In this document: piece by piece, positions 1-46,611 of the stretch | How the letters are laid out: every line of letters starts with the position of its first letter | How positions within the stretch are numbered: the stretch's first letter is position 1 | Virus record (IMG/VR): IMGVR_UViG_3300032156_000999 | Location: 1-46,611 of that record | Reading direction: 5' to 3' (one strand) | Source: a virus | DNA length: 46,611 nucleotides | Program-made: the position numbers and the translations under genes | Notes under the pieces: generated by a model | Told to the model about the DNA's origin: nothing | Seen by the model: the letters and a program-made list of their open reading frames with translations, nothing else | Database searches by the model: none

Positions 1-161
1 CAAGCACATCCTATCAGGTTCCTCAGAATAGAGGAGGCGGCCGGGCAATCGGGATGGCCCTGCTCAACTTCTTCAGCCAGCAAGGGGAAGCCAAGAAGGC
101 GCAGCAAATGGAATCGGATCGCATGGACATGATCCTGGGCGGCTCGGGCCGGCCTGGCGGC
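1..161. repeat. Terminal direct repeat, left copy
   Basis: These 161 bases are repeated at the other end of the window (46451-46611) with a single difference, A at 35 against G at 46485. The difference is silent (Gly codon GGA/GGG) in the gene that runs across both copies. The simplest reading is a circular or terminally redundant genome of about 46,450 bp cut open inside a gene. Whether the repeat exists in the virion or only reflects assembly of a circle cannot be told here. Confidence 0.95.
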
Positions 162-1109
162 GCGGAATTCAATCCGCTGCAGGCATTGTCCAAAGGCGGC
201 GGATGGCAAGACCCGAATGAACCCGGCGGCGAGAACATGGCGGATGAGCGGATGAAACAGATGGGGAAGGTATCGGATGCGTTGTCTACAATCAACGAAT
301 CCCAATACGGAGTGAACCGCGACCAGCTCAAAACCATGAGCCTCGGCCAAAAGCGGGGGTTGCTGGACCGGATGCGCTTACAAGAGGTGTTCGCCGAACG
401 GCAACAGCAACAGCAATTGCACCAAGCCCAGATGATGGAAGCGTTGTCGCGCAACCAGTATTATGGCAATCGGATGGCGCAGGAAACGTCCGACCGGTCG
501 AATCTCAGCAAGTTCAATCGAGCGTATTGGGAAGAACCGCCTCGGGTGCTAAACCCCGAAGCATTGGCCCAACGGCAGACACCCGAAGGCAGGGCCGCTT
601 ATGCAACCAGCGTGGCGCCAGAGGCTCTCGGTAGCCCGCAAGCAGATAGCTTGCTCAATGCCTTTAGCCGAATGCACCCGCAACGCACCGGCTGGAACCT
701 GGCGCCGGACCAGACATACGACGTAGGCGGTCAGAAGATGATTCCCACCAGTCAAAACTCGGCGCAACCGTTCAAACCGGAGTTGAAATTTTTGGAGACA
801 CCCCGGCAGATGGACATCGAAGGCAGGAAGTACTACCAGACGCAGGAACATGGGCCATGGCATCCACTGTCCGAGAAGCAAGAGTCGATGGTTGACAAGT
901 ACGTTGGCGCGATACTCGCGGAGAAGTTCGCCGGAGAAGGAGTTAAGGACGCAGTAAAAAAAAAAATAACCGCCAAACCAGCGCAGGAGTCGAAATCAGG
1001 CCCTGACACGATAGTCCCTGGACAACGTGGCACGGCCAAATATGGCGATGAGGAATGGGAAATCGAGATGAGGGTTGACGGTCAGATTGTTCCGATTCGC
1101 AAACTTTAA
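3..1109 (+). CDS. Putative internal virion (ejection) protein, 5' end at the other window edge
   Basis: Unrecognised protein with an open frame reaching the window edge. On the circle it begins at ATG 46438, which adds 22 residues before the first in-window ATG at 54, so the whole protein is about 373 residues. It is rich in Gln, Met and Ala and has a Gln-rich helical stretch near residues 115-145 (numbered from the ATG at 54). It shows no signal peptide or membrane segment and ends in a charged tail. It lies after the tail genes and overlaps the giant next gene by one base (TAATG). A place beside a giant protease-motif protein in the late operon suggests an internal head or ejection protein. 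That role is inferred from position only. Confidence 0.75.
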   Translation, partial: STSYQVPQNRGGGRAIGMALLNFFSQQGEAKKAQQMESDRMDMILGGSGRPGGAEFNPLQALSKGGGWQDPNEPGGENMADERMKQMGKVSDALSTINESQYGVNRDQLKTMSLGQKRGLLDRMRLQEVFAERQQQQQLHQAQMMEALSRNQYYGNRMAQETSDRSNLSKFNRAYWEEPPRVLNPEALAQRQTPEGRAAYATSVAPEALGSPQADSLLNAFSRMHPQRTGWNLAPDQTYDVGGQKMIPTSQNSAQPFKPELKFLETPRQMDIEGRKYYQTQEHGPWHPLSEKQESMVDKYVGAILAEKFAGEGVKDAVKKKITAKPAQESKSGPDTIVPGQRGTAKYGDEEWEIEMRVDGQIVPIRKL

Positions 1110-4100
1110 TGGGCCGCACCGGAAACATCGAGGAGCCTCGGTTGTTGGCCGCACTTGCGGCTAGACCGCCGCGTTACCGGCGCACGCTCGAACTGCAGGT
1201 GCCGGAGTTCTCCCCGGAAACATTTCAACCAACGGGTTCAAACCGAGTCATCCCGGTCTACACGCCGGCCGAACCGACCCAGCAATGGGAGATTAACCCG
1301 CCCGAAGGCAAACCGGAATCCGTTCAATGGTATCCCGAGACGGAACCCCCACGGTCGGCCCCAGATGAGCCGGGTCAACCACTGATCGAGACCGATACGG
1401 AACCGGCTCGATCCGCGGTGGAAACCGCGCCCGCGCCCAGGCAAACCCCGGCGCTACCCCAAGGGCAGCCGAAGTCGGTGCGGTGGTATCCGCTGCCGGC
1501 GGCCAAATACGAAGGGATGTTGGCCGGGCCGCCTGGCTGGGAACAACCCGCCCGCACGGCCGAGGAACTGGGTGCGCGGAACCGGCGCGGCGCGGAAACC
1601 ATGGGCAAGGCAGAATCCACTCTAGGCGCGCCGCAGCCTTGGCTGGCACCTAGCCCGGAATGGATGGGTGAACGTCCACCGGTCCAGGCGCACATAACGA
1701 AGCACATCGCGCGCTGGGCTGGTGCATGGATCGGCCAGGGCACCACGCCCCGACAAGATGAAGTGCAATCGTTCCTGGACCTTCAAGCCGAACTTCAAGT
1801 GGGCCGCGGCGAGACCCCTTTGCCGCCGGAAATCCGGGCGCACATGGCCGCCATGCAAGCCGGTGAACCGACTGTCGAGGAGCGATTGTTTAGCCCGTTC
1901 GTGCCGTTGCACACGTTCACCGGGAAAGAGATCCAGCAATGGTTTCGACCGCAACCATCCGGGGCACCGCCCCCTGGCGGTTGGAAAACCGAAGACCTCA
2001 AGTTGAGCGATGAGCAGTCAGCCGCCACAGCGCAGTTGCTCAACACAGCGAAGGGGCTGGTGGAATTCATGGAAACTCCGTTCGGCGGTGCGACTGCCGG
2101 GGTTGGGCTGGCCGGTGGTCCAATCGCCCATCGGCTGATTGGCTTGGGGTTTGCCATCGACATGGCCGGCAAATTACCCGAACAGGTTCGGCAACAAGGT
2201 GAACTGGAAGTAAACGGCACGCTTGATCAGAAGTGGGCCGGTCGGGCAAATCTGCTGGTCAGCGCCGGGATCATTACGGCCGGGTCAGCGAAAGCAGGCA
2301 GTCCCGGGTTGCGGACAGAAATCAGTCGGGCTCTGGCGACGCCCGAGGTCCAAGCGCTGGAAGCGGCTCTGAAAGCTGGCGGCACCCGGTTCGAGGGTTG
2401 GACACGTTCCCCGGAATACCAGCAAGCCGTGGATAGTCTGGCACGAGCTGGTGGCCGTCCCGTGACCGAAAGTGCTCCGGCGCGGGGCGGCGAACCGGTT
2501 GTCATAGGGCAAACTCCCTGGGCGGCCGAGGTGGACATTACGCCGCCCGGTGGTCAAACTCCTGCTCTGCCTGGCCAGGCTGAACCACAGGCGCCGGCCC
2601 GCAAAGCCGGAGTGGCTGGAAGACCAGCGAAGGCAAAACCCGCCAGCGCGCCGCCGGCTGCTGAGCCCACCCCGATTCCGGCTGCGGCAGTAGACACCGC
2701 GCTGCTTGGAGCCGAGCCGAGCAGTGCCACGACCAGCACAGGGGGCAGTGCGGCCTCGCCCGATTACGCAGCGACCGGTGGGGGCGAACTCGGCATCACG
2801 CCGCCCGTAGCCGATAACCCGGCGTTCAGCCTATTCGACGCCGTGCCTCTTGAACTGCCCGAAGCCGTTAGCCTGCTCAAATCCATGTTGGGCGCTGTGC
2901 CCAAACTGAAGGATCGCCTGCGCGCCTTGGGCGTGCGCGCCTTGGGCGTGTTCCATTTCAATGAGGGGCCGGGTGCCAAAGGCCGAATCGAGTTGCGCCG
3001 TGACCTCTTTGAATTGCTGACCAAGGACGAAAAGCGCGCGTTGCACGAAGAAGCCGTTGACTGGGCTCGACAATCGGCTGGACCCGGAGATGTGAGAGAG
3101 CACCTGGTTCAGGAACGATACGAACATCTGCTGCGCGAAGCCAGCATGGCCGCCCGCAACCGTAACCCGATCGAGGCCATGAAAACCATCTGGCACGAAA
3201 TCGGGCACGTCGTAGGCTGGTTGCCTGATAAGTTCCTGAGAGGACGCGGCAACATCTTCGGCCACATTGCCAGTCTCAAGAAATACCTGGAATCGGTCCT
3301 GCCGTTGGATCCCAATCGGCCGGCTGGGCTCAAGCTCACCACCGAGGAGGTGGACGCGCTGCGAGCCAAGGCCCAAGCGCAAATGCGCGAGGAGTTGGGG
3401 CCGATCGAGGAGATTGTCGAGAAGATCCTGGTCGAGGAACCTGAACTGCGCATTACCGGAATCACCCCGGCGGATGTGAAGAATCTCCTGGGCATAGATG
3501 CCCGCGAGAAGTTGCCCGAGCTGTACAACTGGTTCGCCAGCCAGAGCGATGCTGTCAAAGCCGATGTGCTGCGCAAAGCCATGCGCGGTCTCTTGGATGA
3601 ACGGCTGGCTGCGTTAGGCAAAACCGAGAAGATCGGCAGCAAGATGGTCGAGAAAACCATCCGTAAGAAAGTCGGACGCGAACCGACTCCCGAGGAAATT
3701 GCCGCTCGGTTCCGTGTTCTGTTCCGAGCTGAACTGGAAAAGCGCAACCTAGCTGACCTGAAGGAAATCAAAGCCGAGTTGGCCCCGATGATCGCCTGGT
3801 GGCGCGGCACGGAGAAAATGGAGGACTACTTCAAGGCTCCTGCTGAGATGTACGCCGAAGCATTCAGCGTGCTGATGAACAACCCGGCTGCTGTGGCTCA
3901 GCGCGCCCCCAGCTACTACCGGTTGTTCTTCAATTACATGGATCGAAAACCGGAGTTCCGGGCGCTCTACGACGGGTTTCAGGAACAGGTCAAAGCCGGC
4001 ACGATCATGGACCGGCGCGTGCGTGATCTCCGGGAGAGTTGGAACCAGGACAACACCCGGAGCATGGCCCGACTACGCCAACAGTTCAAACAGAATGCGC

Positions 4101-6493
4101 GCGATTTCCTCGACAATATCACTTACCACGTCGATCGGCGTCTGGGGCCGATCTATCGCATCGCCAAGGGCAGCGTGCGTGAAGGCCGCGTGCGGGCTGC
4201 CTTGGGCAATTTCACTTATCGCGCCAGTGAACACGAACGGTTTGTAGCCACCATGAACCGGCTCGTGGGCGGTCCCCTCGTGCGGTCGAACCTGGATTGG
4301 AACGATCTGGGCGAATTGCTCTTTCACCAGCGCGTCAGCCAGGAACGGCTGAACATTGCCAATCCCGGCGGCTGGACACCCAAGAACAGCCTCGAACGAC
4401 TCAACCAAATGCGCGAGCAATTGGGTCCGCAACGATGGACCGCCCTGGATGGAGCAGCCAAGGCGTTCCGCGCCACGTACGAAACGATCGTCCTGCGACA
4501 GTTGCATGAAGCGCGCATGTTCACCCCCGAACAGCAGAACGTCATCGACAACAATGTGTGGTACGCCACATTTCAGGCCCTGCGCGAGCCAGGCGCCTCG
4601 CCGATCGAACGGTTGCTGGACGCTTCGTTTGGCGCGGGAATCGGTCCCCGGATCTATCGGCAGGTCGGCAACCTGGGCGAAATCAAACAACCCGCCACGG
4701 CCACGGTGTTGAAGGCGCTGTCGCTCATCACCGCTGCCCATCGCAATATCGCCAAGCGCGAAACCGTGCAATTGCTGCTCTCGCGCCAAGGAGCGGTTCC
4801 CTTTTCAGGCGCCGAGATTCAACTGGCGCAACGGCACTGGACCGGTCGGCGCAATGAGTGGGTCATCAAAGATACCGATCGCGTCGGCACGATCGTTTAC
4901 ATGGAGGACGGCAAACCCAAAGCCTACTACGTGCGCAAGGTCATCGCGGACGCGCTCGAGTACGGCAACCCGATCGAGAACCGATTGTTCGCGGGCGTCG
5001 TCAGCGCGGTGAATTGGCTCAAGGCGGGATTCACCCAACTCAATTACGGGTTCTGGCCAGTCAATTTCCTGCGTGATACCGGCGCTTTCTGGCTCAACAT
5101 GCCCGGCCTTGCCGCTCCGATCGGCTGGGCGCGCGCGTTGCCCAAAGCCATCGCCGCCGCCCGAGACAGCGTGCGCGGCGCCCGGGCCAACCCGCACGCC
5201 GATGCTTTCTTGGCGCGCCGCATGGCGATCAGCCGAGCCGATCCGCGTGGGGTGTGGTCCAACGTGGATAACGAGTACGACCTGAAGGTGGCAAGTTACG
5301 GTGCCAACCCAGCGCAGTGGAACCGGGAACTGGGCAAAGTGAATCTGTTGGTCCGGGCCTGGAATGGCTACCGTGAAGTGGGCCAGATTCTCGAGCGCGT
5401 GAACAAGATCGCTGGGATGCTTTATCTCGACCGTGCATTTCCAAACATGCCCGAGTGGAAGAAGGCGCAGGTTGTTCGAGAACGGGCTGGCTCGCCCAAC
5501 TTCCTGGAACGTGGAGCAAGCAATGCTGCCGTGGACCTGTTCGCCATGTTCTATAACCCGTGGAAAGAAGCCATTCGATCCACCTTCCACGCCGCGCAAG
5601 AAAATCCGTGGAGTTTCGGGGCCAAGGTCAGCGGTCTGATCGCGGCGCCCAGTATGATCCAGGCGGCTGCCAGCATCGGTTGGATGGGTCCCGGTCTTCA
5701 GAAACAATACGCCAGCATCTCAGATTATGATCTGGCGAATTATCTGAACATCCCGCTGGGTTGGACCGATGACGACCAGGAACGGATCGCCTATCTGCGT
5801 TTGCCCCTACCTGAGCCGGCCCGGATACTCCATGGCCTCCTCACTCAGGCCGTCACCCGGCGGGGAGAAGGAATTACCAGCTACATGGGCGGCCAGGTGC
5901 CAAGTCCAAACGCCATGCTCGGCGTGGCCGCTGCCTGGGCGAACTGGCAAGTGTACGGCCAAAATCCCTACGATCCCTACCGGGGCAAGAACATCTTGAC
6001 CGACACCCAAGCCGAAGCCGGTGGCTGGCAGGCCACCCGCGATCTCGCGAAATGGACCTGGAACGAACTGGGCGGTTCGTTGTTCCATCGTTTCCAGAAT
6101 GAACAACTCGACACTCCCCCGGCGGGTGACGTTGCGAAGTTTTTGCGGTTGCCGATCGTAAACAACGCCATCGGACGCTGGATTAAAGTCAGTGACCGCG
6201 GCCTAGTCGATGCCAACCGGCGCGAGACCCAGGATCTGATCCGGCAACGGGCACGGATTCGTTTGGGCGTCCAGGAAGTCATGCGGAAACTCGTCGGCTC
6301 TGAACCGTTCACCGATTCGGAAAAGGTTCTGTTGCGTGATCCCTACGCTCAGAGCTACCTCTACGATAGCCTGCCGCGAATCCTAATCGAAAGTTCTTCG
6401 GGCGTTCTGCATCGTCTGGGATCTGCGCAATCGCGCGAGGAAAAGTTGCTGATTCTGCGCAAGGAACTCGAACGGAAAGAACTTCCCCGGTAA
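1109..6493 (+). CDS. Giant polyvalent ejection protein with zincin motif
   Basis: A 1794-residue protein. Residues about 1-330 are Pro-rich and low-complexity. A Gly/Ala-rich hydrophobic stretch (about 325-355) could touch membrane, and another Pro/Ala linker covers about 460-560. An HEIGH motif at residues 696-700 fits the zinc-binding HExxH of zincin metallopeptidases. Charged helices follow. From about residue 1300 the aromatic, Asn-rich block (NWLKAGFTQLNYGFWP and downstream) resembles the large polyvalent protein-associated domain LPD38 found in phage proteins. Such giant proteins are often packaged in the capsid and ejected with the DNA. The start ATG overlaps the previous stop. Activity of the protease motif is not shown; the third zinc ligand was not identified. 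Confidence 0.85.
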   Translation: MGRTGNIEEPRLLAALAARPPRYRRTLELQVPEFSPETFQPTGSNRVIPVYTPAEPTQQWEINPPEGKPESVQWYPETEPPRSAPDEPGQPLIETDTEPARSAVETAPAPRQTPALPQGQPKSVRWYPLPAAKYEGMLAGPPGWEQPARTAEELGARNRRGAETMGKAESTLGAPQPWLAPSPEWMGERPPVQAHITKHIARWAGAWIGQGTTPRQDEVQSFLDLQAELQVGRGETPLPPEIRAHMAAMQAGEPTVEERLFSPFVPLHTFTGKEIQQWFRPQPSGAPPPGGWKTEDLKLSDEQSAATAQLLNTAKGLVEFMETPFGGATAGVGLAGGPIAHRLIGLGFAIDMAGKLPEQVRQQGELEVNGTLDQKWAGRANLLVSAGIITAGSAKAGSPGLRTEISRALATPEVQALEAALKAGGTRFEGWTRSPEYQQAVDSLARAGGRPVTESAPARGGEPVVIGQTPWAAEVDITPPGGQTPALPGQAEPQAPARKAGVAGRPAKAKPASAPPAAEPTPIPAAAVDTALLGAEPSSATTSTGGSAASPDYAATGGGELGITPPVADNPAFSLFDAVPLELPEAVSLLKSMLGAVPKLKDRLRALGVRALGVFHFNEGPGAKGRIELRRDLFELLTKDEKRALHEEAVDWARQSAGPGDVREHLVQERYEHLLREASMAARNRNPIEAMKTIWHEIGHVVGWLPDKFLRGRGNIFGHIASLKKYLESVLPLDPNRPAGLKLTTEEVDALRAKAQAQMREELGPIEEIVEKILVEEPELRITGITPADVKNLLGIDAREKLPELYNWFASQSDAVKADVLRKAMRGLLDERLAALGKTEKIGSKMVEKTIRKKVGREPTPEEIAARFRVLFRAELEKRNLADLKEIKAELAPMIAWWRGTEKMEDYFKAPAEMYAEAFSVLMNNPAAVAQRAPSYYRLFFNYMDRKPEFRALYDGFQEQVKAGTIMDRRVRDLRESWNQDNTRSMARLRQQFKQNARDFLDNITYHVDRRLGPIYRIAKGSVREGRVRAALGNFTYRASEHERFVATMNRLVGGPLVRSNLDWNDLGELLFHQRVSQERLNIANPGGWTPKNSLERLNQMREQLGPQRWTALDGAAKAFRATYETIVLRQLHEARMFTPEQQNVIDNNVWYATFQALREPGASPIERLLDASFGAGIGPRIYRQVGNLGEIKQPATATVLKALSLITAAHRNIAKRETVQLLLSRQGAVPFSGAEIQLAQRHWTGRRNEWVIKDTDRVGTIVYMEDGKPKAYYVRKVIADALEYGNPIENRLFAGVVSAVNWLKAGFTQLNYGFWPVNFLRDTGAFWLNMPGLAAPIGWARALPKAIAAARDSVRGARANPHADAFLARRMAISRADPRGVWSNVDNEYDLKVASYGANPAQWNRELGKVNLLVRAWNGYREVGQILERVNKIAGMLYLDRAFPNMPEWKKAQVVRERAGSPNFLERGASNAAVDLFAMFYNPWKEAIRSTFHAAQENPWSFGAKVSGLIAAPSMIQAAASIGWMGPGLQKQYASISDYDLANYLNIPLGWTDDDQERIAYLRLPLPEPARILHGLLTQAVTRRGEGITSYMGGQVPSPNAMLGVAAAWANWQVYGQNPYDPYRGKNILTDTQAEAGGWQATRDLAKWTWNELGGSLFHRFQNEQLDTPPAGDVAKFLRLPIVNNAIGRWIKVSDRGLVDANRRETQDLIRQRARIRLGVQEVMRKLVGSEPFTDSEKVLLRDPYAQSYLYDSLPRILIESSSGVLHRLGSAQSREEKLLILRKELERKELPR

Positions 6494-6509
6494 TCGACCG
6501 AATGAACCT

Positions 6510-6644
6510 ATGAAACTGACTGGCAACCGACTCAAGATGAGTAGCGGCCGCATTGTGAAATTCGGCAGCGCGACGAAACGAAAGAATTTCGAGCGCGTCG
6601 CCCAAGCCTACAAGCACGGTTGGCGGCCCACGAAACGGCGTTGA
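6510..6644 (+). CDS. Small basic protein, 44 residues
   Basis: A short gene 16 bases after the giant gene's stop. It encodes a very basic 44-residue protein (start MKLTGNRLK, end WRPTKRR) with no membrane segment. Short basic proteins with a similar 'GNR...GRIVKF...NFERVAQAYKHGW' pattern occur in other phages as hypothetical proteins, as far as I recall. It could bind nucleic acid or a virion component; no function is assigned. It is the last plus-strand gene before the convergent integrase and the terminator-like hairpin. Confidence 0.6.
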   Translation: MKLTGNRLKMSSGRIVKFGSATKRKNFERVAQAYKHGWRPTKRR

Positions 6645-6676
6645 CTGGCCACTGGACTGGTATCCGTAAATGAGAA

Positions 6677-6700
6677 CGCCGCCAGGTTTTCCTGGCGGCG
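6677..6700. terminator. Terminator-like hairpin between convergent genes
   Basis: A perfect inverted repeat with 10-base arms (CGCCGCCAGG and CCTGGCGGCG) around a TTTT loop, in the 75-base gap where the late operon meets the integrase gene head to head. No strong T run follows on the plus strand; on the minus strand the stem is followed by TTCTCATTT. Its position suggests a bidirectional terminator. Confidence 0.7.
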
Positions 6701-6719
6701 TGTGTGGTCGGTAAATAGT

Positions 6720-7844
6720 TCAGAGTGGGATCGCAGCCGTCGGTAGTCTGACCTGGCCGACGTAGTAGGCTTTCGTGGTGCTTACTTGGGCGTGGCCAAG
6801 GAGATCCTGCGCCACACTGAGCCCGGCCGACTGACAAAGATAGGAGCCGAACAGCTTGCGCAATTCATGCGCTTGCTTGTGTCGGGTCCAGCCCAGTTTC
6901 TGCAACCATGCGCTAAACCTGCGAAACGACCAGTCGTTGCGCTCGGTCATGTGGCCGTCGAGGATGTAGTCCACCCCGGCGCCCAGGCGCGCAATGCGCA
7001 GCTCCTGAAGTGACTGGAACGGCTGGCCGGCGCCAAGCAGATCGAGCGGCACCACTCGAGGCCGCGCGCTCTTGGTCCTAAATTCCTCGTTGTCCTGGAC
7101 GGCCAGTACGGGCCGGCCATCTACGGTCTGGATCCAATCCCACCGGGCAAACGCGATCTCGGCCTTTCGCAGCCCGACGCCCGCGGCCAAGAGATAAATC
7201 CGGTATCCGTTCGGATCGGTCGCGCGCAAATGGGGCGCCGCCTCGCGCAGCCTGGCAATCAGTTCAGCCGGAGGCAACGAATAGCTGGCCGCAGCCACGG
7301 GCAGCGCTGGCGCCCGCATGAAGTCCGCCACCGTTGGCAAATGCAGTTTGGCTGCGGCATAGTCGTCCAAGAGGGCCGGCGTGAAGAGGCTGCGGGCTTG
7401 GCGGCGCAGACTATTCGCTGTGACGCTTGCCCGGCGGCGCACCTCTGGACCTGCTCCAGCCGCGCCGAGGATGTTGGCCTGGCAGGTCCGCACCAGGTCG
7501 CGCGTGAGCACGCTCGACGGCTGGCTTTCCGCAGTTGGGTGGCCGGCGTGCCAAAGCAGCAATCCCACGGCGTGCACATTGTGCCGCGCTGTCGATGGCT
7601 GACATGCGGCGCGCTCCCTATAGCGCGCGAACAACTCCGCCAGTGTCGCCGCCGGCCCCTCGCGCCGTTGGTCGATGACCTGGAACAGTCCCCGCTTGAG
7701 CGCGTCCACCCGGCCACGCAAGTCTGAACGTGCCTGGCGCGCGTCCTTCGTGCAGAGATTGATCGTGTGGCGCTTGCCCGTCTGCGGGTCGGTGTACCGG
7801 CCATAATACTCTCCGCTATCACGGTATCGAATGAATATGTTCAT
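6720..7844 (-). CDS. int: Phage integrase, tyrosine recombinase
   Basis: A 374-residue site-specific recombinase that would integrate and excise the phage. The catalytic set is visible: R226 (GLRKAE), K258 (RTKSAR), H326 and R329 (HELRK), H351 (LLGH) and tyrosine Y360 or Y361 (KAYY). The N-terminal part (YYGRYTDPQTGKRH) resembles an arm-type DNA-binding domain and is followed by a core-binding domain. The frame is open further upstream, but the ATG at 7844 has a Shine-Dalgarno-like AAAGGT and begins the recognisable domain. I do not see the extra helix (I2) that marks integron integrases, so it probably does not act on the cassette array. Convergent with the late operon; its attP cannot be placed. 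Confidence 0.9.
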   Translation of the reverse strand: MNIFIRYRDSGEYYGRYTDPQTGKRHTINLCTKDARQARSDLRGRVDALKRGLFQVIDQRREGPAATLAELFARYRERAACQPSTARHNVHAVGLLLWHAGHPTAESQPSSVLTRDLVRTCQANILGAAGAGPEVRRRASVTANSLRRQARSLFTPALLDDYAAAKLHLPTVADFMRAPALPVAAASYSLPPAELIARLREAAPHLRATDPNGYRIYLLAAGVGLRKAEIAFARWDWIQTVDGRPVLAVQDNEEFRTKSARPRVVPLDLLGAGQPFQSLQELRIARLGAGVDYILDGHMTERNDWSFRRFSAWLQKLGWTRHKQAHELRKLFGSYLCQSAGLSVAQDLLGHAQVSTTKAYYVGQVRLPTAAIPL

Positions 7845-7920
7845 GGTTGGACCTTTCGCGGCCGGCCCTTGGGCCAACCGCCGCGCTTTGCGTTCCGCCG
7901 ACAGGTACAAGCGGGGCTGC

Positions 7921-8145
7921 TCACGTGGTGGAGTCCCGTTTATTCCGATTGCGTGGTGGGGTGTATCTGACCGGATCTTCGCGGAGCGCACTATCAGCGC
8001 ACTGCTGAGCGGCAGCCCAATCTTCGAGAATGATTCGCAGCATCTGGGGGACATCGCGTCGTTGGGCGCGGGCGACGGCGCGGACCTGGTTTGCTAAGGT
8101 TTCGCCGCAGCGGAACCGCAGCGTCTCGCTTTTCGGCTCTTTCAT
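7921..8145 (-). CDS. Ribbon-helix-helix-type regulator
   Basis: A 74-residue protein beginning MKEPKSETLRFRC. The N-terminal strand-like segment followed by two helices (residues about 6-45) has the look of MetJ/Arc-type ribbon-helix-helix DNA-binding proteins, with a charged tail. It lies 76 bases upstream of the integrase on the same strand, so the two probably share a promoter. Its start codon directly abuts a perfect palindrome (8146-8162), which suggests autoregulation. Family assignment is by pattern only. Confidence 0.7.
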   Translation of the reverse strand: MKEPKSETLRFRCGETLANQVRAVARAQRRDVPQMLRIILEDWAAAQQCADSALREDPVRYTPPRNRNKRDSTT

Positions 8146-8162
8146 GTAGCACAACGTGCTAC
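8146..8162. promoter_or_regulatory. Operator-like palindrome
   Basis: Perfect inverted repeat GTAGCAC - AAC - GTGCTAC immediately next to the start codon of the minus-strand ribbon-helix-helix gene, inside the 91-base divergent control region. A near copy of its left half lies at 8213-8223. Likely binding site for one of the two flanking regulators. Promoter elements are poor matches: only a TTGACG at 8193-8198 stands out. Confidence 0.6.
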
Positions 8163-8212
8163 AACAAATATTTCGGGTCAAGAAAATAGTTGTTGACGCC
8201 GATAGACACAGT

Positions 8213-8223
8213 GTGGCACAACG
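8213..8223. promoter_or_regulatory. Second operator half-site
   Basis: GTGGCACAACG matches the left half of the operator palindrome (GTAGCACAACG at 8146-8156) at 10 of 11 bases. It sits 13 bases before the start of the plus-strand regulator, so a protein bound here could control rightward early transcription. Confidence 0.45.
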
Positions 8224-8236
8224 CACGCATGACGCA

Positions 8237-8416
8237 ATGAGCACGAAAAGCACGGAAAACAGGTTCAAGTTCACCGAGACATTGCGGATACGGGTCCCGA
8301 GACTCCTGCATCAGATGTTGCTCAGGGACGCCCGGCGCACGCACCGCAAACCCTCAGAGGTCGCCCGCTGCGCAGTGGTGCGATATTTGGAGCAGAACGG
8401 AGATCAGCAAACATGA
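8237..8416 (+). CDS. Second ribbon-helix-helix-like regulator
   Basis: A 59-residue protein (MSTKSTENRF start) with strand 'KFTETLRIRVP' followed by two basic helices, again like an Arc/CopG ribbon-helix-helix fold. It is the first gene of the rightward operon and diverges from the other ribbon-helix-helix gene, like an early switch. A longer frame from 8156 would cover the control region, so the ATG at 8237 is preferred. Its stop overlaps the next start (ATGA). Confidence 0.65.
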   Translation: MSTKSTENRFKFTETLRIRVPRLLHQMLLRDARRTHRKPSEVARCAVVRYLEQNGDQQT

Positions 8417-8571
8417 AAACCATCACCTGGCTGTTTTTATCAAGCTGGTTGTGCGTCGCGGTTGTGTGGTGTTGCGCGCTCTGCGCTGCAGCCCGTGAAC
8501 CTGTCAACCGTCGCACGCATCGACTCGGACGCCTCCTGGTCATGGGACGATCATTGCGGAGGTGGTCGTGA
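8413..8571 (+). CDS. Small membrane protein
   Basis: A 52-residue protein with a hydrophobic, Trp/Cys-rich N-terminal half (residues about 4-26, WLFLSSWLCVAVVWCC) and a basic C-terminal half, so a single membrane segment with a cytoplasmic basic tail is likely. ATG overlaps the previous stop and the TGA overlaps the next GTG. Function unknown. A 'C-A' pattern near residue 24 could be a weak lipobox, but Leu at -3 is not well placed. Confidence 0.5.
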   Translation: MKTITWLFLSSWLCVAVVWCCALCAAAREPVNRRTHRLGRLLVMGRSLRRWS

Positions 8572-8918
8572 CTCCTCTCCCCGACTCAAGCGCATCGGTA
8601 TCCACAGCCGACCTCCCAGCGGATTCCCCGATCCGCGCGCTTGAGTCTTCTTGTGCAGGCACTGGCTTGCGGCTGGTGGCCACGGATGGCCCCGGCCGCA
8701 AGTCGGATGTGCCAGGCGATTTGATTGAGGATGGGGTGAAGCTGCTCCGGTGGTTCAGTCGATTGGATTCGCTGAGTCGTGAACTCATCGAGGGACTCGA
8801 ACTAAACTTCGACATCCAAACGCTATGCCGTTTGGGGTTGCTCAAGCCCGCCTGCCCGGACGTGACCGGCCGTTGGGGTGAGCGGTATGTCAGAGGTGAC
8901 TGTCTCACTGACGCTTAG
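8568..8918 (+). CDS. Hypothetical early protein, 116 residues
   Basis: Unrecognised protein. The GTG at 8568 is chosen because a strong Shine-Dalgarno (GGAGGT, 8558-8563) sits 4 bases upstream and the GTGA overlaps the preceding stop; another GTG lies at 8562. The N-terminal 40 residues are Ser/Asp/Ala-rich and probably disordered. The middle (GDLIEDGVKLLRWFSRLD) looks helical and the end is basic/aromatic. No motif gives a role. It is part of the translationally coupled early block. Confidence 0.55.
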   Translation: MTPLPDSSASVSTADLPADSPIRALESSCAGTGLRLVATDGPGRKSDVPGDLIEDGVKLLRWFSRLDSLSRELIEGLELNFDIQTLCRLGLLKPACPDVTGRWGERYVRGDCLTDA

Positions 8919-9188
8919 GTGCTTGTGGAGCCGAGGATACCGCAATTGTGGTGGTCGGTGGCCCAGGTAGCAGCGATGTTCGCGGTCGGAGAGTCTACCA
9001 TCCGCCAGTGGATCCGGGAGGGCAGGTTTGGATCGGGCGCCGATTTTTGCATCTTGCTGTGTGGGTCGGATCTGAGGATCTCCAGCCGCGCGCTTTTTTT
9101 GTTTCAGGACCAGTGTCCAGTGGTGCGAGCGCAGCCGGTCGCTGCGCGGACCCCAGGAGAACTGAGGAGGAAGATCAATGGTCGCTGA
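8919..9188 (+). CDS. Helix-turn-helix protein, excisionase-like
   Basis: An 89-residue protein with a helix-turn-helix at about residues 13-37 (VAQVAAMFAVGESTIRQWI) of the MerR/excisionase type, where the protein binds DNA to control recombination or transcription. The GTG at 8919 follows the previous stop directly; a second GTG at 8925 has an AGG 6 bases upstream and is an equal candidate. The last residues overlap the next gene. Proximity to the integrase makes a recombination directionality factor possible, but a general regulator is equally likely. Confidence 0.6.
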   Translation: MLVEPRIPQLWWSVAQVAAMFAVGESTIRQWIREGRFGSGADFCILLCGSDLRISSRALFLFQDQCPVVRAQPVAARTPGELRRKINGR

Positions 9189-9906
9189 GCTGCCAGCGGA
9201 GACCCCGGATCTGTTCGGTGCGTTGCCAGAAGACTACTGGATTGGGTTATCCGAGCCCGAACGCGAGAAGCGGTTTACGGGAGCCCAAGTAGCGAAGCAG
9301 CGCGCGTTGCTGCGAGCAGTCGTAGGATTTCTCGGCCTCGGTCGAGGTGTCGAATCAATCGCGGCGGAGTTGAACTTGAGCCCGCACACGGTGCGAGTCG
9401 TGCGGGAGCGCTGGGCCAGCGAAGTAGCCGGGTCGAAAGAAAGGTTCGCTGCCGACTGTATGCGGACTGCAGCGAAATGCGTGCAGCGCGTGGGTCAATG
9501 CCTGGACTCCATGTCCGGTGCCCAGGCCGCCGTCGCGGCCGGCATCCTGTACGACAAAGCTGCCCTCTCGACCGGTTTGCCGACGAGCATCACGGCCACA
9601 AAAGGAGCGGACGTACGGCCCGAGCAGGTGGCCGGATGGTGGTCCGCGCCGGCCATCGAGGTCGAGTCGCAAGCGCAGACAGTTGAGTGTGAGTCAACTG
9701 ATGTGGCATCGCAACATGTTGAGCCTCAACCCACCACCATCTATGATGCACTCACGGATACCAGTCAGGTGTCCGTGGACCCGTCGCCCGGTGGCGCGGT
9801 CCGGGTCGGTCCGGCTGGATCCGTGCCCGTGGCGACCGAGGGCGGGGGGGGGGGGGACTTCAAACCGACGGCGCCGGGTGAGTCGATGGGTCCACCCGCG
9901 CAGTGA
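9178..9906 (+). CDS. Helix-turn-helix protein with poly-G tract
   Basis: A 242-residue protein with a LuxR/sigma-like helix-turn-helix at about residues 57-79 (GVESIAAELNLSPHTVRVV), a central Ala-rich helical region and a long Pro/Thr/Ser/Gly-rich tail that looks disordered. A strong Shine-Dalgarno (GAGGAGG, 9164-9170) supports the ATG. A run of 13 G (9844-9856) encodes Gly residues near the end. A one-base slip in one direction would run on to 10069; in the other it stops within about 30 bases. Could be a regulator or, less likely, a small terminase-like DNA-binding protein. Confidence 0.65.
   Translation: MVAELPAETPDLFGALPEDYWIGLSEPEREKRFTGAQVAKQRALLRAVVGFLGLGRGVESIAAELNLSPHTVRVVRERWASEVAGSKERFAADCMRTAAKCVQRVGQCLDSMSGAQAAVAAGILYDKAALSTGLPTSITATKGADVRPEQVAGWWSAPAIEVESQAQTVECESTDVASQHVEPQPTTIYDALTDTSQVSVDPSPGGAVRVGPAGSVPVATEGGGGGDFKPTAPGESMGPPAQ
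9844..9856. repeat. Homopolymer run of 13 G
   Basis: Thirteen consecutive G bases near the 3' end of the helix-turn-helix gene. Such tracts slip in replication and transcription and can switch the C-terminal frame. They are also a frequent place for sequencing errors, so the length here may be off by one. Confidence 0.9.
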
Positions 9907-10415
9907 ATTTTATGAAAGGGGAGGACTTCGATATACCCCAGAGGTCATTGGCAAAACAACTGGGCATTCCCATGTCGGCGATTCGGAACTTGCGCGATCA
10001 ACATTTGCTGAAGGACGAAGATTGGATTGGAGGGAAGACTTGTATGTGGTCGCCCGGGGGCGTCCGTAAACTCGTCCTAGCGCTTGCGCTGCCGCAAAAA
10101 ACGGCTGATGGTGTCCTTACCGCATCCCCATCGGAAAAACCGCAGCGCGGCCCCACCAGTGAGCAGCGCGAGCCCTTAAAAACCGCGCTGGTGGTCTTCA
10201 AGTGTGCTCCGCACATTCTCAATACCAGGATCATCGAATGTTATCCCTACGGAGAGAAGCCCGATCCAGCCCATTTGGTGCGCGTCTGGGTGAAATCCCA
10301 TCTGCACCCCGCATTCCGGCCGCGGCAGTTAATTCCGCCAGGTCACCTCCGTCCATACGGGGTGGCTGGTCAATGGGTCTATGTGGCCAGCCAAGTCCCC
10401 AGGAAGCAAATATGA
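9903..10415 (+). CDS. Putative DNA-binding protein, 170 residues
   Basis: Unrecognised protein. Its N-terminal segment (PQRSLAKQLGIPMSAIRNLRDQHL) reads as a helix-turn-helix, suggesting DNA binding. The C-terminal third is rich in Arg, Pro and aromatic residues. A GTG at 9903 overlaps the previous TGA (GTGA), which favours translational coupling; an ATG at 9912 gives a protein 3 residues shorter. Neither has a clear ribosome binding site. It ends in an ATGA overlap with the next gene. Early regulatory or replication role inferred from position. Confidence 0.6.
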   Translation: MNFMKGEDFDIPQRSLAKQLGIPMSAIRNLRDQHLLKDEDWIGGKTCMWSPGGVRKLVLALALPQKTADGVLTASPSEKPQRGPTSEQREPLKTALVVFKCAPHILNTRIIECYPYGEKPDPAHLVRVWVKSHLHPAFRPRQLIPPGHLRPYGVAGQWVYVASQVPRKQI

Positions 10416-10795
10416 GAGAACTCACTTTCCTATTGCATCAACGCGGTGAAACTATTGCTGGTTTGGCAAAAAAAGCCGGCGTCGGGCGGGCACACTTGCA
10501 CGAAGTGCTGGCCGGTCGTCCGCAACACGGCCACCGAACCCGCCCAAGGATCGTCCCGTTCTTGACGAGCACCGAGCTGGCGATGCTGGGTTGGGACAAA
10601 AATGGGACAGTTGTTCCTTGTGGAACAGATGGAGATGGGTGGAGGCGCATTCGCTGGGTGGCACTGGTGCGGTTGATCGAACAGGGTTGGGCTTGGACAG
10701 AACTGGGTCTGATGGACCGCCAACATCGGCTGTGGGATTGGAAACTGGAATCGAGTCAACTCATGGTAAGACTCTCGGTGAGGATGTCGTTATGA
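10412..10795 (+). CDS. Cro/CI-type helix-turn-helix protein
   Basis: A 127-residue protein with an N-terminal phage-repressor-like helix-turn-helix at about residues 13-36 (TIAGLAKKAGVGRAHLHEVL), followed by an Arg/Trp-rich part without a known domain. Such proteins act as phage repressors or antirepressors at operators. ATGA overlaps on both sides place it in one coupled operon with the replication genes. The C-terminal half (EQGWAWTELGLMDRQ) may form an effector or dimer domain. Confidence 0.6.
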   Translation: MRELTFLLHQRGETIAGLAKKAGVGRAHLHEVLAGRPQHGHRTRPRIVPFLTSTELAMLGWDKNGTVVPCGTDGDGWRRIRWVALVRLIEQGWAWTELGLMDRQHRLWDWKLESSQLMVRLSVRMSL

Positions 10796-11667
10796 ACGGC
10801 CACATACGACTGGTCAAGGCGCTGGCTCACCATGAACTATGGCTACAGAAGCCTTTCGACCAAGCTCACGCCTGGGTTGATTTGATTCTCCTCGCCAACG
10901 ATGCGGATCGCGTCCCGATTCTTCGCGGAGAAGCTGTCCCGTTGTGCCGCGGTCAATTGGCCTGGTCTTTGGATGGACTCGGGATGCGTTGGGGATGGTC
11001 GCGGACCAAAATGACCAGCTTCATGGATCGGTTGGAGAAAGATGGCAGGATCGAGCGCCTTTCTAATCGCCGGCTTACCATCATCACGATTGTCAACTAT
11101 GACCTCTACCAAGATCCTGTGTGTAGCGACCTTGAGCCTACAGAAATGCCTACAGAAATGCCTACAGAAGAGCCTTCAGAAGTACCGACAGAAATGCCTA
11201 CAGAAGAGCCTTCAGAAAGACTACGGAAGGAAGAGGAAGGAAGGGAAGGAAGGGAATTACACACACATAAAAGAAAGTTGATGACTCAGGGAACAACAGA
11301 ATTCGGCGTGGAAGTTCCATCGGATTTTGAGTTCTATGCCTGGGTCGATAGTTGGCCCGGAGAACCTAGCATGGGTATCGACAAACCAGGCATCCCGAGG
11401 GCCTTCGCGGACCAGTGGATGGCCCGGGCAATCGAACGTGAGCGACATGAACCGTTCCCGAGGAATTGGAAGCGGGCGATCACATTTGCCTACCGTGCGT
11501 TCTTTCGGCGTGGGTTGAAGGTTCGGGGAGGAATTCTGAAATTGAAAAAAACGGCGGCGGAAGAAACGGACATGGACGACCTGCGCTGGCGACGCGATCG
11601 GCTGATTGACGCCGGAGAATTCGCGGCGGCCGGAGAATTGACGGAAACGATTCTGAACCAGACATGA
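10792..11667 (+). CDS. Replication initiator / replisome organiser
   Basis: A 291-residue protein. Residues about 45-107 form a winged-helix-like unit (RGQLAWSLDGLGMRWGWSRTKMTSFMDRL ... NYDLY) typical of phage replisome organisers. A Pro-Thr-Glu-Met/Ser-Glu repeat linker (about 116-143) is encoded by seven tandem 12-bp units. The C-terminal region has Trp-rich helices and a charged tail. It overlaps and precedes the DnaB-like helicase, the usual pairing of initiator or loader with helicase. By analogy with lambda O, whose gene contains the origin, the repeats may be the phage origin. Confidence 0.7.
   Translation: MNGHIRLVKALAHHELWLQKPFDQAHAWVDLILLANDADRVPILRGEAVPLCRGQLAWSLDGLGMRWGWSRTKMTSFMDRLEKDGRIERLSNRRLTIITIVNYDLYQDPVCSDLEPTEMPTEMPTEEPSEVPTEMPTEEPSERLRKEEEGREGRELHTHKRKLMTQGTTEFGVEVPSDFEFYAWVDSWPGEPSMGIDKPGIPRAFADQWMARAIERERHEPFPRNWKRAITFAYRAFFRRGLKVRGGILKLKKTAAEETDMDDLRWRRDRLIDAGEFAAAGELTETILNQT
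11137..11220 (+). repeat. Seven tandem 12-bp repeats, possible origin iterons
   Basis: Units of the type CCTACAGAAATG at 11137, 11149, 11161, 11173, 11185, 11197 and 11209. The first two are identical; the others differ at 1-5 positions. A purine-only tract follows (about 11225-11255) and then an AT-rich stretch with ACACACACATAAAAG. Iterons, a purine tract and AT-rich DNA inside the initiator gene is the lambda-type origin layout. They could also simply encode a flexible linker. Confidence 0.6.
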
Positions 11668-13163
11668 ACGTAACCGACTCTCTACCCCCGCATTCCGAGA
11701 ACGCCGAACGTGCGGTCATCGGCAGCATTCTGGCCGCGGACCTAGACGGCCCTGACGGTCCAGGGCAGGCGTTATCCACGGCGATGATTCGGTTGCAGAG
11801 CCCGGAAGCGTTCTATGACCTGCGAAATCGGATAGTGATCCAAGCCATGCTCGGTCTGCACGTCGAAGGCAAACCAATCAACGTGGTTCTGCTGCAGGAA
11901 CGGCTCAAGGACACCGGCAACCTCGATTCGGTGGGAGGTGCATCGTTTATTTCCAGCCTGCCCGATCATGCTGCGCCGGGGCTGCTCGACCGATTCGTGG
12001 ACATTGTTGCGCAGAAGGCGCTGGCGCGCGATGCCCTGCAAATGACGGCGGGATGGCAGAACGCGATCCGGCCGGCGGGCCAGATCAGCGAGGGCCGCAT
12101 CGAGGAGATGCTGCGCCAGTTGAATGCGCTGCAGGCCAAAGCTGTGCCGGCGTTGGATCGGGCGCCCAAAAGCATCCGCAAACCGACTGACGTGGGCGAT
12201 GAGGTCTTCAAACTGTGGTTCGATCAGAAATCGCAGGTGCCAGGCTGGGATTTGCCTTTCCCGTTCGTCTGGAAAATACGGACGCACGAAATGAGCGTAT
12301 TCACGGGCGACAACGGCGCCGGGAAATCGAGTTTTCTATCGCAACTGGTGTTGAACCTGGCCGAGCAGGGAGTGAAGAGTTGCATTGCGAGCATGGAGAT
12401 GCCGATCGCGCGTACGGTCTGGATCATGACCCGGCAGATGCTGGGCACGAATACGCTCGAACACACCAAGCAGAACGAACAGCGCCTGACAGCGGCCATT
12501 TTCTGGTTGAGTCAGTGGGTCGATATTTACGATTTTCTGGGCATCACGACATGGCAGGGGTTGCTCGACGTGTTCCGATACGAACGTCGCGAACGCGCGA
12601 TGGGCTTCTTCGTGGTGGACTCGGTGATGCGGATTGGCATCGAGGACGACGACTATTCGCAGCAGGGCATCGCGGCGGCGACCTTTGCCAAGTTCGCAGT
12701 GACCACGGGGGCGCATCTGGTGCTGGTTGTGCATCAGAATAAGAGCACCGAAGGATCGCAAAAAAACCGCGTTCGCGGCACCAAGCAATGGACCGACAAC
12801 GCCGACAACGTGATAGGAATCATGCGGCACGAAAAGAAGGGCGAGAAGATTGCCGAGATCGAGGCGGGTATCGAACGAACGTCCGTCCGAATGGCCCGGG
12901 GCAAACTCTCGATAAAGCAAGTGGAGGAAGCCGCGAAAGAGGTCAAGAGCGAACAGGAGAAGAAGACCAAACTGGAGGAGGATTGGGACTCGAAATTCTT
13001 CCTGCAAAAGCAACGGTTTCCAGGGACGCCGCAGAACGGCAGCCGCTTTCTCGGGTTCGACAAGACGAGTCTGCAATTCTATGCCGAAGGCGCCCAACCC
13101 CGGCATTACGGGGCAATCCCGACATCGCCTGAATTGCCGTCATCGAACGAGATGAATTTATGA
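11664..13163 (+). CDS. dnaB: DnaB-like replicative helicase
   Basis: A 499-residue hexameric replicative helicase. The N-terminal domain has the DnaB signature (PHSENAERAVIGSIL, residues 9-23). Walker A is GDNGAGKSS at 215-223, Walker B is FFVVDS at 315-320 and the sensor-like VVHQNK is at 355-360, so the RecA-type ATPase core is complete. A charged coiled-coil-like stretch (about 415-445) is an insertion before the C-terminal part. It overlaps the initiator gene and the terminase gene by 4 bases each. It would unwind phage DNA at forks loaded by the upstream initiator. Confidence 0.9.
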   Translation: MNVTDSLPPHSENAERAVIGSILAADLDGPDGPGQALSTAMIRLQSPEAFYDLRNRIVIQAMLGLHVEGKPINVVLLQERLKDTGNLDSVGGASFISSLPDHAAPGLLDRFVDIVAQKALARDALQMTAGWQNAIRPAGQISEGRIEEMLRQLNALQAKAVPALDRAPKSIRKPTDVGDEVFKLWFDQKSQVPGWDLPFPFVWKIRTHEMSVFTGDNGAGKSSFLSQLVLNLAEQGVKSCIASMEMPIARTVWIMTRQMLGTNTLEHTKQNEQRLTAAIFWLSQWVDIYDFLGITTWQGLLDVFRYERRERAMGFFVVDSVMRIGIEDDDYSQQGIAAATFAKFAVTTGAHLVLVVHQNKSTEGSQKNRVRGTKQWTDNADNVIGIMRHEKKGEKIAEIEAGIERTSVRMARGKLSIKQVEEAAKEVKSEQEKKTKLEEDWDSKFFLQKQRFPGTPQNGSRFLGFDKTSLQFYAEGAQPRHYGAIPTSPELPSSNEMNL

Positions 13164-15040
13164 CCGCCACCCTACCATCGCTCGACGAAATTCGACGCAC
13201 CTTGCCGAATTTCTTCGAGGCTCACGGGGTGCGTCTGGAGCATCCCCGCGGACATCATCTAGTTTGTCCGCTGCCCACGGCTGAGAATGTGCGAGGATTC
13301 GCGGCTATCGGACAACTCCCGGTGCTGGTCGAACGGTTGCGGTTGCGCGAGGAATTGATGGATAAGATGGACATGGACCCGCTCCGGCACGGTTGGCGGC
13401 CCGAATGCTGGAGCGATGTGAGCCAGGCCCTGGCCGAGTTTGGCGAGGTGCTGATCCTGGGCGGAAACCGGTCGATGAAAACCGAGATCGGCGCATGGAC
13501 TGTGGTGAGGGATTGCGTCGATAAGAGGGATCGTATTTGGGCCTGCCTGCACATGAGCGAGGATTCCTCGATCGCAATTCAGCAAGCGAGAGTGCATAAA
13601 TATCTCCCGCCCGAATGGCGAAATCTAGGGCGCAGCGGCGACCGCGTGTATGTGAAGTTTTCCGAGGCTCTCGGGTTCAGCAACAAGAAAACAATTCTGC
13701 CTAATGGTTCTACGATTTTCTTCTTCAACTACAAGCAATATCGCCAGGATCCGTCGGTGTTCGAGGGGTACGAATTCGACGGCGTTCTAGCCGATGAATT
13801 GATTCCACAGGATTGCGAAGAGACGTTGCGTTACCGATTGGTGAGCCGGCGCGGCGTCATGCTCGAAACGTTCACCCCCAAGGAAGGATACACGCCCACG
13901 GTGAGCGGTTGGCTGGCTGGGGCGCGCATTGTGCGCAGCAAACCCAGCCCGTTGTTGCCCGGCGAGAATGTGAAGGATTGTCCGCCCGGTCACATGCCCT
14001 ACGAGATGGCGTGCGTGCGCTCGACGGCGCGGGTGTTCTTCTTTCACACGCAGGAAAATCTTTACAATCCGTGGGATCAGATGATGCAGACGCTGGAAGG
14101 GGAATCGCCAGCGCGCGTCAAGATCCGAGCTTACGGATACCCGGAAAAGCTGGTAGGCACGGCTTTCCCGCGATTCAAAGAGAGCGTGCACGTCATTCGG
14201 CGCGCGCCGCAATGCTCATGGAATGGTTTGGGCACAGTGCCAGCCAAACCATGGCGCGCGCCGGGTGCCGTGTATCCGGGGATTCCGGCCGCAGGAACGA
14301 ACTATTGCGTGGCCGATCCGGGTGGAAACAAGAATTGGTTCATCAAATGGTATCGGGTTTGCCCGGACCCGCCTTGGATCGTCCTCTATCGTGAGTGGCC
14401 TCCGATGAGTACGCACGGGGCTTGGGCGGAGATGCGGCCTGAAGTGGGCAATCAAGGTGGAACACGGCACGATGGGTATCCAGGTCCGGCCATGCGGTCA
14501 AATTTCGAGCCCAGTATCCTGCACTACAAACGGGTCATCCTTGAAGCTGAAGGATGGATATGGGACGAGAAATCCGGCTGGAGCCAGGGTGGTGCCGAGG
14601 AAATCTTCGAGCGTTGGATAGATCCGCGCATGGGCGGAGTCGAGGTGCCGAGTGCCGAAGAAGGCACCAGCATCATTCAACTGATGGAGGACGAGCAACG
14701 CGACGGGCAAGGCCGATTGGTGGGGCCGGGTCTGGTCTGGTTGGCGGCTCCGGGGGGTGGTCGGGCGATTCACAACCTGCAAAGTCTCGAAATCATCAAC
14801 ACATGGTTCCACTACGACGAGAGCCAGCCCGTGAGCGCCTTGAACGCGCCACGATTTTACGTCGTGGATGCCTGCCAGCAGAGCATATTCGCTTATCGGG
14901 AATACACAGGCATCGACGGGGAAAAGGGTGCCATGAAAGACGTGGTGGACCCGGATTGGTATCTGTGCAAGGTGGACCCGCAACATGTCGGTGAACGGGA
15001 CATGGACGTGCGTGCGGCGGGAGAAATGGAATCCGAATGA
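13160..15040 (+). CDS. terL: Terminase large subunit
   Basis: A 626-residue DNA-packaging motor. Walker A is at 101-108 (GGNRSMKT), with Met where many terminases have Gly; Walker B is at 208-213 (GVLADE) with the catalytic Glu. The RNase H-like nuclease half starts near CVADPGGNKNW, whose Asp is a likely metal ligand. No small terminase is recognised beside it; one of the upstream helix-turn-helix proteins may fill that role. It overlaps the helicase and the next small gene by ATGA. It acts at the portal, which is encoded two genes on. Confidence 0.9.
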   Translation: MTATLPSLDEIRRTLPNFFEAHGVRLEHPRGHHLVCPLPTAENVRGFAAIGQLPVLVERLRLREELMDKMDMDPLRHGWRPECWSDVSQALAEFGEVLILGGNRSMKTEIGAWTVVRDCVDKRDRIWACLHMSEDSSIAIQQARVHKYLPPEWRNLGRSGDRVYVKFSEALGFSNKKTILPNGSTIFFFNYKQYRQDPSVFEGYEFDGVLADELIPQDCEETLRYRLVSRRGVMLETFTPKEGYTPTVSGWLAGARIVRSKPSPLLPGENVKDCPPGHMPYEMACVRSTARVFFFHTQENLYNPWDQMMQTLEGESPARVKIRAYGYPEKLVGTAFPRFKESVHVIRRAPQCSWNGLGTVPAKPWRAPGAVYPGIPAAGTNYCVADPGGNKNWFIKWYRVCPDPPWIVLYREWPPMSTHGAWAEMRPEVGNQGGTRHDGYPGPAMRSNFEPSILHYKRVILEAEGWIWDEKSGWSQGGAEEIFERWIDPRMGGVEVPSAEEGTSIIQLMEDEQRDGQGRLVGPGLVWLAAPGGGRAIHNLQSLEIINTWFHYDESQPVSALNAPRFYVVDACQQSIFAYREYTGIDGEKGAMKDVVDPDWYLCKVDPQHVGERDMDVRAAGEMESE

Positions 15041-15303
15041 CATCGCACGAATTTGCCCTATTACCCCCTTTGTTGAGCGCGCATCAGGTGCGCGAACTGG
15101 GTGTCCCGCGCGGAGTGCTCTCCGCGGTGGCCGAACCCATTGCAAAATCGGACCAGCAGGTGCCATTTGGAAAGATCGGTTTCATCTGTCTGCCATCCAC
15201 CCGCGCCACATCTACGGGATTGAGCCGGAGACTTTATCTAAAGAGCCACGTCGCACGGTTCCTTGGCGATGACTTTTCGCAACCGCAAACTAGAAACCTA
15301 TGA
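15037..15303 (+). CDS. Hypothetical protein between terminase and portal
   Basis: An 88-residue unrecognised protein starting MTSHEFALLPPLL. The segment LLSAHQVRELGVPRGVLSAV could form a short helix-turn-helix-like pair of helices; the rest is Ser/Arg-rich. ATGA overlaps link it to terminase and portal, so it is probably made with the packaging proteins. Function unknown. Confidence 0.55.
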   Translation: MTSHEFALLPPLLSAHQVRELGVPRGVLSAVAEPIAKSDQQVPFGKIGFICLPSTRATSTGLSRRLYLKSHVARFLGDDFSQPQTRNL

Positions 15304-17564
15304 AAGACCAAGACCCCTATCGGATCATCAAAACGCCCGACCTGTCGTGGATCAATGACGAATTCCAGCGGGCCGGAGCAATCTCGCCCAACGCCGTGGG
15401 CCGCGACCGCGCGGACGACATCCGCTATTGTCGTTGGAAAGGTCGCAGCACGGATTACAAGAAACACCGCAAGTTGCTGGGATACGATCCGACACCGTGG
15501 GAAGACGGGTGGGACTCCCGGGTGTTCATTGCTGACGCAATCATCGAGGATTTGGGGGATGTGCTTTGCAGCGCGCTTAAACGGGCTCAGATCAGGTGCC
15601 GACCCACGGATGCAATGGACATGGAACGAGCAGCCAATGCCGAGAAAGTCATACAGAAATACGTCGAGCGTGATGGCGCGGCCATCTTTTCCGAGCTGGA
15701 ATTAGGGTGGCAATTCACCGCGTCCTACGGAGGCACTGCCGCCTATCAGATCACTTGGAACAGAGAACTTGCTCTTAAAATGGAGTGGGTGAAACTCGAA
15801 GAGGTGGTGAGCGCGGCTCAGCGTGCCGGGATAGCCCTGCAAAGCGGCCAGGTGCCACCTGAAATGATGGAGCAGGTTCAAAGGTTGATCGACCTGCCCA
15901 ACATCATCCTGGATCCCGCTTTGGAAGATGTGTTCGTGCAACTATTTCAGCAACGCGCCGCGGCGTTGGCGGAACAACTCTTTGCGGGAGAGATTGCTTC
16001 CTACGGCCGCGCATGGCTGAAAAACTACAAGGTGTCATCGTCCGTCGCCCGGCAGGTGGTGCGCGACTTGCGCGAAACGGGGTCCGGGCAATGGCCCAGG
16101 CCGTATCTCGTCTCGAACGCGCCGGAAGTGGTCGCCCGCGAGTTGGGTTTTGATTTCTTCCTGCCCCCGGAGGCGACCGATGTGGATCGGGCGTCGTGGA
16201 TCATGGTGCGGGAATTTCTAACCCCGGTCGAACTGGCCGCCGCCCAGGCGACCGAAGGATGGTCGAAGGAATGGGTGGATGAAGCCACCGAACACGCGGG
16301 AGAGACAACCATCTGGAGCGATCTCCAGGATCGCGCGACGGTGATGGAAGACGAGGAAAGCAGCACCTACTCGGCGCACGTCTTGCCGTCGAACACCGGT
16401 TTGGTCGAAGTCATCACCACATACATGCGGTGCATGAGCCGCGAAGGCATCCCGCAAATCTGGTGTACGGTCTGGTGTCCGCATGTCCTGACCGATGACC
16501 AGGGCGCGGACCTCTATGCGGCTCATTATGCCATGGACACTCCTGGGGCCTCATATCCGTTTGTCGGTTATCGCTGGCGCCGCAATCGGCGCAACGTCTA
16601 TTCCACACCGGGAATCCCGGCTCTAGTAGGAAGCGATCAGGCAAGCATCAAGCGCAGCACGGACATGCTGGTGGACCGACAGGATGTCGAAGTGAATCCG
16701 CCGTGGGTCACATCCATACGCCGCGGCCAGATTTTCAAAGCCAATCCGGGCAGTCAAATCCCGGTGCACCGCGGGCCGGACGAGTTAAGCCGAATGCCGC
16801 CACCCACCGGGAGCCCCCAACTGGCTTTCGAACTCATTCACCAGATCGAAGTGCGACTGGCTCGCCGTTTTGGTTTGTTTCATCCCGATGTCCCTCCAGC
16901 TCACACCCAGGCCAAACTTCAGGCTTTGGCCGACCGGTTTCTCCAGGCGGCGGCGGATGTGTTCCGTAAGATGCTTGGCCTGATTCAAAGCCAGGCCACC
17001 GACGAGGAACTGGCTCGCATCGCCGGCCCGAACGCCCAATTCCCGCGCACCAGCGAGGACATTGCGGGCGAATACGATGTGTCCTTACACTTCGATGTCA
17101 AGGATCTGGATTTCGATTACTCGCAGAAGAAACTGCAGAGCGTGGTGGAAATCTCGAAGGTACTTGATCGCTCGGGCTCAATCGACAGCAACGCGATGGT
17201 TCGGATTGCCTTGGGCGCGGTGGATCCGACACTCATTCAAGCGCTCTTGCCCGACCAAGGAGCGGCAGGCAAAGCGGTATTGGACCGGGTTAAAAATGAC
17301 ATGGCCCAGATGTTTCTGGGTGTGCCATTCGATCCGGTCGAAGCCGATCCCACGGCTCGGGCGCAACTCCAGTTCGCCGAACAAATCGTTCGGTCCAATC
17401 CCAATTACCAGGCCGGTCTGGGTCTCGTTCCCAACGCGCCAGGCAACGAACGGTTTACAAAACTGTTCGAGGATTGGAAGAAGAACCGCCAGCAAAGCGT
17501 AAAACAGGAAGAGAATGTGGCGACTGGCAGATTAGGCATAAACCCGCAGGAGATTGGCGCGTGA
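15300..17564 (+). CDS. Portal protein
   Basis: A 754-residue protein in the expected portal position after the terminase. It has an acidic, aromatic N-terminal part, long helices in the middle, the 'YPFVGYRWRRNRRNVYSTPGIP' block and a helical C-terminal half (QLAFELIHQIEVRLARRFG, FLQAAADVFRKMLG) as in P22-like and SU10-like portals. It would form the dodecameric ring at the packaging vertex and the base for the tail adaptor. ATGA overlap with the preceding gene and GTGA with the next. Call rests on size, composition and order more than on one diagnostic motif. Confidence 0.8.
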   Translation: MKDQDPYRIIKTPDLSWINDEFQRAGAISPNAVGRDRADDIRYCRWKGRSTDYKKHRKLLGYDPTPWEDGWDSRVFIADAIIEDLGDVLCSALKRAQIRCRPTDAMDMERAANAEKVIQKYVERDGAAIFSELELGWQFTASYGGTAAYQITWNRELALKMEWVKLEEVVSAAQRAGIALQSGQVPPEMMEQVQRLIDLPNIILDPALEDVFVQLFQQRAAALAEQLFAGEIASYGRAWLKNYKVSSSVARQVVRDLRETGSGQWPRPYLVSNAPEVVARELGFDFFLPPEATDVDRASWIMVREFLTPVELAAAQATEGWSKEWVDEATEHAGETTIWSDLQDRATVMEDEESSTYSAHVLPSNTGLVEVITTYMRCMSREGIPQIWCTVWCPHVLTDDQGADLYAAHYAMDTPGASYPFVGYRWRRNRRNVYSTPGIPALVGSDQASIKRSTDMLVDRQDVEVNPPWVTSIRRGQIFKANPGSQIPVHRGPDELSRMPPPTGSPQLAFELIHQIEVRLARRFGLFHPDVPPAHTQAKLQALADRFLQAAADVFRKMLGLIQSQATDEELARIAGPNAQFPRTSEDIAGEYDVSLHFDVKDLDFDYSQKKLQSVVEISKVLDRSGSIDSNAMVRIALGAVDPTLIQALLPDQGAAGKAVLDRVKNDMAQMFLGVPFDPVEADPTARAQLQFAEQIVRSNPNYQAGLGLVPNAPGNERFTKLFEDWKKNRQQSVKQEENVATGRLGINPQEIGA

Positions 17565-17842
17565 AAACATTCGATCAGCAGGATCTGGCGCGTATGGCGG
17601 ATGGATTGCACAGCATGAACGATAACCAATGGGCCGCCCTGCAGGATGCCATCACCATGCAATGGCTGGAAACCGCCAAGCAGGCACTTGGCGCCGGACT
17701 GGATGACCTGGAACGCAACTATGAATGTGGATGCGCCGCCGGGTTGGAGATGTTCCGCGCCGTGCTGCTTGACCTCCGCAGCGGAACTTGGCGAACCTGG
17801 ACGCAAACGCTCGCGGAGGCAGTCACGGAGGATAGAACATGA
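17561..17842 (+). CDS. Hypothetical protein after portal
   Basis: A 93-residue protein starting at GTG 17561, whose GTGA overlaps the portal stop. A longer frame back to 17474 lies inside the portal gene and is rejected. The protein is mostly helical, acidic and Trp-containing (MADGLHSMNDNQWAAL) with a short Cys motif (YECGCAAG). Role unknown; coupled to the portal, so perhaps a minor head component. Confidence 0.6.
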   Translation: MKTFDQQDLARMADGLHSMNDNQWAALQDAITMQWLETAKQALGAGLDDLERNYECGCAAGLEMFRAVLLDLRSGTWRTWTQTLAEAVTEDRT

Positions 17843-18291
17843 AGGATGCAACGAACCCTAGCGCACGCCAAAATATGCCCGCAACGCAGTGCTCGAATTA
17901 TCCACGGCGTCCAGTGAAATACCGTTTTCTGAGGAATGGGGAACATATTCTCCGAGGGGATGAATGGTTCGACGAACGCGATGCCACTTGGAATCCAACA
18001 ACTGAGGATAGTTGGGGCACGATCGTCGTAAAAGGCTTTCGATGCCGAAAAAAAATATGCAGTACGACGACAAGCAGCACCGTGGGGTTAAATGCTGGAG
18101 CACGGCGCGAGCGTGAGATGAAGCGCCTCAACCGCCTGCTCCGAGAATCCCAGGCTGAACTCATGCGCCTACGTGATGCAATCGAACGTGCGCTGTCCGA
18201 CTCGGAATCCGGCACAGGATGGGGGCCGGATGTTTCCGTGTGCTCATATCTTCGAGACGCGCTATCGCCGAACGACCAAGCTGAGCGATGA
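17839..18291 (+). CDS. Phage protein read into the first attC-like site
   Basis: A 150-residue frame. Residues about 26-72 (VKYRFLRNGEHILRGDEWFDER...) resemble small phage proteins of unknown function. A charged helical part (REREMKRLNRLLRESQAELMRLRDAIE, about residues 91-117) could be a coiled coil. The last residues PNDQAER and the stop are supplied by the first attC-like site at 18267, so the native end is altered or the last part is itself a cassette. A GTTAAAT at 18087-18093, which fits an integron core site, is one possible left junction; this is speculative. Confidence 0.6.
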   Translation: MKDATNPSARQNMPATQCSNYPRRPVKYRFLRNGEHILRGDEWFDERDATWNPTTEDSWGTIVVKGFRCRKKICSTTTSSTVGLNAGARREREMKRLNRLLRESQAELMRLRDAIERALSDSESGTGWGPDVSVCSYLRDALSPNDQAER

Positions 18292-18364
18292 GTGCCCCAC
18301 CTGAACCAATCGAATTTGCCGAGCGCGTCGCGGGGCACTCATTCGGTCCAGCGCCTGGTTCGGC
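18267..18364 (-). repeat. attC-like site 1
   Basis: Boxes gccgaac (18267-18273) and gttcggc (18358-18364). Inner stem ATGAGTGCCCC (18288-18298) pairs perfectly with 18332-18342. The overlapping stop-start ATGA is at 18288-18291, inside the stem. Same family as site 11. Confidence 0.85.
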
Positions 18365-18500
18365 ATCATGGCGTGGTGCGCTCAAAGAAGCTGCCTCTCG
18401 CCGCGACTTCCCGAGCCTGCTGTTTGCTGAAAAGTGGATTCGGTCACTTTCAAAAGCCGGACTGTATCCCCGCTGGTGGGGAGACGACAAAGGCGAATGA
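18288..18500 (+). CDS. Cassette protein with attC-encoded N-terminus
   Basis: A 70-residue unrecognised protein. Residues 1-26 come from attC-like site 1 and resemble those of the zinc-binding cassette protein at 21997. The cassette-encoded remainder (WRGALKEAASRRDFPSLLFAEKW...) has no Met, so translation depends on the start codon inside the site, which overlaps the upstream stop (ATGA). Short, basic and aromatic, with no membrane segment. The stop lies 3 bases before site 2. Function unknown. Confidence 0.6.
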   Translation: MSAPPEPIEFAERVAGHSFGPAPGSASWRGALKEAASRRDFPSLLFAEKWIRSLSKAGLYPRWWGDDKGE

Positions 18501-18502
18501 AC

Positions 18503-18607
18503 GCCGAACGACCAAGCTGACCGATGAGAGGGAGCGTGCCAACGACGTTCGATTGCAAGCTGCGGCTGCCCGCGCTCCCTCTCATTCGGTCCAGCGCCTG
18601 GTTCGGC
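18503..18607 (-). repeat. attC-like site 2
   Basis: Boxes gccgaac (18503-18509) and gttcggc (18601-18607). Stem arms GATGAGAGGGAGCG and CGCTCCCTCTCAT. ATGA at 18524-18527 opens a 31-codon frame that ends in another ATGA at 18616-18619, the start of the next cassette gene. Same family as site 15, but the inner ATG of that family is ACG here. Confidence 0.85.
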
Positions 18608-18615
18608 GTCCCGTT

Positions 18616-18897
18616 ATGAAACACAATCGTCATGGACACAACTGCCACGGTGTTGCTGTGGATGTATTCATGCAGATGGTCACGCGCCACCGCTGGGAAG
18701 AAGTCCGGGACGTATGGCCCGATGACTACAAAGCACCGACGATGGACACGCTGAAAATTGATTCATCATGGGCAGACCTGAGAAGCCAACAGAACATGAA
18801 TGGCCACGAGAAACAATGGATGCGCGAATACAAACAACTGTGCGCGAGACTTGGACCGTATGTGCCGAACGTCCCGGATCAGAGACCCGGCCAATGA
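18616..18897 (+). CDS. Cassette protein, His-rich N-terminus
   Basis: A 93-residue protein starting MKHNRHGHNCHG, with a His/Cys-rich first dozen residues that could bind metal. A soluble helical body with many Trp, Asp and Gln residues follows. The ATG lies 9 bases after the right box of site 2, and the last ~10 residues (NVPDQRPGQ type) and the TGA come from site 3. It is one of the few plus-strand cassette genes with its own start. Function unknown. Confidence 0.5.
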   Translation: MKHNRHGHNCHGVAVDVFMQMVTRHRWEEVRDVWPDDYKAPTMDTLKIDSSWADLRSQQNMNGHEKQWMREYKQLCARLGPYVPNVPDQRPGQ

Positions 18898-18955
18898 AAA
18901 CTTTGAATTGCAACCGAGACGCTATGGCCGGGTTCTCTGCATCCGGTTGTTCGAC
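18864..18955 (-). repeat. attC-like site 3
   Basis: Boxes gccgaac (18864-18870) and gttcgac (18949-18955). Arms CAGAGACCCGGCC and GGCCGGGTTCTCTG. ATGA at 18894-18897. Family shared with site 17. The variant right box gttcgac is matched by the left box gtcgaac of site 4, not by its own left box. Confidence 0.85.
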
Positions 18956-19195
18956 AATTTCGCAGCGAGGGCAGTCCGTCACTAAGACGTGCCGTGGGGT
19001 AGCCGAAACCTTCTCCGCGCAAGCGGTGACATGGCTCGGTAGAAATCGGGGCATTCGTGCCGTTATCCGGTTGGGAACACATCACGGGACTGAGCGACCT
19101 GGCCGAAAACTAAGCCGGCGCATGACACCAGCACTAACCAAATCATCGGCTCCAATGTGCGTTTGGGCACTGAAATGCCGGTGGGGTGTCATGTT
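18956..19195. other. Cassette with no convincing gene
   Basis: Cassette body between sites 3 and 4. The plus-strand frame from the ATG at 18894 stays open to 19259 but is Arg/Thr-rich and unconvincing. On the minus strand a 27-codon frame (19146-19063) starts MIWLVLVSC and looks like a signal or lipoprotein leader, yet stops early. That suggests a decayed gene. A 9-base inverted repeat (CATGACACC at 19121, GGTGTCATG at 19186) flanks the right part. Confidence 0.4.
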
Positions 19196-19318
19196 GTCGA
19201 ACGTCCAAGGTGAGCGGCGGCGTGGAAGCGCCACACCAGCAACGGAACGAAACCCATGAAAGATCCCAAACTATCACGAGAACGCGGGGAGGCCGTCCGC
19301 TCGACCGCCTTGTTCGAC
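19196..19318 (-). repeat. attC-like site 4
   Basis: Boxes gtcgaac (19196-19202) and gttcgac (19312-19318). ATGA at 19256-19259. Very similar throughout to site 12, except in the boxes. The loop start opens only a 22-codon peptide ending at 19324, because the following cassette carries its first gene on the other strand. Confidence 0.85.
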
Positions 19319-19319
19319 G

Positions 19320-19538
19320 TTATTTGAAAAGGAGCGAACACAATGAAAGCAAAAATGAACCAATGGATACCCAGATCGTTATCCAAGCTCGTCGGTTTGT
19401 TCCGGCGTTCTTCCGCTCGTCAATCACGTAGCGATGAGCGAGGCCATGATGGGACTCGGGCTTGTAGCCAGCAGCATCCCGGATCAGGTCGGTTGTGCTC
19501 TTATTCCGGGCTATTTGAAGGAAGTCATTCTCTGTCAT
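19320..19538 (-). CDS. Small tail-anchored membrane protein
   Basis: A 72-residue protein with a soluble charged N-terminal part and one C-terminal membrane helix (residues about 50-71, AWITIWVSIGSFLLSLCSLLF), so probably tail-anchored. Its layout and the motif SLCSL near the end resemble the cassette protein at 24109-24387, suggesting one family. On the minus strand its stop lies beside site 4. It shares the cassette with a divergent plus-strand gene. Function unknown. Confidence 0.6.
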   Translation of the reverse strand: MTENDFLQIARNKSTTDLIRDAAGYKPESHHGLAHRYVIDERKNAGTNRRAWITIWVSIGSFLLSLCSLLFK

Positions 19539-19546
19539 CGGATGAG

Positions 19547-19753
19547 ATGGATAGGATTAGAGAGCGATCCGCCAATTATGCGCGTTCACTGCTGGGAGGG
19601 AGCGACGAAGTGCCAATTGATGATCTTTCTGACCTGGGGATGATGTGTGTTGTGGATATTCCACGATTGCTGGCGCTGGTGCGGACATCGACGAACGTCC
19701 AAGTGGAGCGACAGCCGCCGACCGAAACCCAAACCGAAGGCACGCACCCGTGA
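19547..19753 (+). CDS. Small acidic cassette protein
   Basis: A 68-residue protein starting MDRIRERSANYARSLLGG, acidic in the middle (DEVPIDDLSDLG) and followed by the hydrophobic helix MMCVVDIPRLLALVR. It diverges from the membrane-protein gene in the same cassette. The frame is open back to 19343, but that part is antisense to the other gene. The final ~18 residues (NVQVERQ...) and the TGA come from site 5. Function unknown. Confidence 0.5.
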   Translation: MDRIRERSANYARSLLGGSDEVPIDDLSDLGMMCVVDIPRLLALVRTSTNVQVERQPPTETQTEGTHP

Positions 19754-19813
19754 ACTTCAAGCAACCGTCCAATGACCATGCGGGCGGCTGTTCGCTCGCA
19801 CGCCTTGTTGGGC
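19690..19813 (-). repeat. attC-like site 5
   Basis: Boxes gacgaac (19690-19696) and gttgggc (19807-19813). The right box fits the classical GTTRRRY core and is matched exactly by the left box gcccaac of site 6. The stop-start overlap here is GTGA (19750-19753). Arms of the family GTGGAGCGACAGCCGCC / GGCGGCTGTTCGCTCGC shared with sites 6, 7, 8 and 16. Confidence 0.85.
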
Positions 19814-19821
19814 CTTTCAAG

Positions 19822-20127
19822 TTAATGCGGTCCCTCAGACTGTTCATAATGGCCGTCAGGATAATAGACGAATACCAAAGGTGGGAAGCCGGGCCGGGCC
19901 GGCTCGTATCCGTAACAAATCTTTTCATTGACCCGCTGTGCCACCTCACACATGACGGTGTGCATCCATGCCACGTACTGTGGGATAATCTTCGAACTGC
20001 GGCGTCCCTCCCATTGCGCACGAAGCCAATGCGCGCCGCTTGGAGCCTTCTTAAACACGGCGTAGTCTATCTTGATCGTGACCGATGCGCCGTCAAAGGC
20101 CGCGTAAAATGTTGCTTCATCGCTCAT
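19822..20127 (-). CDS. Cassette protein, soluble, 101 residues
   Basis: Unrecognised soluble protein starting MSDEATFYAAFDG, with alternating beta-like segments (VTIKIDYAVFKK), a helical centre and an aromatic, Pro-rich end (FPPLVFVYYPDGHYEQ). Its start is 24 bases from the box of site 6 and its stop 9 bases from site 5, so it fills its cassette in the canonical sense orientation. The plus frame across it is open because it lies codon-on-codon opposite; the minus reading has the more protein-like composition. Confidence 0.6.
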   Translation of the reverse strand: MSDEATFYAAFDGASVTIKIDYAVFKKAPSGAHWLRAQWEGRRSSKIIPQYVAWMHTVMCEVAQRVNEKICYGYEPARPGFPPLVFVYYPDGHYEQSEGPH

Positions 20128-20150
20128 ACGATCAATGGCGTGATGGAGTG

Positions 20151-20273
20151 GCCCAACGATCAAGTGGAGCGACAGCCGCCGACCCAAACTCAAACCGAAG
20201 AAAGAAACTCATGAACTCATACAACGTCATAACGACCGCGCTGGCGGCTGTTCGCTCGCACGCCTTGTTAGCC
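20151..20273 (-). repeat. attC-like site 6
   Basis: Boxes gcccaac (20151-20157) and gttagcc (20267-20273); they do not pair with each other but with the boxes of sites 5 and 7. ATGA at 20211-20214. Same family as sites 5, 7, 8 and 16. Confidence 0.85.
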
Positions 20274-20294
20274 GTTCTCGACACGGCCCACAAA

Positions 20295-20636
20295 CTACTT
20301 CTTGCTTGCTGGTGCAGCGTCATGCTGATTTGTCTGTATGGTCTGTGGCTGTGCGGAACCATCCTGTTTGAGCATTATTCCGGTCTGTACCAGCGCCGTC
20401 GCCAGAAGTCCGAAAGTGAGAACCGCCAGAAACCATGTGAGGGCGACAATGCGCCTGGTTTGCCGATCCCCCTGCCGGGTGAGAATCGCCTGGATCGACG
20501 CAAATTTTCGAATGGCGGTGATCAAAGCAATAGTGTTGGCCTTCGGATTTCCAGCCGATGTGCCTTCCATTGCAAGGCGGTCAAGTTCGTCAAGCAGTGC
20601 GTCTATTTCCTTGGAAAGGTCGTTATGTTTAGACAT
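20295..20636 (-). CDS. Small membrane protein with charged N-terminal helix
   Basis: A 113-residue protein. An acidic helical N-terminus (MSKHNDLSKEIDALLDELDRLAMEG) is followed by a basic helix, one membrane segment at about residues 63-90 (IVALTWFLAVLTFGLLATALV) and a hydrophilic Gln/Ala tail. It probably sits in the inner membrane with a cytoplasmic coiled-coil-like domain. Start 11 bases from site 7, stop 21 bases from site 6: canonical cassette packing on the minus strand. Function unknown. Confidence 0.65.
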   Translation of the reverse strand: MSKHNDLSKEIDALLDELDRLAMEGTSAGNPKANTIALITAIRKFASIQAILTRQGDRQTRRIVALTWFLAVLTFGLLATALVQTGIMLKQDGSAQPQTIQTNQHDAAPASKK

Positions 20637-20647
20637 ACTCAAAATAC

Positions 20648-20741
20648 GGCTAACGACCAAGTGGAGCGACAGCCGCCACCCCCGACACGATGAAAGCCCA
20701 CGACTCAACTGGCGGCTGTTCGCCCGCACGCCTTGTTCGGC
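20648..20741 (-). repeat. attC-like site 7
   Basis: Boxes ggctaac (20648-20654) and gttcggc (20735-20741). ATGA at 20690-20693. Nearly identical to site 16 except for the left box (gccgaac there), which instead matches the right box gttagcc of site 6. This is what exchange of cassettes at the box predicts. Confidence 0.88.
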
Positions 20742-20744
20742 GTC

Positions 20745-21005
20745 TCATTTCGACACGATCCATTTTGGTGCCTCATGAAAGAATAATACTCTGTACGGAA
20801 CCTTCAGCCTATCGGCGAGTGCTAGGGCGCCACAGAGAGCGGACAACCCACTTTCTGCGGGAAGCTGCCAGCAGCCTTCGGATGGCTGGATGGCTCCTGG
20901 AAGCTGCCTGGCCATATTTTCGAGATGGGCCAGTACTTTGGATCTGTTGTTCTCTTCTGCGGTGGCTTCAGCCGCCACAGGAAATGCGACAAGTATCGAA
21001 TCCAT
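20745..21005 (-). CDS. Cassette protein, 86 residues
   Basis: Unrecognised soluble protein starting MDSILVAFPVAAEAT, with a helical centre (KVLAHLENMARQLPG), a Cys-containing Gly/Ser part and a Leu/Arg/Val-rich end (LKVPYRVLFFHEAPKW). An AGGA 9 bases upstream fits a ribosome binding site. Start 13 bases from site 8 and stop 3 bases from site 7. The opposite-strand frame is open too but has the Arg/Leu/Trp/Cys bias of an antisense reading. Confidence 0.55.
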   Translation of the reverse strand: MDSILVAFPVAAEATAEENNRSKVLAHLENMARQLPGAIQPSEGCWQLPAESGLSALCGALALADRLKVPYRVLFFHEAPKWIVSK

Positions 21006-21018
21006 GTGAAAATCCTAC

Positions 21019-21144
21019 GCCGAACGATAGAACTGAGCGACAGCCGCCGACAGAAACGGTGGAGCGCAGAAAGGACTCACGATGAACACAGAACTTTGGA
21101 ACGGAGAAGCGGGGCGGCTGTTCGCTCCAGTGACCTTGTTAGCC
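21019..21144 (-). repeat. attC-like site 8
   Basis: Boxes gccgaac (21019-21025) and gttagcc (21138-21144), the latter matched by ggctaac of site 9. ATGA at 21082-21085 with AAAGGA upstream as a possible ribosome binding site. The plus-strand frame from here runs open to 21528, mostly antisense to the next gene. Confidence 0.85.
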
Positions 21145-21198
21145 TTCCTGTCTCTTTTCGTAGTCAGCTTCATCCTCATCGGGTTGCCTTTGGGTCAC

Positions 21199-21474
21199 CT
21201 ACTCGGAGTGCGGCGGGCGCGCCGAGAGTTGGCCCACGATCTGCGCCGCCCGCGTGTTGACCATGTTCCGAAACTCGGTGAAGATCGAATGCCACTCGTC
21301 GTAAACCTTGCGGCGAAGCTCTGCGTCGGCTATCGCCTGCTCTTTCTGAAAAGCAAGCTGCTGCTCCAGCAGGCGCTGCTGAAAACGATAGGTCAGACGA
21401 CACGACAACCAAGCACCGAGCAATGTGCCGAGAGCGATGCTCCCAGCCCCAGCAAAGAAAACTTCGTATGTCAT
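21199..21474 (-). CDS. Membrane-anchored coiled-coil protein
   Basis: A 91-residue protein with an N-terminal membrane segment (residues about 3-25, EVFFAGAGSIALGTLLGAWL) and a long charged helix (about 26-75, FQQRLLEQQLAFQKEQAIADAE...) likely to form a coiled coil in the cytoplasm or periplasm. Its start is 17 bases from site 9. Composition strongly favours this strand over the open plus-strand frame. Similar architectures occur in lysis accessory and scaffold-like membrane proteins, but no function is assigned. Confidence 0.65.
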   Translation of the reverse strand: MTYEVFFAGAGSIALGTLLGAWLSCRLTYRFQQRLLEQQLAFQKEQAIADAELRRKVYDEWHSIFTEFRNMVNTRAAQIVGQLSARPPHSE

Positions 21475-21491
21475 AGTGATGTGCGAATGCA

Positions 21492-21588
21492 GGCTAACGA
21501 CCAAGATCAGCCACGGATGCCCCTATGAGAACTCTCGACTTTAGAAATGCGTGGCGGGGCATCCGTTGGCTGCATCGCCTTGTTCGGC
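21492..21588 (-). repeat. attC-like site 9
   Basis: Boxes ggctaac (21492-21498) and gttcggc (21582-21588). Arms CAGCCACGGATGCCCC and GGGGCATCCGTTGGCTG. ATGA at 21525-21528. The only site of its loop family in the array. Confidence 0.85.
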
Positions 21589-21755
21589 CTTGGCATCATC
21601 ACTTCATAATCCTCCGAATTGGCAGAACGACAATCTGGGTGTTCCCATTTTGGTGGGGTGAATACGAAACATGCACGGGGCAAAGCATCGGCCCGATAAG
21701 CTGGGTGCGTAGGCCGAACGACCAAGCTGAGGCACGGCGAGACCCAAGCCCATGA
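21525..21755 (+). CDS. Short aromatic cassette protein with attC-encoded ends
   Basis: A 76-residue protein. Residues 1-21 are encoded by site 9 and the last ~10 (NDQAEAR...) by site 10. The cassette-encoded centre is rich in His, Trp, Phe and Ile (HHHFIILRIGRTTIWVFPFWW), has no Met and may be partly membrane-inserted. Start and stop codons both lie in attC sites and both are ATGA overlaps. Function unknown; it could be a non-functional filler. Confidence 0.5.
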   Translation: MRTLDFRNAWRGIRWLHRLVRPWHHHFIILRIGRTTIWVFPFWWGEYETCTGQSIGPISWVRRPNDQAEARRDPSP

Positions 21756-21804
21756 ATAAACCTGAGACCAAACCCGAGCCGTTGCCTCCAGCGGATGGTT
21801 CGGC
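21713..21804 (-). repeat. attC-like site 10
   Basis: Boxes gccgaac (21713-21719) and gttcggc (21798-21804). Arms AGCTGAGGCACGGC and GCCGTTGCCTCCAGC. ATGA at 21752-21755. Family shared with site 13; the loop encodes the KPEPLPPADGS-type leader. Confidence 0.85.
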
Positions 21805-22000
21805 GTCATCTACCAATTTTCCCGGCATCTGGTGCTGCACGGCACGACTCGAATGCAAGTGGCAAGGATTCGCGCTCAACCACGGATTGGCATGGGGAAC
21901 AGTGCCGCATCCACTTGACCCGTGGAGGAAATACCACGAGAGGGCCTGCCCTGGACAGCTCGTGCAACTCATGCCGCCGAACGATCAAGCTGAGCGATGA
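21752..22000 (+). CDS. Cassette protein with attC-encoded leader, 82 residues
   Basis: Residues 1-18 (KPEPLPPADGS type) come from site 10 and the last 7 (NDQAER) from site 11. The cassette-encoded middle is Trp/Cys-rich (IWCCTARLECKWQGF, AWGTVPHPLDPW) and may bind metal through three Cys, but no clear finger is seen. The first internal Met is near the end, so the start must be the ATG in site 10. ATGA overlaps at both ends. Function unknown. Confidence 0.6.
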   Translation: MNKPETKPEPLPPADGSASSTNFPGIWCCTARLECKWQGFALNHGLAWGTVPHPLDPWRKYHERACPGQLVQLMPPNDQAER

Positions 22001-22073
22001 GTGCCCCATCCCATATTGCCGAATTGCCAAGCAGCGTGGCGGGGCACTCATTCGCTCCAGCGCCTGGTTCGGC
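21976..22073 (-). repeat. attC-like site 11
   Basis: Boxes gccgaac (21976-21982) and gttcggc (22067-22073). Stem ATGAGTGCCCC (21997-22007) pairs with 22041-22051, as in site 1. ATGA at 21997-22000 within the stem. Confidence 0.85.
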
Positions 22074-22359
22074 GGATCGTCCACAATGCGGATCATGCCA
22101 CCGGGAGATGACGCCACAAAACTCATCGCAATGCCCTGAACTTTTCCTCTGCGATGACTGTGCAACGCTCGCGGCTATCCCGGCGCGGATGCTGCAAACC
22201 GACTGGCTGCGCCTCCACCGCGAGAACCAAGCCATGCGCGTGGAAATTGATGGGCTGAAGGCCAAGCTGCTCGTTGAACGCATCAAGGGCCTGACGCCGA
22301 ACGACCAAGGTGAGCGGCGGCCTGGAAACGCCGCTCCAACAATGAAAGGAAACCCATGA
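21997..22359 (+). CDS. Zinc-ribbon-like cassette protein with coiled coil
   Basis: A 120-residue protein. Residues 1-26 are attC-encoded. Residues 31-55 carry C31-x2-C34 and C52-x2-C55 with an extra C46, a zinc-ribbon-like arrangement. A charged helix (LRLHRENQAMRVEIDGLKAKL, about 71-91) suggests a coiled coil. A Met inside the finger (38) cannot be the start, so the ATG of site 11 is used. The tail (NDQGERRPGN...) is from site 12. Possibly nucleic-acid or protein binding; function unknown. Confidence 0.65.
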   Translation: MSAPSHIAELPSSVAGHSFAPAPGSADRPQCGSCHREMTPQNSSQCPELFLCDDCATLAAIPARMLQTDWLRLHRENQAMRVEIDGLKAKLLVERIKGLTPNDQGERRPGNAAPTMKGNP

Positions 22360-22418
22360 AAGATCCCAAATCATCAAGAGAACGCGGGGAGGCCGTCCGC
22401 TCGACCGCCTTGTTCGGC
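22296..22418 (-). repeat. attC-like site 12
   Basis: Boxes gccgaac (22296-22302) and gttcggc (22412-22418). ATGA at 22356-22359, preceded by AAAGGAAA as a good ribosome binding site. Close copy of site 4 apart from the boxes. Confidence 0.85.
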
Positions 22419-22451
22419 GTCTGGGTGGAATACGATAAAGCCAAGTGCGCC

Positions 22452-22700
22452 TCAATCATCGGCCCAGCCGTCATCCTCAGCCATCAAGCACGCGAACGCA
22501 CGCAGCATGGCCAGTTCCTCGGCTGGAATCGGATCCGTGCCAAGATCACGGACTGCAAGGTACAGATGATGGAGGCACTTCAATCCTCGTGGCGTCCAAT
22601 GCACAGCAAACTTGCCCTCGTGGTCCGCCAACTCCGTGGCCCATCCAGCCCGCATGGCGCGCTCACCCGTCTTTTGCATCAAGGGCGTCACCTTATCCAT
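22452..22700 (-). CDS. Cassette protein, soluble, acidic end
   Basis: An 82-residue protein starting MDKVTPLMQKTGERAMRAGW, with helical segments, a 'HEGKFAVHWTPRGLKCL' centre and an acidic C-terminus (CLMAEDDGWADD). Balanced composition and confinement between sites 12 and 13 (start 14 bases from site 13's box, stop 33 from site 12) support it over the open plus frame, which lies codon-on-codon opposite. I recall similar small proteins from cassette-rich genomes but cannot name a family. Confidence 0.6.
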   Translation of the reverse strand: MDKVTPLMQKTGERAMRAGWATELADHEGKFAVHWTPRGLKCLHHLYLAVRDLGTDPIPAEELAMLRAFACLMAEDDGWADD

Positions 22701-22714
22701 AAACGTGCAAAACC

Positions 22715-22806
22715 GTCGAACGACCAAGCTGAGGCACGGCGAGAAAGAGACCCATGATTGAAACCAAGACCCAACCCGAGCCGTTGCCTCCAGCGGATGG
22801 TTCGGT
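22715..22806 (-). repeat. attC-like site 13
   Basis: Boxes gtcgaac (22715-22721) and gttcggt (22800-22806). The unusual right box is matched exactly by the left box accgaac of site 14. ATGA at 22754-22757. Family shared with site 10. Confidence 0.87.
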
Positions 22807-22981
22807 GATTCTGGTGCGCGCCATGCACCGGGCCGCTGTTGCTCGGAGGGTTAAATCTGGCAACCGATATGATCCAGAGGACCACCTTATCGCACTTGCC
22901 GATGAGGTTCTGCGACTCCGCAGGCTACTCGCCGATTCACCGAACGACCAAGCTGAGCGGCGCGAGTCCAAGATTCTATGA
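22754..22981 (+). CDS. Cassette protein with attC-encoded leader, 75 residues
   Basis: The leader (residues 1-17, QPEPLPPADGS type) comes from site 13 and the tail (NDQAERRESKIL) from site 14. The cassette-encoded centre is an amphipathic charged helix (HRAAVARRVKSG, DEVLRLRRLLADS) and may be a small helical DNA- or protein-binding unit. Both ends are ATGA overlaps. A Met at about residue 24 could be an alternative start. Function unknown. Confidence 0.6.
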   Translation: MIETKTQPEPLPPADGSVILVRAMHRAAVARRVKSGNRYDPEDHLIALADEVLRLRRLLADSPNDQAERRESKIL

Positions 22982-23046
22982 CGAAACGAAAGCAACGAAC
23001 TGACGACCAGCACTCCCGAGCGTCCGCTCCAGCGCCCTTGTTCGGG
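22939..23046 (-). repeat. attC-like site 14
   Basis: Boxes accgaac (22939-22945) and gttcggg (23040-23046). ATGA at 22978-22981. Arms GAGCGGCGCGAGTCC and ACTCCCGAGCGTCCGCTC pair imperfectly. The only site of its loop family. Confidence 0.83.
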
Positions 23047-23050
23047 GTAC

Positions 23051-23311
23051 CTATCTGGCCTCCGCAGGTGCCGCAAAACCTAATGGCGCCTGACCCGGCT
23101 GCGGCGTATCGAACATTTGGACAACCTGCCTGTGAAAGTTCGCAGCAAGTATATGCTCGAGTGCTTGATCAGCAGCGACCTTTTCGATCGTTCCGAGTGC
23201 AAAGTAGCTTTTGCCAAACATCTCCCGGGCACAGTGCAGCGACGCCAAGAAGTAAAGCTCGGAGGAAATCATCCTGAGCATGTGTTCATCGAACGTGTAT
23301 TTATGATCCAT
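23051..23311 (-). CDS. Cassette protein, helical, 86 residues
   Basis: Unrecognised protein starting MDHKYTFDEHMLRM, mostly helical (ELYFLASLHCAREMFG, KVAADQALEHILAANF), with a Pro/Ala/Gly-rich tail. It fills the cassette between sites 14 and 15 on the minus strand (stop 4 bases from site 14, start 21 bases from site 15). The plus strand here is broken into two frames, which favours this reading. No ribosome binding site is evident. Confidence 0.6.
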   Translation of the reverse strand: MDHKYTFDEHMLRMISSELYFLASLHCAREMFGKSYFALGTIEKVAADQALEHILAANFHRQVVQMFDTPQPGQAPLGFAAPAEAR

Positions 23312-23332
23312 AGACGTAATAGTGTACTGCCG

Positions 23333-23435
23333 CCGAACGACCAAGCTGAGCGATGACGGGGAGCGCGCAAATGACCTTCGATTGCAACGTGGACGCACCG
23401 CGCTCCCCGTCATTCGCTCCAGCGCCTTGTTCGGC
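23333..23435 (-). repeat. attC-like site 15
   Basis: Boxes gccgaac (23333-23339) and gttcggc (23429-23435). Stem GATGACGGGGAGCG pairs with CGCTCCCCGTCAT. ATGA at 23353-23356. A second ATG at 23371 follows GGGGAG (23358-23363), so the stem arm also carries a ribosome binding site. Confidence 0.86.
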
Positions 23436-24015
23436 GTTCAGGTGTATCGTCTCCGATCCTCCTTGGGAATATCCCGAAGGCTTCAACTCGCAGCCGCACG
23501 CGCACGACGGGCCAATCACGCATGACAAGCCGCTGCCGTATCCATCAATGACGGTGGAGGAAATCTGCGCGCTCCAGGTCTCCGCGCTCGCCGCCAAGGA
23601 CTGCCGACTCTGGCTGTGGACGACGGGCCGATACCTGCCTTATGCGTTCACAGTGATGAAAGCCTGGGGCTTCCGATACCGGCAAACGCTCGTCTGGCAC
23701 AAGCTCGACGGAAACATGGGCGGCGGGGTAGCTCCAAACTCTGCCGAGTTCCTGCTGGTGGGCGTGAAAGGAAACCCGCCGATCAAATCGAAGCTAAAGC
23801 AGTCGGTGTTCGCGTTCGCGAAAAGCGCGAAGCACTCGCGCAAGCCGAAGGAATGGCTGTGGCTCATAGAGCAGGTGGACGATGGGCCACGCTTGGAAAT
23901 GTTCGCTCGCCGGAAGCGTCCCGGCTGGCACGTCTGGGGCAACGAACTCGCCAACGACGTTGAACTGCCGCCGAACGACCAAGTGGAGCGACAGCCGCCA
24001 CCCCCGACACAATGA
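23353..24015 (+). CDS. MT-A70-type adenine methyltransferase (cassette 1)
   Basis: A 220-residue N6-adenine methyltransferase of the MT-A70 type. The catalytic DPPW is at residues 35-38, followed by the Rossmann-like elements LWLWTTGRYLPYAFTVM, GFRYRQTLVWHK, the 'PRLEMFARRKRPGW' end motif and WGNE. It would methylate adenine in DNA, perhaps shielding phage DNA from restriction. The first ~27 residues are encoded by site 15 and run straight into FRCIVSDPPW; the body lacks its own start. The tail after DVEL (PPNDQVER...) is from site 16. ATG 23371 with GGGGAG is an alternative start. Confidence 0.85.
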   Translation: MTGSAQMTFDCNVDAPRSPSFAPAPCSAFRCIVSDPPWEYPEGFNSQPHAHDGPITHDKPLPYPSMTVEEICALQVSALAAKDCRLWLWTTGRYLPYAFTVMKAWGFRYRQTLVWHKLDGNMGGGVAPNSAEFLLVGVKGNPPIKSKLKQSVFAFAKSAKHSRKPKEWLWLIEQVDDGPRLEMFARRKRPGWHVWGNELANDVELPPNDQVERQPPPPTQ

Positions 24016-24063
24016 AAACCCACGACTCAACTGGCGGCTGTTCGCTCGCACGCCTTGTTCGGC
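23970..24063 (-). repeat. attC-like site 16
   Basis: Boxes gccgaac (23970-23976) and gttcggc (24057-24063). ATGA at 24012-24015. Nearly identical to site 7 (GTGGAGCGACAGCCGCC / GGCGGCTGTTCGCTCGC arms), differing mainly in the left box. Confidence 0.87.
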
Positions 24064-24227
24064 GATTACTGAATCTGGATACTGAGATCATCGCCGTAAT
24101 AAGCGTCGTCATCTCGGTGCTGGCGCTGGCGCTGCAAGTGTGGGCGTTCCATGAGATGCACCGCGCGCGCGAGGCGCATCGCTCATATTCCACACTGACA
24201 AACCTAGAGAACACAAGGAAACAATGA
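24012..24227 (+). CDS. Small membrane protein with attC-encoded N-terminus
   Basis: A 71-residue frame. Residues 1-18 are from site 16. A very hydrophobic segment (about 25-46, IIAVISVVISVLALALQVW) then gives one membrane helix, followed by a charged tail. The body has no Met before the helix, so the start is the site's ATGA. It overlaps the minus-strand gene 24109-24387 by 119 bases; the two hydrophobic segments do not coincide. Both may be expressed, or only one is real. It ends in a further ATGA at 24224. Confidence 0.45.
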   Translation: MKTHDSTGGCSLARLVRRLLNLDTEIIAVISVVISVLALALQVWAFHEMHRAREAHRSYSTLTNLENTRKQ

Positions 24228-24387
24228 ACGCAGCCAGAGCCAACCACCGAGACAGTCGCGTTGACCGACGCTCTAACTCCAGTTTGGCGGCTATATGCCG
24301 TGGCGAGGTGGGTTTGTCGCCCGCGATCAACTCAATCAGAAGGCGCCGTGAGTGCCCCCTGAAGTCATCAAGTTCTTGGTCGGTCAT
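24109..24387 (-). CDS. Tail-anchored-like small membrane protein
   Basis: A 92-residue protein starting MTDQELDDFRGHS. A charged helical part (LLIELIAGDKPTSPRHIAAKL) is followed by a membrane segment (LALAAFIVSLCSLGLSVW) and a low-complexity tail. The order of parts and the SLCSL motif match the cassette protein at 19320-19538. Start 15 bases from the box of site 17, stop 45 bases from site 16, the normal packing of sense cassette genes. The low-complexity tail may be read antisense to the plus gene. Confidence 0.6.
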   Translation of the reverse strand: MTDQELDDFRGHSRRLLIELIAGDKPTSPRHIAAKLELERRSTRLSRWLALAAFIVSLCSLGLSVWNMSDAPRARGASHGTPTLAAPAPAPR

Positions 24388-24402
24388 ACGTGTTACACTT
24401 TC

Positions 24403-24494
24403 GCCGAACGCTTCGGATCAGAGACCCCGCCCATGATGACTCTCGATTGCAACCAAGACGCGAAGGCGGGGTTCTCTGCATCCGATTGTTCGGC
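24403..24494 (-). repeat. attC-like site 17
   Basis: Boxes gccgaac (24403-24409) and gttcggc (24488-24494). Arms GGATCAGAGACCCCGCC and GGCGGGGTTCTCTGCATCC. ATGA at 24433-24436. Same family as site 3. Confidence 0.86.
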
Positions 24495-25068
24495 ATTTCG
24501 GTGTATCGTCGCTGACCCTCCGTGGTGGTATAACCGCGACTGGGATGGAAGCTCTGGTAGAGGCTCACGCGGGCTGGTGCTTGGTGGTCGGTCAGTCGCG
24601 ATGCCATACGAGCAGATGAAGCTGGACGCAATCAAGGCGCTCCCAATCGGTTCAATGGCTGCTGAACAGTGCGACCTCTACCTGTGGGTGACTCAGAAGT
24701 ATCTGCCGGACGCCTTCGATGTTCTCGACGCTTGGGGCTTCCGCTACTGCCAAACGCTGACCTGGTGCAAGACGCCACGCGGCACGGGCCAAGGCGGACT
24801 CTACTGCCCGACAACCGAGTTCCTGATTCTGGGGCGCAAGGGAAAGATGCCCGACAAGAAGCGCGTGGACTCGACCTGGTGGAACGTGAAACGCCCGCAC
24901 AACTGCCACAGCGCGAAACCGGAGTTCTTCCAGGATATGATTGAGGCCATGAGCGACGCTCCCCGCCTCGAACTTTTCGCCCGCCGCAAACGGCTCGGCT
25001 GGCATCACTGGGGCAACGAAGTCGCCAGTGACGTAGAAATGCCGAACAAGCATTCAACCGAAACTTGA
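24433..25068 (+). CDS. MT-A70-type adenine methyltransferase (cassette 2)
   Basis: A 211-residue adenine methyltransferase of the MT-A70 type. DPPW is at residues 28-31; LYLWVTQKYLPDAFDVLDAWGF, YCQTLTWCKT and the PRLELFARRKRLGWHHWGNE ending align with the other cassette methyltransferase, but overall similarity is moderate, so it is not a recent duplicate. It also starts inside an attC site (17) and its body has no start codon before FRCIVADPPW. The stop is in or just after the terminal half-site. A longer frame upstream is not preferred because of the ATGA at 24433. Confidence 0.85.
   Translation: MMTLDCNQDAKAGFSASDCSAFRCIVADPPWWYNRDWDGSSGRGSRGLVLGGRSVAMPYEQMKLDAIKALPIGSMAAEQCDLYLWVTQKYLPDAFDVLDAWGFRYCQTLTWCKTPRGTGQGGLYCPTTEFLILGRKGKMPDKKRVDSTWWNVKRPHNCHSAKPEFFQDMIEAMSDAPRLELFARRKRLGWHHWGNEVASDVEMPNKHSTET
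25041..25060 (-). repeat. Terminal half attC-like site
   Basis: A box gccgaac (25041-25047) matches the right box of site 17, followed by AAGCATTCAACCG and then unrelated sequence with no partner box. It marks the right end of the array, as if the rest of the site, and any attI and integrase beyond it, had been lost, or as if this were the original insertion core. Confidence 0.6.
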
Positions 25069-25071
25069 CAG

Positions 25072-25365
25072 ATGCACGGGGATTGGAAAGGACCGTTCCG
25101 TAGGCGGATGCAACGTCGAGCATCGGAACGCGGGCGTCGTATGGCCGCTCGCAGATGGGCACTGGATCGCCAACGCCGCCAAAGGTTGGCCGCACTCAGG
25201 ACCGACCAATACCCGAACGCCATCGTTAAACGCATTGTGGTCATCTGGCACGAACGAGTTGTGCGTGAAACCACGATACGCACCTGGGATTCCGTCCGCG
25301 AAGCCCGACGCAAGGAACGAATGTGTCTGGCCCCGCTCGTAAATTCGACGATTACTGCCTCCTAA
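25072..25365 (+). CDS. Arg-rich hypothetical protein
   Basis: A 97-residue, very basic protein (MHGDWKGPFRRRMQRRASERGRR start) with a core 'RTDQYPNAIVKRIVVIWHERVVRETTIRTWDS' that looks like a small beta domain and a charged tail. It starts 3 bases after the methyltransferase stop and is the first gene right of the array. It could be a phage gene or an outer cassette whose attC was lost. Basic composition hints at nucleic acid binding. Not recognised. Confidence 0.55.
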   Translation: MHGDWKGPFRRRMQRRASERGRRMAARRWALDRQRRQRLAALRTDQYPNAIVKRIVVIWHERVVRETTIRTWDSVREARRKERMCLAPLVNSTITAS

Positions 25366-25450
25366 AATCGCCCTGACGAAGTTATTTTCGCTCCACTCGG
25401 TCCCACTCGGTCCCGGTTCGCACACTGCCTCTTTCCTTTTCTCAACGCCT

Positions 25451-25478
25451 GTGCTCTCTGGTTCAAGCACGGGCTTTT
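25451..25478 (+). terminator. Weak terminator-like hairpin
   Basis: In the 165-base gap before the scaffold gene, GTGCT (25451-25455) and AGCAC (25466-25470) can pair, followed by GGGCTTTT. The same gap holds a tandem decamer (ACTCGGTCCC twice, about 25396-25415). The stem is short, so this is a weak call; otherwise the gap shows no gene. Confidence 0.3.
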
Positions 25479-25530
25479 CTGAGTTTGCGCCCAAGAGCAA
25501 ACCCTGTTGCCCACTTGCTGGGCCAAAAGC

Positions 25531-26646
25531 ATGTCAAAGCAGTTATCATCTGCCCCGGATCCCGTGGCTCCGGCGCCAGCGACCAGCAAAGGTCGCGCTG
25601 GCGAATCGCCCGCGCCCGTTGCGGCCCCGCAGGCCACCAGCGATGAGGCGACGCTGAACGCCGATCTGCTCGAAGCGATCAGCGAGTTGCCCAGCCTGGC
25701 GTCTGAGACGCCTCCAGAACCCGATGCGGTTGAACCCGAGGTAGTGGCGACCGAAGGACCCGCCACCGCCGAGGATGATGCCGCCTCTGAATCCATTACC
25801 TCCGATTCCGACGAACCCAGCGAACCCGAGACCGAACCCGAGGAGGATGAAGCGGCCCGGAAAGATTGGCCGGTCAAGGCCAAGCGGCGTCTATCGAAAC
25901 TGGTTAAACGGGTGAAAGCACTCGAAAGCCAGCTCGAAGGGGCCGACCAGTTGCGTGTGGAACGTGACCGGCTCCAGGCCGAACTGGCCAGCGCCCAGAC
26001 GCCCCCAGAACCGGCTCCAGCCGAATCCGCCCCGGCGCCAGAAGCCGCCCAGGCGCTTCCGCCCGGAGCGATCACAGCCGAAGAAGTGCGACGCGCGAGC
26101 GTGATCCAGAAGCTCACAGATGCTATCGCAAACATCGACAAGCATCCAGAAGGGATAACGGTCGATGGCGAGGAGTTATCTGCCGAGTATCTGACCCAGT
26201 TGCGTGAGCAATGGGTCGAGCAGCGTCTGATGGAGCGGCTCGAATTGCGGCAACACCGCGAACGAGTGGCTGCCTACGGGCAGAAACTGAACGCGGAAGC
26301 ATCCGAGCAACATCCATGGCTGAAGAACAGGGCCGATCCTCGCACACAGCAACTCGAACAGATCCTGGTCGCCTATCCGGGCGCCCGGAATTTTCCCGGT
26401 ATGCGCAAGGTGCTGGCCGACGCGATCGCTTATGAGGCGCTCAGGCAGGCCAAGGCCAAAGGCAACGGTTCGGCGCCACGCTCGGTCACTCCGCCACCGC
26501 GACAACCGGCTCGGCCGGCCGCGGCTCCGGCCGAGACGACACCCGCGAAGCCGAATCTCGGCGCGAAGTTCAAGAAATACGAGGGCAGTGGATCCAATGC
26601 AGACCTGGCCGATTTAGTGCCAGACCTGATCGAGACACGCGACTAA
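25531..26646 (+). CDS. Capsid scaffolding protein
   Basis: A 371-residue acidic protein directly before the major capsid gene. Residues 1-110 are Pro/Ala/Glu-rich and disordered. A coiled coil follows (about 115-150, KRRLSKLVKRVKALESQ), then another Pro-rich linker, a helical region (about 185-300) and a basic Pro-rich tail ending before DLVPDLIETRD. This profile and place fit a scaffold that guides procapsid assembly and is then removed. The ATG at 25531 is preferred over a TTG at 25507. Function is inferred from position and composition. Confidence 0.75.
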   Translation: MSKQLSSAPDPVAPAPATSKGRAGESPAPVAAPQATSDEATLNADLLEAISELPSLASETPPEPDAVEPEVVATEGPATAEDDAASESITSDSDEPSEPETEPEEDEAARKDWPVKAKRRLSKLVKRVKALESQLEGADQLRVERDRLQAELASAQTPPEPAPAESAPAPEAAQALPPGAITAEEVRRASVIQKLTDAIANIDKHPEGITVDGEELSAEYLTQLREQWVEQRLMERLELRQHRERVAAYGQKLNAEASEQHPWLKNRADPRTQQLEQILVAYPGARNFPGMRKVLADAIAYEALRQAKAKGNGSAPRSVTPPPRQPARPAAAPAETTPAKPNLGAKFKKYEGSGSNADLADLVPDLIETRD

Positions 26647-26674
26647 ACCAGCGTCCTTCAGGAGATTACAACAA

Positions 26675-27679
26675 ATGCTTTTGGAACGTAACCAGGTTGG
26701 AAAGCGCGAAATGCTTGCCAACATCATCTCGCGTGTCGATGCCAAGAACACGCCAGTAACCAGCATGATGGGGCGAGGTGAATCCCTATCCAACATGCTG
26801 TTCGAGTGGCAGATGGACGATTTCGAGTCCCCCGGCGAAGTGGCCGTGGAAGATGGAGTCGATGTCGATACCTTCTCGAACGCTTCCCCGAACCGAACCC
26901 GGGCTTCGATGTATGCCATGAAGATGCGCGACTCGGCTATGGTCTCGGATCTGGCGGAAAACGTGAGCGACGTGGCCGGTTTGAGCAAAGGCGAGCTGAG
27001 CGAGTCGATCATGAAGAAACTCAAGCGCCTGGCCCGCTGCATCGAAGCCTACATCTGCGGCGACCAGGATGCCCAACAAGGCGGAGCCGGCGTGGCCCAC
27101 AAAAGCCGTGGGCTCGGTTCATGGATTCAGACGGCAGCCCAGGGCGTCCTGCCCGTAGCCGCCGCGTTCCGCACGCCGGCCGCCAGTATCACAGCCGCAC
27201 CCACGGGAGGGCTAACCGAGGCCAATGTGAACACTGTTCTGGCCAGTATTTACGGCCAGACCGGCACAATCACGGATTTCAGATTTCCGTGCGGGCCGAC
27301 GCTGCGTCAGGTCTTCAGCACCTACACGCGCAGCGCGGGGGTGGGCGCCGGCACCACCAATCGCAGCTACAACACCAACTTCAACGGGACGGTCTCGAAC
27401 GTGGTGAACATTTTCGAGGGGGATTTCGGGACGTTGCACGTCATTCCCACCTTGTGGAATGCCGTCGAGTTGGCCGCTTTCGGTTCGCCTGCGGCGGGCA
27501 GCAACTTGTGCCGGGGTTACGCGCTCGATCCGAGCCTGCTGAAACTCCATTACAAGCGCCTGCCGCGCGTCAAGGAGTTGGAGGATCGCGGTGGAGGTCC
27601 ACGGTTTCTCGTGGATGCCATTCTCGGCTGGAGCGTGCTCAATCCGCTCGGCCTGGGAAAATTCAACGCGACCACATGA
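26675..27679 (+). CDS. Major capsid protein (SU10/DUF5309-like)
   Basis: A 334-residue HK97-fold-type major capsid protein. The start 'NQVGKREMLANIISRVDAKNTPVTSMM', the acidic Val-rich segment after it, 'NRTRASMYAMKMRDSAMVS' and the 'ALDPSLLKLHYKRLPRVKELEDRGGGPRFLV' C-terminus agree with capsid proteins of the SU10-like/DUF5309 group. A strong Shine-Dalgarno (CAGGAG, 26659-26664) stands 10 bases before the ATG, one of the clearest in the late operon, as expected for the most abundant virion protein. Confidence 0.85.
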   Translation: MLLERNQVGKREMLANIISRVDAKNTPVTSMMGRGESLSNMLFEWQMDDFESPGEVAVEDGVDVDTFSNASPNRTRASMYAMKMRDSAMVSDLAENVSDVAGLSKGELSESIMKKLKRLARCIEAYICGDQDAQQGGAGVAHKSRGLGSWIQTAAQGVLPVAAAFRTPAASITAAPTGGLTEANVNTVLASIYGQTGTITDFRFPCGPTLRQVFSTYTRSAGVGAGTTNRSYNTNFNGTVSNVVNIFEGDFGTLHVIPTLWNAVELAAFGSPAAGSNLCRGYALDPSLLKLHYKRLPRVKELEDRGGGPRFLVDAILGWSVLNPLGLGKFNATT

Positions 27680-27719
27680 CCGGATCGCCCACCATCACAA
27701 CAAACACAGAACATTGATT

Positions 27720-28238
27720 ATGAAAAAGTTCTATTCGCTCATTGGACTTCTCGGTTTGGCTGTCGCCTTGATGGCGGCGGATATTCGTCCTCTGCCCAAC
27801 GATGTGGCTGGCATGAACGGATTCACGCATGTCGGCAGGTTGAGCTATCTCGATCTGACGAATGGCGTGCTGCAGACCGAACTGCGCTGGCCCGCGTCGG
27901 GCTACGCTCCTACCGGAGCCGTCCTAAGCGCCGTCGGGTTCTTCCTCACGAAACCGTTCGCCACCACTGGCAGCAGCGACAGCAACCTGTGCACGATTGC
28001 CGTAGGGCAATGGGCCGCTCGGAATGCGGCCTTGGGGTATCATCATATCGGGTCGAACCCACCGATCTCGGGCACCTACACGAATCCGCTGTTGCCGTCG
28101 ATCGTGACGGCTTTCACCCAGGCATTCGTCACGACGCTGACATTTACGAACGTCAGCGTGCCGGCCACCGTCACCAACGGCGAGGTTTACATCTACTACC
28201 GGATTCTGCGACCAGACCGGCTCTGGGGAGCATACTGA
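27720..28238 (+). CDS. Secreted-type virion protein after capsid
   Basis: A 172-residue protein with a clear Sec-type signal peptide (KKFYSLIGLLGLAVALMA, cleavage likely near ADI at about 20) and a beta-rich, Thr/Asn-rich body. In this position phages often have a head decoration or completion protein, but a signal peptide is unexpected there. It could be displayed on the cell surface or on the capsid. No family recognised. Confidence 0.65.
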   Translation: MKKFYSLIGLLGLAVALMAADIRPLPNDVAGMNGFTHVGRLSYLDLTNGVLQTELRWPASGYAPTGAVLSAVGFFLTKPFATTGSSDSNLCTIAVGQWAARNAALGYHHIGSNPPISGTYTNPLLPSIVTAFTQAFVTTLTFTNVSVPATVTNGEVYIYYRILRPDRLWGAY

Positions 28239-28248
28239 CCCGCAGGCA

Positions 28249-28269
28249 CCGCCGAGGGTTGGCGGTTTT
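28249..28269 (+). terminator. Possible short terminator
   Basis: CCGCC (28249-28253) pairs with GGCGG (28261-28265), followed by TTTT, in the 60-base gap after the secreted virion protein. A weak stem that may only reduce transcription of downstream genes relative to capsid. Confidence 0.4.
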
Positions 28270-28298
28270 CCTGTCTGGCCGCCAATCCTCCTAGATCC

Positions 28299-28718
28299 AT
28301 GAGTGTCCTGCGCGATTTGCGAGTCGATCTGAAGGATCCCGGTTTGATCGAGGCCCTGCGGCAACTGGCGATTTTGGAGTGGACATGGAATTCGATCAAA
28401 GCACAGAGCGAGCAGGAACGTGTCGCCCGCGAATTGCCGGAAGCCCGGTGCCTCGATGGCATTGGCCAGATGTGCAGGCAAGTGCACGAATTCGCCTATC
28501 ACGATTGGGCGGCCAAGGAAGGCAGTTACGGTGTCTGGACCGATCGCAGTTTTAACCGGTATATGGATCGGGTGGCGCCAGAAACCAGGGTAAAAGCGGT
28601 TCGCTCGAAGGCCGGCATCGGGTTCGAGGGCCGAATTCATAGGCCGTTCCACGGCGAGAAACGGTTCGTGAAACGGTATCCGCCGAACCCAAACCCGACT
28701 CCTTCCGATCCATGTTGA
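28299..28718 (+). CDS. Hypothetical late protein, 139 residues
   Basis: Unrecognised, mostly helical soluble protein (MSVLRDLRVDLKDPGLIEALRQ; TWNSIKAQSEQERVARELPEA) with a basic C-terminal third and a Pro-rich end. No signal or membrane segment. It overlaps the adaptor gene by 7 bases. Position between capsid and adaptor suggests a head-completion or tail-attachment factor. Confidence 0.55.
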   Translation: MSVLRDLRVDLKDPGLIEALRQLAILEWTWNSIKAQSEQERVARELPEARCLDGIGQMCRQVHEFAYHDWAAKEGSYGVWTDRSFNRYMDRVAPETRVKAVRSKAGIGFEGRIHRPFHGEKRFVKRYPPNPNPTPSDPC

Positions 28719-29740
28719 CCGTAGCCTACGACGATCTGCTCAAAGGTATCACGTCGCTCTGGGGCGGGAAAGCGGAACTGCCATCCACGGAGATTTACGG
28801 GGCCATCCGCGGCGCCTTGGACCTGGCGCTGCAGCAGGCATGGGAAAGCGAATGGTGGCCCGAACTCATGCGCGGGGAAAGGCGCCAGTTCCGGGCCACT
28901 TGGGACGGCGCAACCGCTTATGCCGCGACCTCGGAGGTTTATGAACCCTATAGCGACAAGTACTATCAAGCACTCTACGCCACCACCAACAACTATCCGG
29001 TCACAGACTCGGGTGGAGGAGTGTATGTCACGGATTTCGTCCACTGGTATCCCTGCCAGGCCAGTTACAGTGGAGGAGATTACTCGGCATCGACGACATA
29101 CAATCCCGGTGACGTGGTTTACTACCCACTGACGCAGGCATTCTATGCCGCTCGCGGGGTCACTTTGGCGAACGCACCCACCGACACCGATTTCTGGGGT
29201 GTACTGACTCCACTGGACCGTTATGTGCCATGGAATCTGGCCGGCGCCACGCCCATAGGCGATGTGTTCGACGTGAAGACGGACAACCCCTTGGCGACCA
29301 CGAATTACGACGCACTGGACTGGGGATTATCATCCAACGGCGTCCAAGTGCGCGATGCAGTGACCGATTGTTGGATCGAGTTTCGGGCGCGTCGCCCGGA
29401 ACTCGTCGGCGAAGTCTACGACGATACGGTGGTATATGCCGTGGGCCATCAGGTGTGGTTCACGCCGACCAACGGGCGCGGGAACCTGTATGATTGCATT
29501 GCCACCACCACTGCCGGGGACGATCCCACCGACACCGGACATTGGGTGTTGGTGGAAATCCCGCGCATGTTCAAGGGTTTCCTGATCTGGGAAGCCTACG
29601 CCTGGCTGCTCAAGCCGGAAGACCAGGCGCAACAACGCACTGTAGCCCGGGAGATGGCCGAACATTACCTGGCGCTCGAAGCGGACAAGCTCTACCGGCA
29701 ATCCGCGCAAACCGCACCTCCATCCATAAAAACCTACTGA
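28712..29740 (+). CDS. Head-tail adaptor (tail tube A-like) protein
   Basis: A 342-residue protein. The N-terminal helical part (MLTVAYDDLLKGITSLWG, ALDLALQQAWESEWWP) and C-terminal 'MFKGFLIWEAYAWLLKPEDQAQQRT' helix resemble podovirus adaptors that bind the portal. Between them lies an insert of repeated Tyr-rich units ('YNPGDVVYYPLTQAFYAA', 'YAVGHQVWFTPTNG...') that look like carbohydrate-binding-type folds. So it probably links portal to tail and may also touch the cell surface. Call by pattern and position. Confidence 0.65.
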   Translation: MLTVAYDDLLKGITSLWGGKAELPSTEIYGAIRGALDLALQQAWESEWWPELMRGERRQFRATWDGATAYAATSEVYEPYSDKYYQALYATTNNYPVTDSGGGVYVTDFVHWYPCQASYSGGDYSASTTYNPGDVVYYPLTQAFYAARGVTLANAPTDTDFWGVLTPLDRYVPWNLAGATPIGDVFDVKTDNPLATTNYDALDWGLSSNGVQVRDAVTDCWIEFRARRPELVGEVYDDTVVYAVGHQVWFTPTNGRGNLYDCIATTTAGDDPTDTGHWVLVEIPRMFKGFLIWEAYAWLLKPEDQAQQRTVAREMAEHYLALEADKLYRQSAQTAPPSIKTY

Positions 29741-29742
29741 TT

Positions 29743-30096
29743 ATGTCAGGCTATCGAAATGTCAATATGGCCGGCCCGGACACAAAATCCACCAGTACCG
29801 CGGCCGAATCCACGCGAATCGCTTACGCCGGGACCGCCTATCTGGGAGACGCGATTTTCGCCAACGGGTCCGGGGCGGATGTCTACTTGCTGGTGTTCGA
29901 TCGGGCGACCGCTTTAGCCGGGGGCGAGGTGCCACTGGGCGGCCAGATTGTGCCCAACGGGACCACCGCCGGACTATCGTTCAACCGACTGCCCATGAAC
30001 ACAGGCATTGTGGTGGCAGCCAGCAGTACCTTGCTGACGTATACCGCCGTCGGTGCCGGAGCGGGCCTGTTCATCGTCAGTTACACTGCGAGGTAA
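29743..30096 (+). CDS. Small beta-rich virion protein
   Basis: A 117-residue protein starting MSGYRNVNMAGPDTKSTS, Ala/Gly/Thr/Val-rich and beta-like, without signal peptide. It resembles small head or tail decoration proteins in composition. It lies 2 bases after the adaptor and 3 bases before the giant spike gene. Frame open further upstream, but the ATG at 29743 fits the gap. Function unknown. Confidence 0.55.
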   Translation: MSGYRNVNMAGPDTKSTSTAAESTRIAYAGTAYLGDAIFANGSGADVYLLVFDRATALAGGEVPLGGQIVPNGTTAGLSFNRLPMNTGIVVAASSTLLTYTAVGAGAGLFIVSYTAR

Positions 30097-30099
30097 ACC

Positions 30100-33000
30100 A
30101 TGAAATGGAGAATTCGGACTACGAAATGCGGCCTGGGGGCGGCCTTGGCCCTTCTAAGCGCGTGGACAGCCCCGGGAGCTGTGGTGACGCCACCGGTCAG
30201 CACCACACCTTATACGCGCAAGTTCCTGACGAACACGACGGCGGTCGGGGCGATCAATTCCCTGGGCATCTCGCAGACCAACGCTTACGGATTCGGCACG
30301 GACCAGTTTTCCGTTACGGGCTCGAACGTGGTCATAAAATCCGGGGCGGGCCTCACGAACGCCGTAATAACGAACGCCTTCGTTACGGGCGGCACAATGT
30401 CGAACGCGGCTATCAAAGCCACGCAGGTCCAGTTTTCAATGAACTCGCAGGTGTTGAGCAACCTGGTCGGCCTGGGCAGCACACTGTTCACTAATATCCC
30501 GAAGTTGACCAATCTAACCGATGTGGGATACCTCGACCCGGCGGCGGCGGATGTCCTCACCTGGGACGCCACCGGGGCTCGGTGGACGAACAAACCGCCC
30601 ACGGGCGGGACTGGCGGTGGAAGTCTAACGAACGAGTGGGCGACGAACATCGCGCATACAGTGTACGTTGCAACCAACGGCAACGATCTATGGGCCGGCA
30701 CGATGATGTTTCCGTACCGGTCCATCGGAGCAGCCATCAGTAACGCGCCTGACGGCAGCCGAGTGTTACTGCAACCTGGAGCCTATCCACTGTACGGCTC
30801 GTATCATCAAAACCCCGGCGCTCAAGGGATGGCCAACGTCAACATAATCGCCCGAAATAATCTGGTCATCGACGGTCAGAACGTCGCGACCATCACTGGG
30901 ACGAACATTCTCAGTGGAATCAAAGTGCACCAGTGCAGCAACATTCTGTTTACAGGGTTCTCGATCGTGAACGACAAGGCGTCCGCCTCCAACGCCCCCA
31001 ACTGGCGCGCGGCGAGCAATCTAGTGGTGAACGTGGGCATTTTCGGGCTGATTTCCGTAAGCGATTCGGACTCGATTCATCTGCGTCGGATCAATTTGTT
31101 CGGAAGTTACGATCACGGGTTGCTGGTCGATCCCGCCGGAACCGCCACCTTCGAGACGACAAACAACTGTTCGGTGGTGGATTGTACCGCGGAAAAGATG
31201 GGCCTATGGAATGCGAACGGTTGGTGGGACGGGGCTGGATTCGTCATTGGCGCCGGCTGGCGGGCTCAAAATTGCAGGGTGGTTGACGCCTGTGTGGCCG
31301 TTGAGGTTTATCCCTACTCGTCCGCCAAGGATCTGCCCGCGGCCCTTGTCATCGGTTGCGAAGCGGTGAATCCCCGCGGCGCCGGGTTTCAGGTGGATCG
31401 CTGCGCCACCGTGTTTCAAGGGAATTCGGTTTGGGTAGGCGATACAACCGGGTGGGTGCAGAGCGACCGGGTTTCAGGCTTTGTCGTTCGGGGAGCGAAC
31501 CGATCGGTGATAATCGGCAACATCGTCGAAAACTGCAAACTCGGGATCGAGCTGGTCTCGGGCAACACGAATGTAGTTATCATCGGAAATACAGTCAATC
31601 GCGGTCTGGATGGACTCCATTTCGAGGGTTGGACCGATAGCGCGCTGGTCTACGACAACGTGTTTCTGGCGCAGACACGCGGCGGTTTCGTGTTCGGAGC
31701 TTCCTCTGGATTCACGGTGGTCATCAATTCCGATTTCGTGGGTAACAAGTTTCGGCAATCACCGGTGCCGGCCGCCGCCTGGGATTCAACCATCTATGCC
31801 AATTTCGCGGGACTGACTAACGACACCTTTGCCATGAACAGCAGTCTGAACTCGCCCGCAAACGCCTACGCATTCAAATTTGAAACCTTTGGAGGAATCG
31901 AGGCATACGGATCCAAGATCCGCATGATAGATAACAACCTCCCGTTCGGAACCGCGGAACACAATTTTCCAGCGGGCACGCTGGTTGATTATCGCGGGTT
32001 CGGCGGAGCGTCCCTGACCAACGCGCCCGTCGAGGTTGTCGTTTCCGGCGGCATCACCCTGGGCGGGGACCGCAAGACCGTGTGGCCCGGAGTAGGAAGC
32101 GGCGGCGACCAATATTCCGGCGACAGTATGACGCTAAGCAACCTGACGGCGGCTGGGTTTGCCGTGGTCACGAACGGAAGCATTCTCTACGTCACAACCA
32201 ACGCGACAGGGAATGGAGTCAAAGGCCGATTGGACAAACCGTACTCCCTGTCGAATGCCTTGGCGTCCGTAAGTTATGGTGAGACGGTCTTAATCGCTCC
32301 TGGCAAGTATTACAACAACCATTCCACCATCTTTACTCCCGCCGGATCGGAGGCGGGCACGCATACCCTGTATCCCGCCGACACGATCACCATCAAAGGC
32401 ATCGGATACCCGGAACTGTATTATCCAACCGGCGCGACTTTGATAAACCTGCGTTCGGCCCAGAACGTCACGATTGAAGGATTGACTTTCCGAAGCGTGA
32501 AAAACGACGCGAACTATGTGACTATTTCGAATGCCTGCCAGACAGCCGGGGTGCCGTTCGGCGCAATCAACCTGTGTCACGTCACCAACGTCACCATTCG
32601 GGATTGTCGCTTCATCGACCTCTGGGGTTGGGGCATTCTGGCCACCTGGGGGGCGGCGTGGAGTTCGACCAACGGCATCCTTGTGGAGAAGTGCCTGTTC
32701 GAGAATTGCGGCATGAGCACCACGAGTTTCCCGGACCGCGGCGGCGGCGCCATCTGGGCGGACGGAGGCTGGAAGATTCGCGACAACTTCATGCGCCGAT
32801 GCCTGAACGGCGTCCGATTCCTCGGGGCGACAGCCGACCCGGCCCCGATAGCGAGCGCCGAGAGGAACGTGATCGAGGAACCCAATTACTACGGCATCTG
32901 GATGCCCGGTCTGACATTCTCGGGCGCGTCCTTCTTTGAAAACGAGATCACACGAAGCACGAACAATTTCACCGCGTTCGTCTCGCCCTACATGATACCG

Positions 33001-35313
33001 GCGCAGTTTCCGTTGCTGATATTTCCGGCGCCCGTGGACAACACGCGGATCGAATTCAACCGGTTGATGGGGGGTTATCGGGCCTTTTCGCACGTCACCG
33101 ACAGCGGCAGGCGAATTGCAACAAACCTCGTGTTTGCGTTCAACCATTGCGAGAACCAACGGAATTGCGTTCTGACCTTCGAGCAAAACATAGATGCCAC
33201 TCCGTCCTGGGCCGTCACCAACGTACATACGGAAATCCTCAACAACGAGTTTGTCAACGCCGGCCACTACGGCATTCTCTGGAGCGGAGTACCATACGAT
33301 GCGCGGATCATCGGAAACGTGTTCAGTGGTTGGGACACGATGTGGAACAGCCAATACGCGCTAGGTTTCAAACTGTGTCCATACTACGAGAACGTCGAGG
33401 TTAAGGATAACGTCTTCGATGGCCGATTGAACGTTGTGGGAGACCCAAAGAACGCGGCTTTCGCTGTCAATCTGGGAACGAACCTGAACAATATGCGCCT
33501 GGGTCACAATACGTTTTACAACGTGACCAATTGTTATCAGACGAATATCTACATGTCAGGGGTGACCTATAGCAACGTGTTGCTCACCGCCATCGCTTGT
33601 CAGTTGCCCACAAACGCGCCGACGGACAACCTGACGGTGTTACTGGACGGCAACGCGCCGGGAAGCACGTTCTACCGGCATTTGGCTGGGACAAACTGGG
33701 TGAACTCCCGCATCGGCGCGGGAGGGGGCGCGACCAAGGAAGACATTACCAATTCCGTGACGAAGTTCCTGGAGACGAACGCGACAACCACACTGCGAGG
33801 GTTACTATCAAGCACGGACTGGAACACGTTCAACGGAAAGCAACCGACCGACGCTACGTTGACCACACTATCGGCGTTGGCGGACGGAGCGGGAGTTCTG
33901 ACAAACAACGGTAGCGGCACTCTCAGTTGGGTGGCTGTCGGTGGCGGAGGATCGGGCACTCCCGGCGGCGGAAACTACATGCTCCAATTCAATTTGGGAG
34001 GCGCTTTTGCCGGGCTCACGAACAGCACCATGAGCAATGCGGCGGGGACAATCTGGCTTCCGAATCTTGTGGTGTGGACCAACCTGACCGTCGTTGGCAC
34101 CAACAGCGTAACAACGCTTGAGGCAACCACTCTGGCCCTTTCCAGCGCCACTCCTGGAGTAACTTACTTCTCCACCACGAACACCAATTTCACCTGTCTC
34201 GCCACGGGCGCGGTGGGGACAATTCTGATGTCCACCAACGGGGCGGGAGGCAACCTCGCTTGGGTGGGGATGCCGACTGGGGGCGGAGGGGGACTGACCA
34301 CGAACGCGAACCAATTCGCGCCCGCCCCACTGCTGTCCATCAAGAGCGCCGCCCAACTCACGAACGGTTGGTTCTATCCGTCGAACAATATTGGACCCGG
34401 TCTCATCGTCTTCAAAACGCCCGGCCTAGGTACCAACCTTTTCGAGTGGCGGAACAGCAACGGATACCCTGAAGTCGTCATTGGGTCCAACCTGGTTCTG
34501 CGGGTCAGTAATCTGATTGTCTCAGGAAGCGCCCATGCCACTAACTTGAATTCCTGGGGAACCGTTGCGGGAACGAATTACACCACAACCGACGCCAATG
34601 GATGGTGGAATACCAACACAGGCGGAGGCGATGCCGGATTCGTCAATATACGATCGGGCCGCATCGGAATCGGCACCAATAACGCACAGGCATCTTTGCA
34701 CGCGGCCTCCGACAATTCGGTTGCGAACGTAATCCAGATCGGGACTACTAACAGGCCGTCGCTGCTGACGATGACGACCAACGGATTAGTGACGATGGAC
34801 AATCTGGTAGTCAGAACCAATCTCTCGATCTCCGTTGTAAACACGCCCGTCATTAATGTCACCAACGAGGTCAATGCCGCAACGAACAACGTCGGTTATC
34901 AGGTGGTGACAAACACACAGCGGTTCATCGGCTCGATTTACAGCGGCTCGACGAACCAAGCCGTTCCCGGCCCGGTCACGAACCAATGGGACTTCACCCT
35001 AGGATCCTGGAAGCAGATGACGAACGATACCGGGTTGAAGACGAACATGGTCTTCCAACTGACCAACCTGGTGGCGGGAGTAAACCAGTACAGCGTCATC
35101 TACGGGAACCGCTCCGCGAATCCCAGCAATGAGTTCTTTACCGTGTCCTTCCTGTGGACCGGCGGCAAAATCTCGTGGTTGGGTCCGGCACCCACCAACG
35201 GCAACTACGATTTCAATGTGCGCAGCAACCGCGCGGTCATGGTCTCCATGTTTTGTGACCGCAGCACAAATGTTTTCGCCAGTTACGCCACGAACAACGT
35301 CACGGTGCCATGA
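30100..35313 (+). CDS. Giant tail spike with tandem beta-helix domains
   Basis: A 1737-residue protein with an N-terminal hydrophobic, signal-like segment (CGLGAALALLSAWTAPGA, about residues 10-27), an Asn/Thr-rich neck, and two right-handed beta-helix domains of pectate-lyase/DUF1565 type: about 188-640 (from VYVATNGNDLWAGT) and about 695-1190 (from LYVTTNATGNG). A Gly-rich hinge (about 1275-1290) and a long Asn/Thr-rich shaft and head follow. Such proteins bind and often cut surface polysaccharide. No catalytic residues are assigned. It is the largest fibre and probably the main receptor-binding spike. Confidence 0.8.
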   Translation: MKWRIRTTKCGLGAALALLSAWTAPGAVVTPPVSTTPYTRKFLTNTTAVGAINSLGISQTNAYGFGTDQFSVTGSNVVIKSGAGLTNAVITNAFVTGGTMSNAAIKATQVQFSMNSQVLSNLVGLGSTLFTNIPKLTNLTDVGYLDPAAADVLTWDATGARWTNKPPTGGTGGGSLTNEWATNIAHTVYVATNGNDLWAGTMMFPYRSIGAAISNAPDGSRVLLQPGAYPLYGSYHQNPGAQGMANVNIIARNNLVIDGQNVATITGTNILSGIKVHQCSNILFTGFSIVNDKASASNAPNWRAASNLVVNVGIFGLISVSDSDSIHLRRINLFGSYDHGLLVDPAGTATFETTNNCSVVDCTAEKMGLWNANGWWDGAGFVIGAGWRAQNCRVVDACVAVEVYPYSSAKDLPAALVIGCEAVNPRGAGFQVDRCATVFQGNSVWVGDTTGWVQSDRVSGFVVRGANRSVIIGNIVENCKLGIELVSGNTNVVIIGNTVNRGLDGLHFEGWTDSALVYDNVFLAQTRGGFVFGASSGFTVVINSDFVGNKFRQSPVPAAAWDSTIYANFAGLTNDTFAMNSSLNSPANAYAFKFETFGGIEAYGSKIRMIDNNLPFGTAEHNFPAGTLVDYRGFGGASLTNAPVEVVVSGGITLGGDRKTVWPGVGSGGDQYSGDSMTLSNLTAAGFAVVTNGSILYVTTNATGNGVKGRLDKPYSLSNALASVSYGETVLIAPGKYYNNHSTIFTPAGSEAGTHTLYPADTITIKGIGYPELYYPTGATLINLRSAQNVTIEGLTFRSVKNDANYVTISNACQTAGVPFGAINLCHVTNVTIRDCRFIDLWGWGILATWGAAWSSTNGILVEKCLFENCGMSTTSFPDRGGGAIWADGGWKIRDNFMRRCLNGVRFLGATADPAPIASAERNVIEEPNYYGIWMPGLTFSGASFFENEITRSTNNFTAFVSPYMIPAQFPLLIFPAPVDNTRIEFNRLMGGYRAFSHVTDSGRRIATNLVFAFNHCENQRNCVLTFEQNIDATPSWAVTNVHTEILNNEFVNAGHYGILWSGVPYDARIIGNVFSGWDTMWNSQYALGFKLCPYYENVEVKDNVFDGRLNVVGDPKNAAFAVNLGTNLNNMRLGHNTFYNVTNCYQTNIYMSGVTYSNVLLTAIACQLPTNAPTDNLTVLLDGNAPGSTFYRHLAGTNWVNSRIGAGGGATKEDITNSVTKFLETNATTTLRGLLSSTDWNTFNGKQPTDATLTTLSALADGAGVLTNNGSGTLSWVAVGGGGSGTPGGGNYMLQFNLGGAFAGLTNSTMSNAAGTIWLPNLVVWTNLTVVGTNSVTTLEATTLALSSATPGVTYFSTTNTNFTCLATGAVGTILMSTNGAGGNLAWVGMPTGGGGGLTTNANQFAPAPLLSIKSAAQLTNGWFYPSNNIGPGLIVFKTPGLGTNLFEWRNSNGYPEVVIGSNLVLRVSNLIVSGSAHATNLNSWGTVAGTNYTTTDANGWWNTNTGGGDAGFVNIRSGRIGIGTNNAQASLHAASDNSVANVIQIGTTNRPSLLTMTTNGLVTMDNLVVRTNLSISVVNTPVINVTNEVNAATNNVGYQVVTNTQRFIGSIYSGSTNQAVPGPVTNQWDFTLGSWKQMTNDTGLKTNMVFQLTNLVAGVNQYSVIYGNRSANPSNEFFTVSFLWTGGKISWLGPAPTNGNYDFNVRSNRAVMVSMFCDRSTNVFASYATNNVTVP

Positions 35314-36074
35314 TGCGATTTATCCCCGTGCTTTTCTTCTCCGGCATGGTGTCCGGGCAACCCGCTGGGCTAATCAATCCTGCCTTCATCTCCGCGTTGT
35401 ATGCCGATGCGCCCGCCGCCGTCTGTTCCGTGGGAATCACCGGCATTGGCCAGACGAACACGACCACGGGCGCCACGACTTACACGATTGCGACCAGCAA
35501 CACCCCGACAGCCAACAGTCTTATGCTCGTCAGCGTTGCGCATGGCGAGGGGACCGCACCGAACATCCCGACGCTCACGGGGCACGGTACGACCTGGGTG
35601 ATGGTCGCGACGACCAACTGGGGCTTGTATCGGATCAGCTTGTTTCGGAGTATGACGAACAACACCCCGACGGCGACCGCCGTGGTGGCCAGTTTCGCCT
35701 CACAAACTCAATGGGGCTGCAATATGCGCGGGGTCTACCTGACCAACACGCTCACGACCGGAACATGGGGCAGCGGTGCCATTGTGCAAAGCGCGATGAT
35801 CACCAATAACACCGCCAATCCGAGCGTTACTCTGGCCGCGTTGAACGGTTCGACCAACGCGGTCTATTGCGCGTTCATCAACAACGTGAACGGATACGGA
35901 GCGACCAGCATCGACAGCGGCTGGACACAGGATATTCAAAACGGATTCAATACGACGGCCACCGGCCAGTGCAATATATATGCGGGGGAAACGACGGACA
36001 ACACACCGAGCATCACAGACGGCGCGCAAGCCTGGGGTGGCATAGCCGTCGAAATCCAAAGGGCCTGCCCATGA
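35310..36074 (+). CDS. Secreted-type beta-sandwich fibre protein A
   Basis: A 254-residue protein with a signal-like N-terminus (MMRFIPVLFFSGMVSGQPAG) and a beta-rich body full of Asn, Thr and Gly ('ANSLMLVSVAHGEG', 'VMVATTNWGLYRISLFRS'). It resembles the next protein in size and layout and may be a paralogous jelly-roll domain. ATGA overlaps the spike gene. Likely a fibre or receptor-binding accessory; no enzymatic motif. Confidence 0.65.
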   Translation: MMRFIPVLFFSGMVSGQPAGLINPAFISALYADAPAAVCSVGITGIGQTNTTTGATTYTIATSNTPTANSLMLVSVAHGEGTAPNIPTLTGHGTTWVMVATTNWGLYRISLFRSMTNNTPTATAVVASFASQTQWGCNMRGVYLTNTLTTGTWGSGAIVQSAMITNNTANPSVTLAALNGSTNAVYCAFINNVNGYGATSIDSGWTQDIQNGFNTTATGQCNIYAGETTDNTPSITDGAQAWGGIAVEIQRACP

Positions 36075-36826
36075 AGAGTCTATTTCTCATCCTGCTGTTT
36101 CCGCCGTTTCTTTCGGCGCAGACCATGAACGTCGGCACGGTCAACGCCGGGACGTTGACGCAACAAGCGGCACAAGCGGCCGCTGGTGGTGGTTCGCCAT
36201 CAGTCCTGATTGCGGATTCGCACTCGGGCGCCTCGGTGTCCTCTCTCACGAAATCCATCACCGGGGGTGGGGTGAATCGCGTGATCGTGGTGGGAATCAA
36301 TGTCTATCTGAGCGCGGCAACGATCTCCTCGGTCACATACGCTGGAGATGCGCTCACGCTCTATAGCCAGACGAATTACTACGATACCGGTGGGAAATGC
36401 GCCATGTACTACCGCATCGCTCCCGCAACGGGCGCTAACAACTGCGTAGTCACGTTTAGTGGCAGTGTCGATGAGGCGTGCATGGGCGTGCTCTATATCA
36501 CGAATGCCCACCAGACAACCCCCTTTGGCACGGCATCCATTAACGCGCTCGACTCGGCCGCCAACAGTCTGGCTGTCACCGTGGCCGGCACCGATACGAC
36601 CCAGACCGCCATCGACGTATTCGGGCAGGCCGTTGGCTCTCCCGCCGACGTATGTTATTTCACCGCCATGGGCGCCACGGCGCAGTGCTGGACCAATGCC
36701 GGAGCCAACTTAAGCGCGCTGCAAATGAGCATGAAACCGGGCGTCGCAACATCCACCGTTATGGTCTGGACCAATGCAACCGCCTTCCGTCCGTCGCTAA
36801 TCGGCGTGGGGGTCAAACGGCCATGA
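36071..36826 (+). CDS. Secreted-type beta-sandwich fibre protein B
   Basis: A 251-residue protein with a clear signal peptide (KSLFLILLFPPFLSAQ) and a body with the pattern 'NRVIVVGINVYLS...VTYAGDALTLYSQ...YYRIAPATGANNCVVTFSG', known from fibre-associated domains of phages and environmental bacteria. It overlaps fibre protein A by 4 bases, which suggests duplication. The frame extends upstream, but the ATG at 36071 starts the signal peptide. Role in adsorption inferred. Confidence 0.65.
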   Translation: MKSLFLILLFPPFLSAQTMNVGTVNAGTLTQQAAQAAAGGGSPSVLIADSHSGASVSSLTKSITGGGVNRVIVVGINVYLSAATISSVTYAGDALTLYSQTNYYDTGGKCAMYYRIAPATGANNCVVTFSGSVDEACMGVLYITNAHQTTPFGTASINALDSAANSLAVTVAGTDTTQTAIDVFGQAVGSPADVCYFTAMGATAQCWTNAGANLSALQMSMKPGVATSTVMVWTNATAFRPSLIGVGVKRP

Positions 36827-39567
36827 AGATTATACGGATCGCCCTCGCCTGTCTTGCCGTCGGACAAGTTCGGGCCGACACGCATTGGTCGGCCACCTGT
36901 TCCCGCGCCGATGTTCAGGCCGCGATTGATCTCGCGGTCAATGGCGATAGCGTCCGCATCACCAACGGGAGCGCGACCTGGACCACATCGGTCGATTGCA
37001 ACGGCAAGAATATCGACGTGGGCGGCGGGGGCGTTGGCGTGACCATCATCACCTGCGACGTTACGGGAGAGAGCCTGTTTTACCTGGCCAGCACCGCCAC
37101 GACGTTCGCCAGCCTGCATGACGTGGAATTTCGCCCGATTTCATTTCCTGAGTCCCAGGGAACGGTTTATTGCGCGGGCCTTAACGAAGTCAATTTCAGG
37201 ATTCATCATTGTAAATTTTTGGGGACCGTAAACAACAACGGGTACCGGTATATCTTCATCGCGGACACGTATGGATTGATCGACAACTGCGTCTTCGTGA
37301 ACCACGGGCAAAACAGTCAGGGCATCTCGCCGGATACCGGCGGGACTTTGAGCATCACCAACTGGAATTATCCACAACCCTACGGAACAACGAATTGCCT
37401 GGTGGTTGAGGATTGCGGATTCGGGTACGACTATGCCGCGGACAGCTCGATAGACATGTATCCCGGAACCAAAGTCGCCTTCCGATACAACTGCGTCACC
37501 AATACCAACGCCGGTTCGCACGGGGAGGATTCCAGCTCGCGCTCGCCCCGTTTATGGGAGTTCTACATGAACAAGTTTTACGGGTCCGTCTGGACCGGAT
37601 CCGCCATCAAATTCCGCGGAGGCACCGGAGTATGTTGGAGCAACAGCACGGCGGTTGGGTCAAGCTACGGCGGGATTCTTGAACTGGCTCTTTACCGGGC
37701 AAATCCCGATTATGGGGGAGATCCGGGACGCTCCACCGACGGAAACTATTACCTAAGCTATCCCGGCCAGGGTTTCCCAATAGGCTACCCTCTACGCGGA
37801 CAGCATGGGTTCGGCTCGTTTCCCAACACTCCGGGAAACGATCCCACTTGCGCCTCGGGGTGCACCACCAATGAATATCAGCAGAGGGAGCCGGTCTATC
37901 AATGGGGCAACAACGAAAAGGGTGACACATCCCCGACGACCTACCTGACGGATTGGAACGGCAGCGCGTACATCGCCGATTACCTGAAAGTCAACCGCGA
38001 GTTTTACGACAACACCCAGAAACCCAATTATACTCCACTGGCCTACCCTCATCCCATGCGGGGTGAAGGTTCAAACCCCGACACCAATCCGCCCGTGATT
38101 TCCGATATAGCCAGCAATGCCGCGAGTTCGACTTGCGTAATTACGTGGACGACGGACGAAGCGTCAAGCAGCGGTATCGCATGGGGGCCTACGTCCAGCT
38201 ATGGCAGCACCGCTACGAATGCGTCAATGCAATCGTCACATTCCTTGACGGCGATAAACCTTTCCGCGTCCACTCTGTACCATTTCAAGGTCTGGAGCAT
38301 GGATGCCAGCGGCAATGGAACGAACAGTGCCGATTTCACGTTTACCACCATAGCGGGCATCTCTACTTACTTCTGTTCGCTGACCGGCAACGACGGCAAT
38401 CATGGCACAATCGGCGCGCCTTGGCGGGATCCACAATACGCCGTGGACCGGATGAAGACCAACCTCGGAAGCACCCTCTATTTTCGCGGCGGAGCCTATG
38501 ACATAAGTGCCGACAATCCAGACATGGTTAATTTCAATCGCGCGGCCTCGGGATACACGAAAATAATGGGTTATCCGGGAGAGACGACGATGTTTTATGG
38601 CTCGGGCTCGGGCTCGATAGGCATCGTCGCATGCAGCAATATGTGGTTTTCGGACATCATCCTCTCCAATCTGCAAAACGGGGTTGTGGTGATGGAATCC
38701 TGTTCCAACATCGTCTGCTCAAATCTTCTCGTGCGTTACATGGACGCCGAGGCAATCCACTTCAAGGAGGAAAGCGTGGACTGCCTGATCGTGGATTCCG
38801 AAATCGTGGTGACTGGACTGGCCGGATTCAACGGGGAAGGCGTTTATGTGGGGACCGCCGCCAGCAGCGGGGAGGATCACACGCACAACATCGTCATCCG
38901 ATCCAACTATATCCATAACACCTATAGCGAGGGAGTTGAGTTGAAGGAGGGAACATATAGTTGCATCGTGGAATACAACCGCATCGGAACTAACAACACC
39001 CAGTCGGCGACCAAGGCCCGCTCGATCGAAGTGGATAATCTGTCCAATCTGGCCTTTAATCCGGCGCATATTGTCCGAAACAACATTGTGTTCTACCCAG
39101 GCGCTGGAAACGGAGGCATTCTGGCCGGAACAGGCTGCTCGGTCTACAACAACGTCGTTTACGGAATCGCGTCTGGGGAATATGGAATCCTAACCGGCAC
39201 AGCCGACACCGGATATAAACGCCACATATACCACAACACGATTGTCACTCCGACGGCATCCGCTGTTTTGATCGAAGGTTCGGTGACCGCCTATGTCACG
39301 AACAATATCGGTCCCAGCGCGACAGCCAACACCGTTTCGAGCAATGCGTTCTTCGTCTATACCAACACCCACAACTACGCGCTCACAAACACCGCTTGGG
39401 CCATCAACCGGGGGGCGGACATCCGCGTGTTGGTGCCCACGGACATCCTGGGAGTGGCGCGGGACGCAACCCCGGACTTGGGCGCCTATGAAGGCGCTGG
39501 CATCTCGGCGCCGCGCCATCTACGTGTCATTAGTGGACTGCGCACGGGGACGATCCGGGGAAAGTAA
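36823..39567 (+). CDS. Second large spike: beta-helix, Fn3, beta-helix
   Basis: A 914-residue protein with a signal peptide (MKIIRIALACLAVGQVRA). Domains: beta-helix at about 20-415, a fibronectin type III-like domain at about 422-515 (PPVISDIASN ... LYHFKVWSMDASGNGT), and a second beta-helix at about 516-890 (from YFCSLTGNDGNHGTIG) with the repeated short-turn pattern of pectate-lyase-like folds. Likely a polysaccharide-binding or degrading spike. The combination with Fn3 is common in secreted enzymes of polysaccharide-degrading bacteria, so host origin is possible. Confidence 0.75.
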   Translation: MKIIRIALACLAVGQVRADTHWSATCSRADVQAAIDLAVNGDSVRITNGSATWTTSVDCNGKNIDVGGGGVGVTIITCDVTGESLFYLASTATTFASLHDVEFRPISFPESQGTVYCAGLNEVNFRIHHCKFLGTVNNNGYRYIFIADTYGLIDNCVFVNHGQNSQGISPDTGGTLSITNWNYPQPYGTTNCLVVEDCGFGYDYAADSSIDMYPGTKVAFRYNCVTNTNAGSHGEDSSSRSPRLWEFYMNKFYGSVWTGSAIKFRGGTGVCWSNSTAVGSSYGGILELALYRANPDYGGDPGRSTDGNYYLSYPGQGFPIGYPLRGQHGFGSFPNTPGNDPTCASGCTTNEYQQREPVYQWGNNEKGDTSPTTYLTDWNGSAYIADYLKVNREFYDNTQKPNYTPLAYPHPMRGEGSNPDTNPPVISDIASNAASSTCVITWTTDEASSSGIAWGPTSSYGSTATNASMQSSHSLTAINLSASTLYHFKVWSMDASGNGTNSADFTFTTIAGISTYFCSLTGNDGNHGTIGAPWRDPQYAVDRMKTNLGSTLYFRGGAYDISADNPDMVNFNRAASGYTKIMGYPGETTMFYGSGSGSIGIVACSNMWFSDIILSNLQNGVVVMESCSNIVCSNLLVRYMDAEAIHFKEESVDCLIVDSEIVVTGLAGFNGEGVYVGTAASSGEDHTHNIVIRSNYIHNTYSEGVELKEGTYSCIVEYNRIGTNNTQSATKARSIEVDNLSNLAFNPAHIVRNNIVFYPGAGNGGILAGTGCSVYNNVVYGIASGEYGILTGTADTGYKRHIYHNTIVTPTASAVLIEGSVTAYVTNNIGPSATANTVSSNAFFVYTNTHNYALTNTAWAINRGADIRVLVPTDILGVARDATPDLGAYEGAGISAPRHLRVISGLRTGTIRGK

Positions 39568-39569
39568 TT

Positions 39570-39815
39570 ATGGTTGAACGCATACAGGTCAGGAACGGAA
39601 CACAATTGATTGCCTTGTGGATGACCTGTGTCGCCGTAATTCTCACGCAATTGTGGAATCTGCGCAGCTTCGCGGGTCTCCCGGAACGAGTGACCAAGAT
39701 CGAATCCAGACAGGAGTTGACCGACCGGGAAGCCGCGGTGATCCGCGAACAACTTCTGTTTCGACTCACCAAAATCGAAGTCCTGTTGCAGGAACACATG
39801 AAGGATAAGCCATGA
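39570..39815 (+). CDS. Membrane protein with coiled coil, lysis-like
   Basis: An 81-residue protein with one membrane segment (about 12-31, LIALWMTCVAVILTQLWNL) and a charged helix after it (TKIESRQELTDREAAVIREQL). This fits an inner-membrane spanin (Rz-like) or a signal-anchored holin. It overlaps the next membrane gene by ATGA and lies beside a lipoprotein, the usual layout of lysis genes. No endolysin is recognised nearby. Confidence 0.6.
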   Translation: MVERIQVRNGTQLIALWMTCVAVILTQLWNLRSFAGLPERVTKIESRQELTDREAAVIREQLLFRLTKIEVLLQEHMKDKP

Positions 39816-40099
39816 ATCCCTATCTGAAGTTGTCCATCTACATGGTTGCGATGTTCTTCATCTGCACACAGATCGGGGTGGCCGATTATACGGCGGACGA
39901 TGTGGCGACCTGGCAACGATTCGACTGGTTCAAACTGGCTATCGGCATCGGCGCGGCCATGTTCACGCAAATTTTGAGTTTCCTCGATCAGTCTCTTTCA
40001 AGGTGGCTGGTCGCAAAACAGAATGGGAAAGGAACCGCCCAGCCGGAAGTCGGCCAGTCTGGGTCGGTCCAACAGACACCGACCAACAAAACACCATGA
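39812..40099 (+). CDS. Holin-like membrane protein
   Basis: A 95-residue protein with two hydrophobic segments (about 6-26, KLSIYMVAMFFICTQIG; about 41-60, KLAIGIGAAMFTQILSFL) and a hydrophilic Gln/Thr-rich tail, the size and shape of a two-segment holin that makes holes in the inner membrane at lysis. Overlaps its neighbours by 4 bases on both sides. Confidence 0.6.
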   Translation: MNPYLKLSIYMVAMFFICTQIGVADYTADDVATWQRFDWFKLAIGIGAAMFTQILSFLDQSLSRWLVAKQNGKGTAQPEVGQSGSVQQTPTNKTP

Positions 40100-40599
40100 A
40101 ACGTAAACTCATCTCTCTCCTCGTGCCCGTGCTGCTGTTCGGCTGCGCGACTCCATTCGGATCCGCCATGCTCACCGCCGCATCGAACTTGAGCGGTTTG
40201 GCGGCCGAGTGGGCCGTGGTCCAGTATCCCGAGAAACGACCGCAGTTCGAGAGCGCGACAGCCGGCCTGACCGCATGGCTGGAAACGGGCAAAACCAACG
40301 GCGTGCCGCTCGACGCGGCGACCTTGACCGCCATCCTGGCGAATGTCGGCCTCGGTCAGGCTGGCTGGGGCGACAACGGGGAGTTGTATATCCAGGGCGC
40401 CTTGCTGGTCTGGAACCTGGCTGCGGGGGTCAACTACCAAATCACGAGCAAACAAGCCGTCCAACAGATCGCCGGAGCCATTCGTGATGGATTTGCGCGA
40501 GGTTTGGCCAAATCCGAAACGGCACGAACGCGGAGTCTGGTCGCGGCGGGAGCGGCCAAGGCGTTGCCTAAGCGGTTGGGAAAAGTCCATAAACTCTGA
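40096..40599 (+). CDS. Lipoprotein, possible outer spanin
   Basis: A 167-residue protein with a type II signal peptide and lipobox LLFGC, so Cys17 would be lipidated. The mature part is helical and Ala/Leu-rich, longer than most outer spanins. Next to a holin-like gene and a coiled-coil membrane protein it could complete a spanin system, or serve as a superinfection-exclusion lipoprotein. The start ATG overlaps the previous stop. Confidence 0.65.
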   Translation: MKRKLISLLVPVLLFGCATPFGSAMLTAASNLSGLAAEWAVVQYPEKRPQFESATAGLTAWLETGKTNGVPLDAATLTAILANVGLGQAGWGDNGELYIQGALLVWNLAAGVNYQITSKQAVQQIAGAIRDGFARGLAKSETARTRSLVAAGAAKALPKRLGKVHKL

Positions 40600-40601
40600 T
40601 C

Positions 40602-42350
40602 ATGACACCGGTGGGCATAGATCGCGGGTTCGTCGGGGTGAACATGCGGCTGGATCCGCGGTTGTTGCCGCCCGGTTACGTGGCTGAAGCCCGCAATTGC
40701 CGTTTCAACCAGGGAATCGTCGAGACCCGGCTGGGGTGCATCTTCCCGACCTGGGCACAGAAATTCACGCCGGGACTGACCTACGATCCCGATCCTTGGT
40801 CGAGCATCCAGGGCATCGGCGTGTTTAACGATCCCAACACGAAACTAGATTATTTGATCATCGCCGCGCAAGGCACCATTTACTCGGTGCATCCCTACAA
40901 TGCGCCGGTGGCCATGACGTTGCCCGACGGCCTGATTCTCGGGGAGACCGTGACTTTTACTCAGGCGGGCAGCCGCTTGATCTGTCACCGCGGATTTGCC
41001 GCCGATCCGCTTTGGCTGCAGAGCATCACCGGCAGTTGGGATTTTCTGCCGGTGCCCGATCCGCTGACAGGCACCCAGGCCATGCCGCGAGCGGAACGTA
41101 GTCTGTATTTCCAGGGGCGACTCTGGATTCCGAAGGACGACGATACGATTGCCTATTCGGATTTCAACGACCCGACCAGTTACCAGGCGATCACGCAGGA
41201 GTTCTACATCAACCCCGGCAGCGCGGATCGGATCGTGACCCTTGCCAAAGTAGGCCGCAGCACGCTCGTCATCTTCAAGTCGCACAGTGTTCACGTCCTG
41301 TACGGTGTTTATGGCAACCTGGCCAGCGTTCAGGGCGACACGCTCACGCAGGCATTCGGGTGTCTAGCGCCGGAAAGTGTGGTGGATGTGGGCAATGAAA
41401 TATGGTTTTTAAGCCAGGACGGCCTGCGCAGTCTGGTCCACACCGAGTTGGGCGAGTTCGGCAGCGTCCAACTCAAGATGGCGAAGAACGAGGCTGGGGA
41501 AGCTGTACCGGTTGTCGTGGGGGAACCGATGAAACCCGTATTTGACCGCATCAATTCCCACCATGCCGGTATCTGTACGGGTGTCTATTGGAACCGTCGC
41601 TTTTACTTGGTTGTGCCGCTGGACGCAGCGGAGTTGCTTGGCCCGGAGATTGCGCCGGCGGCCTGGGACCAGCTCGGCGGCGCCGATTCCGCGCTTCCCC
41701 TACAGGCGGGTCATGCCTATCGCTACGTGCCAGCCTCGTCCATCGTCGAGGCTGTCAACGGCACCGAAACGATCGTGAAACCGAGCGATTTCACGGCGCA
41801 AGGCGCGAGTTTAGCGATAACCTACATTGACACCTTCAGTCTATCGCTCCGCGAGATCCAGGCGCGCGGGGTGAACAACGCCGTGCTGGTCTACGATTTC
41901 CAGAACGGGGCATGGTCGGGCTACGATGACTATCCCGGACTGTCTTTCCGGCGGCTCATTACTCTGCCGGTGCTCAATCGGGATGAACTGCTAGCCATCA
42001 CCAGCGCCGGGTGGATTGCGCAACTCGAACAGGATTACGAGGATGCCGCGCCGGTGCCTTACACCGACTTGGTAGTGGTGGCTCCGTTCACCAAGGGCGG
42101 CCAAATCCGGGTGAACGGTGGCACGGTGGTCACCGTGGACAATGCCGGTAGTCCGCCGGTCAATACCGCCACGAAATGGATATTGCCGCTCGTCACACAT
42201 CCCGAGCAGACATCATTGGCGGCCCGGAATTTGTACTTGGACGGCGTGGGCGCGGGTGGCTTTTGCGTTGCGGGTGCGCCCGGCTTTTGGACGGCACCCG
42301 GCACGGTGGTCTATCCATTGACCGATGGCGTGAGGTTCTACAAGGTATGA
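40602..42350 (+). CDS. Tail nozzle (tail tube B-like) protein
   Basis: A 582-residue protein. The opening 'GFVGVNMRLDPRLLPPGYVAEARNCRF' is typical of podovirus nozzle/tail tubular proteins of the P22 gp10 type, followed by beta-propeller-like repeats ('GVFNDPNTKLDYLIIAAQGTIY', 'LWIPKDDDTIAYSDFNDP', 'KSHSVHVLYG'). It would form the distal tube through which DNA passes. The end overlaps the next gene by ATGA. Good positional and pattern support. Confidence 0.75.
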   Translation: MTPVGIDRGFVGVNMRLDPRLLPPGYVAEARNCRFNQGIVETRLGCIFPTWAQKFTPGLTYDPDPWSSIQGIGVFNDPNTKLDYLIIAAQGTIYSVHPYNAPVAMTLPDGLILGETVTFTQAGSRLICHRGFAADPLWLQSITGSWDFLPVPDPLTGTQAMPRAERSLYFQGRLWIPKDDDTIAYSDFNDPTSYQAITQEFYINPGSADRIVTLAKVGRSTLVIFKSHSVHVLYGVYGNLASVQGDTLTQAFGCLAPESVVDVGNEIWFLSQDGLRSLVHTELGEFGSVQLKMAKNEAGEAVPVVVGEPMKPVFDRINSHHAGICTGVYWNRRFYLVVPLDAAELLGPEIAPAAWDQLGGADSALPLQAGHAYRYVPASSIVEAVNGTETIVKPSDFTAQGASLAITYIDTFSLSLREIQARGVNNAVLVYDFQNGAWSGYDDYPGLSFRRLITLPVLNRDELLAITSAGWIAQLEQDYEDAAPVPYTDLVVVAPFTKGGQIRVNGGTVVTVDNAGSPPVNTATKWILPLVTHPEQTSLAARNLYLDGVGAGGFCVAGAPGFWTAPGTVVYPLTDGVRFYKV

Positions 42351-42883
42351 TTCCGCCTCCGATCATCAATACCTCGACGGCGGCGGTGTTCAAGGAACGC
42401 GGCACACACGAGATTACGACCTACATCCGAACGCGAGCCTACCATGCGCAAGGACAAATCCAGACCGGTCTGTTGGTATCCATCGACGTGCAGACTTGGG
42501 CGAGCAACCTCACGATCGAATTCGAGACCGGTCGGGTCGAGGACGTGCATCAGGTCACCAGCTACGCGCCGGATCGCACCCGTTGGTTGAAGCCGGCCAA
42601 TCGCCCCGCGTTCGACGGAATCAACTCCGCCGGAGATTTCATGGATCCGAGCCGGGAAGATTACAGCGTGCAATTCGGCCCGGATGGCGTTAGCGAACTC
42701 GAACTAGGCGACGCCGGGATTCGGCTGGACCTGCATCAGGAAGTGCAATTGCGCGCATTAATGGCCGGCCCCGACCGTTGGCGCACCGGTCAACTGGTCA
42801 TCGAGAACACCGTGGGTCGGGTGCGTATTTTGGCCGTGGAACTGGGGTCGGCGCCCGTGGAAGGTCGAACTGCAAGGAATTGA
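42347..42883 (+). CDS. Tail-associated protein, 178 residues
   Basis: Unrecognised beta-rich protein starting MIPPPIINTSTAAVFKERG, without signal peptide. 'TTYIRTRAYHAQGQIQTGLLVSIDVQTW' suggests strands. It directly follows the nozzle gene (ATGA overlap), so it may be a nozzle- or fibre-attachment subunit. The frame extends upstream within the nozzle gene; the ATG at 42347 is chosen for the overlap. Confidence 0.6.
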   Translation: MIPPPIINTSTAAVFKERGTHEITTYIRTRAYHAQGQIQTGLLVSIDVQTWASNLTIEFETGRVEDVHQVTSYAPDRTRWLKPANRPAFDGINSAGDFMDPSREDYSVQFGPDGVSELELGDAGIRLDLHQEVQLRALMAGPDRWRTGQLVIENTVGRVRILAVELGSAPVEGRTARN

Positions 42884-42884
42884 T

Positions 42885-44129
42885 ATGGCTCTCACCGTCA
42901 CCCCCACACCCGACATTCAACTAGGCAACGCCGAGCGATTGACCGTCTCCAAACTCAATCGCCTGGCTAAAAGCGGTTTCTCGGTAGATGGCACCCTTGC
43001 CACGGCGAATCTTGAAGCCGGCGCGGTAACATCGGCCAAGACGAAGGCCGGCCCGCACTTCTACGCGGCCACCTGCACGCTGGCGGCGGGCGTTTACACG
43101 CTCACCTGGGGGACCGATCTGGGGCCGGCGTCCCTCGCCTCCGGTCTTCTCATCACATTCAAGACCGATGCGGCCAATGTCGCGGCCGACGGACTAAGCG
43201 GGGCCGTGGATCTAAACGCGGGTTTTGGTGGGGCCAAAAACTTATACAAGCTAGACGGAACCGAACTCGGGAAGGCTGAATTGGCGGCGGGAACCATCGT
43301 TATCGTAATCTACGACGGCACGCAATTTAAGATCGTTAGTGTCACGCGCAGCGACATGATGTTGCCTCCAAATCTGGTGGTGAACCTTCGCGCCTATTGC
43401 AGCGACCCGACCTACGACGATTTCAACCTGAGCGTCGGACTCGTGGTTTTAACCGATGCGAATGGCGCGCGTTGCCAGGCCAACAACGTGGCCGTCAGCG
43501 TCGATGCTGGCAACACCGGGGCGAATGGCCGGGACGCCGGTTCGTTCACCACTGGTTGGTGGTTTCTGTGGGTCATCAGCACTGGAACGGTGCACGCGGG
43601 ATTGGTGAGTCTCAGCGAGACGGCCCCCACATTACCCGCCGGCTACACGTTTAAGGCTCTGGTGGGCGCCTACTTTTGCACCGGCACTTCTTGGCGACCA
43701 TTTTACCAGCGGGATAGGGATGTTTGGCAGGTGAGCGAAGATGTGTGGAGTTTGGCCCAAACCGCTCCAACCACTTACACGGTTTTGGATGCCACCGCCA
43801 ACGGCCTGGCTAACTTCCAAGATGCCGTGCCGACCATCGCACGATCCGTCCGTGGTTACATTGGGGTGACGAACAACCAACCCTGTTCGGTTCGCATCAG
43901 TGCTTGCGATACGGGCGGCGCTGCGTGCAATAATAGTATCACGGTAGGCGAGAACAATATCCAGATGGCGGATTCGGGCTTGGCCCTCGGCAGTCCAGCA
44001 ACCCGTGCCGGGTCAAACTTCGAGGTGCCTATGTTGGCGATAGCGCCAAACCTGCGGAACCTGCAATGGAAAGGCGTGGCTGGCGGCACTGGCAGCTACC
44101 AGATGGAAATCACCGGTTACACGATCTAA
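42885..44129 (+). CDS. Tail fibre-like protein
   Basis: A 414-residue protein. The N-terminus (LGNAERLTVSKLNRLAKSGFSVDGTLA) looks like a tail-attachment segment, followed by a beta-rich shaft with many Ala, Thr and Gly residues and a C-terminal globular domain. No signal peptide, unlike the spikes further left. Probably a trimeric fibre or fibre adaptor attached to the nozzle. Catalytic motifs not seen. Confidence 0.6.
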   Translation: MALTVTPTPDIQLGNAERLTVSKLNRLAKSGFSVDGTLATANLEAGAVTSAKTKAGPHFYAATCTLAAGVYTLTWGTDLGPASLASGLLITFKTDAANVAADGLSGAVDLNAGFGGAKNLYKLDGTELGKAELAAGTIVIVIYDGTQFKIVSVTRSDMMLPPNLVVNLRAYCSDPTYDDFNLSVGLVVLTDANGARCQANNVAVSVDAGNTGANGRDAGSFTTGWWFLWVISTGTVHAGLVSLSETAPTLPAGYTFKALVGAYFCTGTSWRPFYQRDRDVWQVSEDVWSLAQTAPTTYTVLDATANGLANFQDAVPTIARSVRGYIGVTNNQPCSVRISACDTGGAACNNSITVGENNIQMADSGLALGSPATRAGSNFEVPMLAIAPNLRNLQWKGVAGGTGSYQMEITGYTI

Positions 44130-44153
44130 TGTCCTAATCCATAAGATAACACT

Positions 44154-44846
44154 ATGGCATTGCTTTCAAATAAACCGTACGAGCGGGAATACCTCGGGGA
44201 AGGTTACGAGGGGCTGGCGGCACAAGGGGCATTGCAAGGTCCATGGGCAGCGCTGGAATCGCAATGGCGTCCTAATTGGGCCAACATCGGGAACCGGGAA
44301 ACGCAGGCTCAACTCTTCGGGTATGGCGGTCCAGGCGCCATGAAATTGGGCAACCGGGCGGGCCGGGACACTTTGGCGAACATGGAACAGTGGAGTCCAA
44401 ACCAATATGGACTCCTCAACATGCTCAGCAACCAGGCCCAGAGCGAACTAGCGGATCCTTATCGCCTTGCCCCAGGCGAGGTGCGCGAGTTGACTCAGGC
44501 GAGCATGGCCAACCCAGCCTTGGCCAGTTTCGGCCCGCAACCGCGCGATGCTTACGCCGCCTACGCCAACCTCGGACTGGCCGCCAACGAACGGGCTGGA
44601 CAACGCCGGCAATTCGCGCAACAGGCCATGGAGGCCGAGAACATGTACCGGACCCAACCGGCTCTGAACACGCGCAACGCCGTGATGGGATCTGGGATGG
44701 CAAAACCGGTCGGACCAGGGTTGATCAACCCATGGAACAAAGAGGCCCAGGACGTGGAGAATACGAATTTCAATGCCGAAGCGTCTTCAGCGGCCGCCAT
44801 GTCCAACTTCGGCATGAGCATGGTGCCCGGACCCGACGATTACTGA
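44154..44846 (+). CDS. Putative internal virion protein, 230 residues
   Basis: A 230-residue, Ala/Gln/Asn/Met-rich helical protein (ALLSNKPYEREYLGEGYEG; ERAGQRRQFAQQAMEAENM). The composition and position before the giant ejection genes resemble short internal head proteins that are ejected with the DNA. No signal or membrane segment. It shares the MALL start and Met/Gln bias with the protein encoded across the window junction, which suggests a related role. Unproven. Confidence 0.55.
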   Translation: MALLSNKPYEREYLGEGYEGLAAQGALQGPWAALESQWRPNWANIGNRETQAQLFGYGGPGAMKLGNRAGRDTLANMEQWSPNQYGLLNMLSNQAQSELADPYRLAPGEVRELTQASMANPALASFGPQPRDAYAAYANLGLAANERAGQRRQFAQQAMEAENMYRTQPALNTRNAVMGSGMAKPVGPGLINPWNKEAQDVENTNFNAEASSAAAMSNFGMSMVPGPDDY

Positions 44847-44848
44847 CG

Positions 44849-45289
44849 ATGCAGAGCAAAGAGTTATTGGATTGGTGTGGTGCTGACCGTGAGGCCGCCG
44901 AGTGGCTGGACCAATGGCGATCGTTCATCCACGCGATCGACGATCAGGTGGATGGCGAAGTCTCCCCGCCGGATCGGGTCGAGCATCTCTTGAGGATTTT
45001 CGCGGGAGCCTCGGAACTGTACACCCACCCGTTCTTTATCCGTCATGCGACCCGGTTACAACTGGTCATTGTGCTGGTCACCAGTGCCTATGCCGATGTC
45101 GTCGCGTTCGAGAGATCCGACACACACTGGAAACGGGATTGGGCCGATCACTGGCGGCACGTCGGCTCCGAGGTGGCTCTGGCCGTGGCCTATATCTGCG
45201 GCGGCTACGAGCATCTGCGCCGGATGTCACCTGAAATGCGCAGTGTGTGTCACTGGAAACATCACGATGCCCACGGCAAACCGATATGA
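44849..45289 (+). CDS. Hypothetical late protein, 146 residues
   Basis: Unrecognised helical protein rich in Trp, His, Asp and Arg (starts MQSKELLDWCGADREAAEWLDQW). The aromatic-acidic helices (RVEHLLRIFAGASELY, HWRHVGSEVALAVAYICGG) could form a small helical bundle. Begins 2 bases after the previous stop and overlaps the next gene by ATGA. Function unknown. Confidence 0.55.
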   Translation: MQSKELLDWCGADREAAEWLDQWRSFIHAIDDQVDGEVSPPDRVEHLLRIFAGASELYTHPFFIRHATRLQLVIVLVTSAYADVVAFERSDTHWKRDWADHWRHVGSEVALAVAYICGGYEHLRRMSPEMRSVCHWKHHDAHGKPI

Positions 45290-45636
45290 TCCTGAAGGCC
45301 AGTCAAATTTATGTAGATGCCTTGGCCAGTATCTTGAGTCTGGTTGAACTGCTGCACCGCGGCGCCATCAAAGAATTTGTTGCCGGGCCCCGCGAGGCGA
45401 ACCATCTCGAAACCATTCTGATGTGGTCCGAGCCCGAATCGGGCGGCGAACCATTGCCGGGAGCCAAAATCTTGTGCCGAACGTGCGGGGTGCCCTTGCA
45501 ACGACAACCCGAAGACGATCGGTGCAGTCGGGCACACGCCAAGGCGTGCATCCGGGCGGTGCGGGACACCGGCCAGGTGTATCTAAACCGCAACGATGCC
45601 GAAATGTTCGGCAAACTCATCTGCAGTCTCTTGTGA
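45286..45636 (+). CDS. Small zinc-binding protein
   Basis: A 116-residue protein. The N-terminal half is helical (LKASQIYVDALASILSLVELLHRG). Residues about 64-90 carry C64-x2-C67 and further Cys/His (DRCSRAHAKAC), a probable zinc site of an unusual spacing. Overlaps its neighbours by ATGA and GTGA. Role unknown; perhaps a small late regulator or virion cofactor. Confidence 0.55.
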   Translation: MILKASQIYVDALASILSLVELLHRGAIKEFVAGPREANHLETILMWSEPESGGEPLPGAKILCRTCGVPLQRQPEDDRCSRAHAKACIRAVRDTGQVYLNRNDAEMFGKLICSLL

Positions 45637-46424
45637 AAGAGCGCGTTTACATCCTGGCCACCGTGCGCAAGCCGGAATTGATCCCGGCGGCCACCTTGGT
45701 ATTCAAAACGCTGCGAACCGGGTTTCCGACCGCCGCCGTGACGGTGCAATGCAACGGTGGCAACCCTGAATCGAATCGGGTCTTGGCCGAGTGTTGTCGT
45801 CAGGCGAATGCCCGGCTTGAAACCGGGATGGCTCTGACACAACAGGATCGTTGGCTGGCGCGGTTCATCGAGGTGGCGCACGAACCGTTCTGGATTTGCG
45901 ACACGGACATGGTGTTCTTTGCCAGCATGGAGGGTTTGAATCTTCCGCGCCTGGCTGGAGAATATCAGCCCACGTTCATCGAGGAGTACACCCGCACAAT
46001 TCACGTCGATCGACTGCATACCGCGCTGCTACGGGTCGATCCCGTCGCCGTGCGCGACGCCGTGCGCGCCTACTATTCGCAATATCCGTGCGCTCCGGCG
46101 GTCGAAGTGGCGCGAGTGCTGGTGCATCAAACGTACGTGCCCACCCCGGATGGCATCTTGTTCTACGACACCGCCGCCGGACTCTATCACGCCATTGGCG
46201 GCAGTCGATTCTCCAACGAGATATGCGACCGGTTCGAGCATCTGCAATGCGCCACTTACATTGACTTGATCGGGCCGCATCTGGAAGACGCGCCCGGCCT
46301 GGCGGCCATGCACCAGCGGATTTACGCCGATCCGAAAGCGGCCAAAGGAATCCGGTCCATGCAACAAGATTATTATCGGCGCCGGGCACCCCAGTACCCG
46401 CATTTGCACTCGAAATCGCTGTAA
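45633..46424 (+). CDS. Glycosyltransferase-like protein (GT-A fold)
   Basis: A 263-residue protein starting at GTG 45633 (GTGA overlap). It begins with a beta strand (ERVYILATVRKPEL) and has a DxD motif (WICDTDMVFF, D90-T-D92) that binds metal and nucleotide-sugar in GT-A enzymes. Later segments (FYDTAAGLYHAIGG) fit the same fold. Phage glycosyltransferases modify the host surface or phage DNA. The acceptor cannot be told. The last gene before the junction-spanning virion gene. Confidence 0.65.
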   Translation: MKERVYILATVRKPELIPAATLVFKTLRTGFPTAAVTVQCNGGNPESNRVLAECCRQANARLETGMALTQQDRWLARFIEVAHEPFWICDTDMVFFASMEGLNLPRLAGEYQPTFIEEYTRTIHVDRLHTALLRVDPVAVRDAVRAYYSQYPCAPAVEVARVLVHQTYVPTPDGILFYDTAAGLYHAIGGSRFSNEICDRFEHLQCATYIDLIGPHLEDAPGLAAMHQRIYADPKAAKGIRSMQQDYYRRRAPQYPHLHSKSL

Positions 46425-46437
46425 CGACACCCATCTT

Positions 46438-46611
46438 ATGCCATACGCTCCAAGCACATCCTATCAGGTTCCTCAGAATAGAGGGGGCGGCCGGGCAATC
46501 GGGATGGCCCTGCTCAACTTCTTCAGCCAGCAAGGGGAAGCCAAGAAGGCGCAGCAAATGGAATCGGATCGCATGGACATGATCCTGGGCGGCTCGGGCC
46601 GGCCTGGCGGC
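46438..46611 (+). CDS. 5' end of the junction-spanning virion gene
   Basis: The true start of the gene whose body lies at 3-1109. ATG 46438 opens MPYAPSTSYQVPQ and continues in frame without stop through the terminal repeat into the first ATG used at the left edge. It lies 13 bases after the glycosyltransferase stop. The window cuts it by linearisation, so it is not a separate gene. Confidence 0.85.
   Translation, partial: MPYAPSTSYQVPQNRGGGRAIGMALLNFFSQQGEAKKAQQMESDRMDMILGGSGRPGG
46451..46611. repeat. Terminal direct repeat, right copy
   Basis: Second copy of the first 161 bases of the window (single difference at 46485). It lets the two ends be joined and shows that the last gene continues into the first. 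Confidence 0.95.

Follow-up and report, generated by a model that had tools for sequence, protein, structure and literature searches.

The window analysed here, a viral IMG/VR record of 46.6 kb taken at its full length of 46,611 nucleotides, carries 17 attC hairpins at 18267-24494 and a half-site, GCCGAAC, at 25041-25047, all within the phage head-gene operon (Table 1). A first-pass annotation made from the sequence alone had proposed an integrase-free cassette array in the interval between the portal and scaffold genes, with sites of the classical attC plan and cassettes of 216-628 bp. The location is supported, all 17 sites and the half-site are present, and the cassette lengths that we measured cover the same range. 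The sites fold into outer boxes, unpaired spacers, an inner stem and a variable loop, and the right arm of the inner stem contains two extrahelical bases. Stem covariation is strong: stem cells are paired in 89% of cases, compared to 32-48% after a shift of the partner by 1-3 columns, and 13 of the 15 inner-stem pairs show compensatory changes.

Table 1. Features of the array and its phage surroundings; the strand given for attC sites is the canonical cassette direction, which is the same for all sites.
Feature	Position	Strand	Evidence or remark
Terminase large subunit	13160-15040	+	left phage context
Portal/head-tail adaptor	15300-17564	+	left phage context
Phage-side gene upstream of array	17839-18291	+	last codons and stop (PNDQAER, stop) from attC1; ORF list, frame analysis
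attC1	18267-18364	-	fold; CM 88.3 bits; last attC counted from acceptor
Chain of cassette ORFs read as translation-coupled, up to methyltransferase ORF	18288-23277	+	most start at ATGA/GTGA inside attC; mostly without known family
attC2	18503-18607	-	fold; CM 72.8 bits
attC3	18864-18955	-	fold; CM 65.3 bits
attC4	19196-19318	-	fold; CM 79.6 bits
attC5, start codon GTG	19690-19813	-	fold; CM 71.1 bits
Region with five cassettes with classical-geometry ORF	19822-23311	-	19822-20139, 20295-20639, 20745-21005, 21199-21477, 23051-23311
attC6	20151-20273	-	fold; CM 75.2 bits
attC7	20648-20741	-	fold; CM 78.1 bits
attC8	21019-21144	-	fold; CM 63.6 bits
attC9	21492-21588	-	fold; CM 78.9 bits
attC10	21713-21804	-	fold; CM 75.2 bits
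attC11	21976-22073	-	fold; CM 90.7 bits
attC12	22296-22418	-	fold; CM 82.5 bits
attC13	22715-22806	-	CM 70.7 bits
attC14	22939-23046	-	fold; CM 64.6 bits
attC15	23332-23435	-	fold; CM 81.4 bits
MT-A70 DNA methyltransferase cassette ORF	23353-24015	+	PF05063 96 bits from residue 29
attC16	23970-24063	-	fold; CM 89.3 bits
attC17, attC of acceptor-proximal cassette	24403-24494	-	fold; CM 65.7 bits
Second MT-A70 methyltransferase cassette ORF	24433-25068	+	PF05063 86 bits from residue 22
Putative attI-like acceptor core, GCCGAAC on +	25041-25047	-	crossover AA/C between 25046 and 25047
Flanking phage gene, 97 aa, borders acceptor end in three phages	25072-25365	+	66% identical in G004; 57% over 42 aa in G010
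Scaffold-position gene	25507-26646	+	position and 31% match to L102
Major capsid protein	26675-27679	+	phrog_1328

A covariance-model check of the array, which the annotation had suggested, found attC structure at 17 sites. The model used (R1) was built from the window's own 17 attC sites, so that its recovery of these across the 46.6 kb is by construction; it returned no other site there, and it also detects arrays in other phages and beside IntI genes in bacteria. A search of Rfam gave nothing above gathering. The bases flanking the crossover match better between the two ends of one cassette than between the two boxes of one attC (5.1 compared to 4.3 of 7, permutation p=5e-5), a test that is conservative in the window because of a one-base offset in the position used for the half-site; for the relative G010 the values are 5.7 and 3.5 (permutation p=5e-5). 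This is the signature of recombinational assembly, the first bases of each cassette pairing with its own attC. With at least two integron-type attC sites in a row, boundaries at the core crossover and no integron integrase, the array is of the integrase-free type known as CALIN; the intI gene with IntI-specific features that marks a complete integron was not found.

The array is antiparallel to phage transcription, with cassettes running leftward against the phage genes. In the bacterial arrays that we checked beside IntI genes or IntI fragments (G017, G018, G174), R1 matches fall on the other strand than that of the canonical cassette direction, and the two extrahelical bases lie in the right arm of the + strand; on these grounds a + orientation was rejected. 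The half-site exists where the annotation had placed it, but it is most simply taken as an attI-like acceptor at the head (right end) of the array rather than as a broken attC. Its core shares a 14-nt inverted match with the end of attC17, and equivalent array ends are present in G004 and G010.

In canonical cassettes the ORF points toward its attC and starts just after the core, an arrangement that most of the ORFs here do not follow, as their start lies within the cassette's own attC and they lead away from this site. Read along the phage, a cassette consists of an attC holding the start codon, the ORF, and RYYYAA/C (the slash marking the crossover). At all 17 sites of the window, the frame running across the recombination point is closed within the attC by a TGA that is part of an (A/G)TGA start codon. 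Since the frame is constant across the crossover and ends at a TGA overlapping the next start, most ORFs have a start codon and opening residues encoded by the attC of the same cassette, with the C-terminal tail and the stop supplied by the neighbour or the acceptor. For instance, the ORF at 23353-24015 has its start codon and first 28 residues from attC15 and its C-terminal tail from attC16, and the ORF at 24433-25068 starts in attC17 and ends in PNKHSTET and a stop across the acceptor core. The crossover frame is stop-free through 12 of 16 window cassettes compared to 3/32 for the other + frames, and in G010 through 9 of 10 compared to 4/20. The methyltransferase cassettes have no usable start other than that in attC, and in four of them the catalytic domain starts at residue 22-31, immediately beyond the part encoded by attC. 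Judged from the position of the terminating TGA, the openness of the frame and these methyltransferase starts, attC doubles as a phase-locked stop-start junction. Because adjoining genes have their stop and start codons in these sites, an exchange of cassettes could leave translation intact.

Five cassettes have a plausible gene on the - strand in classical geometry, and the coupling is of no benefit to these. The openness of their antisense frame was considered as a sign of selection but is weak evidence for it, an in-register antisense frame having a probability of 0.24-0.34 of being open in each. Coding scores are low for some of the small + ORFs.

That phages carry cassette arrays had been treated as a novelty in the first-pass annotation, which was overstated, since phage CALINs with methyltransferase cassettes, together with IntI1 recombination assays, were published by Qi et al. 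2023 (PMC9892861). The phages described there include Tetrasphaera phage TJE1, Pseudoalteromonas phage PH101, Polaribacter phage P12002L and MW202573, and IntI1 is reported to have recombined five of six tested phage attCs with attI1. Like the window, these phages have attC sites without an integrase and DNA methyltransferase cassettes. However, the CALINs illustrated are small (TJE1: 3 attC, 4 ORFs), compared to 17 sites at a locus that recurs in a distant relative, and TJE1 and PH101 show the typical array structure, whereas the window's array lies antiparallel to the phage genes, with start and stop codons inside attC and a constant frame. The available part of PMC9892861 makes no mention that we found of stop-start junctions inside attC. 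R1, which is built on the window's attC type, found no site in TJE1. A further parallel is the ORF-11 of attI1 in class 1 integrons, a short frame that crosses the crossover, is ended by the inserted cassette and aids cassette translation by termination-reinitiation (PMC8876359). As in the window's attC, a recombination site carries a short frame across the crossover point; the coupling by ORF-11 concerns attI and the first cassette only, with a Shine-Dalgarno sequence, whereas in the window it would occur at every attC, join all cassettes and supply N-terminal residues. Integron arrays in phages are thus already known, and what we take as new is the wiring of attC into translation, of which we found no description.

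The sedentary chromosomal integrons of Verrucomicrobiota (for instance in the MAG G017, with IntI at C39:498161-499093) resemble the array in attC sequence and structure (R1 up to 69 bits), in having one attC per cassette and in their crossover boxes; they differ in having IntI nearby and in that their tested attCs usually lack the junction. This resemblance, the fact that phage CALINs are known (PMC9892861), and the classical gene orientation kept in five cassettes would all fit an ordinary chromosomal integron fragment captured by a phage and then frozen, its junctions being by-products of operon compaction. We consider such passive carriage unlikely. Among Verrucomicrobiia chromosomal attCs the strict junction occurs in 6 of 58 and a near one in 12 of 58 (compared to 17/17 in the window, Fisher p=3e-12), and a separate count on Verrucomicrobiota chromosomal sites gave 2 of 24, but in G010 it is strict in 7 of 11 and within a few bases in 11 of 11. 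Other phage arrays show the junction less strongly (G002, 3/5; G004, 1/3; G006, 2/5; prophage L218, 2/8).

The annotation had proposed a search for related phages lacking or varying the array, and both were found. The locus is empty in the closest relative found (L102, capsid 61%), and is filled with 11 attC sites in the distant relative G010 (portal 27% identical), the cassette bodies of which match the window at the nucleotide level only in attC-type segments, which argues further against passive carriage. So does the pair G575 and G576, which are 99.97-100% identical over about 29.8 kb and part precisely at the end of an attC L box, GCATAAC. The divergence from this boundary onward is consistent with live exchange, in what is the only near-identical phage pair showing a change, with the G575 contig ending within the array. 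The case for a clean cassette insertion in this pair is reduced, as only the left breakpoint lies at a core site; at the right one G575 has an HNH-like coding sequence.

The absence of an integron integrase from the phage, also claimed in the first-pass annotation, holds: a TIGR02249 search of the whole record gave at best 16 bits (cut-off 265). The only tyrosine recombinase in the window (6720-8054, - strand) matches PF00589 and phrog_1. Since IntI is itself a tyrosine recombinase, this enzyme, or another phage factor, might mobilise the cassettes instead of a host IntI. We think this quite improbable, as it reaches just 16-17 bits on integron-integrase models (cut-offs 265 and 435) and matches many ordinary integrases, and the array-bearing records G010, G002, G004, G005 and G006 have no match to the integron-integrase model. 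Repetitive arrays can mis-assemble and the window is one metagenomic record, but a chimera of a bacterial array joined into a phage contig, the outcome that would have overturned the annotation, is scarcely credible because the position of the array is conserved in the distant relative G010, the same flank gene (66% identity) directly follows the array in G004, the gene at the array end continues in frame across the acceptor and into the flank region in both the window and G004, and arrays occur in many other phage records.

Loading of the phage array by a host integrase is plausible, since R1-matching attCs adjoin full-length IntI genes in Verrucomicrobiia chromosomes and one Verrucomicrobiia MAG (G088) combines an IntI (377 bits) with a prophage-like region bearing an array of this kind; contamination of MAGs is possible, so the host and prophage links are soft. 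R1 sites occur in 102 of 286 Verrucomicrobiia genomes compared to 14 of 143 in the class to which a Burkholderiales MAG belongs, and capsid relatives in 5/384 compared to 1/369 genomes, a host comparison that is weak in numbers.

We consider it probable that the window holds an integron-type array lacking an integrase in cis, kept by a phage lineage at a fixed locus of the head-gene operon and adapted to phage expression, on which a host IntI would act. Most likely, the IntI of a Verrucomicrobiota host supplies a translation-coupled phage operon with counter-restriction cassettes, where we infer both the recombinase step and the expression. The host chromosomal enzyme would recombine the folded recombinogenic attC strand during infection or lysogeny, so that cassettes are gained or lost at the acceptor, and the constant phase would keep the operon translatable in any cassette order. 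In ordinary arrays attC hairpins hinder ribosomes; here an upstream ribosome would carry translation through the hairpin. The DNA-modifying cargo could shield phage DNA from restriction. With modest confidence, we would go as far as a phage-adapted integron system, in which phase-locked stop-start junctions turn any order of cassettes into one continuous, translation-coupled operon; phage genomes would have an attI-like acceptor dedicated to it, host IntI would do the loading, and the counter-restriction arsenal would be exchangeable among Verrucomicrobiota phages. If true, phages maintain a permanent array tied into their own translation, rather than carrying cassettes by accident, and have access to an exchangeable gene pool, the cargo of which includes Mom-like DNA modification as well as DNA methyltransferases. 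A way in which attC hairpins can become part of the coding sequence, with the frame conserved at the crossover point, is suggested too.

A back-translation search with the flank gene at 25072-25365 gave nothing new, and a 26-letter motif of the type in attC5, attC6, attC7 and attC16 was found in no other viral contig. A motif scan of genome contigs returned mostly chance matches, and is a lead to Verrucomicrobia only.

Terminase, portal/adaptor and capsid genes of phage type lie on the 46,611 bases of the window, a single IMG/VR virus record, and when folded the sites of its array share the attC plan of outer boxes, spacers, inner stem and two extrahelical bases. On the attC alignment (A1) 89% of cells are paired, compared to 32–48% when the partner is slid by 1–3 columns, and both partners change in 13 of the 15 inner-stem pairs. 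The covariance search proposed in the first-pass annotation, run with a model built from the + strand of the window attCs (R1), recovered all 17 sites and matched nowhere else in the window. The 17 attC-type sites and half-site claimed there are thus confirmed, as is the lack of an integron integrase (IntI), for which a search of the window gave none. In integron arrays the six bases past the crossover are part of the next cassette, and therefore the two ends of a cassette are expected to resemble each other more closely than do both boxes within an attC. This is what is seen in the window and in one relative (permutation p=5e-5 each), a signature by which the array was assembled one cassette at a time through site-specific recombination.

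Features and their coordinates in the window and in other records
Feature	Record	Position	Strand	Remark
attC1–attC17	window	18267-24494		17 hairpin-forming sites; with the half-site, between portal-proximal genes and scaffold-position gene
Half-site	window	25041-25047		GCCGAAC
Flank gene	window	25072-25365	+	
Tyrosine integrase	window	6720-8054	-	phage type
Very large protein	window	1109-6493	+	1794 aa
Very large protein	window	36652-39567	+	971 aa
Portal match	OQ984151.1 (Phage C75C1)	26218-28149		sole annotated phage record matching the window portal protein; 24% identity
Prophage-like region	L218 (G088:C89)	5563-18776		Verrucomicrobiia MAG
Intein-like insert	L233 (G576)	~3318-4350		by eye; seemingly splits DnaB-like helicase

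In the direction of the phage genes, the frame crossing the RYYYAA|C box, where AAC is one codon (P-N-D-Q...), terminates at all 17 window sites on the TGA contained in an ATGA or GTGA start. The sites are not independent, many falling in similar pairs, and the junction is present in every one of about ten subfamilies. In G010, a distant phage relative, the junction is strict in 7 of 11 sites and present in all 11 if the start may lie within a few bases; the figures for Verrucomicrobiia chromosomal attCs are 6/58 strict and 12/58 near, and 2 of the 24 attCs carry it in the first bacterial genome inspected. The junction frame meets no stop across 12 of the 16 window cassettes and 9 of the 10 in G010, compared to 3/32 and 4/20 for the other + frames. 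Most cassette ORFs begin within the attC of their own cassette, and the following attC supplies the C-terminal tail and the stop codon. Methyltransferase domains start at residues 22–31, directly past the attC-coded part, in two MT-A70 enzymes of the window and two C5 enzymes (G010 and the helicase/terminase phage G028), and no alternative in-frame start was seen before the domain in the window's MT-A70 pair. The last ORF of the window array reads across the putative acceptor at the half-site in the junction frame (...EMPNKHSTET, stop) and ends three bases ahead of the flank gene ATG, a layout matched at the array end of phage G004 (SNKHISDS, stop, then CAG ATG). Translational coupling at attI1 via ORF-11 and ribosome hindrance by attC hairpins have been described (PMC8876359, PMC4670013); no description of attC as a general stop-start junction was found in the parts of the literature searched, with subscription journals and preprints outside that scope.

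Where bacterial arrays adjoin IntI genes or fragments of them (G017 C39, C38 and C23; G018 C420; G174 C45 and C169), R1 matches fall on the strand opposite to that of the canonical cassette direction. On the recombinogenic strand of an attC the extrahelical bases are expected in the right arm, as is established for integrons, and the window attCs have theirs there on the + strand. By both observations the array runs leftward, with its head at the half-site. The latter forms no hairpin and has a 14-nt inverted match with the attC17 end, as an attI-like acceptor would show. By reading of the sequence, the array ends in G004 and G010 resemble it.

Related phages with a varied array or none, which the first-pass annotation had suggested seeking, were found. 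In G010 (41.6 kb; terminase 37–41%, portal 27% and capsid 34% identical to the window), 11 attC sites separate the portal gene from a flank gene homologue, after which comes the capsid gene, and in G004 attCs directly precede a flank gene 66% identical to the window's. By capsid identity (61%) L102 is the nearest relative found; its record holds no attC, and ~0.3 kb (by homologue ends) stand in place of the window's 7.7 kb, which makes this the empty site. Mis-assembly of the array into the phage is not borne out, since arrays stand beside the flank gene homologue in both G010 and G004; the window array is not an assembly chimera. Further arrays occur in Mu-like G027 and G029, G028, G030 (lambda-type portal match) and G575/G576; part of these were found via a motif containing the start codon and are left out as independent junction evidence. 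Neither very large window protein has a PHROGs match at E 0.001, nor the 1794-aa protein a Pfam match.

Between G575 and G576 the identity is 99.97% and 100% across the ~10.9 and ~18.9 kb that flank one array. The two diverge exactly after the attC box GCATAAC, past which G575 has at least 3 more attC sites, its contig ending in attC. On the right, the point where they rejoin does not coincide with a core site. The difference, in this one pair, is consistent with exchange at the crossover. The first ~640 bases of reversed G575 (L257 high end), which adjoin the variable array, are unique and HNH-endonuclease-like in coding (by eye), where G576 carries different sequence; this may reflect homing or contig-end variation.

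R1 sites occur in 102 of 286 Verrucomicrobiia genomes versus 14 of 143 of another class; for capsid relatives the difference is weak (5/384 versus 1/369). The MAG G088 has an IntI (377 bits) and a separate contig on which a window-type array of at least 8 attC sites lies between a DnaB-like helicase and a terminase, the last cassette being a Mom-like DNA modification gene. No IntI was found in the array-bearing phages tested, G012 reaching only 25 bits, which together with IntI and R1 sites in the putative hosts favours a host IntI acting in trans as the likeliest recombinase. The window's own tyrosine integrase suggests that the phage is probably temperate.

The novelty originally attached to a cassette array in a phage was overstated, as phage CALINs (attC arrays without integrase), methyltransferase cassettes and IntI1 recombination of phage attCs are reported in PMC9892861. 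Recognised cargo in the phage arrays comprises MT-A70, N6/N4 and C5 methyltransferases, Mom-like DNA modification (L218, L054) and a DNA polymerase beta-like protein; most small cassette ORFs there gave no family match. Five window cassettes have a candidate gene on the - strand, in the classical geometry. Two further window-type phage arrays (L048 and L061) hold additional methyltransferase-like cassettes, and after the L061 terminase come, in order, a helix-turn-helix-like gene (by eye) and attCs.

Follow-up and report, generated by a model that had tools for sequence, protein, structure and literature searches.

A 46.6-kb virus record (46,611 nucleotides; hereafter the window, meaning the whole stretch of DNA analysed), which encodes a phage tyrosine recombinase, DnaB, terminase, portal-like and major head proteins, carries two genes read as MT-A70-type adenine methyltransferases (MTases). 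The locus raises the questions of whether both genes are mobile cassettes through which a phage could change its DNA methylation, as the original prediction proposed, and of how genes in such an arrangement would be translated.

Two diverged MT-A70 methyltransferases

Both predicted open reading frames (ORFs), MTase1 and MTase2 (Table 1), were found to be complete and positive for PF05063, with Pfam E-values of 3.2e-27 and 4.1e-24 and bit scores of 96 and 85.9 against a curated cut-off of 23.9, which places them in the family over the whole domain. The match covered the full length of the model (1–172 of 172) and DPPW was common to both, in agreement with the intact MT-A70 core that had been claimed; phrog_359 ('DNA methyltransferase') also matched both (E = 3.3e-51 for MTase1 and 9.4e-45 for MTase2). 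Pairwise alignment of the two enzymes revealed the expected divergence after DPPW (EYPEGFNSQ... versus WYNRDWDGSSGRGSRG...). Because they share 45% identity and a tree places them in separate groups with support of 99/96 and 100/99, the view that they are unlike recent duplicates holds, and recent duplication of one MTase was ruled out on the same grounds. A single cassette clade is not formally rejected by the AU test (p = 0.10).

In a 26-member alignment DPPW was near-invariant and K158, R180, W189 and G190 were invariant. Missing substrate-binding residues on structure prediction, named beforehand as the outcome that would speak against the prediction, were not seen, since DPPW, the C-terminal K and R and the SAM-side WGNE are conserved in both window MTases. 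AlphaFold models had a mean pLDDT of 81 for MTase1, with residues 1–20 near 50, and 79 for MTase2, and both matched METTL3 and the Tetrahymena MTA1 DNA methyltransferase complex (MTA1c) in the PDB. Among orthologues, dN was 0.23–0.27 against a dS of 0.94–1.16 for MTase1, and 0.24–0.26 against 1.3–2.8 for MTase2; because dS exceeds dN about 4-fold or more (dN/dS of about 0.1–0.25, purifying selection), both MTases are probably functional.

A CALIN that ends in two methyltransferases

The two genes belong to an array of 17 attC-like sites that all share one orientation. Bottom-strand folds of the sites contained an R box, an unpaired spacer, an L box, one-sided extrahelical bases and a variable loop; the AAC/GTT cores were conserved, many sites having GCCGAAC/GTTCGGC and not the strict RYYYAAC/GTTRRRY consensus. 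A covariance model, built from the 17 window sites and then run on the window and on other phage contigs, detected no further attC in the window and matched dozens of sites in the other contigs. The only known RNA family found at the repeats, MIR156, was rejected as a sub-threshold chance match. No integron integrase (IntI) was found in the window, where the tyrosine recombinase is of the XerC/phage type and falls far below the integron integrase cut-offs, and nine related records gave no match to TIGR02249; a phage-encoded integron integrase was thus ruled out for the window recombinase and for these nine records. With at least two attC and no IntI, the array is a CALIN and not a complete integron, and any movement of its cassettes would need IntI in trans.

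Table 1 Coordinates of the array, its methyltransferase genes and the flanking structural genes in the window.
Feature	Position	Strand	Basis and remarks
Portal-like protein	15300..17564	+	phrog_332; order conserved in G008, G009 and G010; left of the array, late operon
CALIN, 17 attC	18267..24494	+	Repeats, paired cores GCCGAAC...GTTCGGC, bottom-strand folds, covariance model
attC sites 1–6	18267-18364, 18503-18607, 18864-18955, 19196-19318, 19690-19813, 20151-20272	+	
attC sites 7–12	20648-20741, 21019-21144, 21492-21588, 21713-21804, 21976-22073, 22296-22418	+	
attC sites 13–17	22715-22806, 22939-23050, 23332-23435, 23970-24063, 24403-24494	+	
attC upstream of MTase1	23332..23435	+	Crossover G^TT between 23429 and 23430; in-frame ATG at 23353 and 23371
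MTase1, MT-A70	23353..24015	+	Pfam, alignment, model; likely start ATG 23371; stop inside its own 3′ attC
MTase1 cassette, crossover to crossover	23430..24057	+	Paired attC cores
attC at 3′ end of MTase1 cassette	23970..24063	+	Paired cores, fold, covariance model
attC upstream of MTase2	24403..24494	+	Crossover between 24488 and 24489; in-frame ATG at 24433 and 24436
MTase2, MT-A70, last array gene	24352..25068	+	Pfam, alignment, model; likely start ATG 24433 inside attC
GCCGAAC, R″-like remnant at MTase2 3′ end	25041..25047	+	Sequence
Scaffold-like ORF and major head protein	25507..27679	+	phrog_1328 for 26675-27679; same order in three relatives; right of the array

Only for MTase1, which lies between two attC, does this arrangement bear out the proposal that both genes are mobile cassettes. 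MTase2 has an attC upstream and an R″-like GCCGAAC at its 3′ end, with no covariance-model match after 24496; lacking a 3′ attC it cannot be excised alone and resembles an immobile cassette at the end of the array. The companion idea, that methylation changes by cassette exchange, stands in so far as both MTases lie in a cassette array, but not as a capacity of the phage itself: no IntI is encoded and a host IntI would be needed.

The cassette ORFs scanned with Pfam had no known domain, and no restriction endonuclease was seen among them. In several cassettes the best-looking ORF lies on the minus strand, counter to the array (22452-22727(-), 23051-23413(-) and 24109-24387(-)). The attC at 20648-20741 and 23970-24063 are near-identical (95%) and those at 18864-18955 and 24403-24494 are similar (82%), each following an unrelated gene, which suggests that cassettes exchange their attC or that attC become joined to new genes.

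Acquisition of the array and related cassettes in other phages

Records G008, G009 and G010 have head proteins 55–59% identical and the same portal–scaffold–head order, and in two of these records terminase was also seen in this order. Their portal–scaffold interval holds only small ORFs over about 0.8–1.5 kb, and no attC was found in it by the covariance model; given this attC-free counterpart of the locus, the array is, by comparison of gene orders, an acquired insertion in the structural operon, between portal and scaffold. Directly after the last cassette lies a 97-aa ORF (25072-25365), a 66% homologue of which (L120:1317-1574) follows the last attC of the unrelated record G007; it is possibly a boundary gene of such arrays.

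The original prediction called for a search for further MTase cassettes in related arrays, and orthologues were indeed found in attC arrays of other phages: those of MTase1 (65–75% identity) in G001/G002 and G003, and those of MTase2 (about 70% identity) in L135, L136, L138 and L006. Except for a 37% DnaB match in G002, no backbone genes shared by the window and the orthologue-bearing records were detectable. From orthologous cassettes in phages without other common genes we infer that the MTase cassettes moved between phages. A bacterial donor was sought and rejected, a species-wide genome scan having returned only 30–42% relatives and the best plasmid match being 41%.

Two of these records, G001 and G002, are ~100% identical over ~37 kb (3 mismatches) and differ in one array block adjoining the MTase (G001:1-1053 versus G002:18235-18907). 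As the break sits in an R″ box at a contig end and not at the canonical crossover, this variation is suggestive only and no proof of IntI action; the difference may stem from illegitimate recombination or from assembly.

attC sites appear to supply the start codons

No in-frame ATG, GTG or TTG occurs between the crossover G^TT and DPPW in MTase1, MTase2 or the G002 orthologue, and the usable starts of these three genes lie only inside or upstream of the preceding attC. The preceding attC would therefore supply the start codon and the N-terminus, and in both window MTases, a feature that the original prediction had not noted, it appears to encode the start and the first 20 or so residues, joined at the crossover as MTFDCNVDAPRSPSFAPAPC followed by SAFRCIV... 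and MMTLDCNQDAKAGFSASDC followed by SAFRCIV.... The first predicted strand of the domain (β1) begins about 3 residues past the crossover in both models. In the alignment, relatives outside cassettes mostly start 8–16 codons before DPPW, and the cassette members are extended there. Orphan phage MT-A70 MTases (phrog_359; Gordonia, Rhodobacter and Vibrio phages) share the catalytic domain at 35–40% identity. Unlike the cassette enzymes, most of the relatives aligned from outside arrays begin with a native N-terminus that is short. MTase2 might also start from a GTG immediately ahead of the attC, at 24352, and the attC would be translated with either start. A GGGGAG stands shortly upstream of ATG 23371, and a purine-rich stretch precedes several attC ATGs. 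In the mRNA the attC forms a very stable hairpin (−47 to −62 kcal/mol) that partly overlaps the start region of MTase1, so translation could be weak.

The same layout was found in L135, L136 and L138 and, for other MTase families, in L005 (Methyltransf_11-like) and L006 (N6_N4_Mtase). A GTG lies three codons before DPPW in L135, L136 and L138, and its use would remove the first strand; in the other-family genes of L005 and L006, NTG codons are also present past the crossover. An in-frame, stop-free ATG in attC was present in all eight MTase cassettes checked, seven of which have crossover phase 2; a universal cut phase for all attC was ruled out, as phases 0, 1 and 2 all occur. The MT-A70 gene of L006, a relative of MTase2 outside these eight, has its own ATG past the crossover, which shows that a start in attC is not required. 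A DNA pattern search for further start-less MTase2 heads returned only the two contigs already known.

Across the window array and other contigs with matching attC, we counted the attC in which an ATG begins a frame that stays open for 40 codons or more past the crossover, with the mirror strand and 300 shuffles of the loops as controls. In the window 14 of the 17 attC qualified; the mirror strand yielded 4 of 17, and the shuffles averaged 5.6 (maximum 9 in the 300). The window sites group into about 10 families of related sequences, so they do not count as independent and their effective number is smaller than 17. In the other contigs 19 of 32 qualified, against 11 on the mirror strand and a shuffle mean of 8.9. 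When only the loops of the MTase attC were shuffled, the product was 0.004, a weak test because the conserved stem holds some of the MTase starts; that no starts occur downstream argues more strongly.

A proposed mechanism and its alternatives

We consider the following account, taken as a whole, likely. A CALIN without integrase, inserted between portal and scaffold and ending in two MT-A70 lineages, would be co-transcribed with the structural genes, with the late promoter in the role of the integron Pc. Translation would begin in the loop or the stem of the attC and continue across the R′ arm into the cassette, so that the enzyme would carry a disordered tail, encoded by attC, that it can do without. 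Both enzymes would methylate adenines of the phage DNA late in infection, before packaging, and this methylation would shield the DNA from host restriction; an anti-restriction role is plausible for both. A host integron integrase acting in trans could add or exchange cassettes, as long as the attC newly placed upstream is in the correct reading phase.

The attC ATGs might instead be incidental to an ordinary phage CALIN, with translation starting at unusual codons just past the crossover or by reinitiation and with the attC peptide devoid of functional meaning. Phage CALINs with MTases are known, for example in Polaribacter phage P12002L, and their attC are recombined by IntI1, according to Qi et al. 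2023 (PMC9892861). Like the present array, those described there combine phage attC without IntI, MTase cassettes and a proposed anti-restriction benefit; unlike them, it has 17 attC, MTases of the MT-A70 family and MTase starts inside attC. In the annotation of P12002L, gaps of about 100 nt separate the MTase genes. Initiation by other means also has a precedent: ORF-11 of attI1 and short ORFs within attC sites are known to help translation, mainly by termination–reinitiation (reviewed in PMC8876359). There, as here, a frame in the recombination site crosses or nears the crossover and aids the next cassette, but in the present case the attC frame continues into the enzyme, whose only start codon it provides. 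The L006 relative of MTase2, which uses its own ATG, fits incidental attC ATGs as well. Against them stand the lack of any in-frame NTG before DPPW in MTase1, MTase2 and the G002 orthologue, the predicted position of β1 so close to the crossover and the stop-free attC ATG shared by every one of the eight cassettes, and we regard this explanation as rather unlikely.

The role assigned to the enzymes could also be mistaken, in that they might act on RNA or single-stranded nucleic acid, or as regulatory 6mA enzymes, and not as anti-restriction DNA MTases. The best structural matches include METTL3, an RNA enzyme, together with MTA1c, a DNA enzyme; yet phage homologues are annotated as DNA methylases and the other MTases in such arrays (Dam, N6_N4_Mtase) are DNA enzymes, which makes such activities unlikely. 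Decay is a further option: a fossil array from a bacterial integron, its cassettes silent and its MTases unexpressed, would agree with the missing IntI, the lost 3′ attC of MTase2 and the lack of known domains in the scanned cassette ORFs. We judge this highly unlikely in view of the low dN/dS, the intact motifs and full-length frames, the retention of MTases in several phage lineages and the purine-rich sequence ahead of several attC ATGs.

attC as a possible coding and recombination module

At L135:1347-2420 (IMGVR_UViG_3300025601_000164), a single open frame runs from a Dam domain through an attC (1761-1851) into an MT-A70 domain and is, as read from the frame, a natural fusion of two methyltransferases through a recombination site. 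Fused cassettes such as blaGES-1/aacA4 arise by attC loss (PMC4670013). Both cases place two cassette genes in one unit, but in L135 Dam and MT-A70 are joined through an attC that is still recognised by the covariance model. It is possible, and we put it forward only tentatively, that attC is a module for both coding and recombination, that start-less cassettes are translatable only if they are inserted in phase after an attC of this kind and that in-frame fusions such as Dam–attC–MT-A70, created by recombination, amount to a natural device for shuffling protein domains.

What appears to be new is the attC-encoded start architecture, MTases in phage CALINs having already been published; no report of attC-encoded start codons or N-termini of cassette enzymes was found in the literature searched, most subscription papers lying outside it. 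If confirmed, the architecture would mean that the preceding attC decides whether, and in which frame, the next cassette gene is translated, that attC recombination would make fusion proteins in nature, and that the expression of promoterless, 5′ UTR-less genes from an array in a phage late operon is explained. It also suggests a route by which phages could swap DNA-modification enzymes against restriction.

Two further observations concern G002. A tyrosine recombinase (G002:29641-30060, 349-aa frame) that is not matched by the integron integrase model lies ~450 bases past the last attC, and the attC array also contains a core replication gene, that of a DnaB helicase with an intein-like LAGLIDADG insertion (L116:13812-16325). 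The DnaB ORF has an ATG in attC, and downstream starts may also serve.
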